The position numbers and the translations under genes were made by a program. From Wenyingzhuangia sp. (GTDB lineage Bacteria > Bacteroidota > Bacteroidia > Flavobacteriales > Flavobacteriaceae), in NCBI GenBank assembly GCA_020628175.1, contig JAHDFK010000009.1, positions 1 to 62,900 on the forward strand: a stretch of DNA of 62,900 bases, in the 5' to 3' direction. Below, piece by piece: positions 1-62,900 of the stretch. The notes beneath the pieces are model-generated. The model had not been told where the DNA came from and ran no database searches. It was given only the letters and a program-made list of their open reading frames with translations. Position 1 is the first letter of the stretch. The number at the start of each line of letters is the position of its first letter.

Positions 1-50
1 GTTTTTAACTACAAAGATACATTTATCCCCAAGTTTTTAGCTTGAGCCAT

Positions 51-88
51 AAAAAAGGCATTTAAGAAATTTCTTAAATGCCTTTTTT
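51..88. terminator. Bidirectional terminator downstream of ndk
   Basis: A perfect 38-base palindrome with a GGCATTTAAGAAA arm is flanked by an A run and a T run. It would end ndk transcription coming from the right and could also stop transcription from the left. Confidence 0.85.
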
Positions 89-107
89 AGTTATTATAGC
101 AGCTATT

Positions 108-527
108 TTAATAGTTGATAATTTCTTCTTCTGTAAAATGAAAATTTATTTCCGTAATGGCATTTTCATCACTATCAGCTCCATGAACTGCATTTTGAGT
201 AACAGTACTCGAAAATAAATTACGAATCGTACCTTCAGCAGCATCTCTGGTAGATCCAATTAGAGCCCTGTAATCATCTACGGCATTCTTTTTTTCTAAA
301 ACTGCAGCAATAATAGGACCACTTACCATAAATTTAATAAGTTCATCATAAAACCCTTTTCCTTTATGTACACTATAAAATTCAGCTGCGCGTTCAGGTG
401 TTAATTTTGTAAGTTTTAATGCTACAATTTTAAATCCGGAGTTGGTTATTTTCTGAATTATAGCTCCTACGTGTCCTCCAGCAATCGCATCTGGTTTTAT
501 CATTGTAAATGTTCTGTTGTTAGCCAT
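108..527 (-). CDS. ndk: Nucleoside diphosphate kinase
   Basis: Transfers the terminal phosphate from ATP to nucleoside diphosphates through a phospho-histidine in the cytoplasm. The 139-residue length is normal for the family. The N-terminus has the TFTMIKPDA strand, and the active-site motif NAVHGADS places the catalytic histidine at residue 115. I use the second ATG, giving MANNRTF, because family members begin there; an in-frame ATG lies two codons upstream. It is transcribed alone, divergently from the DHH phosphoesterase gene, and ends at a strong hairpin. Confidence 0.95.
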   Translation of the reverse strand: MANNRTFTMIKPDAIAGGHVGAIIQKITNSGFKIVALKLTKLTPERAAEFYSVHKGKGFYDELIKFMVSGPIIAAVLEKKNAVDDYRALIGSTRDAAEGTIRNLFSSTVTQNAVHGADSDENAITEINFHFTEEEIINY

Positions 528-587
528 ATACATGTTTTTCTTAGGTTGATTACGCTAATATAGTTTTTCAAAATTAGATTTTACTGC

Positions 588-617
588 TTTGCAAGCTCAT
601 TTTTAATTGTATTTTAG
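588..617 (+). promoter_or_regulatory. Bacteroidota-type promoter of the DHH phosphoesterase gene
   Basis: A TTTG -33 box at 588-591 is separated by 18 bp from TATTTTAG at 610-617, one base from the TAnnTTTG -7 consensus. The ATG follows only 5 bases later, so the transcript would be nearly leaderless. Confidence 0.5.
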
Positions 618-622
618 CAATT

Positions 623-1654
623 ATGAATGTAAATGATGTAAACGTTTTAAAAACGTATTTTGAAGAACCTAAAAGAATAGTTTTTGTAGCTCATAAGAAC
701 CCAGATGGTGATGCAGTAGGATCAACAACAGCTATGGCAATGTTGTATCAAAAGTTAGGACACAAAGTTAAGGTTGTTTTGCCTAATGGAATTCCAGATT
801 TTATAGCATGGATGCCGAATGCAGATGATGTTTATAGGTATGATTTACAGAATACACAATCTAAAAATGTTATTCAAAAGGCAGATGTTATTTTCTTGTT
901 AGACTTTAATGCTTTGCACCGAGTAGGAGAAGATATGCAGAAATGTTTAGAGTCTTTTAAAGGAAAATTTATCATGATTGATCATCATCAGCAGCCTGAT
1001 GATGTTGCGATGGTAACGTACTCTGATACTTCAATTTGTTCTACATGTCAGATGGTATATCATTTTGCAGAAAAAATGAATTACTTAGAGCATATAGACG
1101 CTGCAATAGCAACAAGTTTGTATACAGGTATTATGACAGATACAGGATCGTTTAGGTTTCCATCAACAACAAGTACTACACACAGAATTATTGCAGATTT
1201 GATTGATAAAGGTGCTCAAAATGCCAACATTCACAATCAGGTATTTGGAAATAATTCTTACAGTCGATTACAATTGTTAGGTCAATCATTAACAAATTTA
1301 AAAGTTATAGAAGATTGTAAAACCGCTTATATTACATTAACACAGCAAGAGTTAAAACAATACAATTACCAAAAAGGAGATACAGAAGGTGTGGTAAATT
1401 ATGCACTATCTTTAAAAGGAATTGTATTTGCTGCAATTTTTATAGAAGATACAGATCAAGGTATTGTGAAAATTTCTTTCAGATCTAAAGGAAAGTTTTC
1501 AGTAAACCAATTTGCTAGAAATTACTTTGATGGTGGAGGTCATGATAATGCTGCTGGAGCAAGGTCTGTTCTATCGTTAGAAGAAACGATAGAGAAATTT
1601 TTAGGTTTGGTACCTAACTATAAACAAGATTTGTTAGCATCTTATGAGGTATAA
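623..1654 (+). CDS. DHH/DHHA1 family phosphoesterase (oligoribonuclease / pAp phosphatase type)
   Basis: Predicted Mn-dependent phosphoesterase of the NrnA type, which degrades very short RNA and 3'-phosphoadenosine 5'-phosphate. The N-terminal DHH domain shows AHKNPDGDAVGS (about 23-34), a DFN motif, IDHHQQ and TDTGSFRF, all metal ligands. The C-terminal DHHA1 domain shows GGGHDNAAG. The length of 343 residues is typical. The gene opens an operon with the gldI-like gene, whose ATG overlaps its last codons by 11 bases. The exact substrate cannot be settled from sequence. Confidence 0.9.
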   Translation: MNVNDVNVLKTYFEEPKRIVFVAHKNPDGDAVGSTTAMAMLYQKLGHKVKVVLPNGIPDFIAWMPNADDVYRYDLQNTQSKNVIQKADVIFLLDFNALHRVGEDMQKCLESFKGKFIMIDHHQQPDDVAMVTYSDTSICSTCQMVYHFAEKMNYLEHIDAAIATSLYTGIMTDTGSFRFPSTTSTTHRIIADLIDKGAQNANIHNQVFGNNSYSRLQLLGQSLTNLKVIEDCKTAYITLTQQELKQYNYQKGDTEGVVNYALSLKGIVFAAIFIEDTDQGIVKISFRSKGKFSVNQFARNYFDGGGHDNAAGARSVLSLEETIEKFLGLVPNYKQDLLASYEV

Positions 1655-2171
1655 AAGTCTTTTTATAATTATTAGTGCTGTAGTTTTTGTTAGTTGTACA
1701 AAAACAGAACCAAGACGTCCGGTAAATAAAGATATTAGAATTACAAAAGATTATTCGGTAGAAATTAATAAAGAAATCAACACAGTACAGCAAAATCTTA
1801 TAGAAAAATATACTTCTGTAGATTCTTTACTTACCTACAAACAGTCTACATATGGATTTGTGTATGCTAAAATACAAAGCTCTAATAAAACATCTAAAGT
1901 TATCAAGAAAGGAACTAAAGTTACATTCTTGAAAACAGTATCGTCCTTAAAAAACGAGGTAATTTATCCAGAACAACAACAAATTGCTTTGATAGGACAA
2001 ACAGAATTAACCGCAGGAGAAGAAGAGGGGGTAAAATTAATGCAAGAAGATGAGGAATTTAAATTTATTTTTACTTCATTTGTAGCCCACGGTTTTAAAG
2101 GAGATAATGATAGAATAGGAAGAAACGTGCCAATTATAGTAAATATTAAACTTTTAAAAATAGAAAACTAA
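1644..2171 (+). CDS. gldI: GldI-like FKBP-fold lipoprotein linked to gliding motility
   Basis: A 175-residue lipoprotein: the signal peptide ends in a lipobox (VFVSC, Cys at about 18). The C-terminal half has the FKBP-fold layout of GldI proteins, with GEEEGVKLMQEDEEFKFIF followed by AHGFKGDNDRIGRNVPIIVNIKLLKI. In Flavobacterium johnsoniae GldI is a peptidyl-prolyl isomerase needed for gliding and type IX secretion. The gene overlaps the upstream DHH gene and is one base from the downstream FKBP gene, an arrangement I recall from other flavobacteria. The gldI name is an inference from family pattern. Confidence 0.7.
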   Translation: MRYKSLFIIISAVVFVSCTKTEPRRPVNKDIRITKDYSVEINKEINTVQQNLIEKYTSVDSLLTYKQSTYGFVYAKIQSSNKTSKVIKKGTKVTFLKTVSSLKNEVIYPEQQQIALIGQTELTAGEEEGVKLMQEDEEFKFIFTSFVAHGFKGDNDRIGRNVPIIVNIKLLKIEN

Positions 2172-2172
2172 A

Positions 2173-2868
2173 ATGAAAATTATTAAAGGATTAACTCTAA
2201 GTTTAGCAGTAGCAGCAATGGTTTCATGTAATAAACAAGCTCCAAAAGCTACAAGTTTAGCAACAGAAAACGACTCTGTAAGTTATGCTTTAGGTGCTTA
2301 TATAAATACTAATTTTAGAGTGAGTGAAGATTTTAAAGATTTAGATTTAGATATCTTTAACCAAGCAATTCAAGAAGCTTCTGACACAAGTAAAACATTG
2401 TTAGCTAAAAAAGATATTACACCTATTTTAATTGCTTACACTAAAAAAATAGCTGAGACTAAAGGAGCCTCTGCAAAAAAAGAAGGTGAAGCATTTTTAG
2501 AAGCAAATAAAAAGAAAGAAGGTATTGTAGTTACAGCAAGTGGTTTACAGTACGAAGTAATTACAGAAGGTTCTGGAGATAAGCCAGTAGCAACAGATAA
2601 AGTAAAAGTTCATTACCATGGTACTACACCAAAAGGTGAAGTTTTTGATAGTTCTGTAGATAGAGGTACACCAGCAGAGTTTCCTTTAAATAGAGTAATT
2701 AAAGGTTGGACAGAAGGAGTACAGTTAATGTCTGTAGGTTCTAAATACAAATTTTACGTACCTCAAGAGTTAGCTTATGGAGCAAATGCACCACAAGGAG
2801 GTAACGGACCAATTAAAAAATATATGCCTTTAGTATTTGAAGTAGAATTGTTAGAAATTGTAAAATAA
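2173..2868 (+). CDS. FKBP-type peptidyl-prolyl cis-trans isomerase, lipoprotein
   Basis: A 231-residue periplasmic folding catalyst anchored by lipid: the signal peptide ends at the lipobox MVSC (Cys at about 19). An N-terminal dimerisation region with helices (FKBP_N type) precedes the FKBP domain starting near GLQYEVITEGSG. The domain has the active-site elements VHYHGTTPKGEVFDSS, GWTEGVQLMSVGSKYKFYVP and AYGANAP. It sits one base after the gldI-like gene and ends the operon at a strong terminator. Confidence 0.93.
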   Translation: MKIIKGLTLSLAVAAMVSCNKQAPKATSLATENDSVSYALGAYINTNFRVSEDFKDLDLDIFNQAIQEASDTSKTLLAKKDITPILIAYTKKIAETKGASAKKEGEAFLEANKKKEGIVVTASGLQYEVITEGSGDKPVATDKVKVHYHGTTPKGEVFDSSVDRGTPAEFPLNRVIKGWTEGVQLMSVGSKYKFYVPQELAYGANAPQGGNGPIKKYMPLVFEVELLEIVK

Positions 2869-2884
2869 GTACAATTTATACCCT

Positions 2885-2924
2885 TAAAAAAGCCCAATTA
2901 AGAAATTCTTAATTGGGCTTTTTC
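2885..2924 (+). terminator. Rho-independent terminator after the FKBP gene
   Basis: AAAAAAGCCCAATTAAGAA pairs with TTCTTAATTGGGCTTTTT, a nearly perfect GC-capped stem followed by T residues. It separates the lipoprotein operon from cysS. Confidence 0.85.
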
Positions 2925-2981
2925 TTGTTGTTTATATAGATATTTATAGTTTATCTTTACTTTTTTAAAATCACAAAATTC

Positions 2982-4460
2982 ATGAGTCTATTTAAGGAGC
3001 AGTCTTTAAAAATATACAATTCAATATCTAAACAAAAAGAAACATTTGTACCTGTTACCAAAGGTAATGTAGGTATGTATGTTTGTGGACCTACGGTGTA
3101 TAGTAATGTACATTTAGGAAATGTACGTACTTTTATGAGTTTTGATATGGTGTTTCGTTATTTACAACATTTAGAATACAAAGTACGCTATGTTAGAAAT
3201 ATTACAGATGCAGGACACATGGAGAATGATGCAGATGAGGGGGAAGATAAAATTGCAAAAAAAGCAAGAATAGAAAAAATTGAACCCATGGAAGTAGTGC
3301 AACGTTATACGTTAGATTTTCATGGTATTTTACAGAAGTTAAACAATTTACCACCAAGTATAGAACCCACTGCTACAGGGCACATTGTAGAGCAAATTGA
3401 ATTGATTAAAGAAATTTTAAACAAGGGTTTAGCTTACGAAATTAATGGTTCGGTTTATTTTGATGTTTTAAAATACAACGAAAATAAAACCTATGGGGTT
3501 TTATCAGGTAGAAAAATAGAAGATGCGATACACAATACACGTGTGTTAGATGGGCAGTCTGAAAAGAAAAACCCACAAGACTTTGCTTTGTGGAAAAAAG
3601 CAAGTCCGCAACATATTATGCGTTGGCCTTCTCCTTGGGGAGATGGTTTTCCGGGTTGGCATTTAGAATGTACAGCAATGAGTACAAAGTATTTGGGCGA
3701 ACAATTTGATATTCATGGGGGAGGAATGGATTTAAAATTTCCGCACCACGAATGTGAAATAGCACAAGCAGAAGCATGTAATGGTAAAAACCCAGTTAAT
3801 TTTTGGATGCATGCAAACATGCTGACTTTAAACGGTCAAAAAATGTCAAAATCTACAGGAAATAACATATTACCTGACGAAATTTTTTCTGGTGAAAATA
3901 CCATACTATCTAAACCATTTGCACCTGCAGTAGTTCGTTTTTTTATGATGCAAGCGCATTATAGAAGTATTTTAGATTTTTCGTCAGATGCTTTAGAAGC
4001 ATCTGAAAAAGGATATAACAAATTAGTCGAAGCTCTTAAAAGTTTAGAAAGCCTAACAGAGGGAGCACATTCTACATTTGATGTTTTACAATGGAAACAA
4101 CAGTGTTATGATGCCATGAATGATGATTTTAATACACCTATTTTAATTTCAAACTTGTTCGAAGCGGTAAAACAAATCAATCTATTAAAAGAAAACAAAG
4201 CGAGTTTAACAAAAAGTGATTTAGAAGAATTTAGAACTACTTTAAAAGCTTTTGTATATGATGTTTTAGGATTGGTTACAGAGGTTGTATCCGAAGGTTC
4301 TGATAAGTTAGAAGGCGTTGTAAACATGTTGATAAACATGAGAAAACAAGCTAGAGACAATAGAGATTGGGCACTATCTGACCAGATTAGAGATGAATTA
4401 AAGGCTTTGGGTATTCAGTTAAAAGATGCTAAAGAAGGTACTTCGTTTATTATCGATTAA
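2982..4460 (+). CDS. cysS: Cysteinyl-tRNA synthetase
   Basis: Class I aminoacyl-tRNA synthetase charging tRNA-Cys. The 492-residue protein has the zinc/substrate cysteine motif [13 protein letters not shown] (about 30-42), which includes the HIGH-equivalent HLGN, then [30 protein letters not shown] and the KMSKS loop ([10 protein letters not shown]). The C-terminal region carries the DALR-type helical domain. It probably starts an operon with yidD and lgt, with gaps of 9 bases and then a 4-base overlap. Confidence 0.97.
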
Positions 4461-4469
4461 TTCTAGAAA

Positions 4470-4727
4470 ATGATGACGAAGGCGAAATCTGTTTTGGTAT
4501 ATCCTTTTATTTTTTTGATACGTTTTTATCAGGGTGCCATTTCTCCTTTTACGCCAGCAACATGTAGGTATCAGCCTACCTGTTCGTCCTATAGTATAGA
4601 AGCTTTGCAAAAGCATGGTTTAGTATTAGGTGGATGGTTGGCATTAAAACGTATCTGTAGTTGTCATCCATGGGGTGGTAGTGGTTACGATCCTGTACCT
4701 CAAAAAAATATTAAAAAAGAAGTATGA
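4470..4727 (+). CDS. yidD: Membrane protein insertion efficiency factor
   Basis: An 85-residue YidD family protein associated with YidC-dependent membrane insertion. It shows the family features: a hydrophobic N-terminal helix ([17 protein letters not shown]), the cysteine pattern [15 protein letters not shown], and the C-terminal [13 protein letters not shown]. Its end overlaps the lgt start by 4 bases, indicating translational coupling. Confidence 0.93.
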
Positions 4728-5548
4728 ATTTATTAGCTATTGATTGGAATCCACCATTAGGGATTGATTTAGGATTTTTTGTTATTCGTTATTATAGTTT
4801 AATGTTTGTTATAGCGTTTGCTTTAGGATTTCAGATAATGAAAAGAATTTTTATTGCTGAGAATATACCTTTAGAAAAATTAGATAAGTTACTAATGTGG
4901 GTTGTTTTTGCTACTGTTATTGGTGCTAGATTAGGACATGTATTTTTTTACGATTGGCCTTATTATAGTCAGCATTTAGCAGAAATATTGTTACCCTTTC
5001 AGTTTAGTCCAGAATTTAAGTTTACAGGTTTTACTGGCTTGGCAAGTCATGGAGCGGCAATAGGTATTATTACAGCACTGTATTTCTTTTCTAAAAAGAT
5101 ATTAAAAAAGCCATTGTTATATATATTGGATAGAGTGAGTTTAACCATTGCAAGTGGAGGTGTGTTTGTAAGATTGGGAAATTTAATGAATTCCGAAATT
5201 ATAGGTAAACCAACAGGTACAGATAGTGGTTTCATTTTTCATTATTTAGGTGAAGATTTTGCTAGATATCCAACACAACTTTATGAATCGTTTGGATACT
5301 TAGTTGTTTTCTTAATTATATTTTATATGTTTTGGAAAACACAAGCTAAAGAAAAATTAGGACTTATTTTTGGTGTATTTTTTACCTTATTATGGTCTGT
5401 ACGATTTTTTGTAGAGTTTTTTAAAGAAGCTCAAATAGACTCAAGAGCAGACCTGGTTTTAAATACGGGACAAATTTTAAGCATACCGTTAATTATTATA
5501 GGGATTTATTTTATAATATCTGCAAAAAAACAAAAAGGAGTATCTTAA
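4724..5548 (+). CDS. lgt: Prolipoprotein diacylglyceryl transferase
   Basis: An integral membrane enzyme that transfers diacylglycerol from phosphatidylglycerol to the lipobox cysteine, the first step in lipoprotein maturation. The 274-residue protein has seven or so hydrophobic segments, the SHGAAIG segment, the Lgt signature [20 protein letters not shown] and RYPTQLYE. The final codons run into the terminator hairpin. It would serve the many lipoproteins in this window. Confidence 0.95.
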
Positions 5549-5569
5549 AATTAAGATTACTCCTTTTTT
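5532..5569 (+). terminator. Terminator of the cysS-yidD-lgt operon
   Basis: AAAAAGGAGTATCTT pairs with AAGATTACTCCTTTTTT around a short loop and is followed by Ts. The left arm overlaps the last codons of lgt. Confidence 0.8.
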
Positions 5570-5941
5570 ATTCCTTATTTCTCTTTATATATTTTGTTTT
5601 TTACTATAAGCTTTATAGTAAAAGCTTTTTTAGATACTGACTGTTAATTCTGAATACATAGCTTACGAAGCTTGTTAAAAAAGATGTCAGCCTTTATCTT
5701 GATAGTCTTATATTTTACTTTTAAATTGATAGAGATATTATATTGTAAGATAAAAATGAGATGTGGATGTATTTAAATGTTATATCCTTTCAATCATCTT
5801 TTAATGATATTATTATTTCAATTTAAAAGAGCTCTCTATTCTTTTATTGTTTATGTAAATATGAATTTATATATCTTACAGGATTTCTTAAATTATAGTT
5901 ATATAATAAATAGGGTTTGTATCATGTATATCACATACTCG
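5570..5941. other. Intergenic region without a convincing gene
   Basis: Very AT-rich stretch between convergent genes. It holds a second hairpin, TTTACTATAA at 5600-5609 pairing with TTATAGTAAA at 5613-5622 and followed by GCTTTTTT, likely a backup terminator. A 60-codon open frame at 5777-5959 has a low-complexity hydrophobic translation and runs into a terminator, so I do not call it. Confidence 0.5.
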
Positions 5942-5981
5942 AAAAAAAAGAGACTCTAAATTAATAGAGTCTCTTTTTTTG
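5942..5981. terminator. Bidirectional terminator
   Basis: AAAAAAAAGAGACTCTA pairs with TAGAGTCTCTTTTTTT around AATTAA. It is suited to terminating the minus-strand secreted-protein gene and anything arriving from the left. Confidence 0.85.
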
Positions 5982-6006
5982 TTTGGTATAAATATTATTA
6001 TTTAAT

Positions 6007-6687
6007 TTACTTCTTAAAATCAAGCATACCTTCTTCGGTGTATAATAAGTAAGATCCAGATGGTAAAGACTCAACAATAATTTCATTAGAAATTTCACCA
6101 TCCATTACAATATCGTTTGCTTCATTATATATTGTAAAATTCCCATGTAAATCATCATTTATAATGATGGTATCAGTTCCTTTGTCATAATACGTAAATA
6201 ACAACTGATCTATACCTAAAGATGATAGATCTACAACTTTATCATCAGGAGCAACAGAAGCGTTAAAAAATAAGTTTACCAAGTCATTATCATTGGTGAA
6301 ATTATCAGTTATTAATCCTGAAGGAAAAATTTGTAATGTTTCTTTTATAACCTCTTCTGTAGGAGTAAATTCTACAATAGTAGTTTTTGTATTTTCTAAA
6401 TTACTAGGTACGTCTTTTGTTGTAAAGTTAGAAAACTTTCCTGGAGCAGGGCTTCCGGGCTTATAAAAACGCAATGTTATTCTAGATTCATCACTACCAG
6501 GAGCAGCAGGCATATTTGTATAATCTATTTCAAAATAGGTAGTTTCACCAACTTTAAATTCTGCTTCCTCAGAATTGAAAAAATCGTTTGGAGTTTTACC
6601 ATTGATAGATTTTACAGTTAATTTTTGTGCATTAGTGGCTATCACACTTGTGCATGCTAGGACTAATGTTAAAATATATTTTTTCAT
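6007..6687 (-). CDS. Secreted protein with a probable type IX C-terminal sorting domain
   Basis: A 226-residue exported protein whose function I do not recognise. The N-terminus is a signal peptide (MKKYILTLVLACTSVIATNAQ). The middle looks like a beta-sandwich. The last about 60 residues, ending LPSGSYLLYTEEGMLDFKK, fit the pattern of type A T9SS sorting domains (a short beta domain ending LxxGxYxxxx...KK). If so, it is moved across the outer membrane and cleaved there. It is a single-gene unit between purL and a bidirectional terminator. Confidence 0.7.
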   Translation of the reverse strand: MKKYILTLVLACTSVIATNAQKLTVKSINGKTPNDFFNSEEAEFKVGETTYFEIDYTNMPAAPGSDESRITLRFYKPGSPAPGKFSNFTTKDVPSNLENTKTTIVEFTPTEEVIKETLQIFPSGLITDNFTNDNDLVNLFFNASVAPDDKVVDLSSLGIDQLLFTYYDKGTDTIIINDDLHGNFTIYNEANDIVMDGEISNEIIVESLPSGSYLLYTEEGMLDFKK

Positions 6688-6795
6688 ATGACTTTCTTAA
6701 AAAATAAAATTTGACTTTTATATGTTTTAAAACATGAGACAATATAATATTTATTTCTAAATGCTACAAACTTCATGTTGATTAAACATTATATT

Positions 6796-9700
6796 TTATT
6801 TAGTTAACCATTCTTTTGCGTTTGTAAATGCTTCTAACCATGGAGATACTTCATCATTTCTGTCAGCTGGGTAATTTGCCCAGTTCCATTGAAAAATAGA
6901 CCTTTCAATATGAGGCATCATTACTAAGTGACGTCCGTCTGCAGAAGACATCATTGCAGTATTGTAACTAGAACCATTTGGATTAGCAGGATATCCTTCG
7001 TATCCGTACTTAGCAACTAAATTATATTGCTCTTCGTTGTAAGGTAAGTTAAATTTACCTTCTCCATGAGATATCCAAACTCCTAAGGTACTACCTGAAA
7101 GTGAATTCAACATTACAGAATTATTTTCTTGTATGGTTACAGAGGTAAATCCTGACTCGTGTTTTTGAGAGTCATTGTGCTCCATTACTGGTTTTTCAGT
7201 ATGTTCTGTATTTATCAATCCTAATTCTATTAGTAATTGACAACCGTTACAAATACCTAAGGATAAGGTGTCTTTACGAGCGTAAAAGTTATCTAATGCA
7301 GCTTTTGCTTTTGGATTGTATAAAAACGCTCCAGCCCATCCTTTGGCAGAACCTAATACATCTGAGTTAGAGAAACCTCCTACAGCTGCTAAGAAGTTAA
7401 CATCTTCTAAAGTTTCACGACCAGAAATTAAATCTGTCATGTGTACATCTTTTACTTCGAAACCAGCTAAAAATAATGCATTTGCCATTTCACGCTCTGA
7501 GTTAGATCCTTTTTCACGTAATACAGCTGCAACGGGTTTTTTACCAGTTTCTGTTTTTGGAAGTTTTCCTGTAAAATTAGAAGGGAAGGTAAAGTCTAAT
7601 GCTTGATTTTTATAGTTCTCAAATCTTTCGGTAGCTTTTGTTTCTCCAGATTGTTTTTTATCTAACAAATAAGATGTTTTAAACCAAACATCTCTTAAAT
7701 CAGCTATATTAAATACCTCCGTAGTTTCTCCGTTTACTAAAGTTAATACTTCTGTTTCTACAGTGTTACCAATATTAGCAAATTTTAAATTAGCTTCTTT
7801 TAAGATAGCTGCTACTTTTGTTGGTTCTAATGTTTGTATAACCACTCCAGCATTTTCTGCAAACAATAACTTGGTTGTATCATTTTCTTGTAACTCAGAT
7901 AGATTAATGTTTGCTCCAAGGTTTACATCTGCAAAACACATTTCTAATAAGGTAGTAATTAACCCTCCAGCAGAAATATCGTGTCCTGCAACAATTAAAT
8001 TACTTTCTATTAAAGTTTGTAATGTGTTAAATGCAGCTTTAAATTTAGCAGCATCTTTAATATCTGGAGTTTCTGTTCCAATTTTATTTACAGCTTGTGC
8101 AAAAGAAGATCCTCCTAATTTAAAATCATCCGAAGAAAAATCAACATAAAATATAGCATTACCTTCTTTTTTTGAAAAAACAGGTTCAACTACTTTTTTA
8201 ATATCATTACAGTGTCCTACACCAGAAATGATCACAGTTCCAGGAGCAATTACATCTTTGTTAGGATATTTTTGTTTCATAGACAACGAATCTTTACCTG
8301 TAGGAATATTAATACCTAAATCTATAGCAAAGTCAGAAACGGCTTTTACAGCATTGTACAAACGCGCATCTTCTCCTTCGTTTTTACAAGGCCACATCCA
8401 GTTAGCAGATAAGGATACAGCGTTTAATTTATTCTCTAAAGGTGCCCAAACAATATTTGTTAAACATTCTGCAATTGCATTTCTTGATCCAGCAGCTTCA
8501 TCAATTAAAGCAGAAATAGGAGCATGACCTATAGAGGTTGCAATACCTTCTTTACCATTGTAATCTAAGGCCATTACAGCTACATCGTTTAACGGTAATT
8601 GTAAAGGACCAGCACATTGTTGTTTTGCAACTTTACCACCCACACAACGGTCAACTTTATTGGTTAACCAATCTTTACAAGCAACAGCTTCTAATTGTAA
8701 AACAGTTGCTACGTTTTTTTGTAAGTCAGTGTTAGTGTATTCAATTTCTTCGTAACTACGTTTCGTAGTTGTATCGTGCATGTATGTTTTTGGAGAAGAA
8801 CCAAACATATCATTTAAATCTAAATCCATAGGAGCTTCTCCTGTTGTAGCAGATTTAAATGTAAAACGATTATCGTTTGTTACATCACCTACAGTGTGCA
8901 TTGGAGAACGTTCTCTTTCTGCAACTCTGTTTAAATAATCAATATCTTTTTCGTTAATCACCAATCCCATTCTTTCTTGAGATTCGTTTCCGATTGTTTC
9001 TTTAGCAGATAGGGTAGCGTCACCAACAGGTAGTTTGTCTAAATCAATCAAACCTCCTGTTTCTTCTACTAATTCTGATAAACAGTTTAAGTGTCCACCC
9101 GCTCCATGATCATGAATAGAAACAATAGGGTTGATGTCACTTTCTACCATACCACGAATAGCATTAGCAGCTCTTTTTTGCATTTCAGGATTAGAACGTT
9201 GTACAGCATTTAGCTCAATTCCAGATTCCATAGCACCTGTATCGGCAGAAGATACTGCGGCACCTCCCATACCAATTCTGTAGTTGTCTCCTCCTAATAT
9301 TACAATTTTATCTCCAGCTTTCGGTTCGTCTTTTAAAGCTTGTTCAGCTTTACCATATCCAATACCACCGGCTTGCATAATTACTTTATCAAATCCTAAG
9401 GTTCTTAAGTCGGCATCGGATAAATTTTTATTTAATTCTTCATGTTCAAAAGTTAATAAAGATCCAGAAATTAAAGGTTGACCAAATTTGTTACCAAAAT
9501 CAGAAGCTCCGTTAGACGCTTTGATTAAGATATCCATAGGTGTTTGGTATAACCATTTTCTTTCTTCAATATTTTCCCAAGGTCTGTTTTCTTCTAATCT
9601 TGAGTACGATGTCATGTAAACAGCAGTTCCTGCTAAAGGTAACGATCCTTTACCACCAGCCAAACGGTCTCTAATTTCTCCTCCAGATCCTGTTGCAGCT

Positions 9701-10473
9701 CCGTTAAAAGGCTCTACAGTTGTTGGGAAGTTGTGAGTTTCTGCTTTTAATGATATGACAGATTCGTATTCTTTTGTTTCGTAAAAATCAGGTTTATCTG
9801 CTGTTTTTGGTGCAAATTGTACCGCTTTAGGACCTTTAACAAAAGCTACATTATCTTTATAAGCAGATACGATTCCGTTAGGGTTTTCGTTAGATGTTTT
9901 ACGGATTAATTTAAATAATGAAGTTTCTTTTTCTTCTCCATCAATAACAAAAGTTCCGTTAAATATTTTGTGTCTACAGTGCTCAGAATTTATTTGAGAA
10001 AAACCAAATACTTCAGAATCGGTTAATTTTCTACCAATTCTTTTCGACATATCTTCTAAATATTCAATCTCATCATCACTTAAAGATAGTCCTTCTTGTG
10101 CGTCAAAAGCTTTAATGTCTTCAATTTCGATAATAGGTTGTGGCTGTACATCAATCTTGTAAGATTCTTGATTCAATCCAATGTACATTTTTTGTAACAT
10201 AGGGTCAATGGTAGCCTCTTTACTTTCTGTTTGTGTAAATTCCTCTATTCTTTCAATACCAGAAATACTCATGTTTTGAGTAATTTCTACAGCATTTGTA
10301 CTCCAAGGAGTTATCATTTCTTTTCTAGGTCCAATAAAATACCCTTCTAAAGTTTCTGAGTTTATTTGTTTTGCATTTCCAAATAACCATTCTAATTTTT
10401 GAATGTTTTCAGTGTTTTGAGCTGATGTTTGTACTGCAAAAACAGTTGTTGCTTTTTGAAAGAATAATATCAT
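6796..10473 (-). CDS. purL: Phosphoribosylformylglycinamidine synthase, single-chain type
   Basis: Catalyses the ATP- and glutamine-dependent conversion of FGAR to FGAM in purine synthesis. At 1225 residues it is the large form with all parts fused: an N-terminal PurS-like domain, a linker ([30 protein letters not shown]), two AIRS-type synthetase halves ([49 protein letters not shown]), and a C-terminal class I glutaminase. The glutaminase has the nucleophile motif [10 protein letters not shown] and MPHIERS. It is transcribed alone on the minus strand. Confidence 0.97.
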   Translation of the reverse strand: [1225 protein letters not shown]

Positions 10474-10713
10474 TATGAATGAAGTTTGTTCAAATTTAAC
10501 TTAAAAGCGCAAATTTAAGAATTTCACTGATTAAATAACTCTTTTGATGAAAGGAATTATTATAGAATTATAGGAATGTTGTAGCTGGCTGTTTTATTTA
10601 AAACCTCCCTTACATATTTTAGTTTTGCTAAAAATAAAACGCTCTCTAATAAAATAGGTGTTTGTTATTTAAAGTTGAACGTTTTTATGGGGTAGTGTTC
10701 GGGAGGTTTAAGG
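10474..10713. other. Intergenic region with a long-range inverted repeat
   Basis: No gene is visible. AAACCTCCC at 10601-10609 is the exact complement of GGGAGGTTT at 10701-10709, with 91 bases between. The arms enclose an AT-rich stretch and could close a structured RNA or mark a small relic repeat element. Confidence 0.4.
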
Positions 10714-11634
10714 TTAATTTATTTTATAACCAAAGTCTTTTAAAAAGCTATCTTCAACTACATAATGGTGGTTGTTTTTGGTGTTTTGAATTAGAGTAAG
10801 TTCTTTATATTTCAAATCATTTATATTCAAATCAAATTGTTCTAATGTTTGGGGTTCTATTACTTGATTTTTAGAAAGTATATTTTTATAATTTTTTGTA
10901 ATAACAAGGCAAGTTGTCACTTTTTTAAACTCTCCAGCAAGTAATGAGTGGTCTGTAACTTCACCATTTGTTAACATTTTTTTTGTTTCAATATTTTTTC
11001 CTGGAATTTCTTTAAAAAGAAAGGGTTGTGTATTTTTTAATTTATTTTCTAACTGAGTTAATTTTGTGTCATCAAAATTTAGCGTAGGTTTCTGGGGAAT
11101 TTTGCTTTCTAAATTGGGTAAAACCTTTCTTAGGTGTAGTTTTAAGTCTACAGCGTTTAATGAATAGATTAAAAATTTAGATTTATTTTTGGTGTTTATT
11201 GTTTTGTCTGCATATAACAACTCATTGATATTGTATTTATTAGCTAATATTTGAGATGATTTTAATAAATGTTTTTTAGTATCAAAAGGCTGAGTAGATT
11301 GTAAAAACTGCTTTACATTATCTGCTATTATTTTTTTGTTTTCATACTCTTTTAAAAGTGAATGAAACGTTTCTTTCGCTTTGTTTTTTTCTTCGTTTAA
11401 AACTGCTATTTTATTTTTTAAAACAGCAAATTCTTTATTTTTAACTTTTATAGTTTTTGTAGTTTTTTTTACAGTGTGTATGGTAGTTGCATGAAAAGCA
11501 TTGTTAATTTTTTTATTTTGACTCAGCATTTTTAAAACATCATATTTTACTTGATATACATTGTTTTCTTGCGCAAATGTAAGGGTAGTACAAAATACGA
11601 AAGACATAAATAAGGGGTAGGTAAATGATTTCAT
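10714..11634 (-). CDS. Exported protein of unknown function
   Basis: A 306-residue lysine-rich protein with a clear signal peptide (MKSFTYPLFMSFVFCTTLTFAQ). A region rich in K and E at about 55-115 is likely coiled coil. I recognise no domain. It is the last gene of the amt-lipoprotein operon, 20 bases after the lipoprotein gene, so it may act in the envelope together with those products. Confidence 0.75.
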   Translation of the reverse strand: MKSFTYPLFMSFVFCTTLTFAQENNVYQVKYDVLKMLSQNKKINNAFHATTIHTVKKTTKTIKVKNKEFAVLKNKIAVLNEEKNKAKETFHSLLKEYENKKIIADNVKQFLQSTQPFDTKKHLLKSSQILANKYNINELLYADKTINTKNKSKFLIYSLNAVDLKLHLRKVLPNLESKIPQKPTLNFDDTKLTQLENKLKNTQPFLFKEIPGKNIETKKMLTNGEVTDHSLLAGEFKKVTTCLVITKNYKNILSKNQVIEPQTLEQFDLNINDLKYKELTLIQNTKNNHHYVVEDSFLKDFGYKIN

Positions 11635-11654
11635 AACAGGGTAGTTTTTAAGGT

Positions 11655-12488
11655 TTAATTTTTGTGTTTAAGAAAAGTATAAGCGTCTAATACATTTCTT
11701 ATCGATATTTTTTGTTCGTCATTAATTTTTCTTTTTTTGTAACCATGATTTCCTACATAAATAGCTTCAACAATTTTTCCGTTAGCTATTGCTTGTAGCT
11801 TTTCTATTTCTTCGGTTGTTTTTATTTCTTTATTTAGTAGTTCAACATTGTACTTTTTCTTTCCTTTTGTAATACTTTTTTCAACATTACCTTGAATGGT
11901 ATAATCTAGTTTATCAACATTTACAATATATTCTTGTATGTTTAAGGGTTGTGAGTCTATAAAGCGAATTTTAAAATAAAGCTTCGGACCATATTTGTCT
12001 ACTTTTACATATGGGTAAAAACATTCTTTGGTTTCGAATTCGGGACTTTTTTTATCGTAATAATAAACCGTTTTACCTTTGTTTTCAATTCTCATATTGT
12101 TTAAAGAATTGGCAAGTCTTTTGTTTTGTTTAAATTTATCTTGCTTTCTTTTTTCTTTTTGAATAGCGGCTAATTTTGTGTCTATTTTTACTTGTAACAC
12201 TTTTAGTGTGCTATCGTTTACATTGGCAGATGTGTGTTTTGTTAAATAGGTAAGTTTGTCTTTTGCAATTTCATATTCATCCAAATCATAATGTGCCTGT
12301 ACTTGTTTTAGGAGCTTTTCGGGTGCAATGTTAGCATAATTATTAACTGCTTTTTTAGTAATATTTCTAGAGTTTTCTTTTATAGATGGAGTAGAGCCAT
12401 TATTGCTTTTTGATCCGCATGCTATTGCAGAAAAACTTAACAAAGCCAGAAAACTAATTTTTAATACGGGGTATATTTTCTTTTTCAT
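11655..12488 (-). CDS. Lipoprotein of unknown function downstream of amt
   Basis: A 277-residue lipoprotein: the signal peptide ends in the lipobox SAIAC, with Cys at about 24. The region at about 55-130 (PEKLLKQVQAHYDLDEYEIAKDKLTYLTKH...) looks like a short helical, possibly TPR-like segment followed by a coiled coil. The C-terminal part looks beta-rich. No known family is recognised. It lies 16 bases after amt on the same strand. Confidence 0.75.
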   Translation of the reverse strand: MKKKIYPVLKISFLALLSFSAIACGSKSNNGSTPSIKENSRNITKKAVNNYANIAPEKLLKQVQAHYDLDEYEIAKDKLTYLTKHTSANVNDSTLKVLQVKIDTKLAAIQKEKRKQDKFKQNKRLANSLNNMRIENKGKTVYYYDKKSPEFETKECFYPYVKVDKYGPKLYFKIRFIDSQPLNIQEYIVNVDKLDYTIQGNVEKSITKGKKKYNVELLNKEIKTTEEIEKLQAIANGKIVEAIYVGNHGYKKRKINDEQKISIRNVLDAYTFLKHKN

Positions 12489-12504
12489 AACGATAGCTTT
12501 TAAA

Positions 12505-13731
12505 TTATTCTTGAAGTTTTTTATTCTTTTGTGCTTTATGAAATTCTATATCATGTTCAGCAATGTCTAAACCATATCGTTCAAATTCTAAGGATACTCT
12601 AAGACCTACAGTATATTTTAAAATTAGCACAAGTAAAGTAGTAGCGATTAAAGACCAAAGGGCAACAGATAAAGTACCGATTACTTGTATTTTAAGTTGT
12701 GCAAATCCACCACCAAATAACAAGCCTTTTTCTGTAGCAAAAACACCTACTAAAATAGTACCAATAACACCCGATAAACCATGAACGGCAAAAGAAGAAA
12801 CAGCATCGTCTATTTTTAATGTTTTTTCTATAAATTCAGACCCTATAGCTACAGCCACACCACTTATAGCACCAATAGCCATGGCACTTGCGGGTTCTAC
12901 ACTAGCACAACCTGCTGTAATTCCAACCAATCCTGCTAAAGTTCCATTTAATGTCATGGCAATGTCTGCTTTTTTATAGCGTACCCAGGTAATAAATAAA
13001 GCACAAATACCTCCCATGGCAGCACCTAAATTAGTGTTAAGTATTATTAAGGGTACAGTAGCAGTACTTTCACCGGTTATAGACAGTGTAGATCCAGCGT
13101 TAAAACCAAACCATCCCATCCATAATATAAAGACACCTAAAACAGCAAATAAATTATTGTGTCCAGCAATTCTATTTACTGTCCCATCATTTCCATATTT
13201 TCCATCTCTAGCACCAAGTATTTTAGCGTAAACCAGTGCCGCAAAACCACCCATTACGTGTACTACAGACCCTCCAGCAAAATCAATAAATTCCATTTGA
13301 GTTAACCACCCATCTGTTTGCCAAATCCAATGTCCAGCAATTGGGTACAAGAAAGTAGTAAAAATAAAGGTGAAAATTACATAGGTTAAAAATTTAGCTC
13401 TCTCGGCAATGGCTCCAGAAATAATAGTGGTTGCAGTAGCACAAAAAACAGTTTGAAAAAACAAGTTGTGCATATCGGTAGGTTCTATGTAAAAGAAAGT
13501 AACCTCTCCAATAAATCCACTAATAGAGTCACCATACATTAAAGAATAACCTACCGCCCAAAAAGCAATAGCTCCAATAAAAAGGTCAACAATGTTTTTC
13601 ATGGCAATATTTGCCATATTTTTAGCTCTGGTAAATCCGGCTTCTAAAAGTGTAAATCCGGCTTGCATAAAAAATACAAGAATCCCCGAGATAATAACCC
13701 ATAATAGGTCTAGTGTGTTTGATAAATCCAT
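12505..13731 (-). CDS. amt: Ammonium transporter
   Basis: An integral membrane ammonium channel of the Amt/Mep/Rh family with about eleven membrane helices in 408 residues. Family features include DLFIGAIAFWAVGY, the segment AGSVVHVMGGFAALVYAKILGAR and GWFGFNAGS, and the later pore histidine in SSFAVHGLSGVIGT. It leads a three-gene minus-strand unit. No glnB/glnK gene follows it, unlike many amt loci; two unknown exported proteins take that place. Confidence 0.95.
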   Translation of the reverse strand: MDLSNTLDLLWVIISGILVFFMQAGFTLLEAGFTRAKNMANIAMKNIVDLFIGAIAFWAVGYSLMYGDSISGFIGEVTFFYIEPTDMHNLFFQTVFCATATTIISGAIAERAKFLTYVIFTFIFTTFLYPIAGHWIWQTDGWLTQMEFIDFAGGSVVHVMGGFAALVYAKILGARDGKYGNDGTVNRIAGHNNLFAVLGVFILWMGWFGFNAGSTLSITGESTATVPLIILNTNLGAAMGGICALFITWVRYKKADIAMTLNGTLAGLVGITAGCASVEPASAMAIGAISGVAVAIGSEFIEKTLKIDDAVSSFAVHGLSGVIGTILVGVFATEKGLLFGGGFAQLKIQVIGTLSVALWSLIATTLLVLILKYTVGLRVSLEFERYGLDIAEHDIEFHKAQKNKKLQE

Positions 13732-14077
13732 AAAAAATGTAGTTTGAATAAACTGAAATCAAACTACGTTATAGGAAAATAGAGGTAGCTATTTAATTCT
13801 AAATTTAGGGGTAGTTTTAGAAATCAATTTAATATTTGATATAAAATTAATAAAAATTAATAACATTTGTTATTGTTTGTAGTTTTATTTTTAAAAACAA
13901 CGCTATTTTTTAAATAAAATTACTCCTAAAAATGAATTTTACAATTGTTTTTGCTGTTATTTAGAGTTGATAAAAATAAATGTATTTTAGTCTTAAAATA
14001 GCCTGTTTATTTTTTTTTCAAACAATGTCTACTTCGTTTGGTTTTAAGATTCGTTAATAAAAGACTAATTTTACAAA
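13732..14077. other. Divergent intergenic region between amt and a methyltransferase gene
   Basis: About 346 bases of very AT-rich DNA that must hold the promoters of two divergent units. I see no RNA gene, convincing promoter pair or clear operator. Confidence 0.5.
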
Positions 14078-15229
14078 ATGAATGAATTGAAAGCAGTTTT
14101 TGAAGAAATTAGTAGTGCTATAACAAACGATGTTTTTGTAAAAACAACATTAAGTAAGCCTATAAGAAAAAATGAGGGACTTAGAAATGTATATATACGT
14201 TTGATAACGATAAAAAATACGCAAAAGTTACAGTTTACTTATAGAAATAAAACAAATGATGTTGTAAAGAATTTTGACTTACAAGATGCTTTTGTAGAGC
14301 TAGAAGAGTTGCTAAGTAATGCATTCCGATCTGCAGTAATATTTACTTTGCCAGATGATATTCAGGTTTTTATTTCTAAAAAGAAAGCAGTTACCCTTAA
14401 AAAAGTAGCTCCTAGCTTTACAAACAAACTACCAGAAACACATGATAGACCTAAAGAAAAAAGAGCGGCCAATAAAAGTTATTTGTTTCATTTAGGTGTT
14501 ACAGATAAAGAAGGAAATGTTATTCCTAAAATGGCAGATAAATATCGTCAGATTAACAAGTATTTAGAAATTATAGAAAGCCTAATAAAGGGAGTTAAAT
14601 TACCAAAGCATATTAAAATTGTAGATATGGGGTCTGGTAAAGGGTATTTAACTTTTGCTTTGTACGATTATTTAAAAAACGATAGAAATAAAGAGGTTTC
14701 TGTTACAGGTATAGAATTACGTGAAGAATTGGTTACTTATTGTAATGAAATAGCAGAAAAATGTGATTTTGAAGGACTAAACTTTGAGAAAAAATTAATT
14801 CAAGATTACGATAACAAAAAAATAGATATCTTAATTGCATTACATGCTTGTGATACGGCTACCGACGATGCTTTAGCCAAAGGTATCAAAGCCAATGCAG
14901 GTTTGGTTATTTGCGCACCTTGTTGTCATAAACAAATACGACAACAAGTAAAAGGTGTTACCCAACAAAGTCCGTTGTTAAAATATGGTATCTTTAAAGA
15001 ACGACAGTTCGAAATGGTAACCGATACGATTAGAGCGTTAATCTTAGAAAAAAATCAATACAATACTAAGGTTTTTGAATTTATATCTAACGAACATACC
15101 CGAAAAAACGTAATGTTAGTAGGGTCTAAAGTTTCTAAAAAAGTAGATACTAAAGAAGTAAATCAAAAAATTAAAGAGCTAAAACAAGAATATAAAATTG
15201 ATTTTCATTATTTAGAAAAGCAACTTTAA
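14078..15229 (+). CDS. SAM-dependent methyltransferase (Methyltransf_32-like)
   Basis: A 383-residue predicted class I methyltransferase. The SAM-binding motif IVDMGSGKGYLTFALYDYL lies near residue 185, followed by VTGIELREELV. Downstream, ALHACDTATDDALAKGI and the cysteine motif ICAPCCHKQIRQQV match the Methyltransf_32 family, related to eukaryotic METTL25-type proteins. The N-terminal 170 residues form a separate domain. The substrate, probably RNA or protein, is not visible. The next gene starts 9 bases later. Confidence 0.8.
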   Translation: MNELKAVFEEISSAITNDVFVKTTLSKPIRKNEGLRNVYIRLITIKNTQKLQFTYRNKTNDVVKNFDLQDAFVELEELLSNAFRSAVIFTLPDDIQVFISKKKAVTLKKVAPSFTNKLPETHDRPKEKRAANKSYLFHLGVTDKEGNVIPKMADKYRQINKYLEIIESLIKGVKLPKHIKIVDMGSGKGYLTFALYDYLKNDRNKEVSVTGIELREELVTYCNEIAEKCDFEGLNFEKKLIQDYDNKKIDILIALHACDTATDDALAKGIKANAGLVICAPCCHKQIRQQVKGVTQQSPLLKYGIFKERQFEMVTDTIRALILEKNQYNTKVFEFISNEHTRKNVMLVGSKVSKKVDTKEVNQKIKELKQEYKIDFHYLEKQL

Positions 15230-15238
15230 ATTTTAAAA

Positions 15239-16231
15239 ATGACTATAATGAAGTATATTTTGGTGTTTCTGTTTTCTTTAAGTGGAGTGGCTCAAGGTAA
15301 CTTCAGAAATCATCAAAATATAGAGCAAGAGTTAGCTTCTTATAGAGTAGATATATTAGAAAATAAAAAAGAGCAATTTGCTTTAGGTTTAGGCGTAAGT
15401 ATTGATTTAGGAGCCAAACGAAATGGTAGTTTACGAGCTTATGCTACCGTAGCTTATTTAAAAGCAATATACCAGCAATCAAGTTTTGCAACTTTAGGTG
15501 GTTTTCAGACATTGATAGAATTTTATAGAGGTGGTTTGGGAACTTCTTTTTTGAATGAAGAACGCTCTAAGATAAATATTGAACTGCGTAATAATTTTAT
15601 GCTACTAGCTGGTTGGGATAGAAGTAATCAACCTACGGGAAAGCCCGCTTTTGTAACTATTGGTGCTAATAGAAGTCCGTTGTTCGATCCGCTTTCGAAC
15701 TCAATTAGTTTTGGAACTACGTTTATTAATGGAGTCAATCACAAAAGAAACCAAAGATTAGGTACGTTTAGTCTTTCTCCAACAAGACACATACGACTGT
15801 CTTATTTTAATGATAATTTTAAACCCATTTTTCATTTACCTTTCTTGGCAGATTCGTTTGATCGATATTGGTCTGGAGGAGGTAGTTTGGGCTTTTATAA
15901 CAAAAACAACTCGTCTTTAGTGACAGATTTTGTTATTGGCTTTGATAATTATATAGGTTATCAGCCAAATTTATACGAAACGGTAGATTTTTTAAAGCTT
16001 GATAATATTTCTTACAGTGATGTAAAAGAACAGATGTTTAACCAGAGTAGGGTTATATATCAATTCGGAATACAAAACACTTCTGTTGTACACTGGTCTA
16101 CCTATCAACCTTATTACTGGGATTTACAGAAATGGATTCATTATGCAGTATCTCACAATCCATTACATCCAAGACCAAGAGCTAGAGCTTTTACCTTGGG
16201 AATGGATTATCATTACATAAAACAAAAATGA
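15239..16231 (+). CDS. Secreted beta-rich protein, polymorphic toxin type 23-like domain
   Basis: A 330-residue exported protein with an N-terminal signal peptide ending about SGVAQG. The body alternates aromatic and polar residues like an outer-membrane barrel. The stretch SYFNDNFKPIFHLPFLADSFDRYWSGGGSLGF followed by FVIGFDNYIGYQPN resembles, from memory, the domain named bacterial toxin 23 (Ntox23). That domain may be a barrel rather than a toxin, and nothing around it suggests toxin delivery. It overlaps the next lipoprotein gene by 4 bases. Confidence 0.55.
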   Translation: MTIMKYILVFLFSLSGVAQGNFRNHQNIEQELASYRVDILENKKEQFALGLGVSIDLGAKRNGSLRAYATVAYLKAIYQQSSFATLGGFQTLIEFYRGGLGTSFLNEERSKINIELRNNFMLLAGWDRSNQPTGKPAFVTIGANRSPLFDPLSNSISFGTTFINGVNHKRNQRLGTFSLSPTRHIRLSYFNDNFKPIFHLPFLADSFDRYWSGGGSLGFYNKNNSSLVTDFVIGFDNYIGYQPNLYETVDFLKLDNISYSDVKEQMFNQSRVIYQFGIQNTSVVHWSTYQPYYWDLQKWIHYAVSHNPLHPRPRARAFTLGMDYHYIKQK

Positions 16232-17259
16232 TGATGAAAGTTCTAACATTCATTTATGCTGGCTTTTTTTTGTTACTTACTGTTGTAGGTTGTGGTTCTC
16301 TATATTCGAGAAAAACAAAGTTACAAGCAGTTAATACAATTGATAATTATGAAATTAAATGTAAGATACAGCCCGAAAATTTATTTCAGCTAAGAATTTT
16401 CGAAACAAAGTCGTATGTAATTGATGGAAAAAGTATAGAAGAAGGTTTTGTAAAGTATTTACAAGCAACAGGAGTTCAAAAAATAAATGAAGAAACGGAT
16501 AAAGAGGTTGTAGAGGAAACTTATTTGTATTTAGATGGAATTTCGGAACATAAAAAAGAAGGAACAGTTATTTATATGGAAACGTATCCTATAATTGCAA
16601 CCCCTCGAAGTGCCAAGTTAAGAAATTTAAGAGAGCATTATTTTAACAATCCTTATAAAATACATACCAATATTATAAAAAAATGCTACATAGGTGCTTG
16701 GAAAAAAGAAAATGATTTTTGTGTTTTGTCTTTAAGAATTACGCATGGTAGCGTTGCAAAAGAATATAAAATAAGAGGGAAATACAGGCAAAATAATGAA
16801 AATAGTTATTTTACAATGTATCAAATTACGCATCCACAAGTTTTTAAAGCTAACGGAACAGATGGAGAAGGGGTGAGAAGGGATATTGCCTATGAATATA
16901 TAAATTTAAATAATGTTTTAGGTTTTAATAAAGTACCCATTGAGGTCAATAGAAATCAAGCAAAATTTAAATTTAATGCCAGTTCTTTAGATGATTATAT
17001 TGCTGATGATAAGGTGAAAAAAGGACACGTTAATATATTTGGCTTAGATGAAAAAATAAAAGACCAAGAAGAACAAGGACTTTTGTTTTTTAATGTACCT
17101 AAAGAAAAAAAGATAATTACGAGCAATGATATAGATAATGAGCAACTGAATCTAGATTCTAATAATGTAATTACGCATTTAGGTATACGTTTCAATCGCT
17201 TATATTTTATAAGCGAACACAAAACCTTTGTACATACAAACTCAGAACGTTTAAAATAG
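16228..17259 (+). CDS. Lipoprotein of unknown function
   Basis: A 343-residue lipoprotein: a hydrophobic leader followed by the lipobox TVVGC at about 18-22. No domain is recognised. Its start overlaps the end of the barrel-like gene (ATGATG), so the two are probably translated together and may act together at the envelope. Confidence 0.75.
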   Translation: MMMKVLTFIYAGFFLLLTVVGCGSLYSRKTKLQAVNTIDNYEIKCKIQPENLFQLRIFETKSYVIDGKSIEEGFVKYLQATGVQKINEETDKEVVEETYLYLDGISEHKKEGTVIYMETYPIIATPRSAKLRNLREHYFNNPYKIHTNIIKKCYIGAWKKENDFCVLSLRITHGSVAKEYKIRGKYRQNNENSYFTMYQITHPQVFKANGTDGEGVRRDIAYEYINLNNVLGFNKVPIEVNRNQAKFKFNASSLDDYIADDKVKKGHVNIFGLDEKIKDQEEQGLLFFNVPKEKKIITSNDIDNEQLNLDSNNVITHLGIRFNRLYFISEHKTFVHTNSERLK

Positions 17260-17608
17260 TCTCTGTACACTATCTCTCAAAAGTTTCTGTTATTAGATTT
17301 TCGAAAACGTTTGTAAGCCTTTATAAATTCAGGAGAGACGAATGTATATACGGATAAAAGTAGTTTCAGGAATAAAGTAAGTAATAGACAAATTGCAAGA
17401 TAGATAACGATTCTAACGTTAGCTGTTTGATTGAATTTTATAACTTTAAAAAGATGAGAAAGCTTGTTGTAATAAGTAAGAATAAGCTATCGCTTGATAA
17501 AGATTTAGCACCCAACCAAAGTATAAGATAAAATAAACACTTTGTGTTGCTAAAAAAAAGAGACTAAAAAAATATCTAGTCTCTTTTATGTATTTGATTT
17601 TTGATAAT
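17260..17608. other. Intergenic region between convergent units
   Basis: No open frame with protein-like content is seen. The only clear signal is the hairpin terminator near its right end. Confidence 0.5.
17552..17588. terminator. Terminator of the sugar-acid operon
   Basis: An A run plus AGAGACTA pairs with TAGTCTCTTTT. It lies just beyond the stop codon of eda on the minus strand. Confidence 0.75.
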
Positions 17609-18235
17609 TTAAGAATTAGCTTTTTTTAAAATTTCTACAGCTTCTTTTTTGGTAGCTTCTAAATCTACCTCACCGTTTGTGTTGTATTTTACACATCCGT
17701 AACCAACTCCTTTAGCACCGGCATCAAACCATTCTTTAGTATTGTTGGTTTTTATACCACCCACTGCAAAATATTCGATATTGTTTAGAGGCCCCATTAC
17801 GGATTTAAAATAAGAAACACCAAAATTACCTGCAGGAAATAATTTAATTACATCTGCACCATTTTCGTGAGCAACACAAACTTCGGTAGGGGTAAGCGCT
17901 CCTACAAGCACAGGAATATTGTGAGTGTGCGCAAATTTTATCACATCTACATTGGTGTTGGGTGTTACTAAAAACTGAGCACCTGCTTTTATAGCAGCTT
18001 CTGCAATAGTAGTATTAATCACTGTACCTGCACCAATTAAAATATTAGGATATTTTTCTTTTGTTGCTGTTATTCCTGTTAAATAACCAGGAGTATTAGA
18101 TGTTATTTCTAATACTTTAATATCACTATCTACAAGCGTATCTACAACAGGAGCAATGTCTGCTTCGTTTTTTGCTCTTAAAATAGCAACAACTTTTTCA
18201 CTTTTTATAATTTTTGTAATATCTTGTCTATTCAT
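17609..18235 (-). CDS. eda: 2-keto-3-deoxy-6-phosphogluconate/4-hydroxy-2-oxoglutarate aldolase
   Basis: Cleaves KDPG (or KDPGal) to pyruvate and glyceraldehyde-3-phosphate through a Schiff base. The 208-residue protein has the family elements VAILRAKN, ITSNTPG, LIGAGTVINT, the lysine strand DVIKLFPAG (Schiff-base Lys), and FAVGGIKTNN. It is the last gene of the sugar-acid operon; its start overlaps the stop of the kinase gene by one base. Confidence 0.93.
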   Translation of the reverse strand: MNRQDITKIIKSEKVVAILRAKNEADIAPVVDTLVDSDIKVLEITSNTPGYLTGITATKEKYPNILIGAGTVINTTIAEAAIKAGAQFLVTPNTNVDVIKFAHTHNIPVLVGALTPTEVCVAHENGADVIKLFPAGNFGVSYFKSVMGPLNNIEYFAVGGIKTNNTKEWFDAGAKGVGYGCVKYNTNGEVDLEATKKEAVEILKKANS

Positions 18236-19242
18236 TATCGTAGTACATGACCAGAAGTGTTACCTTCCATTATTGATTTGATTTCTTCTTCAGAACTTGT
18301 GTGTTGATCTCCTTGAATGGTGTGTTTTAATGCAAAAGCGGCAGTTCCAAAATTGATCACATCTTCAGGTTTCCATCCTTTATTTATAGCATGTAAACAA
18401 CCTGCAGCAAAAGCATCTCCAGTTCCAAATCTATCTGTTATCTCTACAGTATAATCGTTTGATGTGATGATATTATTGTCGGAAGCTAAAATAGCAGACA
18501 ATTGATTTTCACTTGCAGAAGCATGATTTCTAATAGTAAAAGCAAGTTGCTTTATGTTAAATTTCTCTTGTGCTTTTTTAGCAGCATCTACCGTTTTTTC
18601 GAAAGCGTTTTGCCCTGAAAAACTCATGTCGTATACATCTGTTAAACTACCAGCATTTCCAAATAATAAATCTGTATGTTTGAGTATTTTATCAAAAATA
18701 ACGCGTGCATCTAAAGGCGATTTCCATAAAGAACGTCTGTAGTTCATGTCAAAAGCAACTTTAACGCCAAGTTTCGAAGCTGTTTCAGCAGCTTTAACAG
18801 TTTCAATAGCACATTGTTCAGATAAAACAGGTGTAATTCCAGATAAGAAAACCCATTTTTTACCTTTTAAAATTTCTTCCCAGTTAAGCTCGTTCTCTTG
18901 TAATTGGCTAATCGCAGAATGTTTTCGATCGTAAATAACACTCGAAGGTCTAATAGAAGATCCTATTTCAATAAAATAAGTTCCAATTCTATCACCTCCA
19001 TAAATAATATGACTCGTATCTATTCCGAACCCACGTAAAGATCCAGAAGCTCCTTCTCCTAGTTGATTGTTAGGAAGTTTTGTTACAAAACTAACGTTGT
19101 TTTTAAGCATCCCTAAAGAGCTTGCTACGTTTGATTCTGAACCTGCAAAATTGACTCCAAATGCTTGTGCCTTGTTTATTTTAGCACCATGATTGCTAGG
19201 GGTTAACCTTAGCATAATTTCTCCAAAAGTTATAAAACTCAT
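18235..19242 (-). CDS. kdgK: 2-keto-3-deoxygluconate kinase (PfkB family)
   Basis: Phosphorylates KDG or a close epimer at C6, feeding the aldolase encoded next. The 335-residue protein has the PfkB layout: N-terminal GEIMLRLTPSNHGAKINKAQAFGVNFAGSESNVASSLG and the C-terminal signature DRFGTGDAFAAGCLHAI with the catalytic Asp. It is flanked directly by the enolase-type gene (10 bases upstream) and eda. Confidence 0.9.
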   Translation of the reverse strand: MSFITFGEIMLRLTPSNHGAKINKAQAFGVNFAGSESNVASSLGMLKNNVSFVTKLPNNQLGEGASGSLRGFGIDTSHIIYGGDRIGTYFIEIGSSIRPSSVIYDRKHSAISQLQENELNWEEILKGKKWVFLSGITPVLSEQCAIETVKAAETASKLGVKVAFDMNYRRSLWKSPLDARVIFDKILKHTDLLFGNAGSLTDVYDMSFSGQNAFEKTVDAAKKAQEKFNIKQLAFTIRNHASASENQLSAILASDNNIITSNDYTVEITDRFGTGDAFAAGCLHAINKGWKPEDVINFGTAAFALKHTIQGDQHTSSEEEIKSIMEGNTSGHVLR

Positions 19243-19251
19243 AGTAGTATA

Positions 19252-20412
19252 TTACCAGTTTGTAAATGATCCATCTTTTTTCCTCAATTGCGGAATTACG
19301 ATTGGTTTAAATTCTCTTTCTATAGCTAACGCTTCGTTAAACTCTACACCCAAACCAGGTGCGTCAGACACTTTGTAACGAGGCCCATCCATTTTTGGTT
19401 GTACAGGATAAAACTCAGGAGCATTTGTTCCCATATATTGCGCAGGTGTGTTAATTTCTTCTAACCAACTAACATTATTACAGGCAGCTAAAACATTAAT
19501 TGTAGCAGATGTACAAATAGGGCCAATTGGGTTGTGAGGCATTAAATCTATATAATTTGTTTCTGCCATGGCAGCCACTTTCATAGATTCTGTAATTCCT
19601 CCTACATTACATACATCAATTCTCGCAAATTGTGTTAAGTTTTTTTCTAAAAACGGTTTAAATTGCCATTTGCTAGAGAATTCTTCACCTATAGCAAAAG
19701 GAATATCAATCATTTTACGAAGATTTTCATAGGCCTCAGGACTTTCATCTCTGATAGGTTCTTCTATAAAATCGATAGTACCTTTTGGCATTTTTTGTAA
19801 AAAAGAATAGGTTTCTGCAGGATTTAGTCTTGAGTGGTAATCAATACCAATTACAATTTCTGAGCCCACTTCTTTACGAAGTTCAATCAACCAATCTGCT
19901 ACTATTGGAATAGATGTTCGAGGTTCAAAAATAGTAGCATCTTCTTGTGATTCAAATTCTGCAGGTGCTAATCGCAACATTTTCCATCCTTCTTTTACAA
20001 GAATTCTAGAATAGTCTAATAATTCTTCTTTGGTAGCAAAACGAACAGAGGCAAAACATTCTATATAATCGCGTTGTTTTCCTCCTAAAAGTTCGTATAC
20101 AGGTACACCTAAGGCTTTTCCTTTGATATCGTACAAAGCAATATCTATAGCAGATATTGCAGCAGTTAATACGCGTCCTCCTTCAAAATATTGACCTCTA
20201 TACAATTCTTGCCAAATGGCTCCAATTTGCCGTGCATCTTTACCTACAAGTAAAGTTTTATAATGTTCTACAGCTCCAACTACAGCCAATTCTCTACCAG
20301 TAATACCAGAAGCACCCCAACCAAAAATTTCGCTGTCGGTTTCTATTTTTATGACCAATTGACTTCCAGACCCCACATTAATAGGGTATGTTTTAATATC
20401 TGTTATTTTCAT
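19252..20412 (-). CDS. Enolase-superfamily sugar-acid dehydratase (galactonate dehydratase type)
   Basis: Mandelate racemase/muconate lactonising family enzyme of 386 residues, predicted to turn an aldonate into a 2-keto-3-deoxy sugar acid for the adjacent kinase. Metal ligands appear as IGIDYHSRL (Asp), FIEEPI (Glu) and AIGEEF (Glu). A late His lies in MPHNPIGPICTSAT, like D-galactonate dehydratases. I start at MKITDIKTYPI rather than nine codons upstream, which would overlap the MFS gene. An alternative is a 3,6-anhydrogalactonate cycloisomerase, also of this superfamily and found in agar- or carrageenan-degrading marine bacteria. Confidence 0.8.
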   Translation of the reverse strand: MKITDIKTYPINVGSGSQLVIKIETDSEIFGWGASGITGRELAVVGAVEHYKTLLVGKDARQIGAIWQELYRGQYFEGGRVLTAAISAIDIALYDIKGKALGVPVYELLGGKQRDYIECFASVRFATKEELLDYSRILVKEGWKMLRLAPAEFESQEDATIFEPRTSIPIVADWLIELRKEVGSEIVIGIDYHSRLNPAETYSFLQKMPKGTIDFIEEPIRDESPEAYENLRKMIDIPFAIGEEFSSKWQFKPFLEKNLTQFARIDVCNVGGITESMKVAAMAETNYIDLMPHNPIGPICTSATINVLAACNNVSWLEEINTPAQYMGTNAPEFYPVQPKMDGPRYKVSDAPGLGVEFNEALAIEREFKPIVIPQLRKKDGSFTNW

Positions 20413-20422
20413 GTTGATAAAA

Positions 20423-21703
20423 TTAAGATTTTGGAACAATTCGTTCTACTTTTCCAATAAGAAATGTGTAAGAAAAGAATCCTAAAAGAGCGATTCCTCC
20501 AATAAAAAATAAAGCAGGTTTAAAGTCTTTTTCATCTGCTAAATATCCAATGGCAATTGGTACAACAACTCCAGCTAATCCTCCAATAAAATTCATACTT
20601 CCTCCAGTCAATCCAATCAGTTTTTTTGGAGCTAATAAGGATACAAATACCCATGCAATACTTGCCAATCCATTTCCGAAAAAAGCAATGGCTAAAAAGG
20701 TAATAATCCAAAAAGTATCGTCTGTGTAGTTTGCCCCAATAATACAAGTTGACATTAACATACCAATAATAATAGGCCCTTTACGTGCAATTTCGTTAGA
20801 ATATCCTTTTTTTACTAATAAGTCAGATGTAAAACCCGAAAGTAAAATACCTGCAAATGCCGCTAGAAACGGAATAGAAGCTAAGAAACCAGACTGTAAG
20901 AAATCTAATCCTCTATATTTTACTAAATAGGTAGGAAACCAAGTTAAAAAGAAAATAGCAGTGGCACCTAAACAAAACTGACCAATATAAATACCCCATA
21001 ATTTTCTGTAACTAAATACTTCCTTTAAGTCAGATAGATTAAATTTTTCGGTTTCTACTTTTGCTTTTCCAGGGGTTTCTACCAAACCACCACCATCTTT
21101 AATATGCTGTAATTCTGCAGCATTTACTCCTTTATGATTCTTAGGATCTCTATAAAATATATACCAAATCAATGCCCAAACAATTCCTATAATACCCGAT
21201 ATGATGAACAAACCTCTCCATCCCATATGTGCTTGAATAGCGGTTAATACAGGAGTTAAAAAAGCTAAACCTAAAAATTGACCTGATGTGTAAATGGCAA
21301 TAGCAGACGCACGTTCGTTTTCTGGAAACCATTTTGAAACAACTAAATTGTTGATAGGGTAAGATGGAGCTTCAAAAACACCAATACTAGCTCTTAGTCC
21401 TATCAATGCAGCAAAAGAGCTAATCATCCCTTGAAAAAGAGTAGCAATAGACCAGAATCCCATAATTATTGGGTATAAAAAACGTGTTTTAATTTTGTCA
21501 GCCATAATTCCACCAGGAATTTGCAATATTGCATAAGTCCACGCAAAGGCAGAAAAAACATACCCCATTTGAACTGAACTCAATTCTAACTCTTCACTAA
21601 GAGCAAAGGCTGCTACAGAAATATTACTTCTATCTAAATAGTTAATCACCACTGTAATAAATACCATAGAAAGTATTCCGTAGCGTTTTTTTGTTTGTTT
21701 CAT
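20423..21703 (-). CDS. MFS transporter, anion:cation symporter family (hexonate/hexuronate type)
   Basis: Twelve-helix inner-membrane transporter of 426 residues. The N-terminal MVFITVVINYLDRSNISVAAFAL is typical of ACS-family sugar-acid carriers (ExuT/DgoT/GudP), followed by QIPGGIMADK and GVFEAPSYPINNLVVSKWFPENERASA. As first gene of the operon, it would import the aldonate processed by the enolase-type enzyme, kinase and aldolase. Confidence 0.9.
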   Translation of the reverse strand: MKQTKKRYGILSMVFITVVINYLDRSNISVAAFALSEELELSSVQMGYVFSAFAWTYAILQIPGGIMADKIKTRFLYPIIMGFWSIATLFQGMISSFAALIGLRASIGVFEAPSYPINNLVVSKWFPENERASAIAIYTSGQFLGLAFLTPVLTAIQAHMGWRGLFIISGIIGIVWALIWYIFYRDPKNHKGVNAAELQHIKDGGGLVETPGKAKVETEKFNLSDLKEVFSYRKLWGIYIGQFCLGATAIFFLTWFPTYLVKYRGLDFLQSGFLASIPFLAAFAGILLSGFTSDLLVKKGYSNEIARKGPIIIGMLMSTCIIGANYTDDTFWIITFLAIAFFGNGLASIAWVFVSLLAPKKLIGLTGGSMNFIGGLAGVVVPIAIGYLADEKDFKPALFFIGGIALLGFFSYTFLIGKVERIVPKS

Positions 21704-21788
21704 CTTAAAATTTTATGCATTCAGGCCATAAATATATAAAATAATAAAAGCTAAACTATTTTTATTTTAAATGTGTTTTTAATAAAAC

Positions 21789-21825
21789 AACATATGTTAT
21801 TGTGTTTTTATTTAGAACATATGTT
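21789..21825. promoter_or_regulatory. Paired palindromic operator upstream of the sugar-acid operon
   Basis: The 10-base palindrome AACATATGTT occurs twice, at 21789-21798 and 21816-21825. The copies start 27 bases apart, 86-122 bases upstream of the MFS start codon. Tandem palindromes of this kind are typical sites for a dimeric repressor (GntR, LacI or similar). No such regulator gene lies beside the operon. Confidence 0.6.
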
Positions 21826-21927
21826 TAACCTTAAAACTATTTTTTGTTGCAATAAAACCTTTCGATAAAATAATTCTCTCTGGTTAAAATAGGGTGTGTA
21901 TTATTTTAAATAAATCTAAATAGTTTA

Positions 21928-21935
21928 TATATTTG
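21928..21935 (+). promoter_or_regulatory. -7 box of the feo operon
   Basis: TATATTTG fits the TAnnTTTG consensus exactly. It overlaps the only upstream in-frame TTG, which supports starting FeoA at 22020. The resulting leader contains a hairpin, CATTCTG at 21954-21960 with CAGAATG at 21972-21978. Confidence 0.5.
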
Positions 21936-22019
21936 CGCAAGTTTAAAAATGAGCATTCTGCATATTTGAAACAGAATGTTTGCCAAAGAGGTGAAACTTT
22001 GTACCAACATCAAAAAAAT

Positions 22020-22253
22020 ATGATATCGACTACGACAGTTGCAGATTTACAAAGAGGAGATAGGGCTATCATAAAAAGCTTTAATGAAACAGATGTTCCT
22101 TTAAAGTTGATGGAAATGGGCTGTATTGAAGGAAACTACGTAGAGGTATTACAGAGAGCTCCTATGCAAGATCCTTTATATTTAAATATTAGTGGTACTT
22201 ACTTAGCAATTCGATTAGAAGTAGCTTCGAAAATTTTAGTAGAAAAATTATGA
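22020..22253 (+). CDS. feoA: Ferrous iron transport protein A
   Basis: A 77-residue SH3-like cytoplasmic partner of FeoB. It shows the FeoA pattern TVADLQRGDRAIIKSF, LKLMEMGCIEGNYVEVLQRAPMQDPLYLNISGTYLAIRLEVASKI. An upstream TTG would add 29 residues but coincides with the promoter box, so the internal ATG is chosen. It overlaps feoB by 4 bases. Confidence 0.9.
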   Translation: MISTTTVADLQRGDRAIIKSFNETDVPLKLMEMGCIEGNYVEVLQRAPMQDPLYLNISGTYLAIRLEVASKILVEKL

Positions 22254-24214
22254 GCGATATTAAAGTAGCTTTAATTGGAAATCCTAATACAGGTAAGACT
22301 TCTTTATTTAATAGAATTACTGGATTAAATCAAAAAGTAGGGAATTATCCAGGGATTACTGTAGATAAAAAGATAGGGTATACTAAAATTAATGATGAAA
22401 CCTCTGCTAAAATTATTGATTTACCGGGTACATACAGCTTAAATGCATCTTCTTTAGATGAAGATGTTGCGGTGAAAGTGTTATCAGATAAAACGAATAA
22501 GTATTATCCTGATGTTGTTGTTGTGGTTGCGGATATTGAAAACTTAAAGAGGAATCTTTTTATTTATACACAAATTAAAGATTTAGGAATTCCGACCATA
22601 TTGGCAATTAATATGGTAGATCAAATGGCTATAAAAGGAATTGATATTGATATTCCGAAAATGGAGGCTTTGTTAGAAACAAAAATTGCTTTGGTGAGTT
22701 CGAAGCAAAATAAAGGAATTTCACATTTAAAAAAGCTAATAGCTTCTTATGGTTCTTTAAGTATACAACCGTGTTTTAAAGATGAAGAAACCGTTTTATC
22801 GAAATTAACAAAAGATGAAAAGAAGAAACATCATTTAGAAACTGTGAGACGTTATCAGTTTTTAAAATTGGTATTAGAGAGTACGTATACTAAAGATCCT
22901 CAAAACGCGAAAGATATACGAACACTTTTAGACAGAATACTTATTCATAAAGTATATGGGTATTTAGTATTTTTTGTAATTCTATTTGTTGTTTTTCAAG
23001 CCTTGTTCTCATGGTCTGCCATTCCAATGGATTTTATAGATAGTACTTTTGCTTTGTTGTCTGAAAAAGCCAGAGCCTTTTTACCAGCGGGAATTTTTAC
23101 AGATTTGTTAGCAGAAGGAATTATTCCTGGTATTGGGGGAGTTGTTATTTTTATACCACAAATAGCATTTTTATTTTTATTTACCTCTGTTTTAGAAGAA
23201 AGTGGTTACATGAGTCGCGTTGTGTTTCTAATGGATAGAATTATGCGAAAGTTTGGATTGAGTGGTAAGAGTATTGTGCCTTTAATATCTGGTACAGCAT
23301 GTGCTATACCTGCAATTATGGCGGCCCGTAATATAGAAAATTGGAAAGAACGACTGATCACAATATTAGTAACTCCTTTTACTACGTGTTCGGCAAGATT
23401 GCCAGTGTATGCCATTATTATTGCTCTGATAATACCATCTGAGGCAACTTTTTTGAGTTTTAATGTACAAGGTTTGTTGTTAATGGGCTTGTACTTGTTA
23501 GGATTTGTAACGGCAATTGTAGCGGCAGCTATTTTAGATAAGTATTTAAAAATAGTATCAAAATCTTATTTTGTAGTAGAAATGCCTGATTATAGGCTGC
23601 CAATGTTAAAAAATGTGGCTTACAATGTGTTAGAAAAAACAAAAGCTTTTGTTTTAGAAGCTGGTAAAATTATATTAGCAGTTTCTGTGTTGTTATGGGT
23701 ACTAGCGTCTTATGGGCCAGGAAATGACTTACAAAATGCAGAAACTGTTGTGAAAGAACAGTTTCAAAATCAAAGTGATGAAATTATACAAAGTGAAATT
23801 GCATCGTACAAATTAGAGCATTCGTATATAGGAATTATGGGTAAGTTTATAGAACCTGTTATAAAACCTCTGGGTTACGATTGGAAGATAGGAGTTGCTG
23901 TAATTACCTCTTTTGCAGCTAGAGAAGTATTTGTAGGTACTTTGGCGACCATTTATAGTGTTGGGAGTGAAGAAGAATCGACAATAAAAGAACGAATGAG
24001 AAACGAGGTTTTTCAAGACTCTAAAAAACCAGTTTATTCCTTTGCTACGGGGATTTCTATTTTACTTTTTTATGCTTTTGCAATGCAATGTATGAGTACA
24101 ATAGCTATTGTAAAAAGAGAAACCAATGGTTGGAAATGGCCTATTGTTCAAACCTTCGTTATGTCTGGTTTGGCATACATCACAGCGCTTGTGGCATATC
24201 AACTATTAAAATAA
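22250..24214 (+). CDS. feoB: Ferrous iron transport protein B
   Basis: Inner-membrane Fe(II) transporter with an N-terminal G domain. In 654 residues it shows G1 GNPNTGKTS, G3 DLPGTYSL, and G4 NMVD (I see NMVD rather than NKxD, as is usual for FeoB). Gate motifs follow: GISGTACAIPAI-type (VPLISGTACAIPAIMAAR) and FTTCSARLPVYA. The C-terminal Gate 2 region has SFAAREVFVGTL. It is coupled to feoA and followed by a tiny Cys-rich membrane protein. Confidence 0.95.
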   Translation: MSDIKVALIGNPNTGKTSLFNRITGLNQKVGNYPGITVDKKIGYTKINDETSAKIIDLPGTYSLNASSLDEDVAVKVLSDKTNKYYPDVVVVVADIENLKRNLFIYTQIKDLGIPTILAINMVDQMAIKGIDIDIPKMEALLETKIALVSSKQNKGISHLKKLIASYGSLSIQPCFKDEETVLSKLTKDEKKKHHLETVRRYQFLKLVLESTYTKDPQNAKDIRTLLDRILIHKVYGYLVFFVILFVVFQALFSWSAIPMDFIDSTFALLSEKARAFLPAGIFTDLLAEGIIPGIGGVVIFIPQIAFLFLFTSVLEESGYMSRVVFLMDRIMRKFGLSGKSIVPLISGTACAIPAIMAARNIENWKERLITILVTPFTTCSARLPVYAIIIALIIPSEATFLSFNVQGLLLMGLYLLGFVTAIVAAAILDKYLKIVSKSYFVVEMPDYRLPMLKNVAYNVLEKTKAFVLEAGKIILAVSVLLWVLASYGPGNDLQNAETVVKEQFQNQSDEIIQSEIASYKLEHSYIGIMGKFIEPVIKPLGYDWKIGVAVITSFAAREVFVGTLATIYSVGSEEESTIKERMRNEVFQDSKKPVYSFATGISILLFYAFAMQCMSTIAIVKRETNGWKWPIVQTFVMSGLAYITALVAYQLLK

Positions 24215-24217
24215 AGT

Positions 24218-24337
24218 ATGATGATTCAGAATATTCTAACAATAGGTATTATAGCTGTAGCCATATATATATTATATGCTAAATTTTTAAAAAAGAATAC
24301 TAAAAACAGTTGCGGTTCCGGTTGTGATTGTAAATAA
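24218..24337 (+). CDS. FeoB-associated Cys-rich membrane protein
   Basis: A 39-residue protein with one membrane helix (ILTIGIIAVAIYILYAKFL) and a cysteine tail CGSGCDCK. It starts 3 bases after feoB. This architecture matches the small FeoB-associated Cys-rich family (PF12669 type), thought to assist FeoB, perhaps by binding iron or sensing redox state. It ends at a strong terminator. Confidence 0.85.
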   Translation: MMIQNILTIGIIAVAIYILYAKFLKKNTKNSCGSGCDCK

Positions 24338-24374
24338 AAAGAAGACTTTCGTTAAACGAAAGTCTTCTTTTTTT
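24336..24374. terminator. Bidirectional terminator between feo and the stress-protein gene
   Basis: AAAAAGAAGACTTTCG pairs with CGAAAGTCTTCTTTTTTT around TTAA. It ends both convergent genes. Confidence 0.85.
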
Positions 24375-25203
24375 AAATTAAAAATGTAATTACAGGGCGC
24401 TGCGATTTTTCTGCCAAATTGAGTGAAACACTTTGATTGAAAAATTTAGAAATTGTAGACTTACCATGAGTGGCAATACTTATCAAATTACATTTATGTT
24501 TTTTAGCATAGTACTTTACACCATTCAAAACATTGTAATCATCGTAATTTTCAAAACAATCTAAGTTGTTTAAATGACCATCCGCGCGTAATAAGAAATC
24601 TTTGAAACGATTGTCCATTTCAGCTGTAGATACAAATCCGCTATCAGGCGTATTGATGAATAATAATTTAGGTCGTATGTTAATTTCGCTAAAGAATTTT
24701 TGAGCTCTTCGATATGCATCCACTGTATCGAGTTTAAAATTACTAACGTAAATTGCTTTTTCAAAATCAATATTTGGTATTTCATCTTTTACAACCAATA
24801 CAGGTGTTTTTGAGTTTCGAATTACTTTCTCGGTATTAGAACCTAAAAACGGGCCATTGTTGTGATTTTCTCCATGAGAACCCATTACGATTAAAGAAGA
24901 GTCGTATTCTTTAGCAATAGTTCCTATATCTGGAAACAGCGTGTAATGTTTTACTAAAACTTTGATGTCAATATTGTTTAGGTATTTTTTATTTAAAAAA
25001 TCATGCATCTTTTTTTCTGCTAATTTTAACATAAACACGATGGCCTGATTATTGGCAGTGTTTTGTGTAGCATATCCTGTTGGCATTTCAAGCATGTGTA
25101 TTAAAATTAACGAGGCTTTATACTTTAAAGCTAGTTTTGCAGCTGTTTTAAGGGCAAACTCAGAATAAACAGAAAAATCTACGGGTATAATTATATTTTT
25201 CAT
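24373..25203 (-). CDS. Universal stress protein, two-domain
   Basis: A 276-residue cytoplasmic protein with two UspA folds. The first begins IIPVDFSVYSEFALKTAAKLA and contains LIVMGSHGENHNNGPFLGSNTEKVIRNSKTPVLVV, the nucleotide-binding glycine motif. The second half is degenerate but keeps LISIATHGKSTISKFFNQSVSLNLAEKSQRPVITFLI. Members often accumulate under stress; the ligand is not determined. Confidence 0.88.
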   Translation of the reverse strand: MKNIIIPVDFSVYSEFALKTAAKLALKYKASLILIHMLEMPTGYATQNTANNQAIVFMLKLAEKKMHDFLNKKYLNNIDIKVLVKHYTLFPDIGTIAKEYDSSLIVMGSHGENHNNGPFLGSNTEKVIRNSKTPVLVVKDEIPNIDFEKAIYVSNFKLDTVDAYRRAQKFFSEINIRPKLLFINTPDSGFVSTAEMDNRFKDFLLRADGHLNNLDCFENYDDYNVLNGVKYYAKKHKCNLISIATHGKSTISKFFNQSVSLNLAEKSQRPVITFLI

Positions 25204-25319
25204 AAGGCAAAGAGTTTAATGATTAGTCTAAATAATTTACGAAAAATCACGCAGAAAAGCAAGGAAACACTTGGGGTAAATATTTTTTATAAATTAAACA
25301 TAACAAGGTATAAATGTTG

Positions 25320-25327
25320 TATATTTG
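25320..25327 (+). promoter_or_regulatory. -7 box of guaB
   Basis: TATATTTG, an exact TAnnTTTG match, 25 bases before the chosen ATG. It overlaps the region a longer upstream start would need, supporting the internal start codon. Confidence 0.5.
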
Positions 25328-25352
25328 CATGCAATTAAATCATAAATTGCAA

Positions 25353-26816
25353 ATGTCTACAACAAAAGTTATTTCTGAAGGATTAACATACGATGACGTA
25401 TTATTAGTTCCAGCTTATTCTGAAGTATTACCTAATACAGTTTCGATTAAGTCAAAATTTACAAGAAATATTCCGTTAAACACCCCAATAATTTCTGCTG
25501 CTATGGATACAGTAACAGAAGGAAGAATGGCAATTGCGATTGCTAGAGAAGGAGGTATTGGTGTGATTCATAAAAATATGTCTATTGAAGAACAAGCGAA
25601 GCAAGTTAAAAAAGTAAAGCGTTCTGAAGCAGGTATGATTTTAGAGCCTGTTACCATTACTGCAGATCAAACTGTATATGATGCAAACTTATTGATGAGA
25701 GAGCATAAAATAGGGGGGATTCCTGTAGTTGATACAGAAGGAGTTTTAAAAGGGATTGTAACGAATAGAGATTTGCGTTTTGAAAAAAATAGAAATAGAA
25801 TCATTTCAGAAGTAATGACTTCTAAAGATTTGGTTACTGTTTCTTCTGGAACTTCATTAAAAGAAGCAGAGGTTATTTTACAAGACAACAAAGTAGAGAA
25901 ATTACCAATTGTTGATGACGCAAACAAATTAGTTGGATTGATCACTTTTAGAGATATTGTTAAAGTACGCGAAAATCCGGAGGCTAACAAAGATGAGTAT
26001 GGTAGATTACGTGTGGCTGCTGCCATAGGTGTTACCGATGATTGTTTAGATAGAGTAAAAGCTTTGGTTGAAGAAGGTGTTGATGCTGTAGTTTTAGATT
26101 CTGCACACGGACATTCTATTAATATTTTAAATAAATTAAAAGAAGTAAAAGCTGCTTTTCCAAATTTAGATGTAGTGGCAGGTAATATTGTAACGGCTAA
26201 AGCTGCTTTAGATTTGGTAGCTGCTGGAGCAGACGGTGTAAAAGTAGGTATTGGACCAGGTTCTATTTGTACGACACGTGTAGTTGCAGGTGTAGGGTAT
26301 CCACAGTTGTCTGCTGTAATGCAAGTATCAGAAGCGTTACAAGGTACAGGGGTTCCTGTAATTGCAGATGGAGGTGTACGTTATACTGGAGATATACCTA
26401 AGGCAATTGCAGCCGGAGCAGATTCTGTGATGTTAGGTTCTTTATTAGCCGGTACGAAAGAAGCACCAGGAGAGGTGATTTTGTTCAACGGAAGAAGATT
26501 CAAATCATACAGAGGTATGGGGTCTGTAGAAGCTATGAAAAAAGGTTCGAAAGATAGATATTTCCAAGGTGATGAAGATAATAGTAAAAAATTAGTGCCC
26601 GAGGGTATTGAAGGTAGAGTGCCTTATAAAGGAGAGTTGTATGAAACAATGCATCAGTTTATTGGTGGTCTGAGAGCGGGTATGGGATATTGTGGTGCTG
26701 CTACAATAGAAGATCAAAAATCTGCAGAATTCGTAAGAATTACAGCTTCAGGAATTGCAGAAAGCCATCCGCACGATGTGACAATTACAAAAGAAGCGCC
26801 TAATTATTCAAGATAA
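25353..26816 (+). CDS. guaB: Inosine-5'-monophosphate dehydrogenase
   Basis: Oxidises IMP to XMP with NAD+, the committed step to GMP. The 487-residue protein starts [27 protein letters not shown]; two CBS domains are inserted at about 95-215. The active-site loop [17 protein letters not shown] carries the catalytic Cys, with [23 protein letters not shown] and the flap RYRGMGS-equivalent ([19 protein letters not shown]) following. It is transcribed alone and ends at a terminator. Confidence 0.97.
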
Positions 26817-26840
26817 TTAAGCTGAAATATATAATAAATC

Positions 26841-26868
26841 AACCACCTAGTATTTAGGTGGTTTTTTT
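26841..26868 (+). terminator. Terminator of guaB
   Basis: AACCACCTA pairs with TAGGTGGTT, followed by a T run. Confidence 0.8.
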
Positions 26869-26915
26869 ATATCTTTTACCGTCGGTTTTAATTTAAATTT
26901 TACAGTAAAATTACA

Positions 26916-28091
26916 ATGAATTATATTCTTTTCGATGGTGCAGTTCGTGAGGCACTATTTCCGTTTACTTTTACAAGACCTGTTGCAGATATAAGGGTTG
27001 GAATCTTAACCATTAGAGAAAAATGGGAGCGTTTTTTAAGATTGACAACCACTACTTTAACAGAAGAATATTTAGAAGAAAAATATCCGATGTTAGAATT
27101 TGAGCAAAATATTTTTATTGATGCGAGCTATCTTCCTAACGAAGCATTTTTTACGGCTGTAAAAGGATTAAAGAAAAACCAAGCTGTTTTTTGTGAAGGA
27201 GAAGTACTTGCGTTTTATAGTGAACAAGATCAAGAAGAAATAGATTTTGACTTATATGAAGCTATAGAGGTAGAAAATGTAAAAAAAATCTATCATAAGT
27301 GGGATTTGTTTTTGTTGAACGCTTATGCAATAAACCAAGATTACAAATTACTTACGCAAGACGAAATTTCAGAACCGATACCGAGTCATGTTTATGCAGT
27401 TAACAAAGAACAAATTTTTATAGAGCCTGGAGTTGTACTGAATAGTTGTGTACTAAATGCGAGTGATGGACCCATTTATATTGCTAAAAACGCAGTTGTT
27501 TTAGATGGTGCCCTAATAAGAGGTCCTTTTTCTTTAGGAGAAGGGGCTGTGTTAAAAATGGGCGCCAAAATTTATGGAGCTACAACCATTGGTCCAAATT
27601 GTAAAATTGGAGGAGAAGTTAAAAATAGTGTTGTTTTTGGAAATTCAAACAAAGGACATGAAGGGTATTTAGGGAATTCTGTGGTTGGAGAATGGTGTAA
27701 TTTTGGAGCAGACACCAATGTGTCGAATTTAAAAAACACGTACAGTTCGGTTAGGTTGTGGAATTATGAACAGGAGGAGTATGAAAAAACGGAACAAGTG
27801 TTTTGTGGGTTGATGATGGCCGATCATAGTAAAACAAGTATCAATACAATGTTTAATACAGGCACGGTTGTTGGTGTTAGTGTCAATGTGTTTGGAGCAA
27901 ATACACCAGAAAAATTTGTGCCTTCGTTTAGTTGGTCTGGAAATAAGGTACAAGATGTATACAATTTAAAAAAAGCATTAAGAACGGCTAAAAAAATGAT
28001 GCAATTATCCGGAGAAGAAATTTCGGAACAGGATATTAAAATATTAACACATGTATTTGAAATAACAAAAAAGTACAGAGAAAAAATATAG
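26916..28091 (+). CDS. GlmU-like sugar nucleotidyltransferase family protein
   Basis: A 391-residue protein of the Bacteroidota GlmU-like family. The N-terminal MNYILFDGAVREALFPFTFTRPVADIRVGILTIREKWE resembles a nucleotidyltransferase start with an atypical loop. The C-terminal half carries left-handed beta-helix hexapeptide repeats (VVLDGALIRGPFSLGEGAVLKMGAKIYGATTIGPNCKIGGEVKNSVVFGNSNKGHEGYLGNS). It precedes apt by 3 bases. The real substrate is uncertain because classic GlmU motifs are only partly kept. Confidence 0.75.
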   Translation: MNYILFDGAVREALFPFTFTRPVADIRVGILTIREKWERFLRLTTTTLTEEYLEEKYPMLEFEQNIFIDASYLPNEAFFTAVKGLKKNQAVFCEGEVLAFYSEQDQEEIDFDLYEAIEVENVKKIYHKWDLFLLNAYAINQDYKLLTQDEISEPIPSHVYAVNKEQIFIEPGVVLNSCVLNASDGPIYIAKNAVVLDGALIRGPFSLGEGAVLKMGAKIYGATTIGPNCKIGGEVKNSVVFGNSNKGHEGYLGNSVVGEWCNFGADTNVSNLKNTYSSVRLWNYEQEEYEKTEQVFCGLMMADHSKTSINTMFNTGTVVGVSVNVFGANTPEKFVPSFSWSGNKVQDVYNLKKALRTAKKMMQLSGEEISEQDIKILTHVFEITKKYREKI

Positions 28092-28094
28092 AAA

Positions 28095-28622
28095 ATGGTA
28101 TTAGAAGATAAAATAAAATTAGTAATAAGGGATGTGCCTGATTTTCCAAAACCAGGAATTTTATTTAAAGATATAACACCAGTTTTACTAGACCCTTTTT
28201 TAATGAAAGAAATGGTACATGCCATTGTAGCCCAATTTAAAAACACAAAAATTGATGCTGTTGCTGGAATAGAATCTAGAGGGTATTTGTTTGGTTTGTT
28301 GATAGCTCAGGCATTAAAAGTACCTTTTGTAATGATTCGCAAAGAAGGAAAATTACCAGCAAAAACAATTAAAGAATCTTATACGTTAGAATATGGTACA
28401 GCAACAATTGAGATGCACGAAGATGCTTTGCCTAAAGATAGTAATGTGTTAATTCATGATGATTTATTAGCTACTGGAGGGACTGCAGTTGCTGCAGCTA
28501 ATTTGATACAGCAAAAAGCGAATGTTGTCGGATTTAGTTTTATCATCGATCTGGCTTTTTTACAAGGCGCTAAAAAATTAGAAAAAATTCAAAAAAATAT
28601 ACAATCATTAATAACGTATTAA
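28095..28622 (+). CDS. apt: Adenine phosphoribosyltransferase
   Basis: Salvages adenine to AMP using PRPP. The 175-residue protein has IRDVPDFPKPGILFKDITPVL at the start, the ESRGYLFG segment, RKEGKLP, the dimer-loop EYGTATIEMHEDAL, and the PRPP loop VLIHDDLLATGGTAVAA. It is in a tight run with the GlmU-like gene before it and the aminopeptidase 2 bases after it. Confidence 0.95.
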   Translation: MVLEDKIKLVIRDVPDFPKPGILFKDITPVLLDPFLMKEMVHAIVAQFKNTKIDAVAGIESRGYLFGLLIAQALKVPFVMIRKEGKLPAKTIKESYTLEYGTATIEMHEDALPKDSNVLIHDDLLATGGTAVAAANLIQQKANVVGFSFIIDLAFLQGAKKLEKIQKNIQSLITY

Positions 28623-28624
28623 GT

Positions 28625-31102
28625 ATGGTTAAAAGTAAAGTACGCATAGGTATTGTTATTGCGTCTATTTTTGTTGTGCAAGCAAATGCTCAAAAGTTAT
28701 TTAGATACAATGATAATGGTAAAACAGCAGCTAAAGAGTTTGATTTAATTGATACAAAATTAGATTTGAATTTTAATTTTAAAGAGCAAACAGTAAATGG
28801 TGAAGCTTGGTTAAAATTAAAACCTCATTTTGATAGTAAACAGAATTTACAATTAGATGCTAAAGAAATGGATGTTTTTGAGGTGTCTCAAAATGGTGTG
28901 CCGTTAAAGTATTACAATACGGGCGAAAAACTAAATATAGATTTACCAAAATTGTATACACAAAACGATACCATTGCTGTTTATGTAAAATATAGAGGGA
29001 ATCCTCAGAAAGTAAAAAAAAGTACGGGGGTTGCTATAACCGGTAATAAAGGTTTGTATTTTATAAATCCTTTAGGATTGGATAAAAATAAACCTACACA
29101 ATTATGGACACAAGGAGAGCCGGAGCAAAATAGTGTTTGGTTTCCTACTATAGACAAACCGAATCAAAAATCTACCCAAGAAATAAAATTAACGGTAGCT
29201 AACAAATACAAAACTTTGTCAAATGGTTTGTTGTTATCGCAAACAGAAAATAACAATGGAACGCGCACAGATGTATGGAAACAAACATTGCCCCATGCGC
29301 CTTATTTATTTTTTGTGGCTGTAGGTGATTTTGAAGTGATAAAAGATAATTGGAACGGTAAAGAAGTGAGTTACTTTGTAGAGTCAAGTTATAAAGACAC
29401 GGCTTCGGAATTGTTTAAACACACAAAAGAAATGTTAACATTCTTTTCTGATTTAACAGGAGTTGTCTATCCTTGGGATAAATACAGTCAGATTATTGTG
29501 CGTGATTATGTAAGTGGTGCTATGGAAAATACTGGAGCTGTGGTGCATGATGAAAGTGCAATGTTGTCTTTGGGAGAGCTAAAAGAACGTAATGTTTGGG
29601 AAACTACCATAGCGCATGAAATGTTTCATCATTGGTTTGGGGATTTGGTTACGACAGAGAGTTGGGCAAATATTACTGTTAATGAGTCTTTTGCAAATTA
29701 TTCTGAATATTTATGGTTAGAGTATAAATACGGAAAAGATAGAGCCGAAGAGCATTTGAAACAAACCAGAGGGGGGTATTTAAGTAAAAATAAACTTCAA
29801 GAAAATTACGAAAAACACTTAGTGAGATACAATTATAACCAAACAGATGATTTGTTTGATGCGGTGAGTTATAATAAAGGAGGGCTTATTTTGCATATGT
29901 TGCGTAATTATTTAGGGGATGCTAAGTTTTTTGCAGGTTTTAAAAATTACTTAACAGTTTATAGATTTAAAGCTGCCGAGGCTCAGCAATTAAGATTGGC
30001 TTTCGAAGAAGTTTCTGGTGAAGATTTAAATTGGTTTTTTAGTCAATGGTATTACAATAATGGGCATCCAAGGTTAAAAGTAACTATGGAGCAAGATGTT
30101 ATTAATGAGCAAGTGGCTGTAAAAGTAACACAACTAGAAAAAGAATTCGATTTTCCGCTACAAATAGATGTGTATGATAAAAAAGGAAAGCAAACGTACG
30201 ATGTGTTTATGGATACAAGTGAAAAGGTGTTTAAATTTCCTGCAAAAAAAACACCTGCTTTGGTAAAGGTTAATGCAAACCATGTATTGTTGTCGGAGAT
30301 AGAGAAGGATACATTAACAACGGAGCAGTTGATATATCAGTATAAAAATGTAACTCATTTTGTAGATAGAATAGAGGCTTTAGAGTTGTTAAAAAATAAG
30401 CAAGAAGATAAAGAGGTTTTTAAGGTTTTTGAATCAGCAATGAATGATACCTATGATGTTGTGCAGGCCTATGCTTTAGATAATATAAACTTAGGAGGTA
30501 AGTTTTCGAAAAAGAAAACAATAGAAAGAATAGAGGTGTTAGCTAAAAATGAAAATCCTAATGTAGCGGGTGCTGCTATTGCAACTTTAGGGAAGTTGGT
30601 AAACGAAGCTTATGTACCGATATATAAAAAAGGCTTAACAAACATATCTCCTAAAGTAAAAGGAAATAGTTTGTTGTCTATGTATTATGTAGATAAAAAA
30701 GCAGCGGAAAGCTATGCAGAGGGTTTGTCTGTTGAAATTAAAGATGTAATACATGTTCCGTTATTAAAAATTTATTTAGAAGATAAAAAAGAAAAACACG
30801 TTGCTTATGTGGCAAAGTACTTGTGTTCAGGTTTGTATTTTACAAGTAAAGAAAAGTTAAGAAAAGATTTTGAAGAGGCTTTTGATTGGGTTGCGAAAAC
30901 AAATAATATAGAAGCAATACAGCTAATGGTAGATGATTTTGTGAAAAAAGGTTTGCGTTACAAGGCATATAACTTTAACTATGTAGCGATACGAGATTTG
31001 AGGAAAGTAATGTCGGCACAAATAGATGCTCAAAATCAAAACAAAGATAAAATTTTAAATATTTTAGAGCAGGGAATTGCTAAGCTGGCTGTGGACGAAT
31101 AA
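28625..31102 (+). CDS. M1 family zinc aminopeptidase, exported
   Basis: An 825-residue metallopeptidase with a signal peptide ending VVQANAQ. The exopeptidase motif is GAMENTGAVVHDE. The zinc site is HEMFHHWFG (HEXXH, about residue 335), with the third ligand in NESFANYSEYLW. The C-terminal 300 residues are helical HEAT-like repeats. It probably trims peptides in the periplasm and is the last gene of the GlmU-like-apt unit. Confidence 0.93.
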   Translation: MVKSKVRIGIVIASIFVVQANAQKLFRYNDNGKTAAKEFDLIDTKLDLNFNFKEQTVNGEAWLKLKPHFDSKQNLQLDAKEMDVFEVSQNGVPLKYYNTGEKLNIDLPKLYTQNDTIAVYVKYRGNPQKVKKSTGVAITGNKGLYFINPLGLDKNKPTQLWTQGEPEQNSVWFPTIDKPNQKSTQEIKLTVANKYKTLSNGLLLSQTENNNGTRTDVWKQTLPHAPYLFFVAVGDFEVIKDNWNGKEVSYFVESSYKDTASELFKHTKEMLTFFSDLTGVVYPWDKYSQIIVRDYVSGAMENTGAVVHDESAMLSLGELKERNVWETTIAHEMFHHWFGDLVTTESWANITVNESFANYSEYLWLEYKYGKDRAEEHLKQTRGGYLSKNKLQENYEKHLVRYNYNQTDDLFDAVSYNKGGLILHMLRNYLGDAKFFAGFKNYLTVYRFKAAEAQQLRLAFEEVSGEDLNWFFSQWYYNNGHPRLKVTMEQDVINEQVAVKVTQLEKEFDFPLQIDVYDKKGKQTYDVFMDTSEKVFKFPAKKTPALVKVNANHVLLSEIEKDTLTTEQLIYQYKNVTHFVDRIEALELLKNKQEDKEVFKVFESAMNDTYDVVQAYALDNINLGGKFSKKKTIERIEVLAKNENPNVAGAAIATLGKLVNEAYVPIYKKGLTNISPKVKGNSLLSMYYVDKKAAESYAEGLSVEIKDVIHVPLLKIYLEDKKEKHVAYVAKYLCSGLYFTSKEKLRKDFEEAFDWVAKTNNIEAIQLMVDDFVKKGLRYKAYNFNYVAIRDLRKVMSAQIDAQNQNKDKILNILEQGIAKLAVDE

Positions 31103-31106
31103 ACTT

Positions 31107-31502
31107 TTAAGCTTCGGAATAGTCTTTAAAAGTTCCATCGGTATAAAAAATAACAATCTTATCTATTGCAGATGGGGTTGTTTTTTTTTGTGCTACTGTG
31201 TTTTGTGTATTTGTAGTTTTTGGTTCTTTAGCAGTGTTTTGAAATAAATTCAATTCTTTGTTTTCACGTATTGTTTCTTTCGGAAAACTTCCTTTTCCAT
31301 GAAGTAGCCATTCTAAAGAAACTTCAGGATAATTACTTTCTATTTTAAGCACAAATTCTAAGCTAGGTTTATTTCTACCAGAGAGTAGGTGAGAGATACT
31401 CGATCGTTGTACGTTGATTGCATCTGCAAATGTAGCAGCAGTTAATCCGTAGTGATCGAATATTTTATGGAGTCTTGTAATGAATTTCTCTTGGTTTAAC
31501 AT
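31107..31502 (-). CDS. XRE-family helix-turn-helix regulator
   Basis: A 131-residue DNA-binding protein. The N-terminal HTH shows FADAINVQRSSISHLLSGRNKPSLEFVLKIESNYPEVSLEWLLHGKGSF, typical of Bacteroidota XRE regulators. The C-terminal half is a low-complexity linker. It converges on the aminopeptidase gene and is divergent from the M14 peptidase gene, whose promoter carries repeats that could be its operator. Confidence 0.9.
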   Translation of the reverse strand: MLNQEKFITRLHKIFDHYGLTAATFADAINVQRSSISHLLSGRNKPSLEFVLKIESNYPEVSLEWLLHGKGSFPKETIRENKELNLFQNTAKEPKTTNTQNTVAQKKTTPSAIDKIVIFYTDGTFKDYSEA

Positions 31503-31750
31503 TGTAATTTTTAGCTACTATAAGAATTAGTTACAAATGTAATTAATATTGTGAATCTATCAAAAGATAGTGTAAATATTAATAATCCACTTGATCTATA
31601 ATTGTTTAATTATATGTCTTTAAATATCTGATAATCAGTTTTGTCTATTTGTTTAATTAACTTTTTTTAGATGTTCTGTTTTTTGTAATCAATGCTGTGT
31701 TTACTAGGGTCTCAAGAGCTGGTTAGAGGTAAATAAATAGATTTAAAATG

Positions 31751-31800
31751 TTTACTTTTGTAAATTACAATTGTAAACAAAAGGTTGTTTACTTTTGTAA
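31751..31800 (+). promoter_or_regulatory. Repeat-rich promoter of the M14 peptidase gene
   Basis: TTTACTTTTGTAA occurs twice, at 31751-31763 and 31788-31800, each containing the -7 box TAnnTTTG (TACTTTTG). GTAAACA at 31773-31779 and TGTTTAC at 31786-31792 form an inverted repeat over the second box. The second box ends 4 bases before the ATG, so its transcript would be leaderless; the first would give a leader of about 35 bases. Confidence 0.55.
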
Positions 31801-31801
31801 C

Positions 31802-32854
31802 ATGAATAGATTAGAACTAGAAAACCTAGAAAACTGGTACGCTCAGAATTTTGAAAATAAGTTAGCGGGAAGAAGAATTGTTTTAGAAGATATAGAACCT
31901 ATTATACAGGGGTTGAAAGAGCCATTTGAAAAACTTAAAATAGGTTCGTCAGAAGAAGGAAAAAGTATTTATCGTATAAAATTAGGAACAGGACCAAAGA
32001 AAATTTTGGTATGGTCTCAAATGCATGGAAACGAAAGTACGGGTACGAAAGCTGTTTTTGATTTGTTTAAATATCTTGCCGATGAAGTGAATGCTGAGTT
32101 TGTAAAAGACCTATTAAAAAAATGTACGTTGGTATTTATACCTATGCTAAATCCTGATGGATCGTATAATTTTACAAGAGTCAATGCCAATCAAGTAGAT
32201 TTAAATAGAGATGCTGTTGCTTTAGAAGCAAAAGAAAGTCATATACTACGTAGGGTTTTAGATGATTTTAAACCTCATTTTTGTTTCAATCTGCACGATC
32301 AACGTACAATATTCAATGTAGAGGGATTTAAAAACCCTGCAACAATATCGTTTTTAGCACCTTCGGTAGATGTAGAAAGAACGTTAAATGATGGGAGAAA
32401 GCAAACAATGGCGGCTATTGTGGCTATGAATAATGATTTGCAACAATTGATACCAAATCATGTTGGGCGTTATACAGATGAGTTTTACCCAACAGCTACT
32501 GGAGATAACTTTCAGAAATTAGGACACAATACTATTTTGATAGAGGCGGGGCATTATACTGATGATTATGATAGAGATATTGTACGTAAATATAATTTTT
32601 ATGCATTAGTAAGCGGTTTGTTGTATTTAACAACCAACGATACATATGAAGATTATGAACCCTATTTTGAAATTCCGAATAATGGCAAACAGAACTATGA
32701 TGTAATTGTTAAGAATTTTAAAACAGATACAAATGAGCAGGTAGATATTGCTTTTCAGTATGAATATCAGGTTGTTGACAATAAGTTAGTGAGTAAGTTA
32801 GTTGAGTATCAAAGAGGTGATTTGAAAGATTTTTATGGATATCAGGAGTTTTAG
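31802..32854 (+). CDS. M14 family zinc carboxypeptidase-like protein
   Basis: A 350-residue protein with M14 peptidase elements: WSQMHGNESTGTKA (HxxE zinc ligands), MLNPDGSYNFTRVNANQVDLNRD (arginine/asparagine substrate pocket), a third histidine in FNLHDQR, and a glutamate in ILIEAGHY. No signal peptide is seen, so it may be cytoplasmic, perhaps acting on muropeptides or modified peptides. The start is the ATG after the promoter repeats; an upstream in-frame ATG lies inside them. Confidence 0.85.
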   Translation: MNRLELENLENWYAQNFENKLAGRRIVLEDIEPIIQGLKEPFEKLKIGSSEEGKSIYRIKLGTGPKKILVWSQMHGNESTGTKAVFDLFKYLADEVNAEFVKDLLKKCTLVFIPMLNPDGSYNFTRVNANQVDLNRDAVALEAKESHILRRVLDDFKPHFCFNLHDQRTIFNVEGFKNPATISFLAPSVDVERTLNDGRKQTMAAIVAMNNDLQQLIPNHVGRYTDEFYPTATGDNFQKLGHNTILIEAGHYTDDYDRDIVRKYNFYALVSGLLYLTTNDTYEDYEPYFEIPNNGKQNYDVIVKNFKTDTNEQVDIAFQYEYQVVDNKLVSKLVEYQRGDLKDFYGYQEF

Positions 32855-32918
32855 TTTAAATTAATGTTAAGAATTACTATATTTATAAATATTTGCTAAA
32901 AATAGCACCTCAAAAATG

Positions 32919-32926
32919 TATTTTTG
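32919..32926 (+). promoter_or_regulatory. -7 box of the Lrp/AsnC gene
   Basis: TATTTTTG fits TAnnTTTG exactly and is 42 bases before the ATG. A TTTG 23 bases upstream could be the -33 box. Confidence 0.4.
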
Positions 32927-32968
32927 CAATTGTAGAAAACTAAGATTTATAAGCCTTTTAAGAATAGC

Positions 32969-33448
32969 ATGAAAAAACATCATTTAGACGAAATCGATCA
33001 TCAAATATTAGATATGTTGATTGACAATGCCAGAACGCCATTTACGGATATTGCCAAAAAGTTATTAGTGTCTGCTGGAACAATTCATGTTCGTGTTAAA
33101 AAAATGGAAGACGAAGGGATTATTAAAGGATCTACGTTGACCTTAGACTACGAAAAAATGCAATATAATTTTATTGCTCATGTTGGTTTGTTTTTAGAAA
33201 GTAGTTCTAAAATTAGAGATGTTTTAGCTGCTTTAGAAAATATCCCAAACGTTACCGTTGCCTATATAACCGCTGGTAAATACAATATTTTCTGTAAAAT
33301 TAGAGCAAAAGACACCAATCAGGCTAAAGATATTATATTTTCGATAGACGATATTGATGGAGTTCGTAGAACCGAAACCATGATTTCTATGGAAGAAAGC
33401 ATCAATGATAAGAAAAGAATGATGCACGCTATATTTAAAGATTATTAA
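32969..33448 (+). CDS. Lrp/AsnC family transcriptional regulator
   Basis: A 159-residue regulator: the N-terminal winged HTH LDEIDHQILDMLIDNARTPFTDIAKKLLVSAGTIHVRVKKMEDEGIIKGS is followed by a RAM ligand-binding domain (FIAHVGLFLE...VAYITAGKYNIFCKIRAKDTNQAKDIIF). It probably responds to an amino acid; the target is unknown. It is monocistronic and ends at a strong hairpin. Confidence 0.93.
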   Translation: MKKHHLDEIDHQILDMLIDNARTPFTDIAKKLLVSAGTIHVRVKKMEDEGIIKGSTLTLDYEKMQYNFIAHVGLFLESSSKIRDVLAALENIPNVTVAYITAGKYNIFCKIRAKDTNQAKDIIFSIDDIDGVRRTETMISMEESINDKKRMMHAIFKDY

Positions 33449-33465
33449 ATAGAATTTCAATGCAT

Positions 33466-33504
33466 AAAAAGCACCTTGATACATTGTTTATCAAGGTGCT
33501 TTTG
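33466..33504 (+). terminator. Terminator after the Lrp/AsnC gene
   Basis: AAAAAGCACCTTGATA pairs with TATCAAGGTGCTTTT around a 6-base loop. Confidence 0.8.
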
Positions 33505-33527
33505 TATTTTTAAGCTTTACTTTTTAA

Positions 33528-34706
33528 ATGCTAAAAACAAGTCTTATAAAACTTACGGGTGCGTATTCTTTTTCCTATTCGTTTGATATGCATACGATCA
33601 AAACGGATTGGGAACAAGTAGTTACGAATTCTGAAAATATATATTTTTCAAGTGCGTATTTACAGGCTGTAGAAAAAAGTGTTTTAGAACTATTACGATT
33701 TGTATATGTAGTTATTTATAAAGATAATAGCCCTGTAGGGGTTAGTTATTTTCAATGGCTGCAAGTAGGAGATGAGTTTTTTAAACAAAAAAAGTTTCCT
33801 AAAGAAATTCATTCCAAAATAACTGCACAAATTTTAAAAAAGCTAAATGGTAGCTTGCTTTTGTGTGGTAATTTTTTTACCACACATACCAATGGTTTTT
33901 ATTTTAAAGAAGTTATACCCAATAACATAATTATTGTGTTGCAAAACACATTACAAAAACAACTCAAAAAAGAAGAAGATTTTCCTGAAATAAAATTTGT
34001 GTTGTTTAAAGATTTTTTTGAAAAAGATTTTTTTGAAATTCAAGAAAGTTTAAAACAAGAGTTTGTCCCTTTTCAAATAGATGATAATATGTTGTTAAAC
34101 GTGAAGCAGTTTCACGATTTTAATGATTATTTATTAGCTATGAATACAAAATATAGAACAAGAGCTAAGAGTGTAGCTAAAAAAACACAAGCACTTACAA
34201 GTCGTTTATTTAATTTAAACGACATTGAGTTTTATGAAAAAGAAATTGAAGTTTTGTACAATTCAGTTTTAAATGAGGCCGATTTTAATATGATGGTTTT
34301 GCCAAGTAAAAGTTTTTACGAATTTAAAAAGCAGTTAAAAGCATCATTTTTGTTTCAAGGTTATTTTTTAGATCAAAAGTTAATTGCTTTTAGTACCTCG
34401 TGTATTAATAATACAGTTATGGATGCAGTTTATGTAGGTATGGATTACGAGTTAAATACAACCTTGCCACTCTATCAAAAAATACTGTACGACTATGTTG
34501 CTTTAGCTATAGAAAATAATGTAAATGAATTGCGTTTAGGAAGAACAGCAGAAACTATTAAAAGTAGTGTAGGAGCGGTGCCTGCGTCTATGAATTTATA
34601 TGTAAAGCATACACGAAAAATAACCCATACAGTTTTAAAGCCTTTGTTAAAATATGTAAAGCCGAGTAGTTATGAAATGAGAAAACCCTTCAAAAAGGTT
34701 GAATAA
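33528..34706 (+). CDS. FemAB/GNAT-type acyltransferase-like protein
   Basis: A 392-residue protein resembling Bacteroidota peptidogalycan biosynthesis/recognition (FemAB-like) proteins. The C-terminal GNAT-like part has YRTRAKSVAKK, YFLDQKLIAFSTSCINNTVMDAVYVGMDYELN and LRLGRTAETIKSSVGAVP. The N-terminal half is less conserved. The acceptor is unknown. A second possible start lies 20 codons in (MHTIKTDWEQ). Confidence 0.65.
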   Translation: MLKTSLIKLTGAYSFSYSFDMHTIKTDWEQVVTNSENIYFSSAYLQAVEKSVLELLRFVYVVIYKDNSPVGVSYFQWLQVGDEFFKQKKFPKEIHSKITAQILKKLNGSLLLCGNFFTTHTNGFYFKEVIPNNIIIVLQNTLQKQLKKEEDFPEIKFVLFKDFFEKDFFEIQESLKQEFVPFQIDDNMLLNVKQFHDFNDYLLAMNTKYRTRAKSVAKKTQALTSRLFNLNDIEFYEKEIEVLYNSVLNEADFNMMVLPSKSFYEFKKQLKASFLFQGYFLDQKLIAFSTSCINNTVMDAVYVGMDYELNTTLPLYQKILYDYVALAIENNVNELRLGRTAETIKSSVGAVPASMNLYVKHTRKITHTVLKPLLKYVKPSSYEMRKPFKKVE

Positions 34707-34771
34707 AACGATCAAACGTTTTTTTAACATTAAAAAGAACGAAATTATTTCATAAAACTTTAAAAACTGCG

Positions 34772-34779
34772 TAGTTTTG
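34772..34779 (+). promoter_or_regulatory. -7 box of the helicase gene
   Basis: TAGTTTTG, an exact TAnnTTTG match, 19 bases before the ATG. Confidence 0.4.
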
Positions 34780-34798
34780 CAAAACTCAAAAAGATCAA

Positions 34799-36319
34799 AT
34801 GGAAGTTACAGAAGGGAAAGAGCTTAAGAAAGGAAAAGAATTATATGACTATCAAAAAGATAACATTGACAAGGTTTTTGATAAGATAGAAAAAAAAGCA
34901 CACAACTATAATTTAGCCTTCCAATTACCAACAGGAGGAGGAAAGACGGTTATTTTTTCTGAGATAGCAAGAAGATTTATTGCTGAAAAACAAAAAAAAG
35001 TTTTAATACTAACCCATAGAATTGAATTGAGTAGCCAAACTTCTAGAATGTTAGAAGAATTTGGAGTTGCAAATAAAGTGATTACAAGTGATGTCAAGTC
35101 ATTAGATGATCAAGATGACTACATGTGTTTTGTGGCCATGGTAGAAACGCTAAAAAACAGATTAAATGATGAGTTGCTAGACATGAAAGATGTTAGCATG
35201 GTTATTATTGATGAAGCGCACTACAATTCTTTCCGTAAACTATTTAAGTACTTTCAAAACTGTTTTATATTAGGGGTAACTGCAACACCTTTGAGTTCTA
35301 ATATAAAGCTACCGATGAACGAAATTTACGATGAGTTACTTGTTGGGGAGCCTATTTCGACCTTAATAGAAAGAGGTTTTTTGGCAAAAGCAACAACATA
35401 TACATTTGATGTGGCTTTAGGTGGCTTAAAAGTTGGTATTAATGGAGATTATACGGTAAAATCATCGGATGATTTGTATACCAGTAATTTAATGCAAGAC
35501 AAGCTTTTGCATGCGTATGTAGAAAAGTCTTTAGGTAAGAAAACATTGATTTTTAATAATGGTATTAGCACATCGTGGCATGTATATGATACTTTTAAAG
35601 CTGCAGGTTATGAAAATATTCGTCATTTAGATAATACCTTTTCAAAACAAGAACGTAGCGAAATACTACATTGGTTTAAGCATACGCCAGATGCTATATT
35701 AACTTCTGTAAGTATTTTAACAACAGGTTTTGATGAGCCTAGTGTAGAAACAATTATCTTAAACAGAGCTACAAAATCGATAACTTTATATTATCAGATG
35801 ATTGGACGTGGTTCACGTGTGTTTGAAGGTAAAAAAGATTTTAATGTAATTGACTTAGGTAACAATTCAGCAAGATTTGGTTTGTGGAGTGAGCCTATTA
35901 ATTGGAAACGTATTTTTAAATCGCCAGATTATTATTTAGACAATTTAATTAATGACGAAGATATTGAGCGTCAGTTTGTGTACGATATGCCTAAAGAAGT
36001 TCGTGCGAAATTTAAAAACTCAGAGCATATTACTTTTAAAGTAAAAAAAGAGTATGAAATGGCAATTAAAAAAGGAATCAAATCTAAAATTGTATTAGAT
36101 AAATCTGTAGAGCAACACGCACAAATGTGTTACGAAAATGCCGAAGATGTTTTTGATGCTAGAGATTTGGCTATTTTGTTAGATGATGATATTAAGGATA
36201 GAATAAAGAAATATTCTCATTACATGATTAAAAGTACTAAGAATTACATTATGTGGTTAGAAGAAGATTATAAAAGAAAATTAAATACAACCATAAACAT
36301 GAAGTTTAAGGAGGAATAG
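34799..36319 (+). CDS. DEAD/DEAH-box superfamily 2 helicase
   Basis: A 506-residue ATP-dependent helicase: motif I FQLPTGGGKTVIF (about 42-54), motif II MVIIDEAHYNSF, motif III GVTATPL, and in the second RecA domain TGFDEPSVETIILNRATKSITLYYQMIGRGSRVFEGK (motifs V and VI). It resembles stand-alone UvrB/ResIII-type helicases. A C-terminal region of about 130 residues is lysine-rich and unassigned. It is the last host gene before the integrated element. Confidence 0.9.
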   Translation: MEVTEGKELKKGKELYDYQKDNIDKVFDKIEKKAHNYNLAFQLPTGGGKTVIFSEIARRFIAEKQKKVLILTHRIELSSQTSRMLEEFGVANKVITSDVKSLDDQDDYMCFVAMVETLKNRLNDELLDMKDVSMVIIDEAHYNSFRKLFKYFQNCFILGVTATPLSSNIKLPMNEIYDELLVGEPISTLIERGFLAKATTYTFDVALGGLKVGINGDYTVKSSDDLYTSNLMQDKLLHAYVEKSLGKKTLIFNNGISTSWHVYDTFKAAGYENIRHLDNTFSKQERSEILHWFKHTPDAILTSVSILTTGFDEPSVETIILNRATKSITLYYQMIGRGSRVFEGKKDFNVIDLGNNSARFGLWSEPINWKRIFKSPDYYLDNLINDEDIERQFVYDMPKEVRAKFKNSEHITFKVKKEYEMAIKKGIKSKIVLDKSVEQHAQMCYENAEDVFDARDLAILLDDDIKDRIKKYSHYMIKSTKNYIMWLEEDYKRKLNTTINMKFKEE

Positions 36320-36320
36320 T

Positions 36321-36356
36321 AAAAAGAGAGGATTTTCAATGATCCTCTTTTCTTTA
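36321..36356 (+). terminator. Terminator of the helicase gene
   Basis: AAAGAGAGGAT pairs with ATCCTCTTTTCTTT. It ends 10 bases before the left dif-like site. Confidence 0.75.
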
Positions 36357-36365
36357 TAATATTAT

Positions 36366-36393
36366 ATTTAACATAATATAAATTATAATACAA
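36366..36393. other. Left attachment site, complete dif-like site (attL)
   Basis: On the minus strand it reads as a XerC-type arm TTGTATTATAA, a central TTTATA, and a XerD-type arm TTATGTTAAAT. The last arm is identical to the XerD arm of E. coli dif as I recall it. The layout 11-6-11 is that of dif. The 16 bases TATAAATTATAATACA (36377-36392) recur exactly at 49725-49740. This copy has two intact arms and could still resolve chromosome dimers. Confidence 0.85.
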
Positions 36394-36403
36394 ATAGTGT
36401 TTT

Positions 36404-36430
36404 TAAAAAAAGGATAAATGATCCTTTTTG
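36404..36430 (-). terminator. Terminator at the end of the prophage operon
   Basis: AAAAAAAGGAT pairs with ATCCTTTTT around AAATG. It lies immediately inside the left attachment site, after the last minus-strand gene. Confidence 0.8.
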
Positions 36431-36440
36431 TTTGTGTTTT

Positions 36441-36749
36441 TTAATACGGTAATTCATCGTTTAAATCAAATTCATTGTGATGAAAAAATTGATTTTTGAT
36501 AGTCTCAAAAGAAAACAAAATTTGTTCTAACCTATCAATAAGATTATTATTTAATAAAATAAAATCATTATTTTCTATTTCTGAAAAATTAACCTCTAAA
36601 GGTTTTAAATTTTGTTTTAAATGTGAAAGATTTTTAGCTAATGAATTAATACAATAAAAATTGTTTCTTGATTGGTTAATAAAATTTTCTGTTAAAACTT
36701 TATTCATTAAAAAAACTGAATTTTCAGATACTTTTACTTTTTTAGACAT
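36441..36749 (-). CDS. Prophage protein of unknown function
   Basis: A 102-residue mostly helical protein with no domain I recognise. It overlaps the SSB stop by 8 bases and is the last gene in the minus-strand run. The position beside SSB suggests a DNA-replication or accessory role, but this is only context. Confidence 0.65.
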   Translation of the reverse strand: MSKKVKVSENSVFLMNKVLTENFINQSRNNFYCINSLAKNLSHLKQNLKPLEVNFSEIENNDFILLNNNLIDRLEQILFSFETIKNQFFHHNEFDLNDELPY

Positions 36750-37086
36750 TAGTATTATTTTTTTGAGCTGTTAAAAAATCTATGTTTTTCACTTTAAAAT
36801 TATGAAAAGTATAATTTTTTTCATTTATAGATTTTTGGAAATAAGATAATTGTAGAGTTAAAAATATTAATCTACCTATTTTTGCATTTCTTTGAATGTA
36901 TTCAGCTTGTTTATTCCAAAAAGTTATATAGTGCCATGTGGGAATATTTACCCAATCTTCACTATCTTTTTTTTTGTATGTTTCAGTTGTACATACTGAT
37001 ATCGATATTTGTTTATCGGAATTAATAAATTTCATTTCTGAAATAGTACCGATATTACCTATTAATTCGGTTTTGTTTCTTGACAT
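36742..37086 (-). CDS. Single-stranded DNA-binding protein (phage type)
   Basis: A 114-residue OB-fold protein. It follows the SSB pattern: MSRNKTELIGNIGTISEMKF, then a strand-loop with WVNIPTWHYITFWNKQAEYIQRNAKIGRLIFLTLQLSYFQ and a final strand HNFKVKNIDFL. It lacks the acidic C-terminal tail of host SSB (it ends TAQKNNTNV), so it probably does not recruit host repair partners. An SSB is consistent with replication through single-stranded intermediates. Confidence 0.8.
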   Translation of the reverse strand: MSRNKTELIGNIGTISEMKFINSDKQISISVCTTETYKKKDSEDWVNIPTWHYITFWNKQAEYIQRNAKIGRLIFLTLQLSYFQKSINEKNYTFHNFKVKNIDFLTAQKNNTNV

Positions 37087-37700
37087 AATATTTGGTTTTT
37101 AGCCTTAATTATATCCGCTTTTATAATTTCAAAGATCATCTAATATTTGGTTTGTTAAAATTAGTATAATTGTGTATATAAAACAAAAAAAAATAACAAA
37201 AAAATAAAACATTGATATATAGATATTTAATGTTTTTTGATAAATAAAAAAAGCCAAAAATTTAGGTTTTTGGCTTTTTTTAGATAAAAAACTATATATC
37301 AAAAGGTTAAAGGTTTAAAGTGTTGCATATGTGGGATACAGCGATGCGTGTTACTAGGGGAGCATCGCAAATAGATTTTAACAAAGAAAACGTAAGTAAT
37401 GTGTTAAACCTACTCCCCCACCAAAAAAAGGCGGGCTCGACGGTTTAATTTTTCTTTTTATTTGAGAACGACAAAAATACTTTAAAAGTATTTTACTACG
37501 ACAATGAACCGATTGCATAAACTCTTTATTGTCTAAAAGTCTAAATATTTCGCCCAAAAGGGCAAAATAAAGACTTTTTAGACATAAATAGTTATAAATC
37601 GAACCCTTGTCTCGAAAATACTTTCAAAGTTTCGGAAAAGTGTTCCAATTAAAAGGAAAAAAATATTTTTTTTTTTAAGGGATTCGAACGCTTAAGAAAA
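37087..37700. other. Prophage non-coding region with several DNA hairpins, candidate origin
   Basis: About 610 bases without a gene. It holds a terminator-like stem (37246-37281); a hairpin with perfect GCGATGC/GCATCGC arms (37341-37347, 37362-37368) and a 14-base loop containing TGTTACTAGGGG; and an inverted repeat AAATACTTT/AAAGTATTT near 37475-37495. A longer two-level hairpin has outer arms at 37531-37542 and 37571-37583 and an inner GCCC-AAAA-GGGC stem. It is the longest and most GC-rich non-coding stretch of the element, so replication origin, second-strand start or packaging signal are the natural candidates. Confidence 0.55.
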
Positions 37701-37931
37701 ATGAATAAACTAAAAGCAAAAATTATGTTAAGTATTAAGGTAACTGATGAAAAGAAATTTAAAAAGGTAATTGACGTTGATTTATCTAACGCAGGAAAAA
37801 GTATATATAGAGGTGCTTTTGATGGTAATATTTTAGTTCAACTTAAAAAAGGTGAAGAAATTGAAAGTGATGGACAACACGGAGTTTATGATTGGGAAGA
37901 TGAATATGGTTTTATAATAATAGAAAAATAA
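37701..37931 (+). CDS. Small plus-strand prophage protein
   Basis: A 76-residue acidic/basic mixed protein with no recognised domain. The C-terminal half (FDGNILVQLKKGEEIESDGQHGVYDWEDEYGFIIIEK) looks like a beta barrel. It is one of only two plus-strand genes in the element and has its own terminator, suggesting an independently expressed cargo gene or regulator. Confidence 0.6.
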   Translation: MNKLKAKIMLSIKVTDEKKFKKVIDVDLSNAGKSIYRGAFDGNILVQLKKGEEIESDGQHGVYDWEDEYGFIIIEK

Positions 37932-37966
37932 AAAAAAGCAACTTATTAATTTAAGTTGCTTTTTTA
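37930..37966. terminator. Bidirectional terminator
   Basis: AAAAAAGCAACTTA pairs with TAAGTTGCTTTTTT. It lies between the plus-strand small gene and the end of the minus-strand structural operon. Confidence 0.85.
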
Positions 37967-37968
37967 TG

Positions 37969-38295
37969 TTATTTAGGTTGAATTATAAAACCTCTGAAAT
38001 GACCTTTTATATCATCAATCGGAAGCTTTGCATGTGCTGCAATTGAATTAAAAACTTCTACAATTTGTGAATTTGATTCTATTTTAATAATTGATTTATT
38101 CAAAAAAGAAATTGAACAAGGTGTATCATTATCGCCATAGGTTAACACACCAAAATAGAAAGTGTTTTTATCTTCTGTTATTGTGTGTATTGTTTTTAAA
38201 TCTGATAAAATTATAGGTGTTGCAATAAATTCTTTTTTAAACCTTTTTTCTAAAGACTGTAGTGTTAGTTCTTTACTATCTAGTGTAAAATCCAT
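37969..38295 (-). CDS. Prophage protein of unknown function
   Basis: A 108-residue protein starting MDFTLDSKEL; a longer start nine codons upstream would overlap the previous gene further. Alternating strands and helices with no known motif. It is the last gene of the minus-strand run that contains the spike and lysozyme genes. Confidence 0.6.
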   Translation of the reverse strand: MDFTLDSKELTLQSLEKRFKKEFIATPIILSDLKTIHTITEDKNTFYFGVLTYGDNDTPCSISFLNKSIIKIESNSQIVEVFNSIAAHAKLPIDDIKGHFRGFIIQPK

Positions 38296-38692
38296 TTGTA
38301 TAATTGTTTTTATATTTATCAATATTATTTAGTGAATGACCGCCTTTAAACCAATATTTTACATCTAAAATCCATAAAATAAAATTTAAAAACCAACCTA
38401 AAAAAGAAAGTGTTTTATCTCTTTGGTTTTTGCCTAATGCACTAGAGATAGTTTCGTTTTTTTCTCCGAAATTGTAACCATTTTTATCTTTTAAAATAGT
38501 ATTCCATAAAGTTCTAAAATGATAATTTGCAAATACGTCAACCTCTAATGCTTGACCTATAAAATAATTGCTAAATGATTTTTTAAAACCTTGTTTTTTT
38601 ATGTTTTTAAATATCCATACAGGAGCGTTTAAAAACACTCCTATTATGGGCATTAAAATGTAAGCTATTACTGATAAAAAATAATTGATCAT
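38276..38692 (-). CDS. Prophage membrane protein
   Basis: A 138-residue protein with an N-terminal hydrophobic stretch (YFLSVIAYILMPIIGVFLNAPVWIF) and a second one near the C-terminus (LSFLGWFLNFILWILDVKYWF). Two membrane segments flank a hydrophilic middle. Likely a virion membrane or host-membrane protein; no family recognised. Confidence 0.65.
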   Translation of the reverse strand: MINYFLSVIAYILMPIIGVFLNAPVWIFKNIKKQGFKKSFSNYFIGQALEVDVFANYHFRTLWNTILKDKNGYNFGEKNETISSALGKNQRDKTLSFLGWFLNFILWILDVKYWFKGGHSLNNIDKYKNNYTNGFYTR

Positions 38693-38695
38693 TTT

Positions 38696-39265
38696 TTAAG
38701 AGTTTAAAATGTTTTGTTTAAAATCTTCTGTAAAAATTTCTTTATCAAACTGATCTGTTGTTATCCATTGATCATCTGTAAGTGCATATAATTTTAAATT
38801 TGGATTGTTTTCTAAATCATAGAATACAGCTCTAACGCTTGACAACATTGCTTTTTCAGTAGCTTGTAACATTTCGTTACCTGTCATGCCCATATATGCA
38901 GAGATATAAGGTTCTTTTAAAGTGTTGGTATATGAAAATATTGGAGATACGGCAACATCATAATTAGGGTTTGATTTTGTACCGATGTTTTTTTTATGAA
39001 AAACACTTACAACAACTTTGTTTGTCATTGTGTTTTTTTGAGATTGACCTATTTTGATATCAACACTTTCTAATTGCAAGTAATACTTAGGTAATTTTTT
39101 ACCATTCATATATCGACGTAAAAAAGTCAAAATATCATTGTGAACGTTTTGTAATTTATAAGGATTTATATCTAATTTATTGCTTTCTAAATCATATAGA
39201 TTTAACAATAAATTTAATGGTAAACCAATATTTACTGGTACTGATGTGAATATTTTGTTATTCAT
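38696..39265 (-). CDS. Prophage protein, possibly virion minor protein
   Basis: A 189-residue soluble protein located directly after the spike-like gene. It has no signal peptide and no recognised motif. The position between the spike-like gene and a membrane protein suggests a structural or spike-assembly role, which is inference. Confidence 0.6.
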   Translation of the reverse strand: MNNKIFTSVPVNIGLPLNLLLNLYDLESNKLDINPYKLQNVHNDILTFLRRYMNGKKLPKYYLQLESVDIKIGQSQKNTMTNKVVVSVFHKKNIGTKSNPNYDVAVSPIFSYTNTLKEPYISAYMGMTGNEMLQATEKAMLSSVRAVFYDLENNPNLKLYALTDDQWITTDQFDKEIFTEDFKQNILNS

Positions 39266-39272
39266 TTAGATT

Positions 39273-40898
39273 TTAATTTTGAATAAGATCAACTGAAAAA
39301 GATCTGTTATTTATTAAATGATTTATACTTTCCTGTGTAGTTTTGTTATACCCTAACGTATCTTTTAAAGATAAATCTACATAAGCATCATTAGATACAA
39401 CTTTTTTATAAGCGCTATAAGTTTTACTGGTATTAAGTAGGTAAGTTAGTGGTGTATTGTCTAAATCGGCATCTTCTGTACCCCAAGCCATTTTAGCTAC
39501 TATATCTGCAAATATTTGTCTGTGTTGCGTAGTACCTGCTGTACTACCATCTGCCGTATCTCCATACTTGTAGGTATGCAAAGTATTAGGCAAAGCGCTA
39601 CCTGCTATTCTATTGGAATAATTGCTATTACCTCCAAAGTTAATTTCTCTTAATTTAGTAGCCGAAAAATCTATAGGTGTAGTTATACTGCTCATACCGC
39701 TCATAACGTACATAGAGAATATTCTAAGATTGGTACTGCTAGAAAAATCTATTGTGTTATTGTGTATACCACTAACATCTATAAAAGACGGAGCAAACAA
39801 TTCTAAAGAAGGAGAGTTAGGAAACTTAAATATTTTAGGTCTATCAGAACCCGACCCTGACATAGAATAAGCTACTAAGCTAGTAAGAGGAGATAAATCT
39901 AAGTAGTGTGTTTGCCCATCCCCTATTTCATCATCTCTTAATGCTTGATAAATACTGTGCCTAGTTTGGTATGTATATAGAATTTCTATATTAGGTATAA
40001 TAGACCAATCTAAGCAATACCAAGCCGCTTTACTTCCTGTCAAACTAGTTAAATTAGTATGCACAGAATTAGCTGTAAATAGAACATTACCTGTAGATAG
40101 GTGCATAGTCTCTAACATAGGGTAATCAGATACATTGAACCTAGAAACAACAGTACCGCTTATTGTAGTAGTGTTAGTTGTTACTCTACCTAAATTCATG
40201 CTTATTAAATTAAGTCCTACAGAACGAGTTATATCATTCTCTATTACAGAACTGTTAGAAGATAATGCTTTTATCTTTGAGCCATTACTAGCTAGTAATA
40301 AAAATTCATCGCCTACATTTACAGAATATAATTGTAAAGTAGTTCCTGTTGTTGTCAGTTTTGCACTGCTTATAAGAACACCATTTCTGTATATATAAAG
40401 AGTTTTTTCCTCTGTCTGGGAATCTAGTTTACTCGCTGATACTTGTACATTTGTGGTAGATGCATTTGCTGTACCTGTTAGAATTCTAAGCAATGTAGAT
40501 ACGTTATTTATAATGTCAGTTTTTGAGAATCCTTCGGAGTCGGTTACAGTTAGCCTAATGTCATAATTTTTATCATCGGCTAGATCAAAAAACTGAAAAA
40601 TTCTTTCATTATCCGTTAATTCTCCGCTTTTAATCATTGGAGAATAATTAGGTATAGTTTGCCAATTATTGGCAGAACTTGAAAGTTTGTATTCAAAATA
40701 GTATGTATGATTACCAATACCACCAGTACCGCCAGTAAAAGAAACTTTTACTTTTGTATCTATTAATGAATCAACAGATAAAACCACAGGCTCAATAGTA
40801 TTTTGAACAAGTGGTTTATTTATCAACTCTCTTATTTTAACAGCTTCGGAATCAGTAAATTGCTTACCTCCTCCTACTCTTGTTTGATATACTTGCAT
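39273..40898 (-). CDS. Large beta-rich prophage protein, candidate receptor-binding spike
   Basis: A 541-residue protein, the largest in the structural operon. Residues about 35-135 look like a fibronectin/PKD-type sandwich (VLSVDSLIDTKVKVSFTGGTGG...YDIRLTVTDSEGF). The second half has irregular leucine-rich repeat-like units (LSPLTSLVAYSMSGSGSDRPKIFKFPNSPSLELFAPSFIDVSG). Such modular, S/T/N-rich proteins are typical of phage host-recognition spikes. The N-terminus (MQVYQTRVGGGKQFTDSEAVKI) could be the capsid anchor. Confidence 0.6.
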   Translation of the reverse strand: MQVYQTRVGGGKQFTDSEAVKIRELINKPLVQNTIEPVVLSVDSLIDTKVKVSFTGGTGGIGNHTYYFEYKLSSSANNWQTIPNYSPMIKSGELTDNERIFQFFDLADDKNYDIRLTVTDSEGFSKTDIINNVSTLLRILTGTANASTTNVQVSASKLDSQTEEKTLYIYRNGVLISSAKLTTTGTTLQLYSVNVGDEFLLLASNGSKIKALSSNSSVIENDITRSVGLNLISMNLGRVTTNTTTISGTVVSRFNVSDYPMLETMHLSTGNVLFTANSVHTNLTSLTGSKAAWYCLDWSIIPNIEILYTYQTRHSIYQALRDDEIGDGQTHYLDLSPLTSLVAYSMSGSGSDRPKIFKFPNSPSLELFAPSFIDVSGIHNNTIDFSSSTNLRIFSMYVMSGMSSITTPIDFSATKLREINFGGNSNYSNRIAGSALPNTLHTYKYGDTADGSTAGTTQHRQIFADIVAKMAWGTEDADLDNTPLTYLLNTSKTYSAYKKVVSNDAYVDLSLKDTLGYNKTTQESINHLINNRSFSVDLIQN

Positions 40899-41116
40899 TA
40901 TGTTAAAATTTTATAAATAGTCTTAAATGTATCAATGTCAATTTTACCCATTAAAAAAGATATCAATAGTAATAATGTCAAAAAAAAAGTACCTAAATAA
41001 ACAATATTATTTGATGGTTTTTTTATATCTCTAAAATCTTTTATTGCTTTGGCTATGCTTGATAGACCACTAGCGTCTTTTATACCTTTAAGGATGGGGA
41101 TTAATATATTTTTCAT
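40898..41116 (-). CDS. Small prophage membrane protein
   Basis: A 72-residue protein starting MKNILIPILKGIKDASGLSSIAKAI with one strong membrane helix (NIVYLGTFFLTLLLLISFLMG). A longer open frame exists upstream but overlaps another small gene in a different frame. The stop overlaps the spike-like gene start by one base. Confidence 0.65.
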   Translation of the reverse strand: MKNILIPILKGIKDASGLSSIAKAIKDFRDIKKPSNNIVYLGTFFLTLLLLISFLMGKIDIDTFKTIYKILT

Positions 41117-41261
41117 TTTTGTAATTTTTAATTTTAAGTAATATATATACAAGGGTTGCAATTCCGACAGATGCCGAAATGATTGGCTCAAAGAACTCGG
41201 CAACCCCTTGTATATATCCAAATAATCCAATAATTGCATTAATTAATGTTTGTCTACTCAT
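41088..41261 (-). CDS. Small membrane protein next to lysozyme, candidate holin
   Basis: A 57-residue protein (MSRQTLINAIIGLFGYIQGVAEF...) starting 3 bases after the lysozyme stop. It has a long hydrophobic stretch with a possible break (INAIIGLFGYIQG; ISASVGIATLVYILL) and a lysine-rich tail, the general look of small holins. It overlaps the next membrane gene by 29 bases in another frame. The holin role is inferred from size and position. Confidence 0.6.
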   Translation of the reverse strand: MSRQTLINAIIGLFGYIQGVAEFFEPIISASVGIATLVYILLKIKNYKNEKYINPHP

Positions 41262-41264
41262 TAA

Positions 41265-41825
41265 TTATGAGATTGATTTGATAGAGATAATTGCAAGGAT
41301 GAGCCACAGCAAGGACATACTATTTTTTTTTTGCTCCGTTGATGTATCAACAGAGATATTTAAGTTGCTTAAAAACAAGTCTCGCTCTTGTTCTCGCCTT
41401 TTTAATAAGCCTTGATTTACTTTACCGTTAGCCTTTTTAAAATCAGTAAAACGTGCGGCAGCTTCTTTAAAACGATGGTTTTTTAAGTGATTATATAAAG
41501 TTGAGCCTTTACCAAAAGAATTACCGTAGTTTTTAGTAAAAATTGATCCAGCACCAACATTATACACTAAAGAGACTAATGCGTCAAATTGATTTTGGGT
41601 TAAGGGAATACCTTTGTTTACAACGTATTTATTTACTGATGTTTCAAACTCGTGTAAATCTTCTTTTAAATAACGTTCTGCAACTTCTTTTGTAATTTGT
41701 TGGTTTGGTCTAACTCCTTTTGTATGACCATAACCAATGGCATAAGCTCCAGCGTCAGGGTATGAAAATAATCTTAACCCCTCAAAACGTTTGATTAGTT
41801 CTATTCCTTTTTGTGATGTTTTCAT
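41265..41825 (-). CDS. GH24 lysozyme with a C-terminal membrane helix
   Basis: A 186-residue T4-type muramidase cutting peptidoglycan. The catalytic Glu is residue 15 (IKRFEGLRL) and the Asp residue 24; the stretch GAYAIGYGHT has Ala where most GH24 enzymes have Thr, so the usual E-D-T triad is incomplete. The C-terminal LLWLILAIISI helix would anchor it in a membrane, as in virion-borne entry lysins. It overlaps the upstream membrane gene by 4 bases. Confidence 0.85.
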   Translation of the reverse strand: MKTSQKGIELIKRFEGLRLFSYPDAGAYAIGYGHTKGVRPNQQITKEVAERYLKEDLHEFETSVNKYVVNKGIPLTQNQFDALVSLVYNVGAGSIFTKNYGNSFGKGSTLYNHLKNHRFKEAAARFTDFKKANGKVNQGLLKRREQERDLFLSNLNISVDTSTEQKKNSMSLLWLILAIISIKSIS

Positions 41826-42136
41826 ATTGATTCAATTTTTGAATTAGTATTTAATTGCTCCATTTTTAACTTAAACTTGATGTAGTTTAAATTTGAATAA
41901 AGTTTTAACTCTTGTGTGAGCTTGTTTTTTTTATTATCGTGTACCATTGATGTTATACTATGTGCAACAAAACATATAGTTGCAAATGGTAATAAGGCAA
42001 CTATAAAAAGCAATATAAATGGCAACAATAACACTATAATTATAACAGCTAAAACAACCATCCAAGTAGGATAAGTTGTTTTTGATTTTGGCTTTTTTTT
42101 AGGTTCTAAAGGTTCGTAGGGTGTTTGTTCTGTCAT
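41822..42136 (-). CDS. Prophage membrane protein
   Basis: A 104-residue protein with a proline/lysine-rich N-terminus (TPYEPLEPKKKPKSKTTYP), two adjacent hydrophobic segments at about 24-65, and a hydrophilic tail. Likely sits in the host or virion membrane. It is coupled to the lysozyme gene by a 4-base overlap. Confidence 0.65.
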   Translation of the reverse strand: MTEQTPYEPLEPKKKPKSKTTYPTWMVVLAVIIIVLLLPFILLFIVALLPFATICFVAHSITSMVHDNKKNKLTQELKLYSNLNYIKFKLKMEQLNTNSKIESI

Positions 42137-42162
42137 TTGGTTATATTTGGGTAAAAAAAAAT

Positions 42163-42642
42163 ATGAGTTTATTTAAAAACGCTATAAAAGCAGTAAAAAA
42201 GGAAATTATTAAAAACAGAAATATTAAAAACGGTCAAAGTCTTGAAGATGATTTTGAATTTTATTTAAATGAAAACAAAAACATTTCAATTGTTGAAAAA
42301 ACACATTCTTTTAAAGAAAATGGTTTTATTGAATCAAATCTAAATCCTGACTTTAAAGTAAGACTAAAAGATTGTGACTTTGTTTTTTGGGTAGAATGTA
42401 AATTCAGATCATCAATTGACGAAAAAAATAGAATTGATTTAAAAAATGTAAAGCAATACAACCGTTATAAAAAATTAAAAGAACCTGTTTTTTATTTAAT
42501 AGACATTCATAATGAATTTACAGCCTTAATAAATATGGATATGTTATACCCTAAAATGTTTGTTTCATATTTGAAAAAATTTGAATTTGAATGGGATGAA
42601 AAATTGACAAAAGAAAAATTATTAAGTAACAGTAAATCATAA
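42163..42642 (+). CDS. PD-(D/E)XK nuclease-fold protein in the prophage
   Basis: A 159-residue protein read opposite to its neighbours. It contains NPDFKVRLKDCDFVFWVECKFRSS, giving a D-(15)-ExK spacing, and KQYNRYKKLKEPVFYLID after it, the layout of small restriction-type or resolvase nucleases. It could process viral DNA or act against competitors. I start at MSLFKNAIK; an upstream in-frame ATG would overlap the divergent gene. The stop overlaps the convergent gene's stop by 6 bases. Confidence 0.65.
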   Translation: MSLFKNAIKAVKKEIIKNRNIKNGQSLEDDFEFYLNENKNISIVEKTHSFKENGFIESNLNPDFKVRLKDCDFVFWVECKFRSSIDEKNRIDLKNVKQYNRYKKLKEPVFYLIDIHNEFTALINMDMLYPKMFVSYLKKFEFEWDEKLTKEKLLSNSKS

Positions 42643-43062
42643 CGAAAGATTAAATCTTTTGATTAAAGGTTTTAATTCAGTTTTTGACATTTCGTTAAAA
42701 AGCCAAAAAACTAAATCCTTAGGTTGACCAAAATAAACGCCTTCAGTACCTGTAAAAGGTTCATATTTAACTAAACCAAATTGATTATAAATTAAATTAA
42801 AATCAGATTTATTTAAACCGTTAAAAGTATCTATTATTGATTGTTCGTCAGTTCCAATACCCCCCATAAAACCAACAAGTCTAGAAGCTTTTCTTTTTGC
42901 TTCTGAAATGGTAATAGTGGGAGAAGTAACTACCTTTGTATTAGGATTTTCAGACTTTGTGTTTGTGTTTGATTTTAATTTATTAATAAAAAAACTCAAA
43001 ATCATCAAAACAAAAGCAACTTGAAAAGCTGGACTGTTAAATATTTTAAAAAGTTTATTCAT
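42637..43062 (-). CDS. Prophage membrane protein with an annexin-like GTDE motif
   Basis: A 141-residue protein: an N-terminal membrane helix (AFQVAFVLMILSFFI), a polar linker, then a soluble domain containing GFMGGIGTDEQSIIDTFNGLNKSDFNLIYNQFG. The GxGTDE-x(n) helix pattern resembles one annexin repeat, where it binds calcium and membrane. Only one repeat is present. It overlaps the preceding membrane gene by 8 bases and is probably a virion membrane protein. Confidence 0.6.
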   Translation of the reverse strand: MNKLFKIFNSPAFQVAFVLMILSFFINKLKSNTNTKSENPNTKVVTSPTITISEAKRKASRLVGFMGGIGTDEQSIIDTFNGLNKSDFNLIYNQFGLVKYEPFTGTEGVYFGQPKDLVFWLFNEMSKTELKPLIKRFNLSL

Positions 43063-43297
43063 CTTTTATATTTTTATCAAATTCACGCTGAATCTGTTCC
43101 TTTGTTTTTTTTACTTCGTTTGTTGTTTGTTTTAACAAATCATCAATTCCGTTTTCAACGTCATTAATTATAGTATCTAAAGGATTTTCAACATCTTTAA
43201 TTACTGGTTTTTGTAATGGTTTAGATTCCTTTTTTGACTTAAATAAAGTCAAGAAGAAAAAAGATAAAATAATTAATAAGAATGTTTTAAAATCCAT
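43055..43297 (-). CDS. Small prophage membrane protein
   Basis: An 80-residue protein with an N-terminal membrane helix (FLLIILSFFFLTLF) followed by a charged helical, probably coiled-coil tail. It lies between the basic proteins and the GTDE protein; the close spacing suggests co-expression with the virion genes. Confidence 0.65.
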   Translation of the reverse strand: MDFKTFLLIILSFFFLTLFKSKKESKPLQKPVIKDVENPLDTIINDVENGIDDLLKQTTNEVKKTKEQIQREFDKNIKDE

Positions 43298-43360
43298 AAT
43301 TTAAAATTTAAAACCCCCTCATATAGAGAGGGTTAACCAAATATTAGCAACAAAAAAAAC

Positions 43361-43612
43361 TTAACGTCTTCGGAAACTCTTTTTTACACGTCTACGACGT
43401 TTTAATCTAACTTTTTTAACAGGCTTATATCTTACAATAGGCTTATTAATAGGCATTAGTTTATAACCTCTTTTTTTAGCTTTTAAGGCAGATTTTTTTG
43501 TATAGTGTTTACTCACTATTCTTTTGCCTAAAACTAATTTGTATCTGTATTTTCTTTTAGCTTTAGAACGTCCGTTAGACATTCCTAAAGCTGTCATAAT
43601 AGCATCTAACAT
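43361..43612 (-). CDS. Very basic prophage protein, probable DNA-binding virion protein
   Basis: An 83-residue protein in which about 40 per cent of residues are Lys or Arg, especially the tail KPVKKVRLKRRRRVKKSFRRR (ends at the stop). It looks like a nucleoprotein that neutralises packaged DNA. It overlaps the upstream basic gene by one base (TAATG-type junction). Confidence 0.7.
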   Translation of the reverse strand: MLDAIMTALGMSNGRSKAKRKYRYKLVLGKRIVSKHYTKKSALKAKKRGYKLMPINKPIVRYKPVKKVRLKRRRRVKKSFRRR

Positions 43613-44307
43613 TATTTAAATAGTTTTTTACCAAACAATAAAAGAGCTAAACCGCCTAATATCATTGTAGTATTTTTATTATTCTTTTTTTCTGCATAAG
43701 CTTCATTTGTTAAAACACCCTGCCCTGCTCCTAATGTTGTGTTTCGTCTAGTAGAATTAACTTTTGAAAAACTAGAATTTAAACTGTTTTTAGTGGCGTT
43801 TTTAGAAGCTATAAAACGCTGATAAGATAAAAGTTGTTTAGAGGCAAAAGAAGCGTTATTTTGGGCTTTTTTTGTGTTATATTTAACATCTTTTCTAGTG
43901 CGTGAATAAATACGCTTTTTATTAGGAGGATAAATACTCATTCTAGTACCTCTGTTAGGTGTAGACGCCCTAGTATATCCTGTTAAACGCTTATTTCTTT
44001 GACTTTTTGATATAAAGCTGGAAATTTGTTTATTTACGTCGGTTTTAGGAAAAACTTTTTTAATTTTATTAAAAAATCTTGGTAACCTAGATGATCGTTT
44101 AGAAATTAGTTTACCGGCTATACCGCCTAGTTTTGTGCCAATACCCGGTAAAATAAAACTACCGACAACAGGAGATGCAAAACGCAAAGTTTTACGTGCG
44201 TTTTTTCTTACAAACTTAGATGCCTTTTTAACACCTCTACGAAATTTTTTCGCAGTTTTTTTTACTGAACGTCTTAAACGTCTAAATTTTCTTTTAAACC
44301 AACCCAT
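43612..44307 (-). CDS. Basic virion-type protein with membrane segments
   Basis: A 231-residue protein. The first 60 residues are extremely rich in Arg and Lys (WFKRKFRRLRRSVKKTAKKF...), followed by a glycine-rich hydrophobic segment (VVGSFILPGIGTKLGGIAGKL). The C-terminus has a membrane helix (TTMILGGLALLLFGKKLF). A protein that binds DNA at one end and membrane at the other would link genome and internal membrane. It sits two genes downstream of the capsid candidate. Confidence 0.65.
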   Translation of the reverse strand: MGWFKRKFRRLRRSVKKTAKKFRRGVKKASKFVRKNARKTLRFASPVVGSFILPGIGTKLGGIAGKLISKRSSRLPRFFNKIKKVFPKTDVNKQISSFISKSQRNKRLTGYTRASTPNRGTRMSIYPPNKKRIYSRTRKDVKYNTKKAQNNASFASKQLLSYQRFIASKNATKNSLNSSFSKVNSTRRNTTLGAGQGVLTNEAYAEKKNNKNTTMILGGLALLLFGKKLFK

Positions 44308-44322
44308 AAGGTAACAATATTT

Positions 44323-44592
44323 TTAATCGTCTAGCTCGAAATCTTCGTCCGAACGTGAGGACATTAAATTTTTAATTTCTTTCACACCCCAAAAATATAC
44401 AAGGGGCATAAGCAACTGAACAAATACGTTCTCTTTAAAAAACTTGGCATATAATTGCTCAAATTTTGATTCAGATTTAGAAGTACAACGGTCTTGCCAA
44501 GCTTCTGCATCCACTCGTAACTGGTCTAATGCGACGGTCTCCATTAGTCCGAAATCTTTGTTTATTTTTAATAAAACATCTACAGGTTTCAT
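44323..44592 (-). CDS. Small prophage protein with a hydrophobic segment
   Basis: An 89-residue protein with a helical N-terminal part, a moderately hydrophobic stretch (VFVQLLMPLVYFWGV) and an acidic tail (SDEDFELDD). No family recognised. It lies between the capsid candidate and the basic proteins, so a minor virion protein is plausible. Confidence 0.6.
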   Translation of the reverse strand: MKPVDVLLKINKDFGLMETVALDQLRVDAEAWQDRCTSKSESKFEQLYAKFFKENVFVQLLMPLVYFWGVKEIKNLMSSRSDEDFELDD

Positions 44593-44651
44593 ATCTATTA
44601 AATTTGGTTATTTTTAAAGTAAACCCCTCTTTTTAAGAGAGGTTTATATGT

Positions 44652-45476
44652 TTATATTAAATCGTAATGAACAGATATTAATTTAGCATCTTCATTAGCG
44701 GGCTTATCGAGTTTAGCTCTTAAATGCGCCTTATCTAAGTGATTGTCAGATAAGTAAAGAACTAGATTTTGCACGTCAGATTCAGGATTCACATCTAACA
44801 TATTCATATTTTGAGCTATCAACGCATTGTGCGATACGGTTTTATCAAAAGGGATATCTTCATCCGTTTGCTCGTCAAAAACATTACCTCTTAAATTAAA
44901 AGTTTCAATTTTTGAGTTTGTTGACTGATCGTATGGTTTTTTATAGTCAGTTACTAAAACTAACTTTAACATATTTTCATCAAACTGCTCATCAATGTTA
45001 CTATTGCCAGCACCAACATTTTGAGTAATGATTTTTGGTAAACCAAAAGTAGCATCTTGTGTTGTTGGTATTGTTTCAACAGTAATTGAAGAATTTACAG
45101 TACTTAATCCGTCAAAAGCTTCTTTTGATGGATTCATTGAAACCTCGAATTCGTCTCCAACATTCAATTCTAACACACCACTAAAGTCAATTAACATTTT
45201 ATAACCACTTAACAACGGTTTTTTTGCGATTTGTAAACTTGGTGTTTGTGCGTATAATCCTATTAAAAGATCATCTAAATAACCTTGATGAATGAACTCC
45301 TTATCGTCTCCTTTTCTTTTTACAGAAATGTCTATACCAATTTCGTTAAGGTTTTTAATTGGGGCAATAGTTTCGCCGTCAACCTTTAATGCGTCGACGT
45401 CGAGTAAAATACCGCTTAACTTCTCATCCTTAACGGTCATAGTGGTATGCTTACCGAATCTAAATTCCTTTTGCAT
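44652..45476 (-). CDS. Candidate major capsid protein
   Basis: A 274-residue soluble, beta-rich protein without signal peptide or enzymatic motif. The N-terminal region (FRFGKHTTMTVKDEKLSGILLDVDALKVDG) and the body alternate short strands and loops, and its length fits the double jelly-roll capsid proteins of PM2-like and FLiP-like viruses (about 270-310 residues). It is surrounded by small membrane and basic proteins. The capsid call rests on size, composition and context, not on a sequence motif. Confidence 0.55.
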   Translation of the reverse strand: MQKEFRFGKHTTMTVKDEKLSGILLDVDALKVDGETIAPIKNLNEIGIDISVKRKGDDKEFIHQGYLDDLLIGLYAQTPSLQIAKKPLLSGYKMLIDFSGVLELNVGDEFEVSMNPSKEAFDGLSTVNSSITVETIPTTQDATFGLPKIITQNVGAGNSNIDEQFDENMLKLVLVTDYKKPYDQSTNSKIETFNLRGNVFDEQTDEDIPFDKTVSHNALIAQNMNMLDVNPESDVQNLVLYLSDNHLDKAHLRAKLDKPANEDAKLISVHYDLI

Positions 45477-45479
45477 AAA

Positions 45480-45635
45480 TTAACTATTTTGTGATTTATC
45501 AAATTCCTCTATCTTTTCGCCGATAACAGGGATTTTTTTAATTACTTCCATGATCTTCGTTTTGAAAACCATTGCAGCTAAAGAAATTGCAACAATTGCT
45601 AAAATTCCTTTCATTTTTTTATTATTTCTCATCAT
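45480..45635 (-). CDS. Small membrane protein upstream of the capsid candidate
   Basis: A 51-residue protein (MMRNNKKMKGILAIVAISLAAMVFKTKI...) with a basic start, one membrane helix at about 10-24 and a charged tail. Its stop codon ends 4 bases before the capsid-candidate ATG. Tiny membrane proteins next to the capsid gene are typical of viruses with an internal lipid layer. It is too short for ordinary ORF length limits. Confidence 0.65.
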   Translation of the reverse strand: MMRNNKKMKGILAIVAISLAAMVFKTKIMEVIKKIPVIGEKIEEFDKSQNS

Positions 45636-45684
45636 AAAATGATTTGTTTATCAACATAGAATGACAATATAAATACGAAAAACA

Positions 45685-45775
45685 AAAAAACCGCTAAATT
45701 GGTTTTTTAGCGGTTAAATTGGTCCAAATTTATTGATATAACAGCGTATAACATACATTAAAAACGTATGTTATA
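45685..45775. promoter_or_regulatory. Two strong hairpins before the virion operon
   Basis: The first stem is AACCGCTAAA with TTTAGCGGTT (about 45689-45715); the second is TATAACATAC (45747-45756) with GTATGTTATA (45766-45775). They lie between the 110-residue gene and the virion operon. The first resembles a terminator, and the second could be an operator or a processing site. Confidence 0.5.
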
Positions 45776-45796
45776 AAGTGTTACCCACAATAAAAA

Positions 45797-46129
45797 TTAC
45801 TTAAGTACAGTTACACTTTTAACTTGTTCATTTGTAAGTAAGTCATACAAATGCAAAAATACCGCAGGCGGTGTGTCAATACCATCAGGGTTTTGGGGTT
45901 TAGGTATGTGTATAAATATATCCCCTTCATCGCTCGCATTACCTATTGGTAAGTCAAATAAGTATCCGATATCAGGATAATCTGAACCCAAATCATTCCA
46001 TATAATTTCACACCTGCTACCTGCTTCGGTTTCTTCACCTTTTAGTTTATCAAAAAGTCCATCAAGTATATCAGCATCTAACATTTTTTGCCTTTGTACT
46101 AATAATTCATTTAAAAATTCGTATTCCAT
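45797..46129 (-). CDS. Prophage protein of unknown function
   Basis: A 110-residue acidic protein; the C-terminal half (GNASDEGDIFIHIPKPQNPDGIDTPPAVFLHLYDLLTNEQVKSVTVLK) looks beta-rich. No family recognised. It is separated from its neighbours on both sides by structured non-coding DNA, so it may be expressed on its own. Confidence 0.6.
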   Translation of the reverse strand: MEYEFLNELLVQRQKMLDADILDGLFDKLKGEETEAGSRCEIIWNDLGSDYPDIGYLFDLPIGNASDEGDIFIHIPKPQNPDGIDTPPAVFLHLYDLLTNEQVKSVTVLK

Positions 46130-46244
46130 TGTCGTAATTTTAAAAGATGGGTAACACTGTATAAAGTGAAAAGCCCATCAAGGTTTCTGTTTTAATAGCC
46201 AAAGTTCAGGTGTTGGCTTCTCACCTTATACTCGTCCGTTATAT
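46130..46244. other. Structured intergenic DNA in the prophage
   Basis: Contains GATGGG pairing with CCCATC across about 27 bases, AGCCA pairing with TGGCT, and GGTG pairing with CACC. Several nested stems suggest a folded RNA or single-stranded DNA signal rather than plain spacer. Confidence 0.4.
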
Positions 46245-46466
46245 TTAATTTCGCAATTCAGATATTAAAACATCTTTTGCGTTTTCTAATGCTTTATTAC
46301 GTTTAATTAGTTTTTTATTATGTAAAAGAATTTCTTGATGTGTTACAATTATTTCAGATAATAACTTTGCATAATTTGGTTGATTGTATAAATCTACCAA
46401 TTCATTTAGTTGGTCTGTTAAAGGGATTAACACCCTTTTTTTTTCTATTATATTTAGTTTAGCCAA
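46245..46466 (-). CDS. Small helical prophage protein
   Basis: A 73-residue protein, nearly all helix, with a likely coiled coil (LLHNKKLIKRNKALENAKDVLISEL). Its start overlaps the end of the replication gene by 8 bases, suggesting translational coupling and perhaps a replication-control role. Confidence 0.6.
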   Translation of the reverse strand: MAKLNIIEKKRVLIPLTDQLNELVDLYNQPNYAKLLSEIIVTHQEILLHNKKLIKRNKALENAKDVLISELRN

Positions 46467-48489
46467 TTCTATATAAATTTTGATGTGATAAAAAAGATTC
46501 TCTATATAAGTATGATGTTTGTGATTCGTAATAATACGTAAAATCGTCGCAATGATTTATAGGTTTATCAACCTTTTGAGATTGTCGAGATAATCCAAAT
46601 ATCTCTAAATCCTTTTTATAGCGTGAAAAGGTTGAAGATGATAAATTCATATTGTAACGAATTTCATCCAAAGATTCTCCGCTTAAAATACGTTGATGTA
46701 ACATTGATAAAATAGGTACGTTAATTTTTTTCAAATGTTTTTCACGTAATTGTTTTTGCGTTAATAATTCTGTAGCTTTTTTAATTGTTGATCCGTTATT
46801 TTTATAACGTGGGTTACCCTCTATATCAGTAATTCTATACTCATTTAAATTATTGTATTTTATTACGTTTTCATCTGCTTGATCGTTATACTCTTTTAAA
46901 CGTTGTACAAAATCATCCTCATTTTCTAATTCTTTTACTTGAAAATGTTGGAACATATCGTAAAAATCAGAAAAAAGATGGCTTAAAAAATCTTTTGTTA
47001 AAGGTGCTACGTCTGAAATGTACAAACTATAACAATGCTTATATAAAGGATTGTTTTGAGTGATATTGTACTCTCCTGTTTTTGGGTCGTAATCTGTAAT
47101 ACCTTTACCGTAAGATTGTTTTTGAAAATTATGCAAGATAGAACTATCTGAAAAAGTTAAACAAATTGATCTTTGCAACCATTTTTTACAATCATTGTAA
47201 ATGTCTCGCTCATATTTTAAAATCTTACGTTTAGATTTTGAAGCGTTACGAGAATCTTCTATGCTCCTTACTTTTTTAAATATTTTTTCAAATTCTAAAA
47301 AATACATACATTCACGTCTAAAATGTTTTGTTTTAAATTTATACGCAAATTGCTTAGGTCTATAGGTTACTTCATAACGCAATATTTTATCTGCTTCTGA
47401 TTGCAAAAATTTAACATCAAAAAGTTGGTTATCTCTATAATGTCTATTCATTTTTAAAAAAGCTTTTTTATCTAAAGATTTAGGTAATTTTATTTTTTCG
47501 TATTTATCTTTTATAAAAGCTTTTTCAATTAAGTATTTTTGTTGCTCTTTAAATGTTTTAAAATGTGTAGGTGTTACATTTTTATTACGTTTTAATATTT
47601 TTTCAAAATATTCAGAATTGAGTTTTATATGCTTTTTTAAGTCGTTTTGTTGGTATTCAGTTCCTTTGTGATATATTTTAAAATAGCTACCACTTTTTGA
47701 CGTAAAAGCTAAAGAAGTATCATAAGGCTTATTACTAGCGTTAGATTTTGAATTGTATTTATTATTGATTTTTTTCTGCATTTTTAGATACCTTAAAGCT
47801 TCGCTTTTACTATCAAAATATTGATTAAAACAAAAATCAATCCTCAACAACTCTACATAATGCATATTTATAGATTTATTCAAACTAAATAAAGTTTCTA
47901 TATCACTAAAAAACTTCTTTGTAATTTTTATAAAACGATCATACAAAATATTGTTTTGATGTTCCCAAGATTTAACAAGTAATCTATTTTGAAAAACTGA
48001 ACAGTGTTTTGAATAAGATTGCGGAACAAATTGAACTATATTATGTTTGTATAAATATTTTGGAATTGAGAATTCAAAATCTATAAAGCCAGCTTCTGGA
48101 TTAACACTAAAATTAATATCAGATTCAGAACTAGATAGACGAAAAGTACCAATAGTGCGCATATTACGTTCAATAGTTTCTTTTTCATTTCTAACTCTTA
48201 AGATTTGGGTATTTAAAAAATGTCCTTTTAAATCGCCTTTTGCATAATTGAAATGTAAAAAATCATCAGAATCAATATTTTCATGCGTTTCTTGTGTTTT
48301 ATTGATGATACTTTTACTTTCAAAATATTTACCCTTATACTCCATTAACTTAGTAAATAAATCAAAATGTGACGGACATGTATATTCTTGATCGTCTAAA
48401 GGATTAGGTATTTTTTTCTCTTTGTCTATGTATTTTGTTTTTGTATCAAAAACTGCATGTAATCTATATCGTACTGTATCAATTGCCAT
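46459..48489 (-). CDS. Replication initiation protein (phage gene II/X type)
   Basis: A 676-residue protein with three features of the Phage_CRI/gene II family of rolling-circle initiators: LLRIDFCFNQYF, GSYFKIYHKGTEY, and KILRYEVTYRPKQF. The C-terminus adds a helix-turn-helix-like segment (ESLDEIRYNMNLSSSTFSRYKKDLEIFG). It should nick one strand at the origin to start replication. I start at MAIDTVRYRLHAVFD; a longer frame adds 23 hydrophobic residues. At this length it has extra domains compared with filamentous-phage gpII (about 410 residues). Confidence 0.75.
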   Translation of the reverse strand: MAIDTVRYRLHAVFDTKTKYIDKEKKIPNPLDDQEYTCPSHFDLFTKLMEYKGKYFESKSIINKTQETHENIDSDDFLHFNYAKGDLKGHFLNTQILRVRNEKETIERNMRTIGTFRLSSSESDINFSVNPEAGFIDFEFSIPKYLYKHNIVQFVPQSYSKHCSVFQNRLLVKSWEHQNNILYDRFIKITKKFFSDIETLFSLNKSINMHYVELLRIDFCFNQYFDSKSEALRYLKMQKKINNKYNSKSNASNKPYDTSLAFTSKSGSYFKIYHKGTEYQQNDLKKHIKLNSEYFEKILKRNKNVTPTHFKTFKEQQKYLIEKAFIKDKYEKIKLPKSLDKKAFLKMNRHYRDNQLFDVKFLQSEADKILRYEVTYRPKQFAYKFKTKHFRRECMYFLEFEKIFKKVRSIEDSRNASKSKRKILKYERDIYNDCKKWLQRSICLTFSDSSILHNFQKQSYGKGITDYDPKTGEYNITQNNPLYKHCYSLYISDVAPLTKDFLSHLFSDFYDMFQHFQVKELENEDDFVQRLKEYNDQADENVIKYNNLNEYRITDIEGNPRYKNNGSTIKKATELLTQKQLREKHLKKINVPILSMLHQRILSGESLDEIRYNMNLSSSTFSRYKKDLEIFGLSRQSQKVDKPINHCDDFTYYYESQTSYLYRESFLSHQNLYRIG

Positions 48490-48679
48490 AAGAGAGAATA
48501 TATGAGTTATATAAATTGATAGCAGTAAGTAGAGTGTCTGAAACTTCAAGAGTTTCAAAATCTACATACATTTTTTTATGTAATCTAGGTATTTGTAACT
48601 GACAATCTTCTAATGATAAACATGTTAAAGATTGAATTGTTGCCCACATATTTTGTTTATGATATTGTAAAATACTCAT
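48479..48679 (-). CDS. Small prophage protein upstream of Rep
   Basis: A 66-residue protein without a recognised motif. It overlaps the Rep start by 11 bases and the preceding gene's end by 23 bases, which supports it being real and co-translated in the replication operon. Confidence 0.5.
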   Translation of the reverse strand: MSILQYHKQNMWATIQSLTCLSLEDCQLQIPRLHKKMYVDFETLEVSDTLLTAINLYNSYILSYGN

Positions 48680-49028
48680 GTCTTAATTTTTTAGGTGTAT
48701 AATTAGGTAAATATGGATAAGATTCATTTTTAAAATAAAGTATGTCAATTTCAGATTGTGGATATATTGAATAATTTTTAAGAATCATCAAATAAATATC
48801 TTTATTACAATTCTTATCAAAAAAACAGATGTGTGGTTCAATATCTTTTAAAAGAATTGTTTTTTTATCTATTAAATTAATTGTAGCGTGCTTACATTTA
48901 AATTGGTCTTCTAAAATAAAAAGAGTATTAAGTGAAAAATAAGGACTACTACGACGCACTATAATAAAATATTGTTGATAATGCTTTGGCAATATAGATT
49001 CGGTTATGTTTTTGGTTATTTTAGGCAT
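48657..49028 (-). CDS. Prophage protein of unknown function
   Basis: A 123-residue basic protein, alternating strands and helices, no motif recognised. It overlaps both neighbours and belongs to the early (replication) run at the right end of the element. Confidence 0.55.
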   Translation of the reverse strand: MPKITKNITESILPKHYQQYFIIVRRSSPYFSLNTLFILEDQFKCKHATINLIDKKTILLKDIEPHICFFDKNCNKDIYLMILKNYSIYPQSEIDILYFKNESYPYLPNYTPKKLRHEYFTIS

Positions 49029-49587
49029 TTAAGAGATTATTTGATTTTAAATGAACAACTTTGAACCTGATATTTCGATAATTTATTTCGTTGTTGTTAC
49101 ATTTTAATTCGTTTCTATAATTTTTTAAAAGCAATTCCAATTGTTTTGAAATTGAATTTGTTTGTGCCAATAAATTAGAATGTGAGTTCTTAGATTTTGA
49201 AAATTTTTTTAAATTATCGTTAATATCAAAAAGATTATCAAAAAGTATATATACTTTTTCAAATGATATAGATTGGTTACCTTTTGTATAAGTATAAAAA
49301 GTGAAATCAATTTGTTTATTGAATTGATGTAAACTATTAACTATCTTACTAGATATAGTAGAATTTAACTGTAAATAATAGTCTCCGTATAATGACATTA
49401 AACGAATTTGTAAAGACCTTAATGTGTTAATAGTATCAAAAATCAATTTTTTCAATAAACGGACTGAAGATTCAGCGTGTTTTTTGTTTTTAAAAAAAAC
49501 TCTTTGTCTATAAGGTAAAAGAATATAATACTTACCTCTTACATCATTTTGTAAACACTTAATAATTTCAATTTTAAAACTTTTCAT
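49021..49587 (-). CDS. First gene of the prophage replication run, unknown function
   Basis: A 188-residue basic, helix-rich protein with a possible coiled coil at about 120-170. No family recognised. As the first gene after the right attachment site it may be a regulator or replication helper, by position only. Confidence 0.55.
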   Translation of the reverse strand: MKSFKIEIIKCLQNDVRGKYYILLPYRQRVFFKNKKHAESSVRLLKKLIFDTINTLRSLQIRLMSLYGDYYLQLNSTISSKIVNSLHQFNKQIDFTFYTYTKGNQSISFEKVYILFDNLFDINDNLKKFSKSKNSHSNLLAQTNSISKQLELLLKNYRNELKCNNNEINYRNIRFKVVHLKSNNLLNA

Positions 49588-49670
49588 TTTCGATATTTTT
49601 TTTTAAGAAATCGACGAAAATATAAAAGCGGAAATATTAAGGGATTTTTTTCTGTTTTTTTTTACAATAT

Positions 49671-49699
49671 AACCCTAATCTGTTATATTTGTTAGGGTT
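49671..49699. promoter_or_regulatory. Inverted repeat near the right attachment site
   Basis: AACCCTAA (49671-49678) and TTAGGGTT (49692-49699) form a perfect 8-base inverted repeat with 13 bases between. It lies in the promoter region of the prophage early genes and could be an operator. Confidence 0.45.
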
Positions 49700-49713
49700 A
49701 ATAATGTTAATGT

Positions 49714-49741
49714 ATTTTACATTTTATAAATTATAATACAT
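49714..49741. other. Right attachment site with a degenerate XerD arm (attR)
   Basis: Read on the minus strand: XerC-type arm ATGTATTATAA, central TTTATA, then AAATGTAAAAT in the XerD position. It differs from the left copy at 4 of 28 bases, three of them in the XerD arm. The central 6 bases and first 10 bases of the XerC arm are identical to the left site. Confidence 0.8.
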
Positions 49742-49758
49742 TCTAGCTGTGGTGAAAT

Positions 49759-50619
49759 TTAATCCATTTCAAACTGAATAATATTACCTATGGGTATTTG
49801 TGCAAGTTTATTACATGCGTCTTCTGTTAAATTTACAATACGTAAATAACCACCAGTTGTTGGTGCGTCAGCCATCATTACAATTGGAAAACCAGCTTTG
49901 GTAATTTGTACGGTTCCTTTAAGAATACCTGAAGAAATAATTTCATCTTTCTGCGGCATTTCTATTTTTGTTCCGTTCAATCTAATCCCAATTCTATTAC
50001 TGTTTCCATCTACAGTATAAACTGTGTTCAAAAATTGATTTTGAGAAATTTTAGAAAAAGAATGCCATTCGGGCCCTTTTAAACATTTTAGAATATTAGT
50101 TTGTTGTGTTTTTATGTTTAAATGCGTGTTAGGTATTGTGAAGCTTTTACGAAGAACAGCTGTTTTGATAAAATCTCCTTTTTTTAAGAATTCTCCATGC
50201 AATCCACCAATTTTTGCTGGTACATACGTTGATTTACTGTTGAAATAACTAGATATTTCTAACGAATCTGAAACAGCTACATAACAATAAACTCCTGTTT
50301 CAGCGTTAGAAAAGCTGAGAATGTCGTTTTTATAAAGAAAATAGGCTTTATTTAGTTTTATAATTTTGTTGTTGATTTTAGGTTGCATATTTGCTCCAGT
50401 TACGGCAAAACAAACTTTTTTTGTTGCCTTAAAAGTACTTCCCAAAAGAGTCATTTCAAACAAAGCCTCGTGTGGGTTGTTGTTTACTAGTAAGTTAGCC
50501 AGTTGTGCAGCTTCTGTGTCCATAAAACCACTTACGGGAATCCCTTTGTCTTGAAAACCATACCTACCGATGTCTTGAATCGTTGTCGAAAATCCAGATT
50601 TTAATAGCTTAAGCCCCAT
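49759..50619 (-). CDS. pxpC: 5-oxoprolinase subunit C (biotin-dependent carboxyltransferase family)
   Basis: KipA-type subunit of bacterial ATP-dependent 5-oxoprolinase, which converts 5-oxoproline to glutamate. The 286-residue protein starts MGLKLLKSGFSTTIQDIGRYGFQDKGIPVSGFMD and has NRIGIRLNG, SSGILKGTVQI and GFPIVMMADAPTTGGYLRI, all typical. It overlaps pxpB by 11 bases and is the last gene before the element. Confidence 0.92.
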   Translation of the reverse strand: MGLKLLKSGFSTTIQDIGRYGFQDKGIPVSGFMDTEAAQLANLLVNNNPHEALFEMTLLGSTFKATKKVCFAVTGANMQPKINNKIIKLNKAYFLYKNDILSFSNAETGVYCYVAVSDSLEISSYFNSKSTYVPAKIGGLHGEFLKKGDFIKTAVLRKSFTIPNTHLNIKTQQTNILKCLKGPEWHSFSKISQNQFLNTVYTVDGNSNRIGIRLNGTKIEMPQKDEIISSGILKGTVQITKAGFPIVMMADAPTTGGYLRIVNLTEDACNKLAQIPIGNIIQFEMD

Positions 50620-51289
50620 TGTATTTCTTTAAATGTTCAAATTCATCTACACTAATGGCTTTAAATTTAACAAAATCTCCCATTTGCACGATGCTTGGTT
50701 TGTTTTTAGAAAATAAAACCAAAGGAGTTTGCCCTATAATTTGCCAACCTCCAGGTGTTGCTAAGGGATATACTCCTGTTTGTTCATCAGCCAAACCTAC
50801 AGCGCCCGCATTAATTTTAAGTCTAGGAGTTTCTTTACGTGCAATGTGTAGTTGTTTGTTTAATCCGCCCAAATACATAAAACCTGGTGCAAAGCCCAAC
50901 ATATGCACCAAATAAGGTTTTGCTGTATGTAGTTCTATAATTTTTTGTGGAGTACATTGTAGTTTTTGAGCTACATATTCTATATCTAAACCATATTTTG
51001 GATGGTAGCAAACAGGTATGGTTACACTATTGTTTGATGTGTTTTTAGAGGCGCTATGTTGTGTTACTTTTTTAATAACAGCACTAAGTGTATTCTTATT
51101 GGTTTGATGTGGGTTGTAGATTAAAGTAATAGAACTGTAAGCGGGTATTATGGATAGTAAACCTTTTGGCTTGTAGTTCTTTATAGTTTCGTAGCAATAT
51201 TTTACTTTAAGGTGGTTTTCGTGTGATATTTCGTTTTTAAAACGTATTAACAAACCATTTTCGCCATAAGAAATAATATCAGACCACAT
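50609..51289 (-). CDS. pxpB: 5-oxoprolinase subunit B
   Basis: KipI-type subunit of 226 residues. Family elements: YGENGLLIRF at the start, TIPVCYHPKYGLDIEYVAQKL, and the C-terminal HMLGFAPGFMYLGGLNKQLHIARKETPRLKINAGAVGLADEQTGVYPLATPGGWQIIGQTPL. Overlaps pxpA and pxpC by 11 bases each, consistent with one complex made in fixed ratio. Confidence 0.93.
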   Translation of the reverse strand: MWSDIISYGENGLLIRFKNEISHENHLKVKYCYETIKNYKPKGLLSIIPAYSSITLIYNPHQTNKNTLSAVIKKVTQHSASKNTSNNSVTIPVCYHPKYGLDIEYVAQKLQCTPQKIIELHTAKPYLVHMLGFAPGFMYLGGLNKQLHIARKETPRLKINAGAVGLADEQTGVYPLATPGGWQIIGQTPLVLFSKNKPSIVQMGDFVKFKAISVDEFEHLKKYNGA

Positions 51290-52022
51290 TTTTAACTACT
51301 ATATTTTGTTTCTTCAATTCTTGAGCAACGTACGTTACCAATTTTAAAGCCTCTGGTGTATCTCCATGAAAACAAATACTATCAATAGTAAGCTCGTTAG
51401 TAGTGTTCTCTAAAGTTTCTACCTTTTGGTGTAGTACCATATTTTGTACTTGTTGCCACACCAATTTAGGTGTATGTAGTACAGCTCCATCTATTTTTCT
51501 AGAAACCAATGTATTGTTAGTGTTGTAGGCTCTATCTGCAAAACCTTCTTTTATATACATTATATAGTGTTGTTTGGCTAATTTTTCTAAAATTGTATTG
51601 GGCATTCCCATAAGTGCCACACTGGGTTCTATATTTTTTACAACATCAATGAGTAATTGGGCTGTTTTTTCATCTTTATTAGCCTTGTTGTATAAGGCGC
51701 CATGTGGTTTTACGTATCTCACAACACTCCTCTCTTCTCTAGCAACGTTAATAAGTGTTAAAATTTGTTGCTGTAGGTTTTTCTTTAATAGGTCGTCAGA
51801 AATTTCCATATCCTTTCTTCCAAAATGATCTGGGTCTGGATAAGAAGGATGTGCACCAATGGTAACATTGTGTTTTTTTGCCAACTGTATAGTTGCACGC
51901 ATAGAGTTTTCGGTACCCGTATGCCCACCGCAAGCAATATTACAAGAGCTTAACAAAGGCATGAGTTCTGTGTCAAATAAAAAACCTTCTCCTAAATCGG
52001 CATTTATATCTATTGTTTTCAT
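51279..52022 (-). CDS. pxpA: 5-oxoprolinase subunit A (LamB/YcsF family)
   Basis: A 247-residue TIM-barrel-type subunit. It begins with the signature IDINADLGEGFLFDTELMPLLSSCNIACGGHTG and has VTIGAHPSYPDPDHFGRKDM, VRYVKPHGALYN, EGFADRAYN and ICFHGDTPEA. Together with pxpB and pxpC it recycles 5-oxoproline formed spontaneously from glutamine or glutamate. It follows the helicase gene by 12 bases. Confidence 0.95.
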   Translation of the reverse strand: MKTIDINADLGEGFLFDTELMPLLSSCNIACGGHTGTENSMRATIQLAKKHNVTIGAHPSYPDPDHFGRKDMEISDDLLKKNLQQQILTLINVAREERSVVRYVKPHGALYNKANKDEKTAQLLIDVVKNIEPSVALMGMPNTILEKLAKQHYIMYIKEGFADRAYNTNNTLVSRKIDGAVLHTPKLVWQQVQNMVLHQKVETLENTTNELTIDSICFHGDTPEALKLVTYVAQELKKQNIVVKNVV

Positions 52023-52034
52023 AAAGTTGTCGTT

Positions 52035-53462
52035 TTATTCGTCAAAAAAGTCCTTTTCAAATCCAATTAAATAAAGAGTTTCTTTTGCACGTGTTACAGC
52101 TGTGTACAACCATCTCATGCTATTTTTGTCTAAACCATCGGGCAAATAAGGCTGTTCTATAAAAATAGTATCCCACTGCCCTCCTTGCGATTTATGGCAA
52201 GTCATAGCGTATGCAAACTTAATTTGCAAAGCATTAAAATAATGGTTGTTTTTTACAGAAAGCATTTGTTTGTATTTCGATTTTTCATCGGCATAATCTT
52301 GCAATACTTCCTGATAGAGTCTGTTAGATTGCTCGTAAGTTAATGAAGGACTTTCTGAAGTTACGGTGTCTAATAAAACTACCGTTTCAATAGGTTTTAA
52401 ATCGGCATAATCTATCAAGCGGAGCTTTACTTCGGCAAATCGAAAACCGTAAAGCTCTTTAATGTTAAATATTTCTTGAATTTCAGCAATATCACCATTG
52501 GCAATAAAATCTGCCTCAGTTGTATCTTTTAACCAAAAATAATTGTTTTTTACAATCATCACGTAATCACCAGCAGATATTTCGCTTTCTTGCCCTCTAA
52601 TTTTTGTCCGTATTTGTTGGTTGTATTGGTTGGCTCTTTTGTTAGAGCGTACAATAAAGGCGGTATCTTCTACTCCTGCCTTATCGTAAGCTTTGTTAAT
52701 AGCTTCTTCAATATCGTACCCATCTTGTAAGCGTATAATGTCTGGAAAATCTAAATCAAATTTAAAATCGTAGAATCCATCTTTTTCTAATTGACGTCTA
52801 ATTTCGGTAGCATTTACTAAAATACCTGAATCTTGATGTTGACGAGTTACCTGATCTAATTCTAATAAATAAGGATTTTTTTGGTAATTTATAGCTAAAG
52901 TATCTTCCGATAAAGCAGGGCTTAATTCCGATTTCACAGGCGGTAGCTGTGCAGTATCACCAATAAAAATCAATTTACAGTTAAAACCGTTGTATACATA
53001 ATCCATTAAATCATCTAATAAAGACTTGTTGTCAAACAAACTCAGCTCGCCAGAATTGTCCGTAATCATAGAAGATTCGTCTACAATAAAAAATGTATTT
53101 GTGTGTTTATTGGGTTGTTTTACAAAGGCAACATTACCATTGGGTTGTTTTTTGGGATGGTATATTTTTTTATGTATGGTGTATGCCTTTTTTTTTGAGT
53201 AGTTAGAAATTACTTTAGCTGCCCTACCCGTAGGAGCCAGCAACACAGCTTTTTTACCAACTTCCCAAAGGTGGTTGACAAACGTACCAATACTAGTTGT
53301 TTTACCTGTACCTGCATATCCTTTTAAAATAAAAATAGCATCATCGTCTTTGTCAAAACTAAATTCCGACAGATCTCGTAAGAGTTCTTTTTGAATATCA
53401 GTAGGATCAAAAGGGAATTTTTGATGCAGTCTTTTGTAGAAATCAGATGCAGTTTTTATCAT
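52035..53462 (-). CDS. RecD-like ATP-dependent DNA helicase
   Basis: A 475-residue SF1 helicase: motif I LKGYAGTGKTTSIGTFV, motif II FFIVDESSMI, motif III FIGDTAQLPPV, and a C-terminal UvrD/RecD-type domain with FAYAMTCHKSQGGQWD and RWLYTAVTRAKETLYLIG. The stand-alone form resembles Dda/RecD2-like helicases and lacks RecBC partners here. I start at MIKTASDFYKRL; a further upstream ATG adds a hydrophobic, atypical N-terminus. Confidence 0.85.
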   Translation of the reverse strand: MIKTASDFYKRLHQKFPFDPTDIQKELLRDLSEFSFDKDDDAIFILKGYAGTGKTTSIGTFVNHLWEVGKKAVLLAPTGRAAKVISNYSKKKAYTIHKKIYHPKKQPNGNVAFVKQPNKHTNTFFIVDESSMITDNSGELSLFDNKSLLDDLMDYVYNGFNCKLIFIGDTAQLPPVKSELSPALSEDTLAINYQKNPYLLELDQVTRQHQDSGILVNATEIRRQLEKDGFYDFKFDLDFPDIIRLQDGYDIEEAINKAYDKAGVEDTAFIVRSNKRANQYNQQIRTKIRGQESEISAGDYVMIVKNNYFWLKDTTEADFIANGDIAEIQEIFNIKELYGFRFAEVKLRLIDYADLKPIETVVLLDTVTSESPSLTYEQSNRLYQEVLQDYADEKSKYKQMLSVKNNHYFNALQIKFAYAMTCHKSQGGQWDTIFIEQPYLPDGLDKNSMRWLYTAVTRAKETLYLIGFEKDFFDE

Positions 53463-53529
53463 AGAAAAAGTTTCGGCAAATATAAAGATTGAAAACAGCT
53501 TAAAAGTTTTTATCAATAAAAAAAAATTG

Positions 53530-53537
53530 TAGATTTG
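53530..53537 (+). promoter_or_regulatory. -7 box upstream of the DUF3822-rsmD operon
   Basis: TAGATTTG matches TAnnTTTG exactly, 31 bases before the first ATG. Confidence 0.45.
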
Positions 53538-53568
53538 TCTCCATTCATTATAACATTAATAAAAAACA

Positions 53569-54303
53569 ATGATACCATTTATTATTTTAGGAGTAATCGT
53601 AGCAGCTGCATTGGCAATACTTATTGTAAAGTTTGTACCGGTTAAATTAACTCCAATTTTATCTATTATTTTTTTAGCGGTTGCTGGATATTTATCATAT
53701 TTAATATATGGTGGAATTATGGAGCCAATTAGATTTCATGAAGAGAAAAAAGTAAGATATGCTGAAGTAATTAAGCAATTAAAATTAATATCTGCTGCAC
53801 AAGATGCTCATAACACTATTTTAGGAAAATTTTCTAGCGATGGTGAGAGTTTGATAAAATTTGTAGATACTGCAAAGTTTCCTGTAACTGATACACGTAC
53901 AGTTATTGTAAAAGAAAATAGAGGAACTACTTGGTCTCCATTATATGTAGAAGTAGAGAAAAAAGTAACAGATACTATTGGTTACAAATCCGTTGTAGAT
54001 AAAATATTTAACGGTAAAAAAGATTACCAAAATATGTTAGCAATACCAAGAAGTAACGAAGAGTTTAAAATTCAAACTTCAGCAGTTTTAAGAGCAAATA
54101 AAATATTAGCTTCAGTTTTTGAAGTTAAAATTGACAAAGCAGATATTTTAAAAGGTTTATCTAAATCTTTAATAAAGCAAGAAAAAGAAGCTTTAGGTGG
54201 AGATGATATCCCTGGAGGAATGATTAGTATTGGTTCTTTAAACGAAGTTTCGGTTAGTGGTAACTGGCCACCTTTGTATGACGCAATGATTAAAAATGAA
54301 TAA
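53569..54303 (+). CDS. Conserved membrane protein of unknown function
   Basis: A 244-residue protein with two N-terminal membrane helices (FIILGVIVAAALAILIVKF; ILSIIFLAVAGYLSYLIYG) and a large soluble domain after them. No known domain recognised. It overlaps the DUF3822 gene by 8 bases and so belongs to the rsmD operon. Confidence 0.75.
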   Translation: MIPFIILGVIVAAALAILIVKFVPVKLTPILSIIFLAVAGYLSYLIYGGIMEPIRFHEEKKVRYAEVIKQLKLISAAQDAHNTILGKFSSDGESLIKFVDTAKFPVTDTRTVIVKENRGTTWSPLYVEVEKKVTDTIGYKSVVDKIFNGKKDYQNMLAIPRSNEEFKIQTSAVLRANKILASVFEVKIDKADILKGLSKSLIKQEKEALGGDDIPGGMISIGSLNEVSVSGNWPPLYDAMIKNE

Positions 54304-55111
54304 GGATACACTTATACAAAATAACATTAGATTATCCATCCAATTAAGTTCGGATGGATTTTCTTTTTGTACGTATAACACACTTACACATACGTATGAG
54401 CAATTTGAAAATGTAGCGTTTTCTACAAAAGCAACTACACCTACCCTACTTTTAAAAGAAGTAAAAACGGTATTCGAAAGCTATGAAGTGTTGCATAATA
54501 CTTTTGACCAAGTTGTATTAATACATCATAACGATTTAAATACGTTGGTACCTCAGGTTTATTTTGATGAAACCGTTCTGTATCAGTATTTAGAAAATAC
54601 CGTAAAAACGTTTACCAACGATTTTGTGAGTTTTGATGAGATTTCAGCTTTAGAAGCTAACAATGTTTATATTCCTTTTGTAAATATTAATAATTTTATT
54701 TTCGAGTCTTTTGGGGAGTTTACGTACTTACACTCTTCTACCGTTTTTATAGAAAACATTTTAAAAGAAAACGAAGTGTTAGAAAAGCAAATGTTTGTAA
54801 ATGTGTACAAAAACGATTTTCACGTTATAGTATTAGAAAACAATGCTTTGGTGTTGCAAAATCATTTTACGTTTGTTACTAAAGAAGATTTTGTGTATTA
54901 TATTTTATTTGTTGCAGAGCAGTTAAAAATGGATACCAACGCATTTTTACTAACACTTTATGGAGATATATCCGAAACGACGGAGAAATACGAATTGCTA
55001 TACACCTATGTTAGAAATGTTGTTGTTTACAATAAGTTAAATACAAATTTAAGTACCGCAATTCATCAACCTACACAAGCCAATTATAATTTATTACATT
55101 ATTATTTATGA
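54296..55111 (+). CDS. DUF3822 family protein
   Basis: A 271-residue Bacteroidota-specific protein with an actin/ASKHA-like beginning (LSIQLSSDGFSFCTYNTLTHTYEQFENVAF) and a repeat of that fold in its second half. It regularly precedes rsmD in Bacteroidota, as here with a 4-base overlap. Function unknown. Confidence 0.8.
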   Translation: MNKDTLIQNNIRLSIQLSSDGFSFCTYNTLTHTYEQFENVAFSTKATTPTLLLKEVKTVFESYEVLHNTFDQVVLIHHNDLNTLVPQVYFDETVLYQYLENTVKTFTNDFVSFDEISALEANNVYIPFVNINNFIFESFGEFTYLHSSTVFIENILKENEVLEKQMFVNVYKNDFHVIVLENNALVLQNHFTFVTKEDFVYYILFVAEQLKMDTNAFLLTLYGDISETTEKYELLYTYVRNVVVYNKLNTNLSTAIHQPTQANYNLLHYYL

Positions 55112-55647
55112 GAATTATTTCAGGAAAATACAAATCTAGACGTTTAACAGCTCCTAAAAATCTACCTGTTCGTCCTACAACAGATATGGCCAAAGAAGGT
55201 TTGTTTAATGTAATTAATAATTGGTATTATTTTAACGAAATAAAGGTGTTAGATCTTTTTTGTGGTACCGGAAATATAAGTTTTGAATTTGCGTCTAGAG
55301 GTACCGAGCAAATTTTATCTGTAGACAAGCACAACGGATGTATTTATTATGTAAACAAAATAGCTCAAGAATTAGATTTTGATATAGACACTGTAAAATC
55401 GGATGTTTATACTTTTTTAGAAAAACACACCGGTACTTACGATGTTGTCTTTGCAGATCCTCCTTACGATTTTACTGAAGAGCAGTTTTCTAAAATAGCA
55501 ACGTTGGTTTTTGAACAAAATTTATTGAGTGAAAAGGGTACGCTAATTATAGAACATTCGCAACAAACAGATTTAAGTAATGCTCCCCATTTTACGCAGA
55601 GTAAGCGTTACGGTGGGTGTATGTTTAGTTTTTTTGAGGTATTATAA
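55108..55647 (+). CDS. rsmD: 16S rRNA (guanine966-N2)-methyltransferase
   Basis: A 179-residue SAM-dependent RNA methyltransferase. The N-terminal MRIISGKYKSRRLTAPKNLPVRPTTDMAKEGLFNVI is the RsmD signature; SAM motif VLDLFCGTGNISFEFASRG and catalytic VFADPPYDF (D/NPPY type) follow. It ends the operon. Confidence 0.93.
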   Translation: MRIISGKYKSRRLTAPKNLPVRPTTDMAKEGLFNVINNWYYFNEIKVLDLFCGTGNISFEFASRGTEQILSVDKHNGCIYYVNKIAQELDFDIDTVKSDVYTFLEKHTGTYDVVFADPPYDFTEEQFSKIATLVFEQNLLSEKGTLIIEHSQQTDLSNAPHFTQSKRYGGCMFSFFEVL

Positions 55648-55672
55648 TTTACTTTAATCGTGGTGGTGTAAA

Positions 55673-57550
55673 TTATTTTAATACAGTTTTTTGTGTTTTT
55701 AAAAACTCACTAATAAGTGAGGGTTTGTGAACCGTTTGGGGTACTTTAAACTGAAAGTAATTTTGCAGCGGTACATCGAACTTGGTGTGATTTAAATAAT
55801 TGTTTAAGGCTTTGTTTAATCCCTCGCTGTATAAATGATGCTCTGCTCCTGTTGGATCTTCGTGATACAAATCGTTTTCGGCAAACCCCTCGAATTTGGG
55901 ACCAGTTATTTTAATATGAAAAGCATCCGGATTTTTACCAACGGGGCTATGCGAAGTACATGCAAATTGATGCCAAAAAGCTGATTGAATACAGTTGTTG
56001 TAGAACAATTGTCTAACAACTTCTAAAGAATCTATGGTTTCTTGCGCTGTTTCTGTAGGAAAACCAAACATTAAATAGGCATGTACCATAATGTTTTCGT
56101 CAGAAAAAGCTTTGGTAACTCTAGCTACTTGGCCAATGTCTACTCCTTTTTTCATTTTGGCTAACAATCTATCAGAAGCAACTTCTAAACCTCCTGTAAC
56201 TGCTATGCAGCCCGATTTAGATAATAAAGCGCATAATTCGGGTGTAAATGTTTTTTCAAACCGAATATTGGTCCACCAAGTAATGTAAACTTTACGTTCT
56301 AAAAGTTTGTTAGCCAAAGCTCTTAGCATTTTTGGCGGTGCAGCCTCATCTACAAAATGAAAACCTGTATTGCCTGTTTCTGCAATAATTTGTTCTATTT
56401 TTTGTACCAAATCATCGGCAGTTGTATTTTGATAATTACCAATATAATCTAAGGTAACATCGCAAAAAGAACATTGTTTCCAGTAACATCCGTGCGATAT
56501 GGTAAGTTTGTTCCATTTTCCGTCAGACCACATACGGTGCATAGGGTTCATGACGTCTAGAAAAGATAAGTATTTATGCGTAGGTAATCCTTTGTAACTG
56601 GGCGCAGGTAAATTTTTGTGGTGGAATATAGTGTTGGGTGTTTTGTTTTTGTAAAAAACTTTGTTGTTTCTGCAAACGTAGGTTCTTTCTAGTTCTTCTT
56701 CTGAGATTTTACCTTTAATGTATTCTGTAATCTTAAGTAACGGCCCTTCTCCATCATCTAAGGTTATATAATCTACATATTCAAAAATTCGAGGATCCTC
56801 TAGTCGTCTTAATTCTGTGTTACAATACCCTCCTCCCATTGCTATTTGTATTTGCGGGTATTCGTTTATTATAAATTGAGCACATCGCAAAGCTGAAAAT
56901 AAATTACCAGGAAATGGCACGGTAAAGCAAATTAAATCGTAGGCTTGTTTTTCTAAATGCGAATTTAATATGTAGAGCATTTCATCTTCTATCAATGTAG
57001 TTTCGTATTGTAGGTATTCATCAATAGTATCAAAACTAGAAGCTGCTCTAGCTATTTGTTCTGCATATCGTGTAAACGAAAAAAACTCGTCCACATTGGC
57101 ATGTATAAAATCACCCAATTCTTCTATAAACAGCGTGGCAATATGTTTTGCTTTGTCTAGAATTCCTAATTTACCGAATTCGTTATTTAAATCGTTGTTT
57201 AATTGTTTACGACGATGTCCGTGGGGTAAAAAATCTTTATGAATAATTTGATAGGCAGCGGTAGCTTTTTGGTTGCGAAGATAATTCATTACCACATCCA
57301 CCTTGTCAATATAATCTTGCTTATATTTTAACACCAGCGGAAAAGCATCATTTTTAAATAAATCTGCTTGTTTAAAAATAGCATCAATAAATTCGCTTGT
57401 AAATACAGCACTAAACAATTCTATACTTAGGTCTATTTGATGCGTAGTAATGTTTTTACTATCAAGAAACCCCTTAATATAGGCTGTTGCCGGATATGCA
57501 GTATTTAATTGCGTGAATGGTGGTGTAATTAAAAGTGTTTGAAGTGCCAT
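55673..57550 (-). CDS. B12-binding domain radical SAM protein
   Basis: A 625-residue protein with an N-terminal cobalamin-binding-like Rossmann region (LLITPPFTQLNTAYPATAYIKGFL; LICFTVPFPGNLFSALRCAQFI; IAMGGGYCNTELRRLED). The radical SAM domain has the cluster motif GCYWKQCSFCD (Cx4Cx2C spacing, common in this subgroup) and GGLEVASDRLLAKMKKGV. The reaction is unknown; relatives methylate unactivated carbons or act in lipid or cofactor synthesis. It is a single-gene unit. Confidence 0.85.
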   Translation of the reverse strand: MALQTLLITPPFTQLNTAYPATAYIKGFLDSKNITTHQIDLSIELFSAVFTSEFIDAIFKQADLFKNDAFPLVLKYKQDYIDKVDVVMNYLRNQKATAAYQIIHKDFLPHGHRRKQLNNDLNNEFGKLGILDKAKHIATLFIEELGDFIHANVDEFFSFTRYAEQIARAASSFDTIDEYLQYETTLIEDEMLYILNSHLEKQAYDLICFTVPFPGNLFSALRCAQFIINEYPQIQIAMGGGYCNTELRRLEDPRIFEYVDYITLDDGEGPLLKITEYIKGKISEEELERTYVCRNNKVFYKNKTPNTIFHHKNLPAPSYKGLPTHKYLSFLDVMNPMHRMWSDGKWNKLTISHGCYWKQCSFCDVTLDYIGNYQNTTADDLVQKIEQIIAETGNTGFHFVDEAAPPKMLRALANKLLERKVYITWWTNIRFEKTFTPELCALLSKSGCIAVTGGLEVASDRLLAKMKKGVDIGQVARVTKAFSDENIMVHAYLMFGFPTETAQETIDSLEVVRQLFYNNCIQSAFWHQFACTSHSPVGKNPDAFHIKITGPKFEGFAENDLYHEDPTGAEHHLYSEGLNKALNNYLNHTKFDVPLQNYFQFKVPQTVHKPSLISEFLKTQKTVLK

Positions 57551-57667
57551 AAAAACAGATGTATTACAAATGTAGTTTTTTATCTATTAAGAAGATTGCA
57601 TTGTAAATAATTAGAATTAAAATATTTTGTATATTAATGTAATTGTTTGTTTTTTAAGTTGTTGAAT

Positions 57668-58816
57668 ATGAATTTACCCATCATTTTGTTAAAGCCTTCG
57701 ATACATAGAAATAAAGAGGTTGTATTTTTAGAATTTGTATATAACAGTGCGCTTGTTTCTAAAATTAAACAGCTAGGAATGCGTGTTTTGTGGAGCAACC
57801 AAAACAAGATGTGGTATATAGAAAAAATCAACTTTGAATTGTCTCTTTTTTGTGATGAACTTAAAGAGTTGGCTATTGTTGATACTAGTATTTATAATAC
57901 AACAGTAGGTGTTTTGGTAGAAAAAGAAACTATAAAAAATAAGCTAAGTAAAGCGCAGCGTAATCAACTAAATAACTTTTATAAATATTTAAGAGGCAAA
58001 CGTTTTAGTACTAGTACGCTTAAAACGTATACGCATTTGGTAGCCGAATTTGTAGTGTATTTAAATGAAGATGCTATTAGCTTACAAGCTATTGAAAAAT
58101 ATGCAGATGATGTGATTGTAAAAAAACGATTGTCTGTGAGTACGCATAGACAATTTGTAAGCGCAGTAAAACACTATTTAACGTTTATAAATGCGGGTTT
58201 TGATATTGATTTTACTACGGTAGCACCCAAAAAAGATAGAAAATTACCAAATATATTGTCTAAACAAGAGGTGATTGAACTAATACGTGTTACAAAGAAT
58301 TTAAAACATAGAGTTTGTATAGGGCTTATTTATTCGTCGGGTTTACGAATTAGTGAACTTATCAACTTAAAAATTTCGGATATAGATTTTCAAAGAATGG
58401 TTTTGAAAGTGAATTTTGGGAAAGGAAGAAAAGATAGGTACGTGCCTATTGCTCAAGTATTGTTACCAATGCTTAAAAATTACTTAGAAACTTACAGACC
58501 GCAGCACTATTTTGTGGAAGGGCATGTTTTAGGAGATACATATTCTGCAGCGTCTATCCGAAAATTTTTAAAATATAATTGTTACAAGGCTAATATTTAT
58601 AAAAAAGTAACCCCTCATACCCTACGCCATAGTTATGCAACACATTTGTTAGAAAGTGGTACGGATATAAGATATATACAAGAACTTTTGGGGCATAGTA
58701 GACCTGAAACAACGATGTTGTACACAAAAGTACAAAGTGAAGATTTAAGAAAAATTACAAACCCATTAGATTTGATTGTAAAACAAATGAACGTGCAGAA
58801 AAAAGTTACGAATTAA
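57668..58816 (+). CDS. Tyrosine recombinase, probable cassette integrase (XerD-like, not classical IntI)
   Basis: A 382-residue site-specific recombinase. An N-terminal extension (1-80, with LWSNQNKMWYIEK) precedes a SAM-like core-binding domain (about 95-180) and the catalytic domain. Catalytic residues: R227 (SSGLRISE), K255 (GKGRKDRYVP), H317/R320 (PHTLRHS), H343 (LLGHSRPE) and Y352 (MLYTKV). Only about 55 residues separate the KDRYVP and PHTLRHS boxes, so the extra segment that marks integron integrases is missing. The end NPLDLI resembles IntI. I start at ATG 57668 rather than an upstream TTG. Directly downstream lies a cassette array. Confidence 0.85.
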   Translation: MNLPIILLKPSIHRNKEVVFLEFVYNSALVSKIKQLGMRVLWSNQNKMWYIEKINFELSLFCDELKELAIVDTSIYNTTVGVLVEKETIKNKLSKAQRNQLNNFYKYLRGKRFSTSTLKTYTHLVAEFVVYLNEDAISLQAIEKYADDVIVKKRLSVSTHRQFVSAVKHYLTFINAGFDIDFTTVAPKKDRKLPNILSKQEVIELIRVTKNLKHRVCIGLIYSSGLRISELINLKISDIDFQRMVLKVNFGKGRKDRYVPIAQVLLPMLKNYLETYRPQHYFVEGHVLGDTYSAASIRKFLKYNCYKANIYKKVTPHTLRHSYATHLLESGTDIRYIQELLGHSRPETTMLYTKVQSEDLRKITNPLDLIVKQMNVQKKVTN

Positions 58817-58830
58817 TTTTAAAAAACGAA

Positions 58831-58903
58831 CCAAAAAGGTAACGATAACCTGTTTTTTACACTATTTTTCGTTACATTTGGTTTTTATATAACCCGTTGG
58901 CAT
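58831..58903 (+). other. First recombination site, attI-like
   Basis: Inverted arms CCAAAAAGGTAACGA (58831-58845) and TCGTTACATTTGG (58869-58881) are followed by TATAACCCG|TTGGCA, with the crossover G at 58896. It is shorter than the later sites and lacks their inner conserved motifs, as expected for the fixed site beside the integrase gene. Confidence 0.6.
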
Positions 58904-58967
58904 TAATTACAAAGACTGTAATATTCTTCTTAATTTATTGTCTTATAACAATTGAATCAATTAAAAA

Positions 58968-59720
58968 ATGAAAAAAACACTTTTATCATTATTGATAATA
59001 CTAATTTTTATCTCCTGTAAAAATGATATTACAGAAAAGAGAAGAATATTAATTATCGTATCAAACACCGAGGATATGGGAGACGCAGAAAAACACTTTG
59101 CAGGTAACAATCTTTGGGAAGTAGCACCTCCATATCATGTTTTCGTCTCTCACGGATACAAAGTTGATTTTGTTTCGCCAACTGGGGGAAAAGTCCCTTT
59201 CTCAATGGATCCTGTTGGAATCAGTAGTTATACTATAAAATATGAGAATTTTAATGGTAATGTTGAAAAATCATTAACACCTGACCAAGTAGATTATAAA
59301 AATTATAAAGCTGTTTTTATTGGCGGTGGATATGGACCATTGTTTGATGTTGCTAATAATAAAAAATTATTATCAATTATAGCTAACGTTTACGAAAATG
59401 ATGGAATAGTAGGAGGTTGTGGACATGGACCTGGTGCTTTTGCAAATGTCAAACTTAGTAATGGTGATTATATGGTTAAAGATAAAAAAGTGACAGGTTT
59501 CCCAAAATCGACTGAAATTACTAAAAGTTGGGCTAAAGAGGGAACTTTATTACCTATAATGCTAGAAGACCAATTAAGAAATAATGGAGGCATATTTCAA
59601 ACTAAAAGTGATTTGAATGATAAACACGATATAGTAATTGATAAGAGGATTGTGACGACTATGTTTCTTCCCTCTTCTGCAATTGTCGCCAAAGAAATGA
59701 TTAAACAAATAGAAAACTAA
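58968..59720 (+). CDS. Cassette 1: DJ-1/PfpI-like lipoprotein
   Basis: A 250-residue lipoprotein (signal peptide ends FISC, Cys at about 17) with a DJ-1/PfpI (type 1 glutamine amidotransferase-like) fold: ILIIVSNTEDMGD, YKVDFVSPTGGKVPFSMDPV, YKAVFIGGGYGPLFDV and GIVGGCGHGPGAF. In active relatives the Cys directly precedes HGP; here Gly is in that position and Cys one residue earlier, so activity may be changed or lost. It is the sole gene of the first cassette. Confidence 0.8.
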   Translation: MKKTLLSLLIILIFISCKNDITEKRRILIIVSNTEDMGDAEKHFAGNNLWEVAPPYHVFVSHGYKVDFVSPTGGKVPFSMDPVGISSYTIKYENFNGNVEKSLTPDQVDYKNYKAVFIGGGYGPLFDVANNKKLLSIIANVYENDGIVGGCGHGPGAFANVKLSNGDYMVKDKKVTGFPKSTEITKSWAKEGTLLPIMLEDQLRNNGGIFQTKSDLNDKHDIVIDKRIVTTMFLPSSAIVAKEMIKQIEN

Positions 59721-59852
59721 TGCCAACAACGCATAAAATCAATTTGGGCTTGGTTCTCTCCTATTTGTTATTTACTTTTAACAAAATCATTGTTATGGCT
59801 GACAGGGCGTTGCTCTTTTAACCCAAACTGATTTTTATGCAAACCGTTATGC
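59721..59852 (+). repeat. attC-like site 1
   Basis: Left end TGCCAAC, stem arms at 59731-59749 and 59821-59840 that pair with one bulged base, and crossover CCG|TT at 59846/59847. Inside lie the conserved ACTTTTAAC (59774-59782) and TGGCTGA (59796-59802). Total length is about 128 bases. Confidence 0.75.
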
Positions 59853-59859
59853 ACAACCT

Positions 59860-60525
59860 ATGAAAAAGCTTATAATATTGATTGTTTTATTTTGTGTAAA
59901 ACCTTCATTGTTGAAACTTCACGGACAAAATAATATAAACAACTCTGAAAGTCCCAAATTGTATTTTAGAACTGAAATATTAGCCGATACAATAAACACT
60001 TTTGGAGTAAAAAAAGATTCTTTATTCTACAGAAACAGACAAAAGTTTGCTATGCTTAGTAATAAATGGTTTTCTAAGCAATTAAATGGTTTGGGAGAAC
60101 CTATTATATCTGAAAAATATAAAAATGAAACATATCGTTTTACTTGGCTAAGAACATTTCATAACCCTATATCAGTCCGAATTGAAAAAAGAATTGACAA
60201 ATATTTCTTAACTCTAAAAAGAACCAATGGAGCTGGAGGATATGAGCCAGGTAAATTAATTAACAACGAAGAGTTTCAGATTTCTGACGAAGAATGGAAT
60301 AATATTAAAATGAAAATTTATAATATAAATTTCTGGAAAATTCCAACAATTGAAATGAGTAATTTTATCGTAGCAGACGGTGCAATATGGATACTTGAAG
60401 CTAATAAAGAAAAATCATACAAAATGGTCTACCGAAATAGTGCTAGTAAATCAGAAGTAAAAGAAATCTGTAAATATCTTTTAAAATTGAGTAAACTAAA
60501 GATTCGGAAGAAAAAAATATACTAA
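59860..60525 (+). CDS. Cassette 2: exported protein of unknown function
   Basis: A 221-residue protein with a signal peptide (MKKLIILIVLFCVKPSLLKLHGQ). The middle (FRTEILADTINTFGVKKDSLFYRNRQKFAMLSNKWFSKQLNGLGEPI; YRFTWLRTFHNPISVRI) matches no family I know. The ATG is 13 bases after the cassette boundary, so it may be read from upstream. Confidence 0.75.
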   Translation: MKKLIILIVLFCVKPSLLKLHGQNNINNSESPKLYFRTEILADTINTFGVKKDSLFYRNRQKFAMLSNKWFSKQLNGLGEPIISEKYKNETYRFTWLRTFHNPISVRIEKRIDKYFLTLKRTNGAGGYEPGKLINNEEFQISDEEWNNIKMKIYNINFWKIPTIEMSNFIVADGAIWILEANKEKSYKMVYRNSASKSEVKEICKYLLKLSKLKIRKKKIY

Positions 60526-60532
60526 AAAGATA

Positions 60533-60664
60533 TGCATAACAACTAATAAGCTAAATTTTGGGGTTATTTCAAGCTTGAAGTTTTGTACTTTTAAACAAGC
60601 TTTGTCTTGGCTGAAAAACCTCTGCCCTATCACCCCAAAACTTAGCTTATTAAACCCGTTGTAG
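60533..60664 (+). repeat. attC-like site 2
   Basis: Left end TGCATAAC; arms AATAAGCTAAATTTTGGGG (60545-60563) and CCCCAAAACTTAGCTTATT (60633-60651) pair at 18 of 19 positions; crossover CCCG|TT at 60658/60659. Inner motifs ACTTTTAA (60587-60594) and TGGCTGA (60608-60614). Length about 128 bases. Confidence 0.75.
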
Positions 60665-60676
60665 GTAATTAGAAAA

Positions 60677-60918
60677 ATGCAGAAATTCGATCTAATATTT
60701 TTAGGGTCAGACAAAGTTTTAGTTAGTCAAAAACAATATTATAACTAGAAAGAAATACAAAATGAATTTGATGATTATATGGCAAACGTAGGTTTTGATT
60801 CATTTGATGAAATTAAAGATTACATACAGTTTGACTATAAATTAACTGAAGAAAAGCATTTAAAGAATCGAGAAAAATATCTGAATCTAATTCTGATTAT
60901 GTAGAAATTGAATTATGA
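60677..60918 (+). pseudogene. Cassette 3: broken small gene before the Imm50-like gene
   Basis: From ATG 60677 the frame reads MQKFDLIFLGSDKVLVSQKQYYN, then an in-frame TAG at 60746-60748. The same frame continues with protein-like sequence (KEIQNEFDDYMANVGFDSFDEIKDYIQFDYKLTEEKHLK). A shift near 60860 to the next frame gives ESRKISESNSDYVEIEL and a TGA overlapping the next ATG by 4 bases. The preserved overlap suggests it was once a coupled partner gene, now dead through one stop and one frameshift. Confidence 0.5.
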
Positions 60919-61367
60919 CAAATGAAATTGAAAATATATTCGCATCATTTCACGATGGTGGAATAACCGAATGGAAAGGAGATTTAAAAAAATTGACATT
61001 AAAAATCGAATGTCAATATCTCGGACAGGAATTTCAAGATGATTTTGAAAATTTTTATCTGCTTATCCATAATATAGAACATATTGAGTTAGAGCCTTGG
61101 ATGAATCCAATAACTCTCGAAAAAATTAATAAAACTGAATTAAATGAGATTTTCAAAGCTGAATTAGAAATTGGATATGCTGAAACTGAAAATGGAGTCG
61201 TAAAAATAAGTTGTAATCAGCACGATATAAGTTTTGATTTTTGTGGTGGGAACTTGTTTATAAAAGCAGAAAGTATTGAGATTCAAAATCACTTAAAACA
61301 AAAAATATCACCAACTGATTTATACAAAGCAAGTGATAATTATTGGAATAATTTAAGTAAAAAATAA
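60915..61367 (+). CDS. Cassette 3: Imm50-like small protein
   Basis: A 150-residue acidic protein. The start MTNEIENIFASFHDGGITEWKGDLKKLTLKIECQYL resembles immunity-protein-50-type or related small cytoplasmic families with an SFHDG motif. The rest is beta-rich. An immunity role would fit the cassette setting but is unproven. It overlaps the dead gene before it by 4 bases. Confidence 0.6.
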   Translation: MTNEIENIFASFHDGGITEWKGDLKKLTLKIECQYLGQEFQDDFENFYLLIHNIEHIELEPWMNPITLEKINKTELNEIFKAELEIGYAETENGVVKISCNQHDISFDFCGGNLFIKAESIEIQNHLKQKISPTDLYKASDNYWNNLSKK

Positions 61368-61368
61368 C

Positions 61369-61505
61369 TACCTACAACACTGTATAAATTCAATTTGGGC
61401 TTTGCTACTTTCTCAAAGTTTGTTACTTTTAACTAAGTTGGGTTTTGGCTGAAACGAATTGGCTTTGTAACCCAAACTGAAATATATACGAACCCGTTAC
61501 CCACA
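61369..61505 (+). repeat. attC-like site 3
   Basis: Left end TACCTACAAC; arms at 61381-61400 and 61470-61489 pair imperfectly; crossover CCCG|TT at 61496/61497. Inner motifs ACTTTTAAC (61425-61433) and TGGCTGA (61446-61452). The spacing between them is within a base of sites 1 and 2. Confidence 0.75.
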
Positions 61506-61526
61506 AGCAAACACCAAACGAACTGA

Positions 61527-62798
61527 ATGAGTGAATTTGATAATATTACAATTGAGGAACTTAGACGAGAAATCCGAAAATTCAACAATGACCAGAATGT
61601 TAGTAAACTAGAAAACTATTACCGCTCAAAATCACTTCCCGAAATAATTGGAGCAAGTAGAAAAGAACTTGCCCACAGTGGATTTATAGCTTGGATTCTA
61701 AATAATTCTGAAAGTCATTTGTTAGGTGATTTTGCGATTAGAAAACTGCTTGAACTGTTAGTTATTTACAGTAAAGACAAACAATTGAGTCAACATAAGG
61801 AATTTTATGATTCAATTATCATTTCGGACTTTGAATTAGACAATATTTATACTGAAACTGAAAGGAGTATAAAAAATGTTGGAAGGCTTGATATTTATAT
61901 CGAGACAGACATAAAATATTTTGATAAAGAAAAAAAGTTAAGGCTTATTGTTGAAAATAAAGTTGGAACCAAGGAACACAGTGACCAAACAACAAAATAT
62001 TTCGATTATTACGAAAGCTTAAAAGGAGAAAATGACATCAATCTTTATGTGTTTTTGACACCTATTTCTAGTCTTGAATTAATGGACTTAGAATTTCCGG
62101 AATGTAGTTGTGATGAATATATTCAAATCAATTATCAATCAGTAGTCGATTTTATACTCGAACCCGCACTCAATAGAAATATAACGGATAAAACACAATT
62201 TATTATCAAAGAATACCTTCAATCCTTAAGTCAACCGACATTAGACGAAGATGAAGAAACATATAAACAAGGCTTAATTATGGCACTAGGAAGTGACGAA
62301 AGAAATTTATTGACCAAATTTTGGGATAAAAATCAAAAACTAATTTTAGCTACTCTTTACGCAATCAGTTCAGACCCAGAACAAGAAAAAGATACTAGAG
62401 ATAGTGCTAACCAAGCATTAGATAATCTATCGAAAAGTAACAAAGACCGAAGTTTATGCTCAATAAAGTTCAATGGAATTTTAGAAGTTGAAAAAATCAG
62501 AAAATCTGATATTGGATATTCAACAGTCAAAATATTAGAAAGACACGGTTTAATAAATGAAGATTCAATTGAATTTTTAAAATCTGACAGAACAGCAAAT
62601 CACAATTTATTGAAAACATTAAATGAAGTAACGGCAACAGAGGAAAAATATGGTAGGTATCGAGTTAGTAAAGAGCCTGAATTAATATATGATGAAAATG
62701 AATACTACATTGTAAGAAATTGGGGAGTAGGAAACATAGGACAATTTATTGAAAAAATGTCAACGGAATTTAAAGGATTGGAGTATGAAATCCACTAG
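61527..62798 (+). CDS. Cassette 4: PD-(D/E)XK nuclease superfamily protein
   Basis: A 423-residue protein of the PDDEXK_4 type. The N-terminal block ENYYRSKSLPEIIGASRKELAHSGFIAWILNNSESHLLGDFAIRKLL is characteristic. The nuclease core has GRLDIYIETD followed by LRLIVENKVGTKEHSDQTTKYFDYY (D...ExK with the trailing Q). The C-terminal 200 residues are unassigned. Such genes are common in defence-rich and cassette settings, so an anti-phage role is plausible but not shown. Confidence 0.8.
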   Translation: MSEFDNITIEELRREIRKFNNDQNVSKLENYYRSKSLPEIIGASRKELAHSGFIAWILNNSESHLLGDFAIRKLLELLVIYSKDKQLSQHKEFYDSIIISDFELDNIYTETERSIKNVGRLDIYIETDIKYFDKEKKLRLIVENKVGTKEHSDQTTKYFDYYESLKGENDINLYVFLTPISSLELMDLEFPECSCDEYIQINYQSVVDFILEPALNRNITDKTQFIIKEYLQSLSQPTLDEDEETYKQGLIMALGSDERNLLTKFWDKNQKLILATLYAISSDPEQEKDTRDSANQALDNLSKSNKDRSLCSIKFNGILEVEKIRKSDIGYSTVKILERHGLINEDSIEFLKSDRTANHNLLKTLNEVTATEEKYGRYRVSKEPELIYDENEYYIVRNWGVGNIGQFIEKMSTEFKGLEYEIH

Positions 62799-62810
62799 TA
62801 AAAAAGCCAG

Positions 62811-62900
62811 TGGGTAACACGGTGTATAAAACATAGCTAATAAAAGCTAAACCGAAAGGTTTGTGTATATTTAGAAAGTCCGCCAAATTTTTAATTTGGC
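62811..62900 (+). repeat. attC-like site 4, cut by the window end
   Basis: Begins with TGGGTAAC, the exact complement of the cassette 4 start (TTACCCA), then GGTGTATAAAA. The inner part differs from sites 1-3 and contains the hairpin GCCAAATTTTTAATTTGGC at the very end. The right half lies beyond the window. Confidence 0.6.

Follow-up and report, generated by a model that had tools for sequence, protein, structure and literature searches.

The closest described systems to the array analysed here are the integrons, which combine the integrase IntI with attI and attC sites and include sedentary chromosomal forms, and the tyrosine recombinases XerA, XerC and XerD. According to the accessible part of PMC7790495, the I2 helix of IntI is necessary for cassette capture and is found in no other protein. 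For Bacteroidetes, the accessible part of PMC9024848 reports only one complete integron; the Salinibacter ruber integron and the Bacteroidetes In0 treated there contain integron components, belong to the same phylum as the present array and were detected with models for the integron-integrase and attC, and no system of the present kind is reported in that part of the paper. A CALIN in Polaribacter phage P12002L has two predicted attC sites, of which one was recombined by IntI1, and the accessible part of that study draws no link to a Bacteroidota system (PMC9892861). Searches of an open-access library turned up no description of such a system.

The array shares with integrons an attI that adjoins the recombinase gene, tandem cassettes on the same strand, mostly with one gene, and sites with R'/R'' and L'/L'' arms, an unpaired spacer, a variable terminal part and AAC/GTT cores. 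The pairing of R boxes that belong to the same cassette, a bottom strand that is more stable in predicted folds and breaks at or near G|TT are also common to both. It differs in that the enzyme is not an IntI, as it scores below the cut-off of the integron integrase model, falls in a separate clade and lacks the I2 insert, and in that the recombinase of the window is co-directional with the cassettes rather than divergent. With XerA, XerC and XerD the enzyme shares the catalytic core, and its best PDB matches are archaeal XerA, but it differs from XerC and XerD by its separate clade, an extra N-terminal part of about 90 amino acids and its location at a cassette array.

Layout of the array in the window

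The window, by which we mean the whole analysed stretch of 62,900 nucleotides, contains the start of what its sequence suggests is likely an integron-like, chromosomal array that opens with a Xer-type tyrosine recombinase, a predicted attI and four cassettes. The original prediction of a XerD-like recombinase with at least four cassettes in the same orientation was borne out by ORF 57668-58816 and four G|TT boundaries on the plus strand (58896, 59846, 60658 and 61496). The four plus-strand cassettes lie 3' of the recombinase and have mostly one gene and each its own palindromic site, as follows:

57668..58816, plus strand: tyrosine recombinase, 382 aa (PF00589, 8.4e-39)
58817..58905, plus strand: predicted attI, where cassettes would enter at G|TT (58896); it has the inverted arms AACCAAAAAGGTAACG / CGTTACATTTGGTT and, as a promoter-like motif, TAnnTTTG; consensus and position resemble those of relatives
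58896..59845, plus strand: cassette 1, DJ-1/PfpI-like protein (ORF 58968-59720; PF01965, 9.7e-9) and 3' site; start/end match of 10 nt
59716..59857, plus strand: attC-like site 1, AAC of R' at 59725 and following GTT at 59846 (covariance model, 93.3 bits)
59846..60657, plus strand: cassette 2, ORF 59860-60525 for a 221-aa protein without a recognised family, and site; start/end match at 6/7 of the positions that follow GTT
60529..60669, plus strand: attC-like site 2, AAC at 60538, next GTT at 60658 (88.3 bits; 24-nt arms, 92% complementary)
60658..61495, plus strand: cassette 3, ORF 60915-61367 for a 150-aa protein without a recognised family, and site; start/end match at 7/7 of these positions
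61367..61507, plus strand: attC-like site 3, AAC at 61376, next GTT at 61496 (99.2 bits)
61496..62900, plus strand: cassette 4, PD-(D/E)XK_4 nuclease-family protein (ORF 61527-62798; PF14281, 4.7e-21), right end beyond the window
62807..62900, plus strand: attC-like site 4, start only, 3' part beyond the window end (E 0.032, or 4.1 without filtering)
45735..46249, plus strand: apart from the array, a stray unit resembling a cassette within a phage-like stretch, with a site, a 110-aa ORF (45797-46129, minus strand) and a site at 46144-46249 (right site, E 4.9e-7; left site, E 0.27)

Read from the sequence, cassette 4 likewise has a start that agrees with the reverse complement of its end, GTTACCCAC against GTGGGTAAC. 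The stray unit has a start/end match of 5/7, with the first 8 nt identical. Among the gene labels given earlier, DJ-1 and PD-(D/E)XK agree with the Pfam matches above, while "Imm50-like" for ORF 60915-61367 found no support, with no match in Pfam or NCBIfam; the gene of cassette 2 has no family above the cut-off.

The covariance model of the cassette sites was trained on 26 sites, picked for inverted repeats. When the full window was scanned without filters, the three complete sites scored 88-99 bits (E <= 1.7e-18), but since they belong to the training sites, their own scores are little proof; independent backing for these predicted sites comes from model matches elsewhere and from the boundary match. 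Palindromic sites between the cassettes had been rightly anticipated, although their length from AAC to GTT is 121 nt and not about 128. The only Rfam match, manA-II on the minus strand over site 2 (29.1 bits, gathering score 100), was taken as a palindrome artefact.

When both strands of the window and 80 related loci (1.15 Mb) were scanned, all 169 model matches were on the strand of the recombinase and nearly all were downstream of it. No match at E <= 1 was obtained in 36 of the 80 related loci, and in the four nearest (L001-L004) the contig stops 202-579 bp past the recombinase gene. A clear attI, with a match of 9-10 nt located 58-207 nt past the end of the recombinase match, was identified in 28 of the 42 loci examined, and no clear attI in the other 14. 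The consensus in relatives is TATCC.G ... ATATAAC.A|GTT, at a similar position. The motif TAnnTTTG, which we take to be a Bacteroidota promoter element, lies within 40 nt of GTT in 11 of 30 attI regions, as compared to a rate across these loci of 0.026 per 40 nt.

Cassette ends and predicted hairpins

Across many loci, the start of a cassette agreed with its own 3' end, read as the reverse complement, at 6.16 of 7 positions (223 cassettes, 192 of them at 6 or 7), as compared to 2.85 of 7 between the halves of a single site in the enlarged set (n=289). The corresponding values in the first set were 6.19 (100 cassettes) and 2.74 (n=140), and shuffling gave 2.55, with a maximum of 2.99 in 500 shuffles. 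Such a match between own start and end is a hallmark of integron cassettes. The R' and R'' boxes pair within one cassette, over about 9-10 nt, and are mostly unmatched within one site; the R pairing in integron cassettes is 9-11 nt, as given in the accessible part of PMC2727003. The largest ORF was forward in 148 of 192 cassettes and reverse in 12, with none of 60 aa in 32.

Covariation on the 26 training sites, which were selected for repeats, would be circular, and the stem was analysed on sites chosen without regard to it. The stem score of 215 distinct sites of this set was 19.54, as compared to 11.00 after permutation (maximum 11.59 of 100). In one example of covariation, from 155 such sites, 139 of 151 pairs were Watson-Crick, with 52 expected, and none was G-T, with 12 expected. 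The stem letters vary freely between cassettes while the pairing is kept, so that in the predicted hairpin the structure is conserved rather than the sequence. Folded as DNA, the bottom strand was more stable in 148 of the 155 sites and the top strand in 5, but shuffled sites also lean in this direction (107 to 47), and part of the asymmetry is therefore due to composition. As candidates for extrahelical bases, the sites have A.C mismatch columns and not plain bulges, and an A.C on the top strand becomes a T.G on the bottom strand.

We consider it probable, at roughly 0.8, that this is an integron-like array in which a recombinase other than IntI, and without I2, would excise and insert cassettes at G|TT via sites that would form bottom-strand hairpins. 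The neighbouring recombinase would catalyze both steps on a single-stranded substrate, with the sites predicted to fold as bottom-strand DNA hairpins; cassettes would be inserted at attI, and a promoter within attI may express the first of them. An enzyme without the I2 helix would need other means to read the hairpin and to stop the exchange of the second strand. The N-terminal domain is a candidate substitute, but shorter relatives without this domain also adjoin such arrays, which makes the shared catalytic core the likelier place.

The best of the alternatives, which we nevertheless consider unlikely, is that the recombinase is correctly assigned and acts on double-stranded DNA as in ordinary Xer recombination, the palindrome reflecting symmetric binding and not a hairpin. 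Symmetric binding would likewise yield Watson-Crick covariation, and the absence of the I2 insert fits this alternative, as I2 is said to confer single-strand recombination in the accessible part of PMC7790495. However, the free change of stem letters under maintained pairing, the R' and R'' boxes that match within the cassette and mostly not within the site, and the mismatch columns and predicted stability that favour the bottom strand speak against it.

The recombinase family and its association with the sites

The residues R227, K252, H317, R320, H343 and Y352, presumably the catalytic ones, are invariant across 24 relatives of the recombinase. Against the integron integrase model TIGR02249 the protein scores 192.4 bits, under the cut-off of 265. 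Between the Lys hairpin and HxLRH, where the I2 insert is positioned, 53 array recombinases have 57-60 residues (of 54, one not read), 7 Xer proteins have 62-66 (of 9, two not read) and all 13 IntI have 100, which indicates that the array recombinases are without the I2 insert. In a tree that included Xer proteins of the host and of E. coli, but not XerA, the array recombinases (90/87), IntI (100/100) and Xer (100/100) formed three separate groups, placing the recombinase outside the IntI clade and apart from the host Xer proteins, as judged by sequence. In sequence as well as in fold, the archaeal XerA structures 4a8e and 5hxy were the best PDB matches; the structure model of the recombinase has a pTM of 0.49, too low to read the placement of domains from it. 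Within one genus, recombinase DNA matched only the genome it came from, one of two. A Chryseobacterium plasmid with a 37% identical recombinase contained no site of the array type (best E 0.48).

Applied to Bacteroidota genomes as the original prediction had envisaged, the custom covariance model matched 134 of 296, with 119 sites in one genome, that of Algibacter mikhailovii; Gillisia limnaea and Leeuwenhoekiella blandensis are other culturable carriers. The 296 are the genomes that the collection assigns to the phylum, scored at a strict threshold with only 10 candidates per genome. Sites were present in 70 of the 84 genomes with the array-recombinase family and in 64 of the 212 without, at a p of 4.9e-17 that is too small because the genomes are related. 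Under the same threshold and number of candidates, 14 of the 84 genomes with the family had no site, and 54 of the 153 with neither the recombinase nor IntI still showed sites at this threshold. The sites track the array-recombinase family and not IntI.

A true IntI that acts in trans on what would be ordinary attC cassettes, with the adjoining recombinase incidental, is an alternative that we regard as very improbable. True IntI genes occur in 84 of the 296 genomes, and phage P12002L has both array-type sites and a predicted attC recombined by IntI1 (PMC9892861, accessible part), an overlap at the level of the phage and not of a named site. Against class 1 integrons the site model gave no significant attC match, only a weak one (E 2.0) at a cassette junction. 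However, there is no positive association with IntI (sites in 30 of 84 genomes with and 104 of 212 without), and sites were found in 10 of 59 genomes with IntI only, as compared to 50 of 59 with the recombinase only. Moreover, 25 Bacteroidota IntI loci, with flanks of about 1.5 kb or less, contained no array-type site, and TIGR02249 had no match at E <= 1e-40 in the genome that carries 119 sites. On this evidence, the system seems to behave like an integron and yet not to be driven by IntI.

Mobilization by the housekeeping XerC and XerD, as in Xer-exploiting elements, is more doubtful still. Each of the five carrier genomes examined also has XerC/XerD-type genes of its own, but XerCD is to our knowledge near universal, whereas the sites follow the array family across genomes, and the array recombinase has its own adjoining attI and forms a separate clade.

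Cassette movement and distribution

One cassette of 967 bp recurs in nine other species with 95.9-99.7% identity and different flanks. The identity mostly runs up to the GTT edges or close to them. In some of these nine species, the left breaks are up to 45 nt further back, and of the 15 other aligned copies, 12 end 47-143 nt short of the right edge. At locus L053, the cassette at attI recurs four sites further down, 100% identical over 800 bp. For the most part, cassette movement appears to leave breaks at or near G|TT, with no single base of GTT fixed as the break. A fixed gene order without breaks at the sites, which would have refuted the original prediction, was not seen, since related genomes have one cassette in different neighbourhoods. 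Immobile REP-like palindromes scattered between genes, which would account for many copies of similar palindromes and would likewise have refuted the prediction, can virtually be dismissed, given sites on one strand, at matched cassette ends and nearly all downstream of the recombinase, and near-identical cassettes amid new flanks.

The array type is likely an overlooked kind of integron that recurs across Bacteroidota. We lean slightly towards the wider reading of a second, phylum-wide and often superintegron-sized kind, in which an I2-less Xer-type enzyme would recombine attC hairpins in single-stranded form, in a way that predates the I2 helix of IntI or arose independently of it. An enzyme without I2 in a cassette system this large opens the origin of single-strand recombination to direct tests: hairpin recombination may need no I2, may have arisen twice, or may here be in its state before I2. 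Such arrays could explain why a lone complete integron is reported for Bacteroidetes in the accessible part of PMC9024848 despite sites in 134 of 296 genomes, and they point to a large and scarcely noticed reservoir of mobile genes in Bacteroidota and in the one phage searched, P12002L. The phage has ten site-model matches (E <= 1.3e-4), all on one strand, in a stretch that differs from the array in having no annotated integrase and nearly all genes opposite to the strand of the sites; its start/end matches are mixed (7, 6, 5, 5, 5, 3, 3, 2 and 2 of 7).

Cassette array of the window and its sites in relatives

A recombinase gene followed by four GTT-bounded cassettes, as in the original prediction, was found in the last 5 kb of the window, and a stray unit lies within a phage-like stretch:

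57668-58816, + strand, tyrosine recombinase ORF (382 aa)
58896, 59846, 60658 and 61496, boundaries (...CC|GTT) of four units 3' of the recombinase gene
45735-46249, stray cassette-like unit: two sites flanking a 110-aa ORF of opposite strand (E 4.9e-7 for the right site)

The units are separated by the expected imperfect palindromes, but these, counted from AAC on the left to GTT on the right, span about 121 nt rather than about 128. The DJ-1-like (DJ-1/PfpI) and PD-(D/E)XK (PD-(D/E)XK_4) assignments stood, but the Imm50-like one did not, the two other cassette proteins having no recognised family. In the stray unit, cassette start and end agree over GTTACCCA. The block around it (~36400-49600, mostly minus-strand) includes a phage lysozyme (PF00959); the other proteins scanned, one of them a 699-aa ORF, are unrecognised. 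It resembles an integrated phage or an element of plasmid type.

With an alignment of recombinase relatives (A1), 589 places in genome contigs were confirmed, and the 80 best were fetched. A covariance model (R1) built from 26 sites was then applied to the window and these loci and gave 169 matches at E <= 1. The window accounts for 4 of them and 44 of the 80 loci for 165; the other 36 loci have none. All lie on the strand of the recombinase, and 2 of the 165 in relatives are upstream of it. Among the first 50 loci, the contig ends less than 3 kb downstream of the gene in 34 and upstream in 2, an excess as expected for repeat arrays. Run unfiltered on E. coli DNA (50 kb, with a class 1 integron in it), R1 found nothing significant (best E 1.5); one weak match there (E 2.0) falls on a class 1 cassette junction.

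In integrons, the start and end of one cassette are complementary, and the two halves of an array site come from different cassettes. The pairing observed here follows this logic. Among the top 150 of the 169 matches, 100 pairs are neighbours, and in these a cassette's own start and end agree at 6.19 of the 7 positions after GTT, as compared to 2.74 between the halves of one site (n = 140) and 2.55 after shuffling. In an enlarged set (150 + 134 + 50 matches, minus two duplicate loci and odd-strand rows), agreement was 6.16 of 7 over 223 cassettes, of which 192 score 6 or 7. The median length of these 192 is 734 bp; their largest ORF follows the array direction in 148 and the opposite one in 12, with none of at least 60 aa in 32. 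A cargo sample of 113 proteins, made up of 111 of the 144 distinct ones (no locus giving more than five) and a further two from the window, matches 63 Pfam families (E <= 1e-5), few of which recur among those listed (beta-lactamase-fold 3, AAA/OLD 2, cation efflux 2, esterase 2). Two proteins resemble the defence ATPases Old/GajA.

Cassette mobility, predicted attI and site structure

We searched 397 Flavobacteriaceae genomes with a cassette carrying a cation-efflux gene (PF01545; L119:8818-9784); 306 match at E <= 0.001, many in the site alone. Breakpoints mostly at or near the G|TT edges, a check proposed for related strains, were recovered when 24 other loci were aligned with their flanks: nine, each from another species, are 95.9-99.7% identical over the whole or nearly whole cassette, and the flanks differ. 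Relative to the GTT edges, their left breaks lie at 0, 0, -3, -4, -11, -11, -26, -39 and -45; on the right, seven break at +4 to +6 and the others at +21 and -14. The remaining 15 loci are 88-99% identical; 12 of them end 47-143 nt short of the right edge, most retaining the left edge. Six copies (L154, L159, L161, L166-L168) keep the left GTT edge and stop before the site, and by their sequence would be fixed or site-swapped cassettes. Within a Polaribacter locus (L053), the attI-adjacent cassette recurs four sites further down with 100% identity over 800 bp, beginning at GTT.

The putative insertion site, attI, was looked for in 42 of 81 sources and predicted in 28, with 9-10 nt of agreement with the first cassette's end, 58-207 nt past the recombinase match; of the other 14, 5 lacked a site in the set that was used and 9 had no clear or a distant match. 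The common attI pattern is TATCC.G ... ATATAAC.A|GTT and that of most cassette sites is ..CC or ..AC|GTT, which places exchange either at the base before GTT or to its right.

Defined by the start/end match only, blind to the stem, 227 sites were found (215 distinct) versus 33-42 expected from three shuffles, with a stem score of 19.54 versus 11.00 when halves were permuted. The 155 sites of regular length show strong covariation of pairs, and outside two mismatch columns of the stem top-strand G-T is avoided (26 versus 126 expected; A-C 79 versus 163), a pattern that points to DNA. The two mismatch columns hold top-strand A.C in 145/152 and 100/150, and therefore T.G on the bottom strand. Folded in the excised form with DNA parameters, the bottom strand was stabler in 148 and the top in 5 of the 155 sites (means -26.65 and -23.36), or 144 to 10 for the stem only. 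The controls gave 107 to 47 for shuffled sites and 55 to 91 for cassette-body windows, so base composition accounts for part of the asymmetry. For attC, available passages of PMC2727003 describe bottom-strand use, 9-11 complementary nt, an unpaired central spacer, extrahelical bases and a variable terminal structure.

The array recombinase

The window recombinase contains PF00589 and a SAM-like core-binding domain; its N-terminal ~90 residues have no clear Pfam family, with DUF5710 weakly present in 8 of 24 relatives. The residues that we take to be catalytic are invariant across these 24. The best 120 of 7859 protein relatives are 43-68% identical, many being named Flavobacteriaceae. In NCBIfam, archaeal-type XerA matches best (213 bits against a cut-off of 220), and the integron integrase model TIGR02249 scores 192.4 bits, under its cut-off of 265 and split over two stretches. 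The nearest solved structures are XerA (4a8e, 5hxy) and then IntI4 (2a3v), both by sequence, with 2a3v in two pieces, and by fold, with TM-scores of 0.38-0.49 for a query model of pTM 0.49.

The window enzyme has no IntI insert helix I2. Between the Lys motif and HxLRH, 53 of 54 array recombinases have 57-60 residues, compared with 62-66 for 7 of 9 Xer and 100 for all 13 IntI. A maximum likelihood tree of 56 rows (the window protein, 33 array recombinases drawn at random from the other 53, 13 IntI and 9 Xer) recovered three separate groups, with support of 90/87 for array, 100/100 for IntI and 100/100 for Xer. The array clade is not claimed as sister to IntI because XerA was not among these rows.

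In L130, L132, L133 and L134, recombinases of ~285 aa without I2 or the N-terminal domain are divergent from the R1 sites, the same orientation as in classical integrons; the system thus has another layout besides that of the window. In Cyclobacterium (L077 10001-11089), an array adjoins a recombinase reading frame with stops and may have lost its own enzyme. On a Chryseobacterium oryzae plasmid, a VOC-family gene follows a recombinase of 37% identity, and R1 gives no significant site there.

Relation to known integrons and distribution

The anatomy and the comparative breakpoints indicate an integron. The array recombinase, strongly suggested as the catalyst, does not belong to IntI and would have to handle a hairpin without I2. 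Available passages of PMC7790495 describe I2 as necessary for cassette capture, present in no other protein and absent from Xer; those of PMC8138268 describe the integrase insert of an integron-like subgroup as not fully conserved, yet essential for function. According to parts of PMC9892861, Polaribacter phage P12002L has two predicted attC sites, one of which IntI1 recombined in an assay, and its top strand gave no recombinant. Together with the R1 matches in this phage, this suggests that the R1 site type can serve as attC, the tested site not being proven among those matches. Ten R1 sites were found here in this phage (30000-40957), as compared to the two attC sites tested in print; all are on one strand, with the surrounding genes, methyltransferases among them, nearly all on the other.

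A search of titles and abstract openings in the open-access literature, with subscription papers and preprints outside its scope, found no such system described. Passages of earlier work catalogue intI genes of Bacteroidetes/Chlorobi (PMC2426708), include Bacteroidota among integron-bearing phyla (PMC8618304, PMC9668308) and report one complete Bacteroidetes integron, in Salinibacter (PMC9024848). Here, of 296 genomes sampled from the carriers' phylum, 84 have a true IntI above cut-off, far more than that single integron.

The proposed covariance search across Bacteroidota gave R1 matches (E <= 0.001) in 134 of these 296 genomes, with only 10 candidates scored per genome. The recombinase (A1 profile, E <= 1e-68, shorter relatives included) was likewise present in 84. 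Sites occur in 70/84 genomes with it versus 64/212 without (p 4.9e-17, ignoring relatedness of genomes), and in 30/84 with IntI versus 104/212 without; by class, in 50/59 with the recombinase only, 10/59 with IntI only, 20/25 with both and 54/153 with neither. Counts per genome (E <= 0.01) reach 119 in Algibacter mikhailovii, 60 in Gillisia limnaea, 43 in A. miyuki, 35 in Leeuwenhoekiella blandensis and 21 in Cyclobacterium plantarum. R1 sites were also found in 9 of 198 genomes (G443, G305 and seven more) of the phylum to which a MAG titled Spirochaetes belongs, possibly through transfer between phyla or misplaced contigs.
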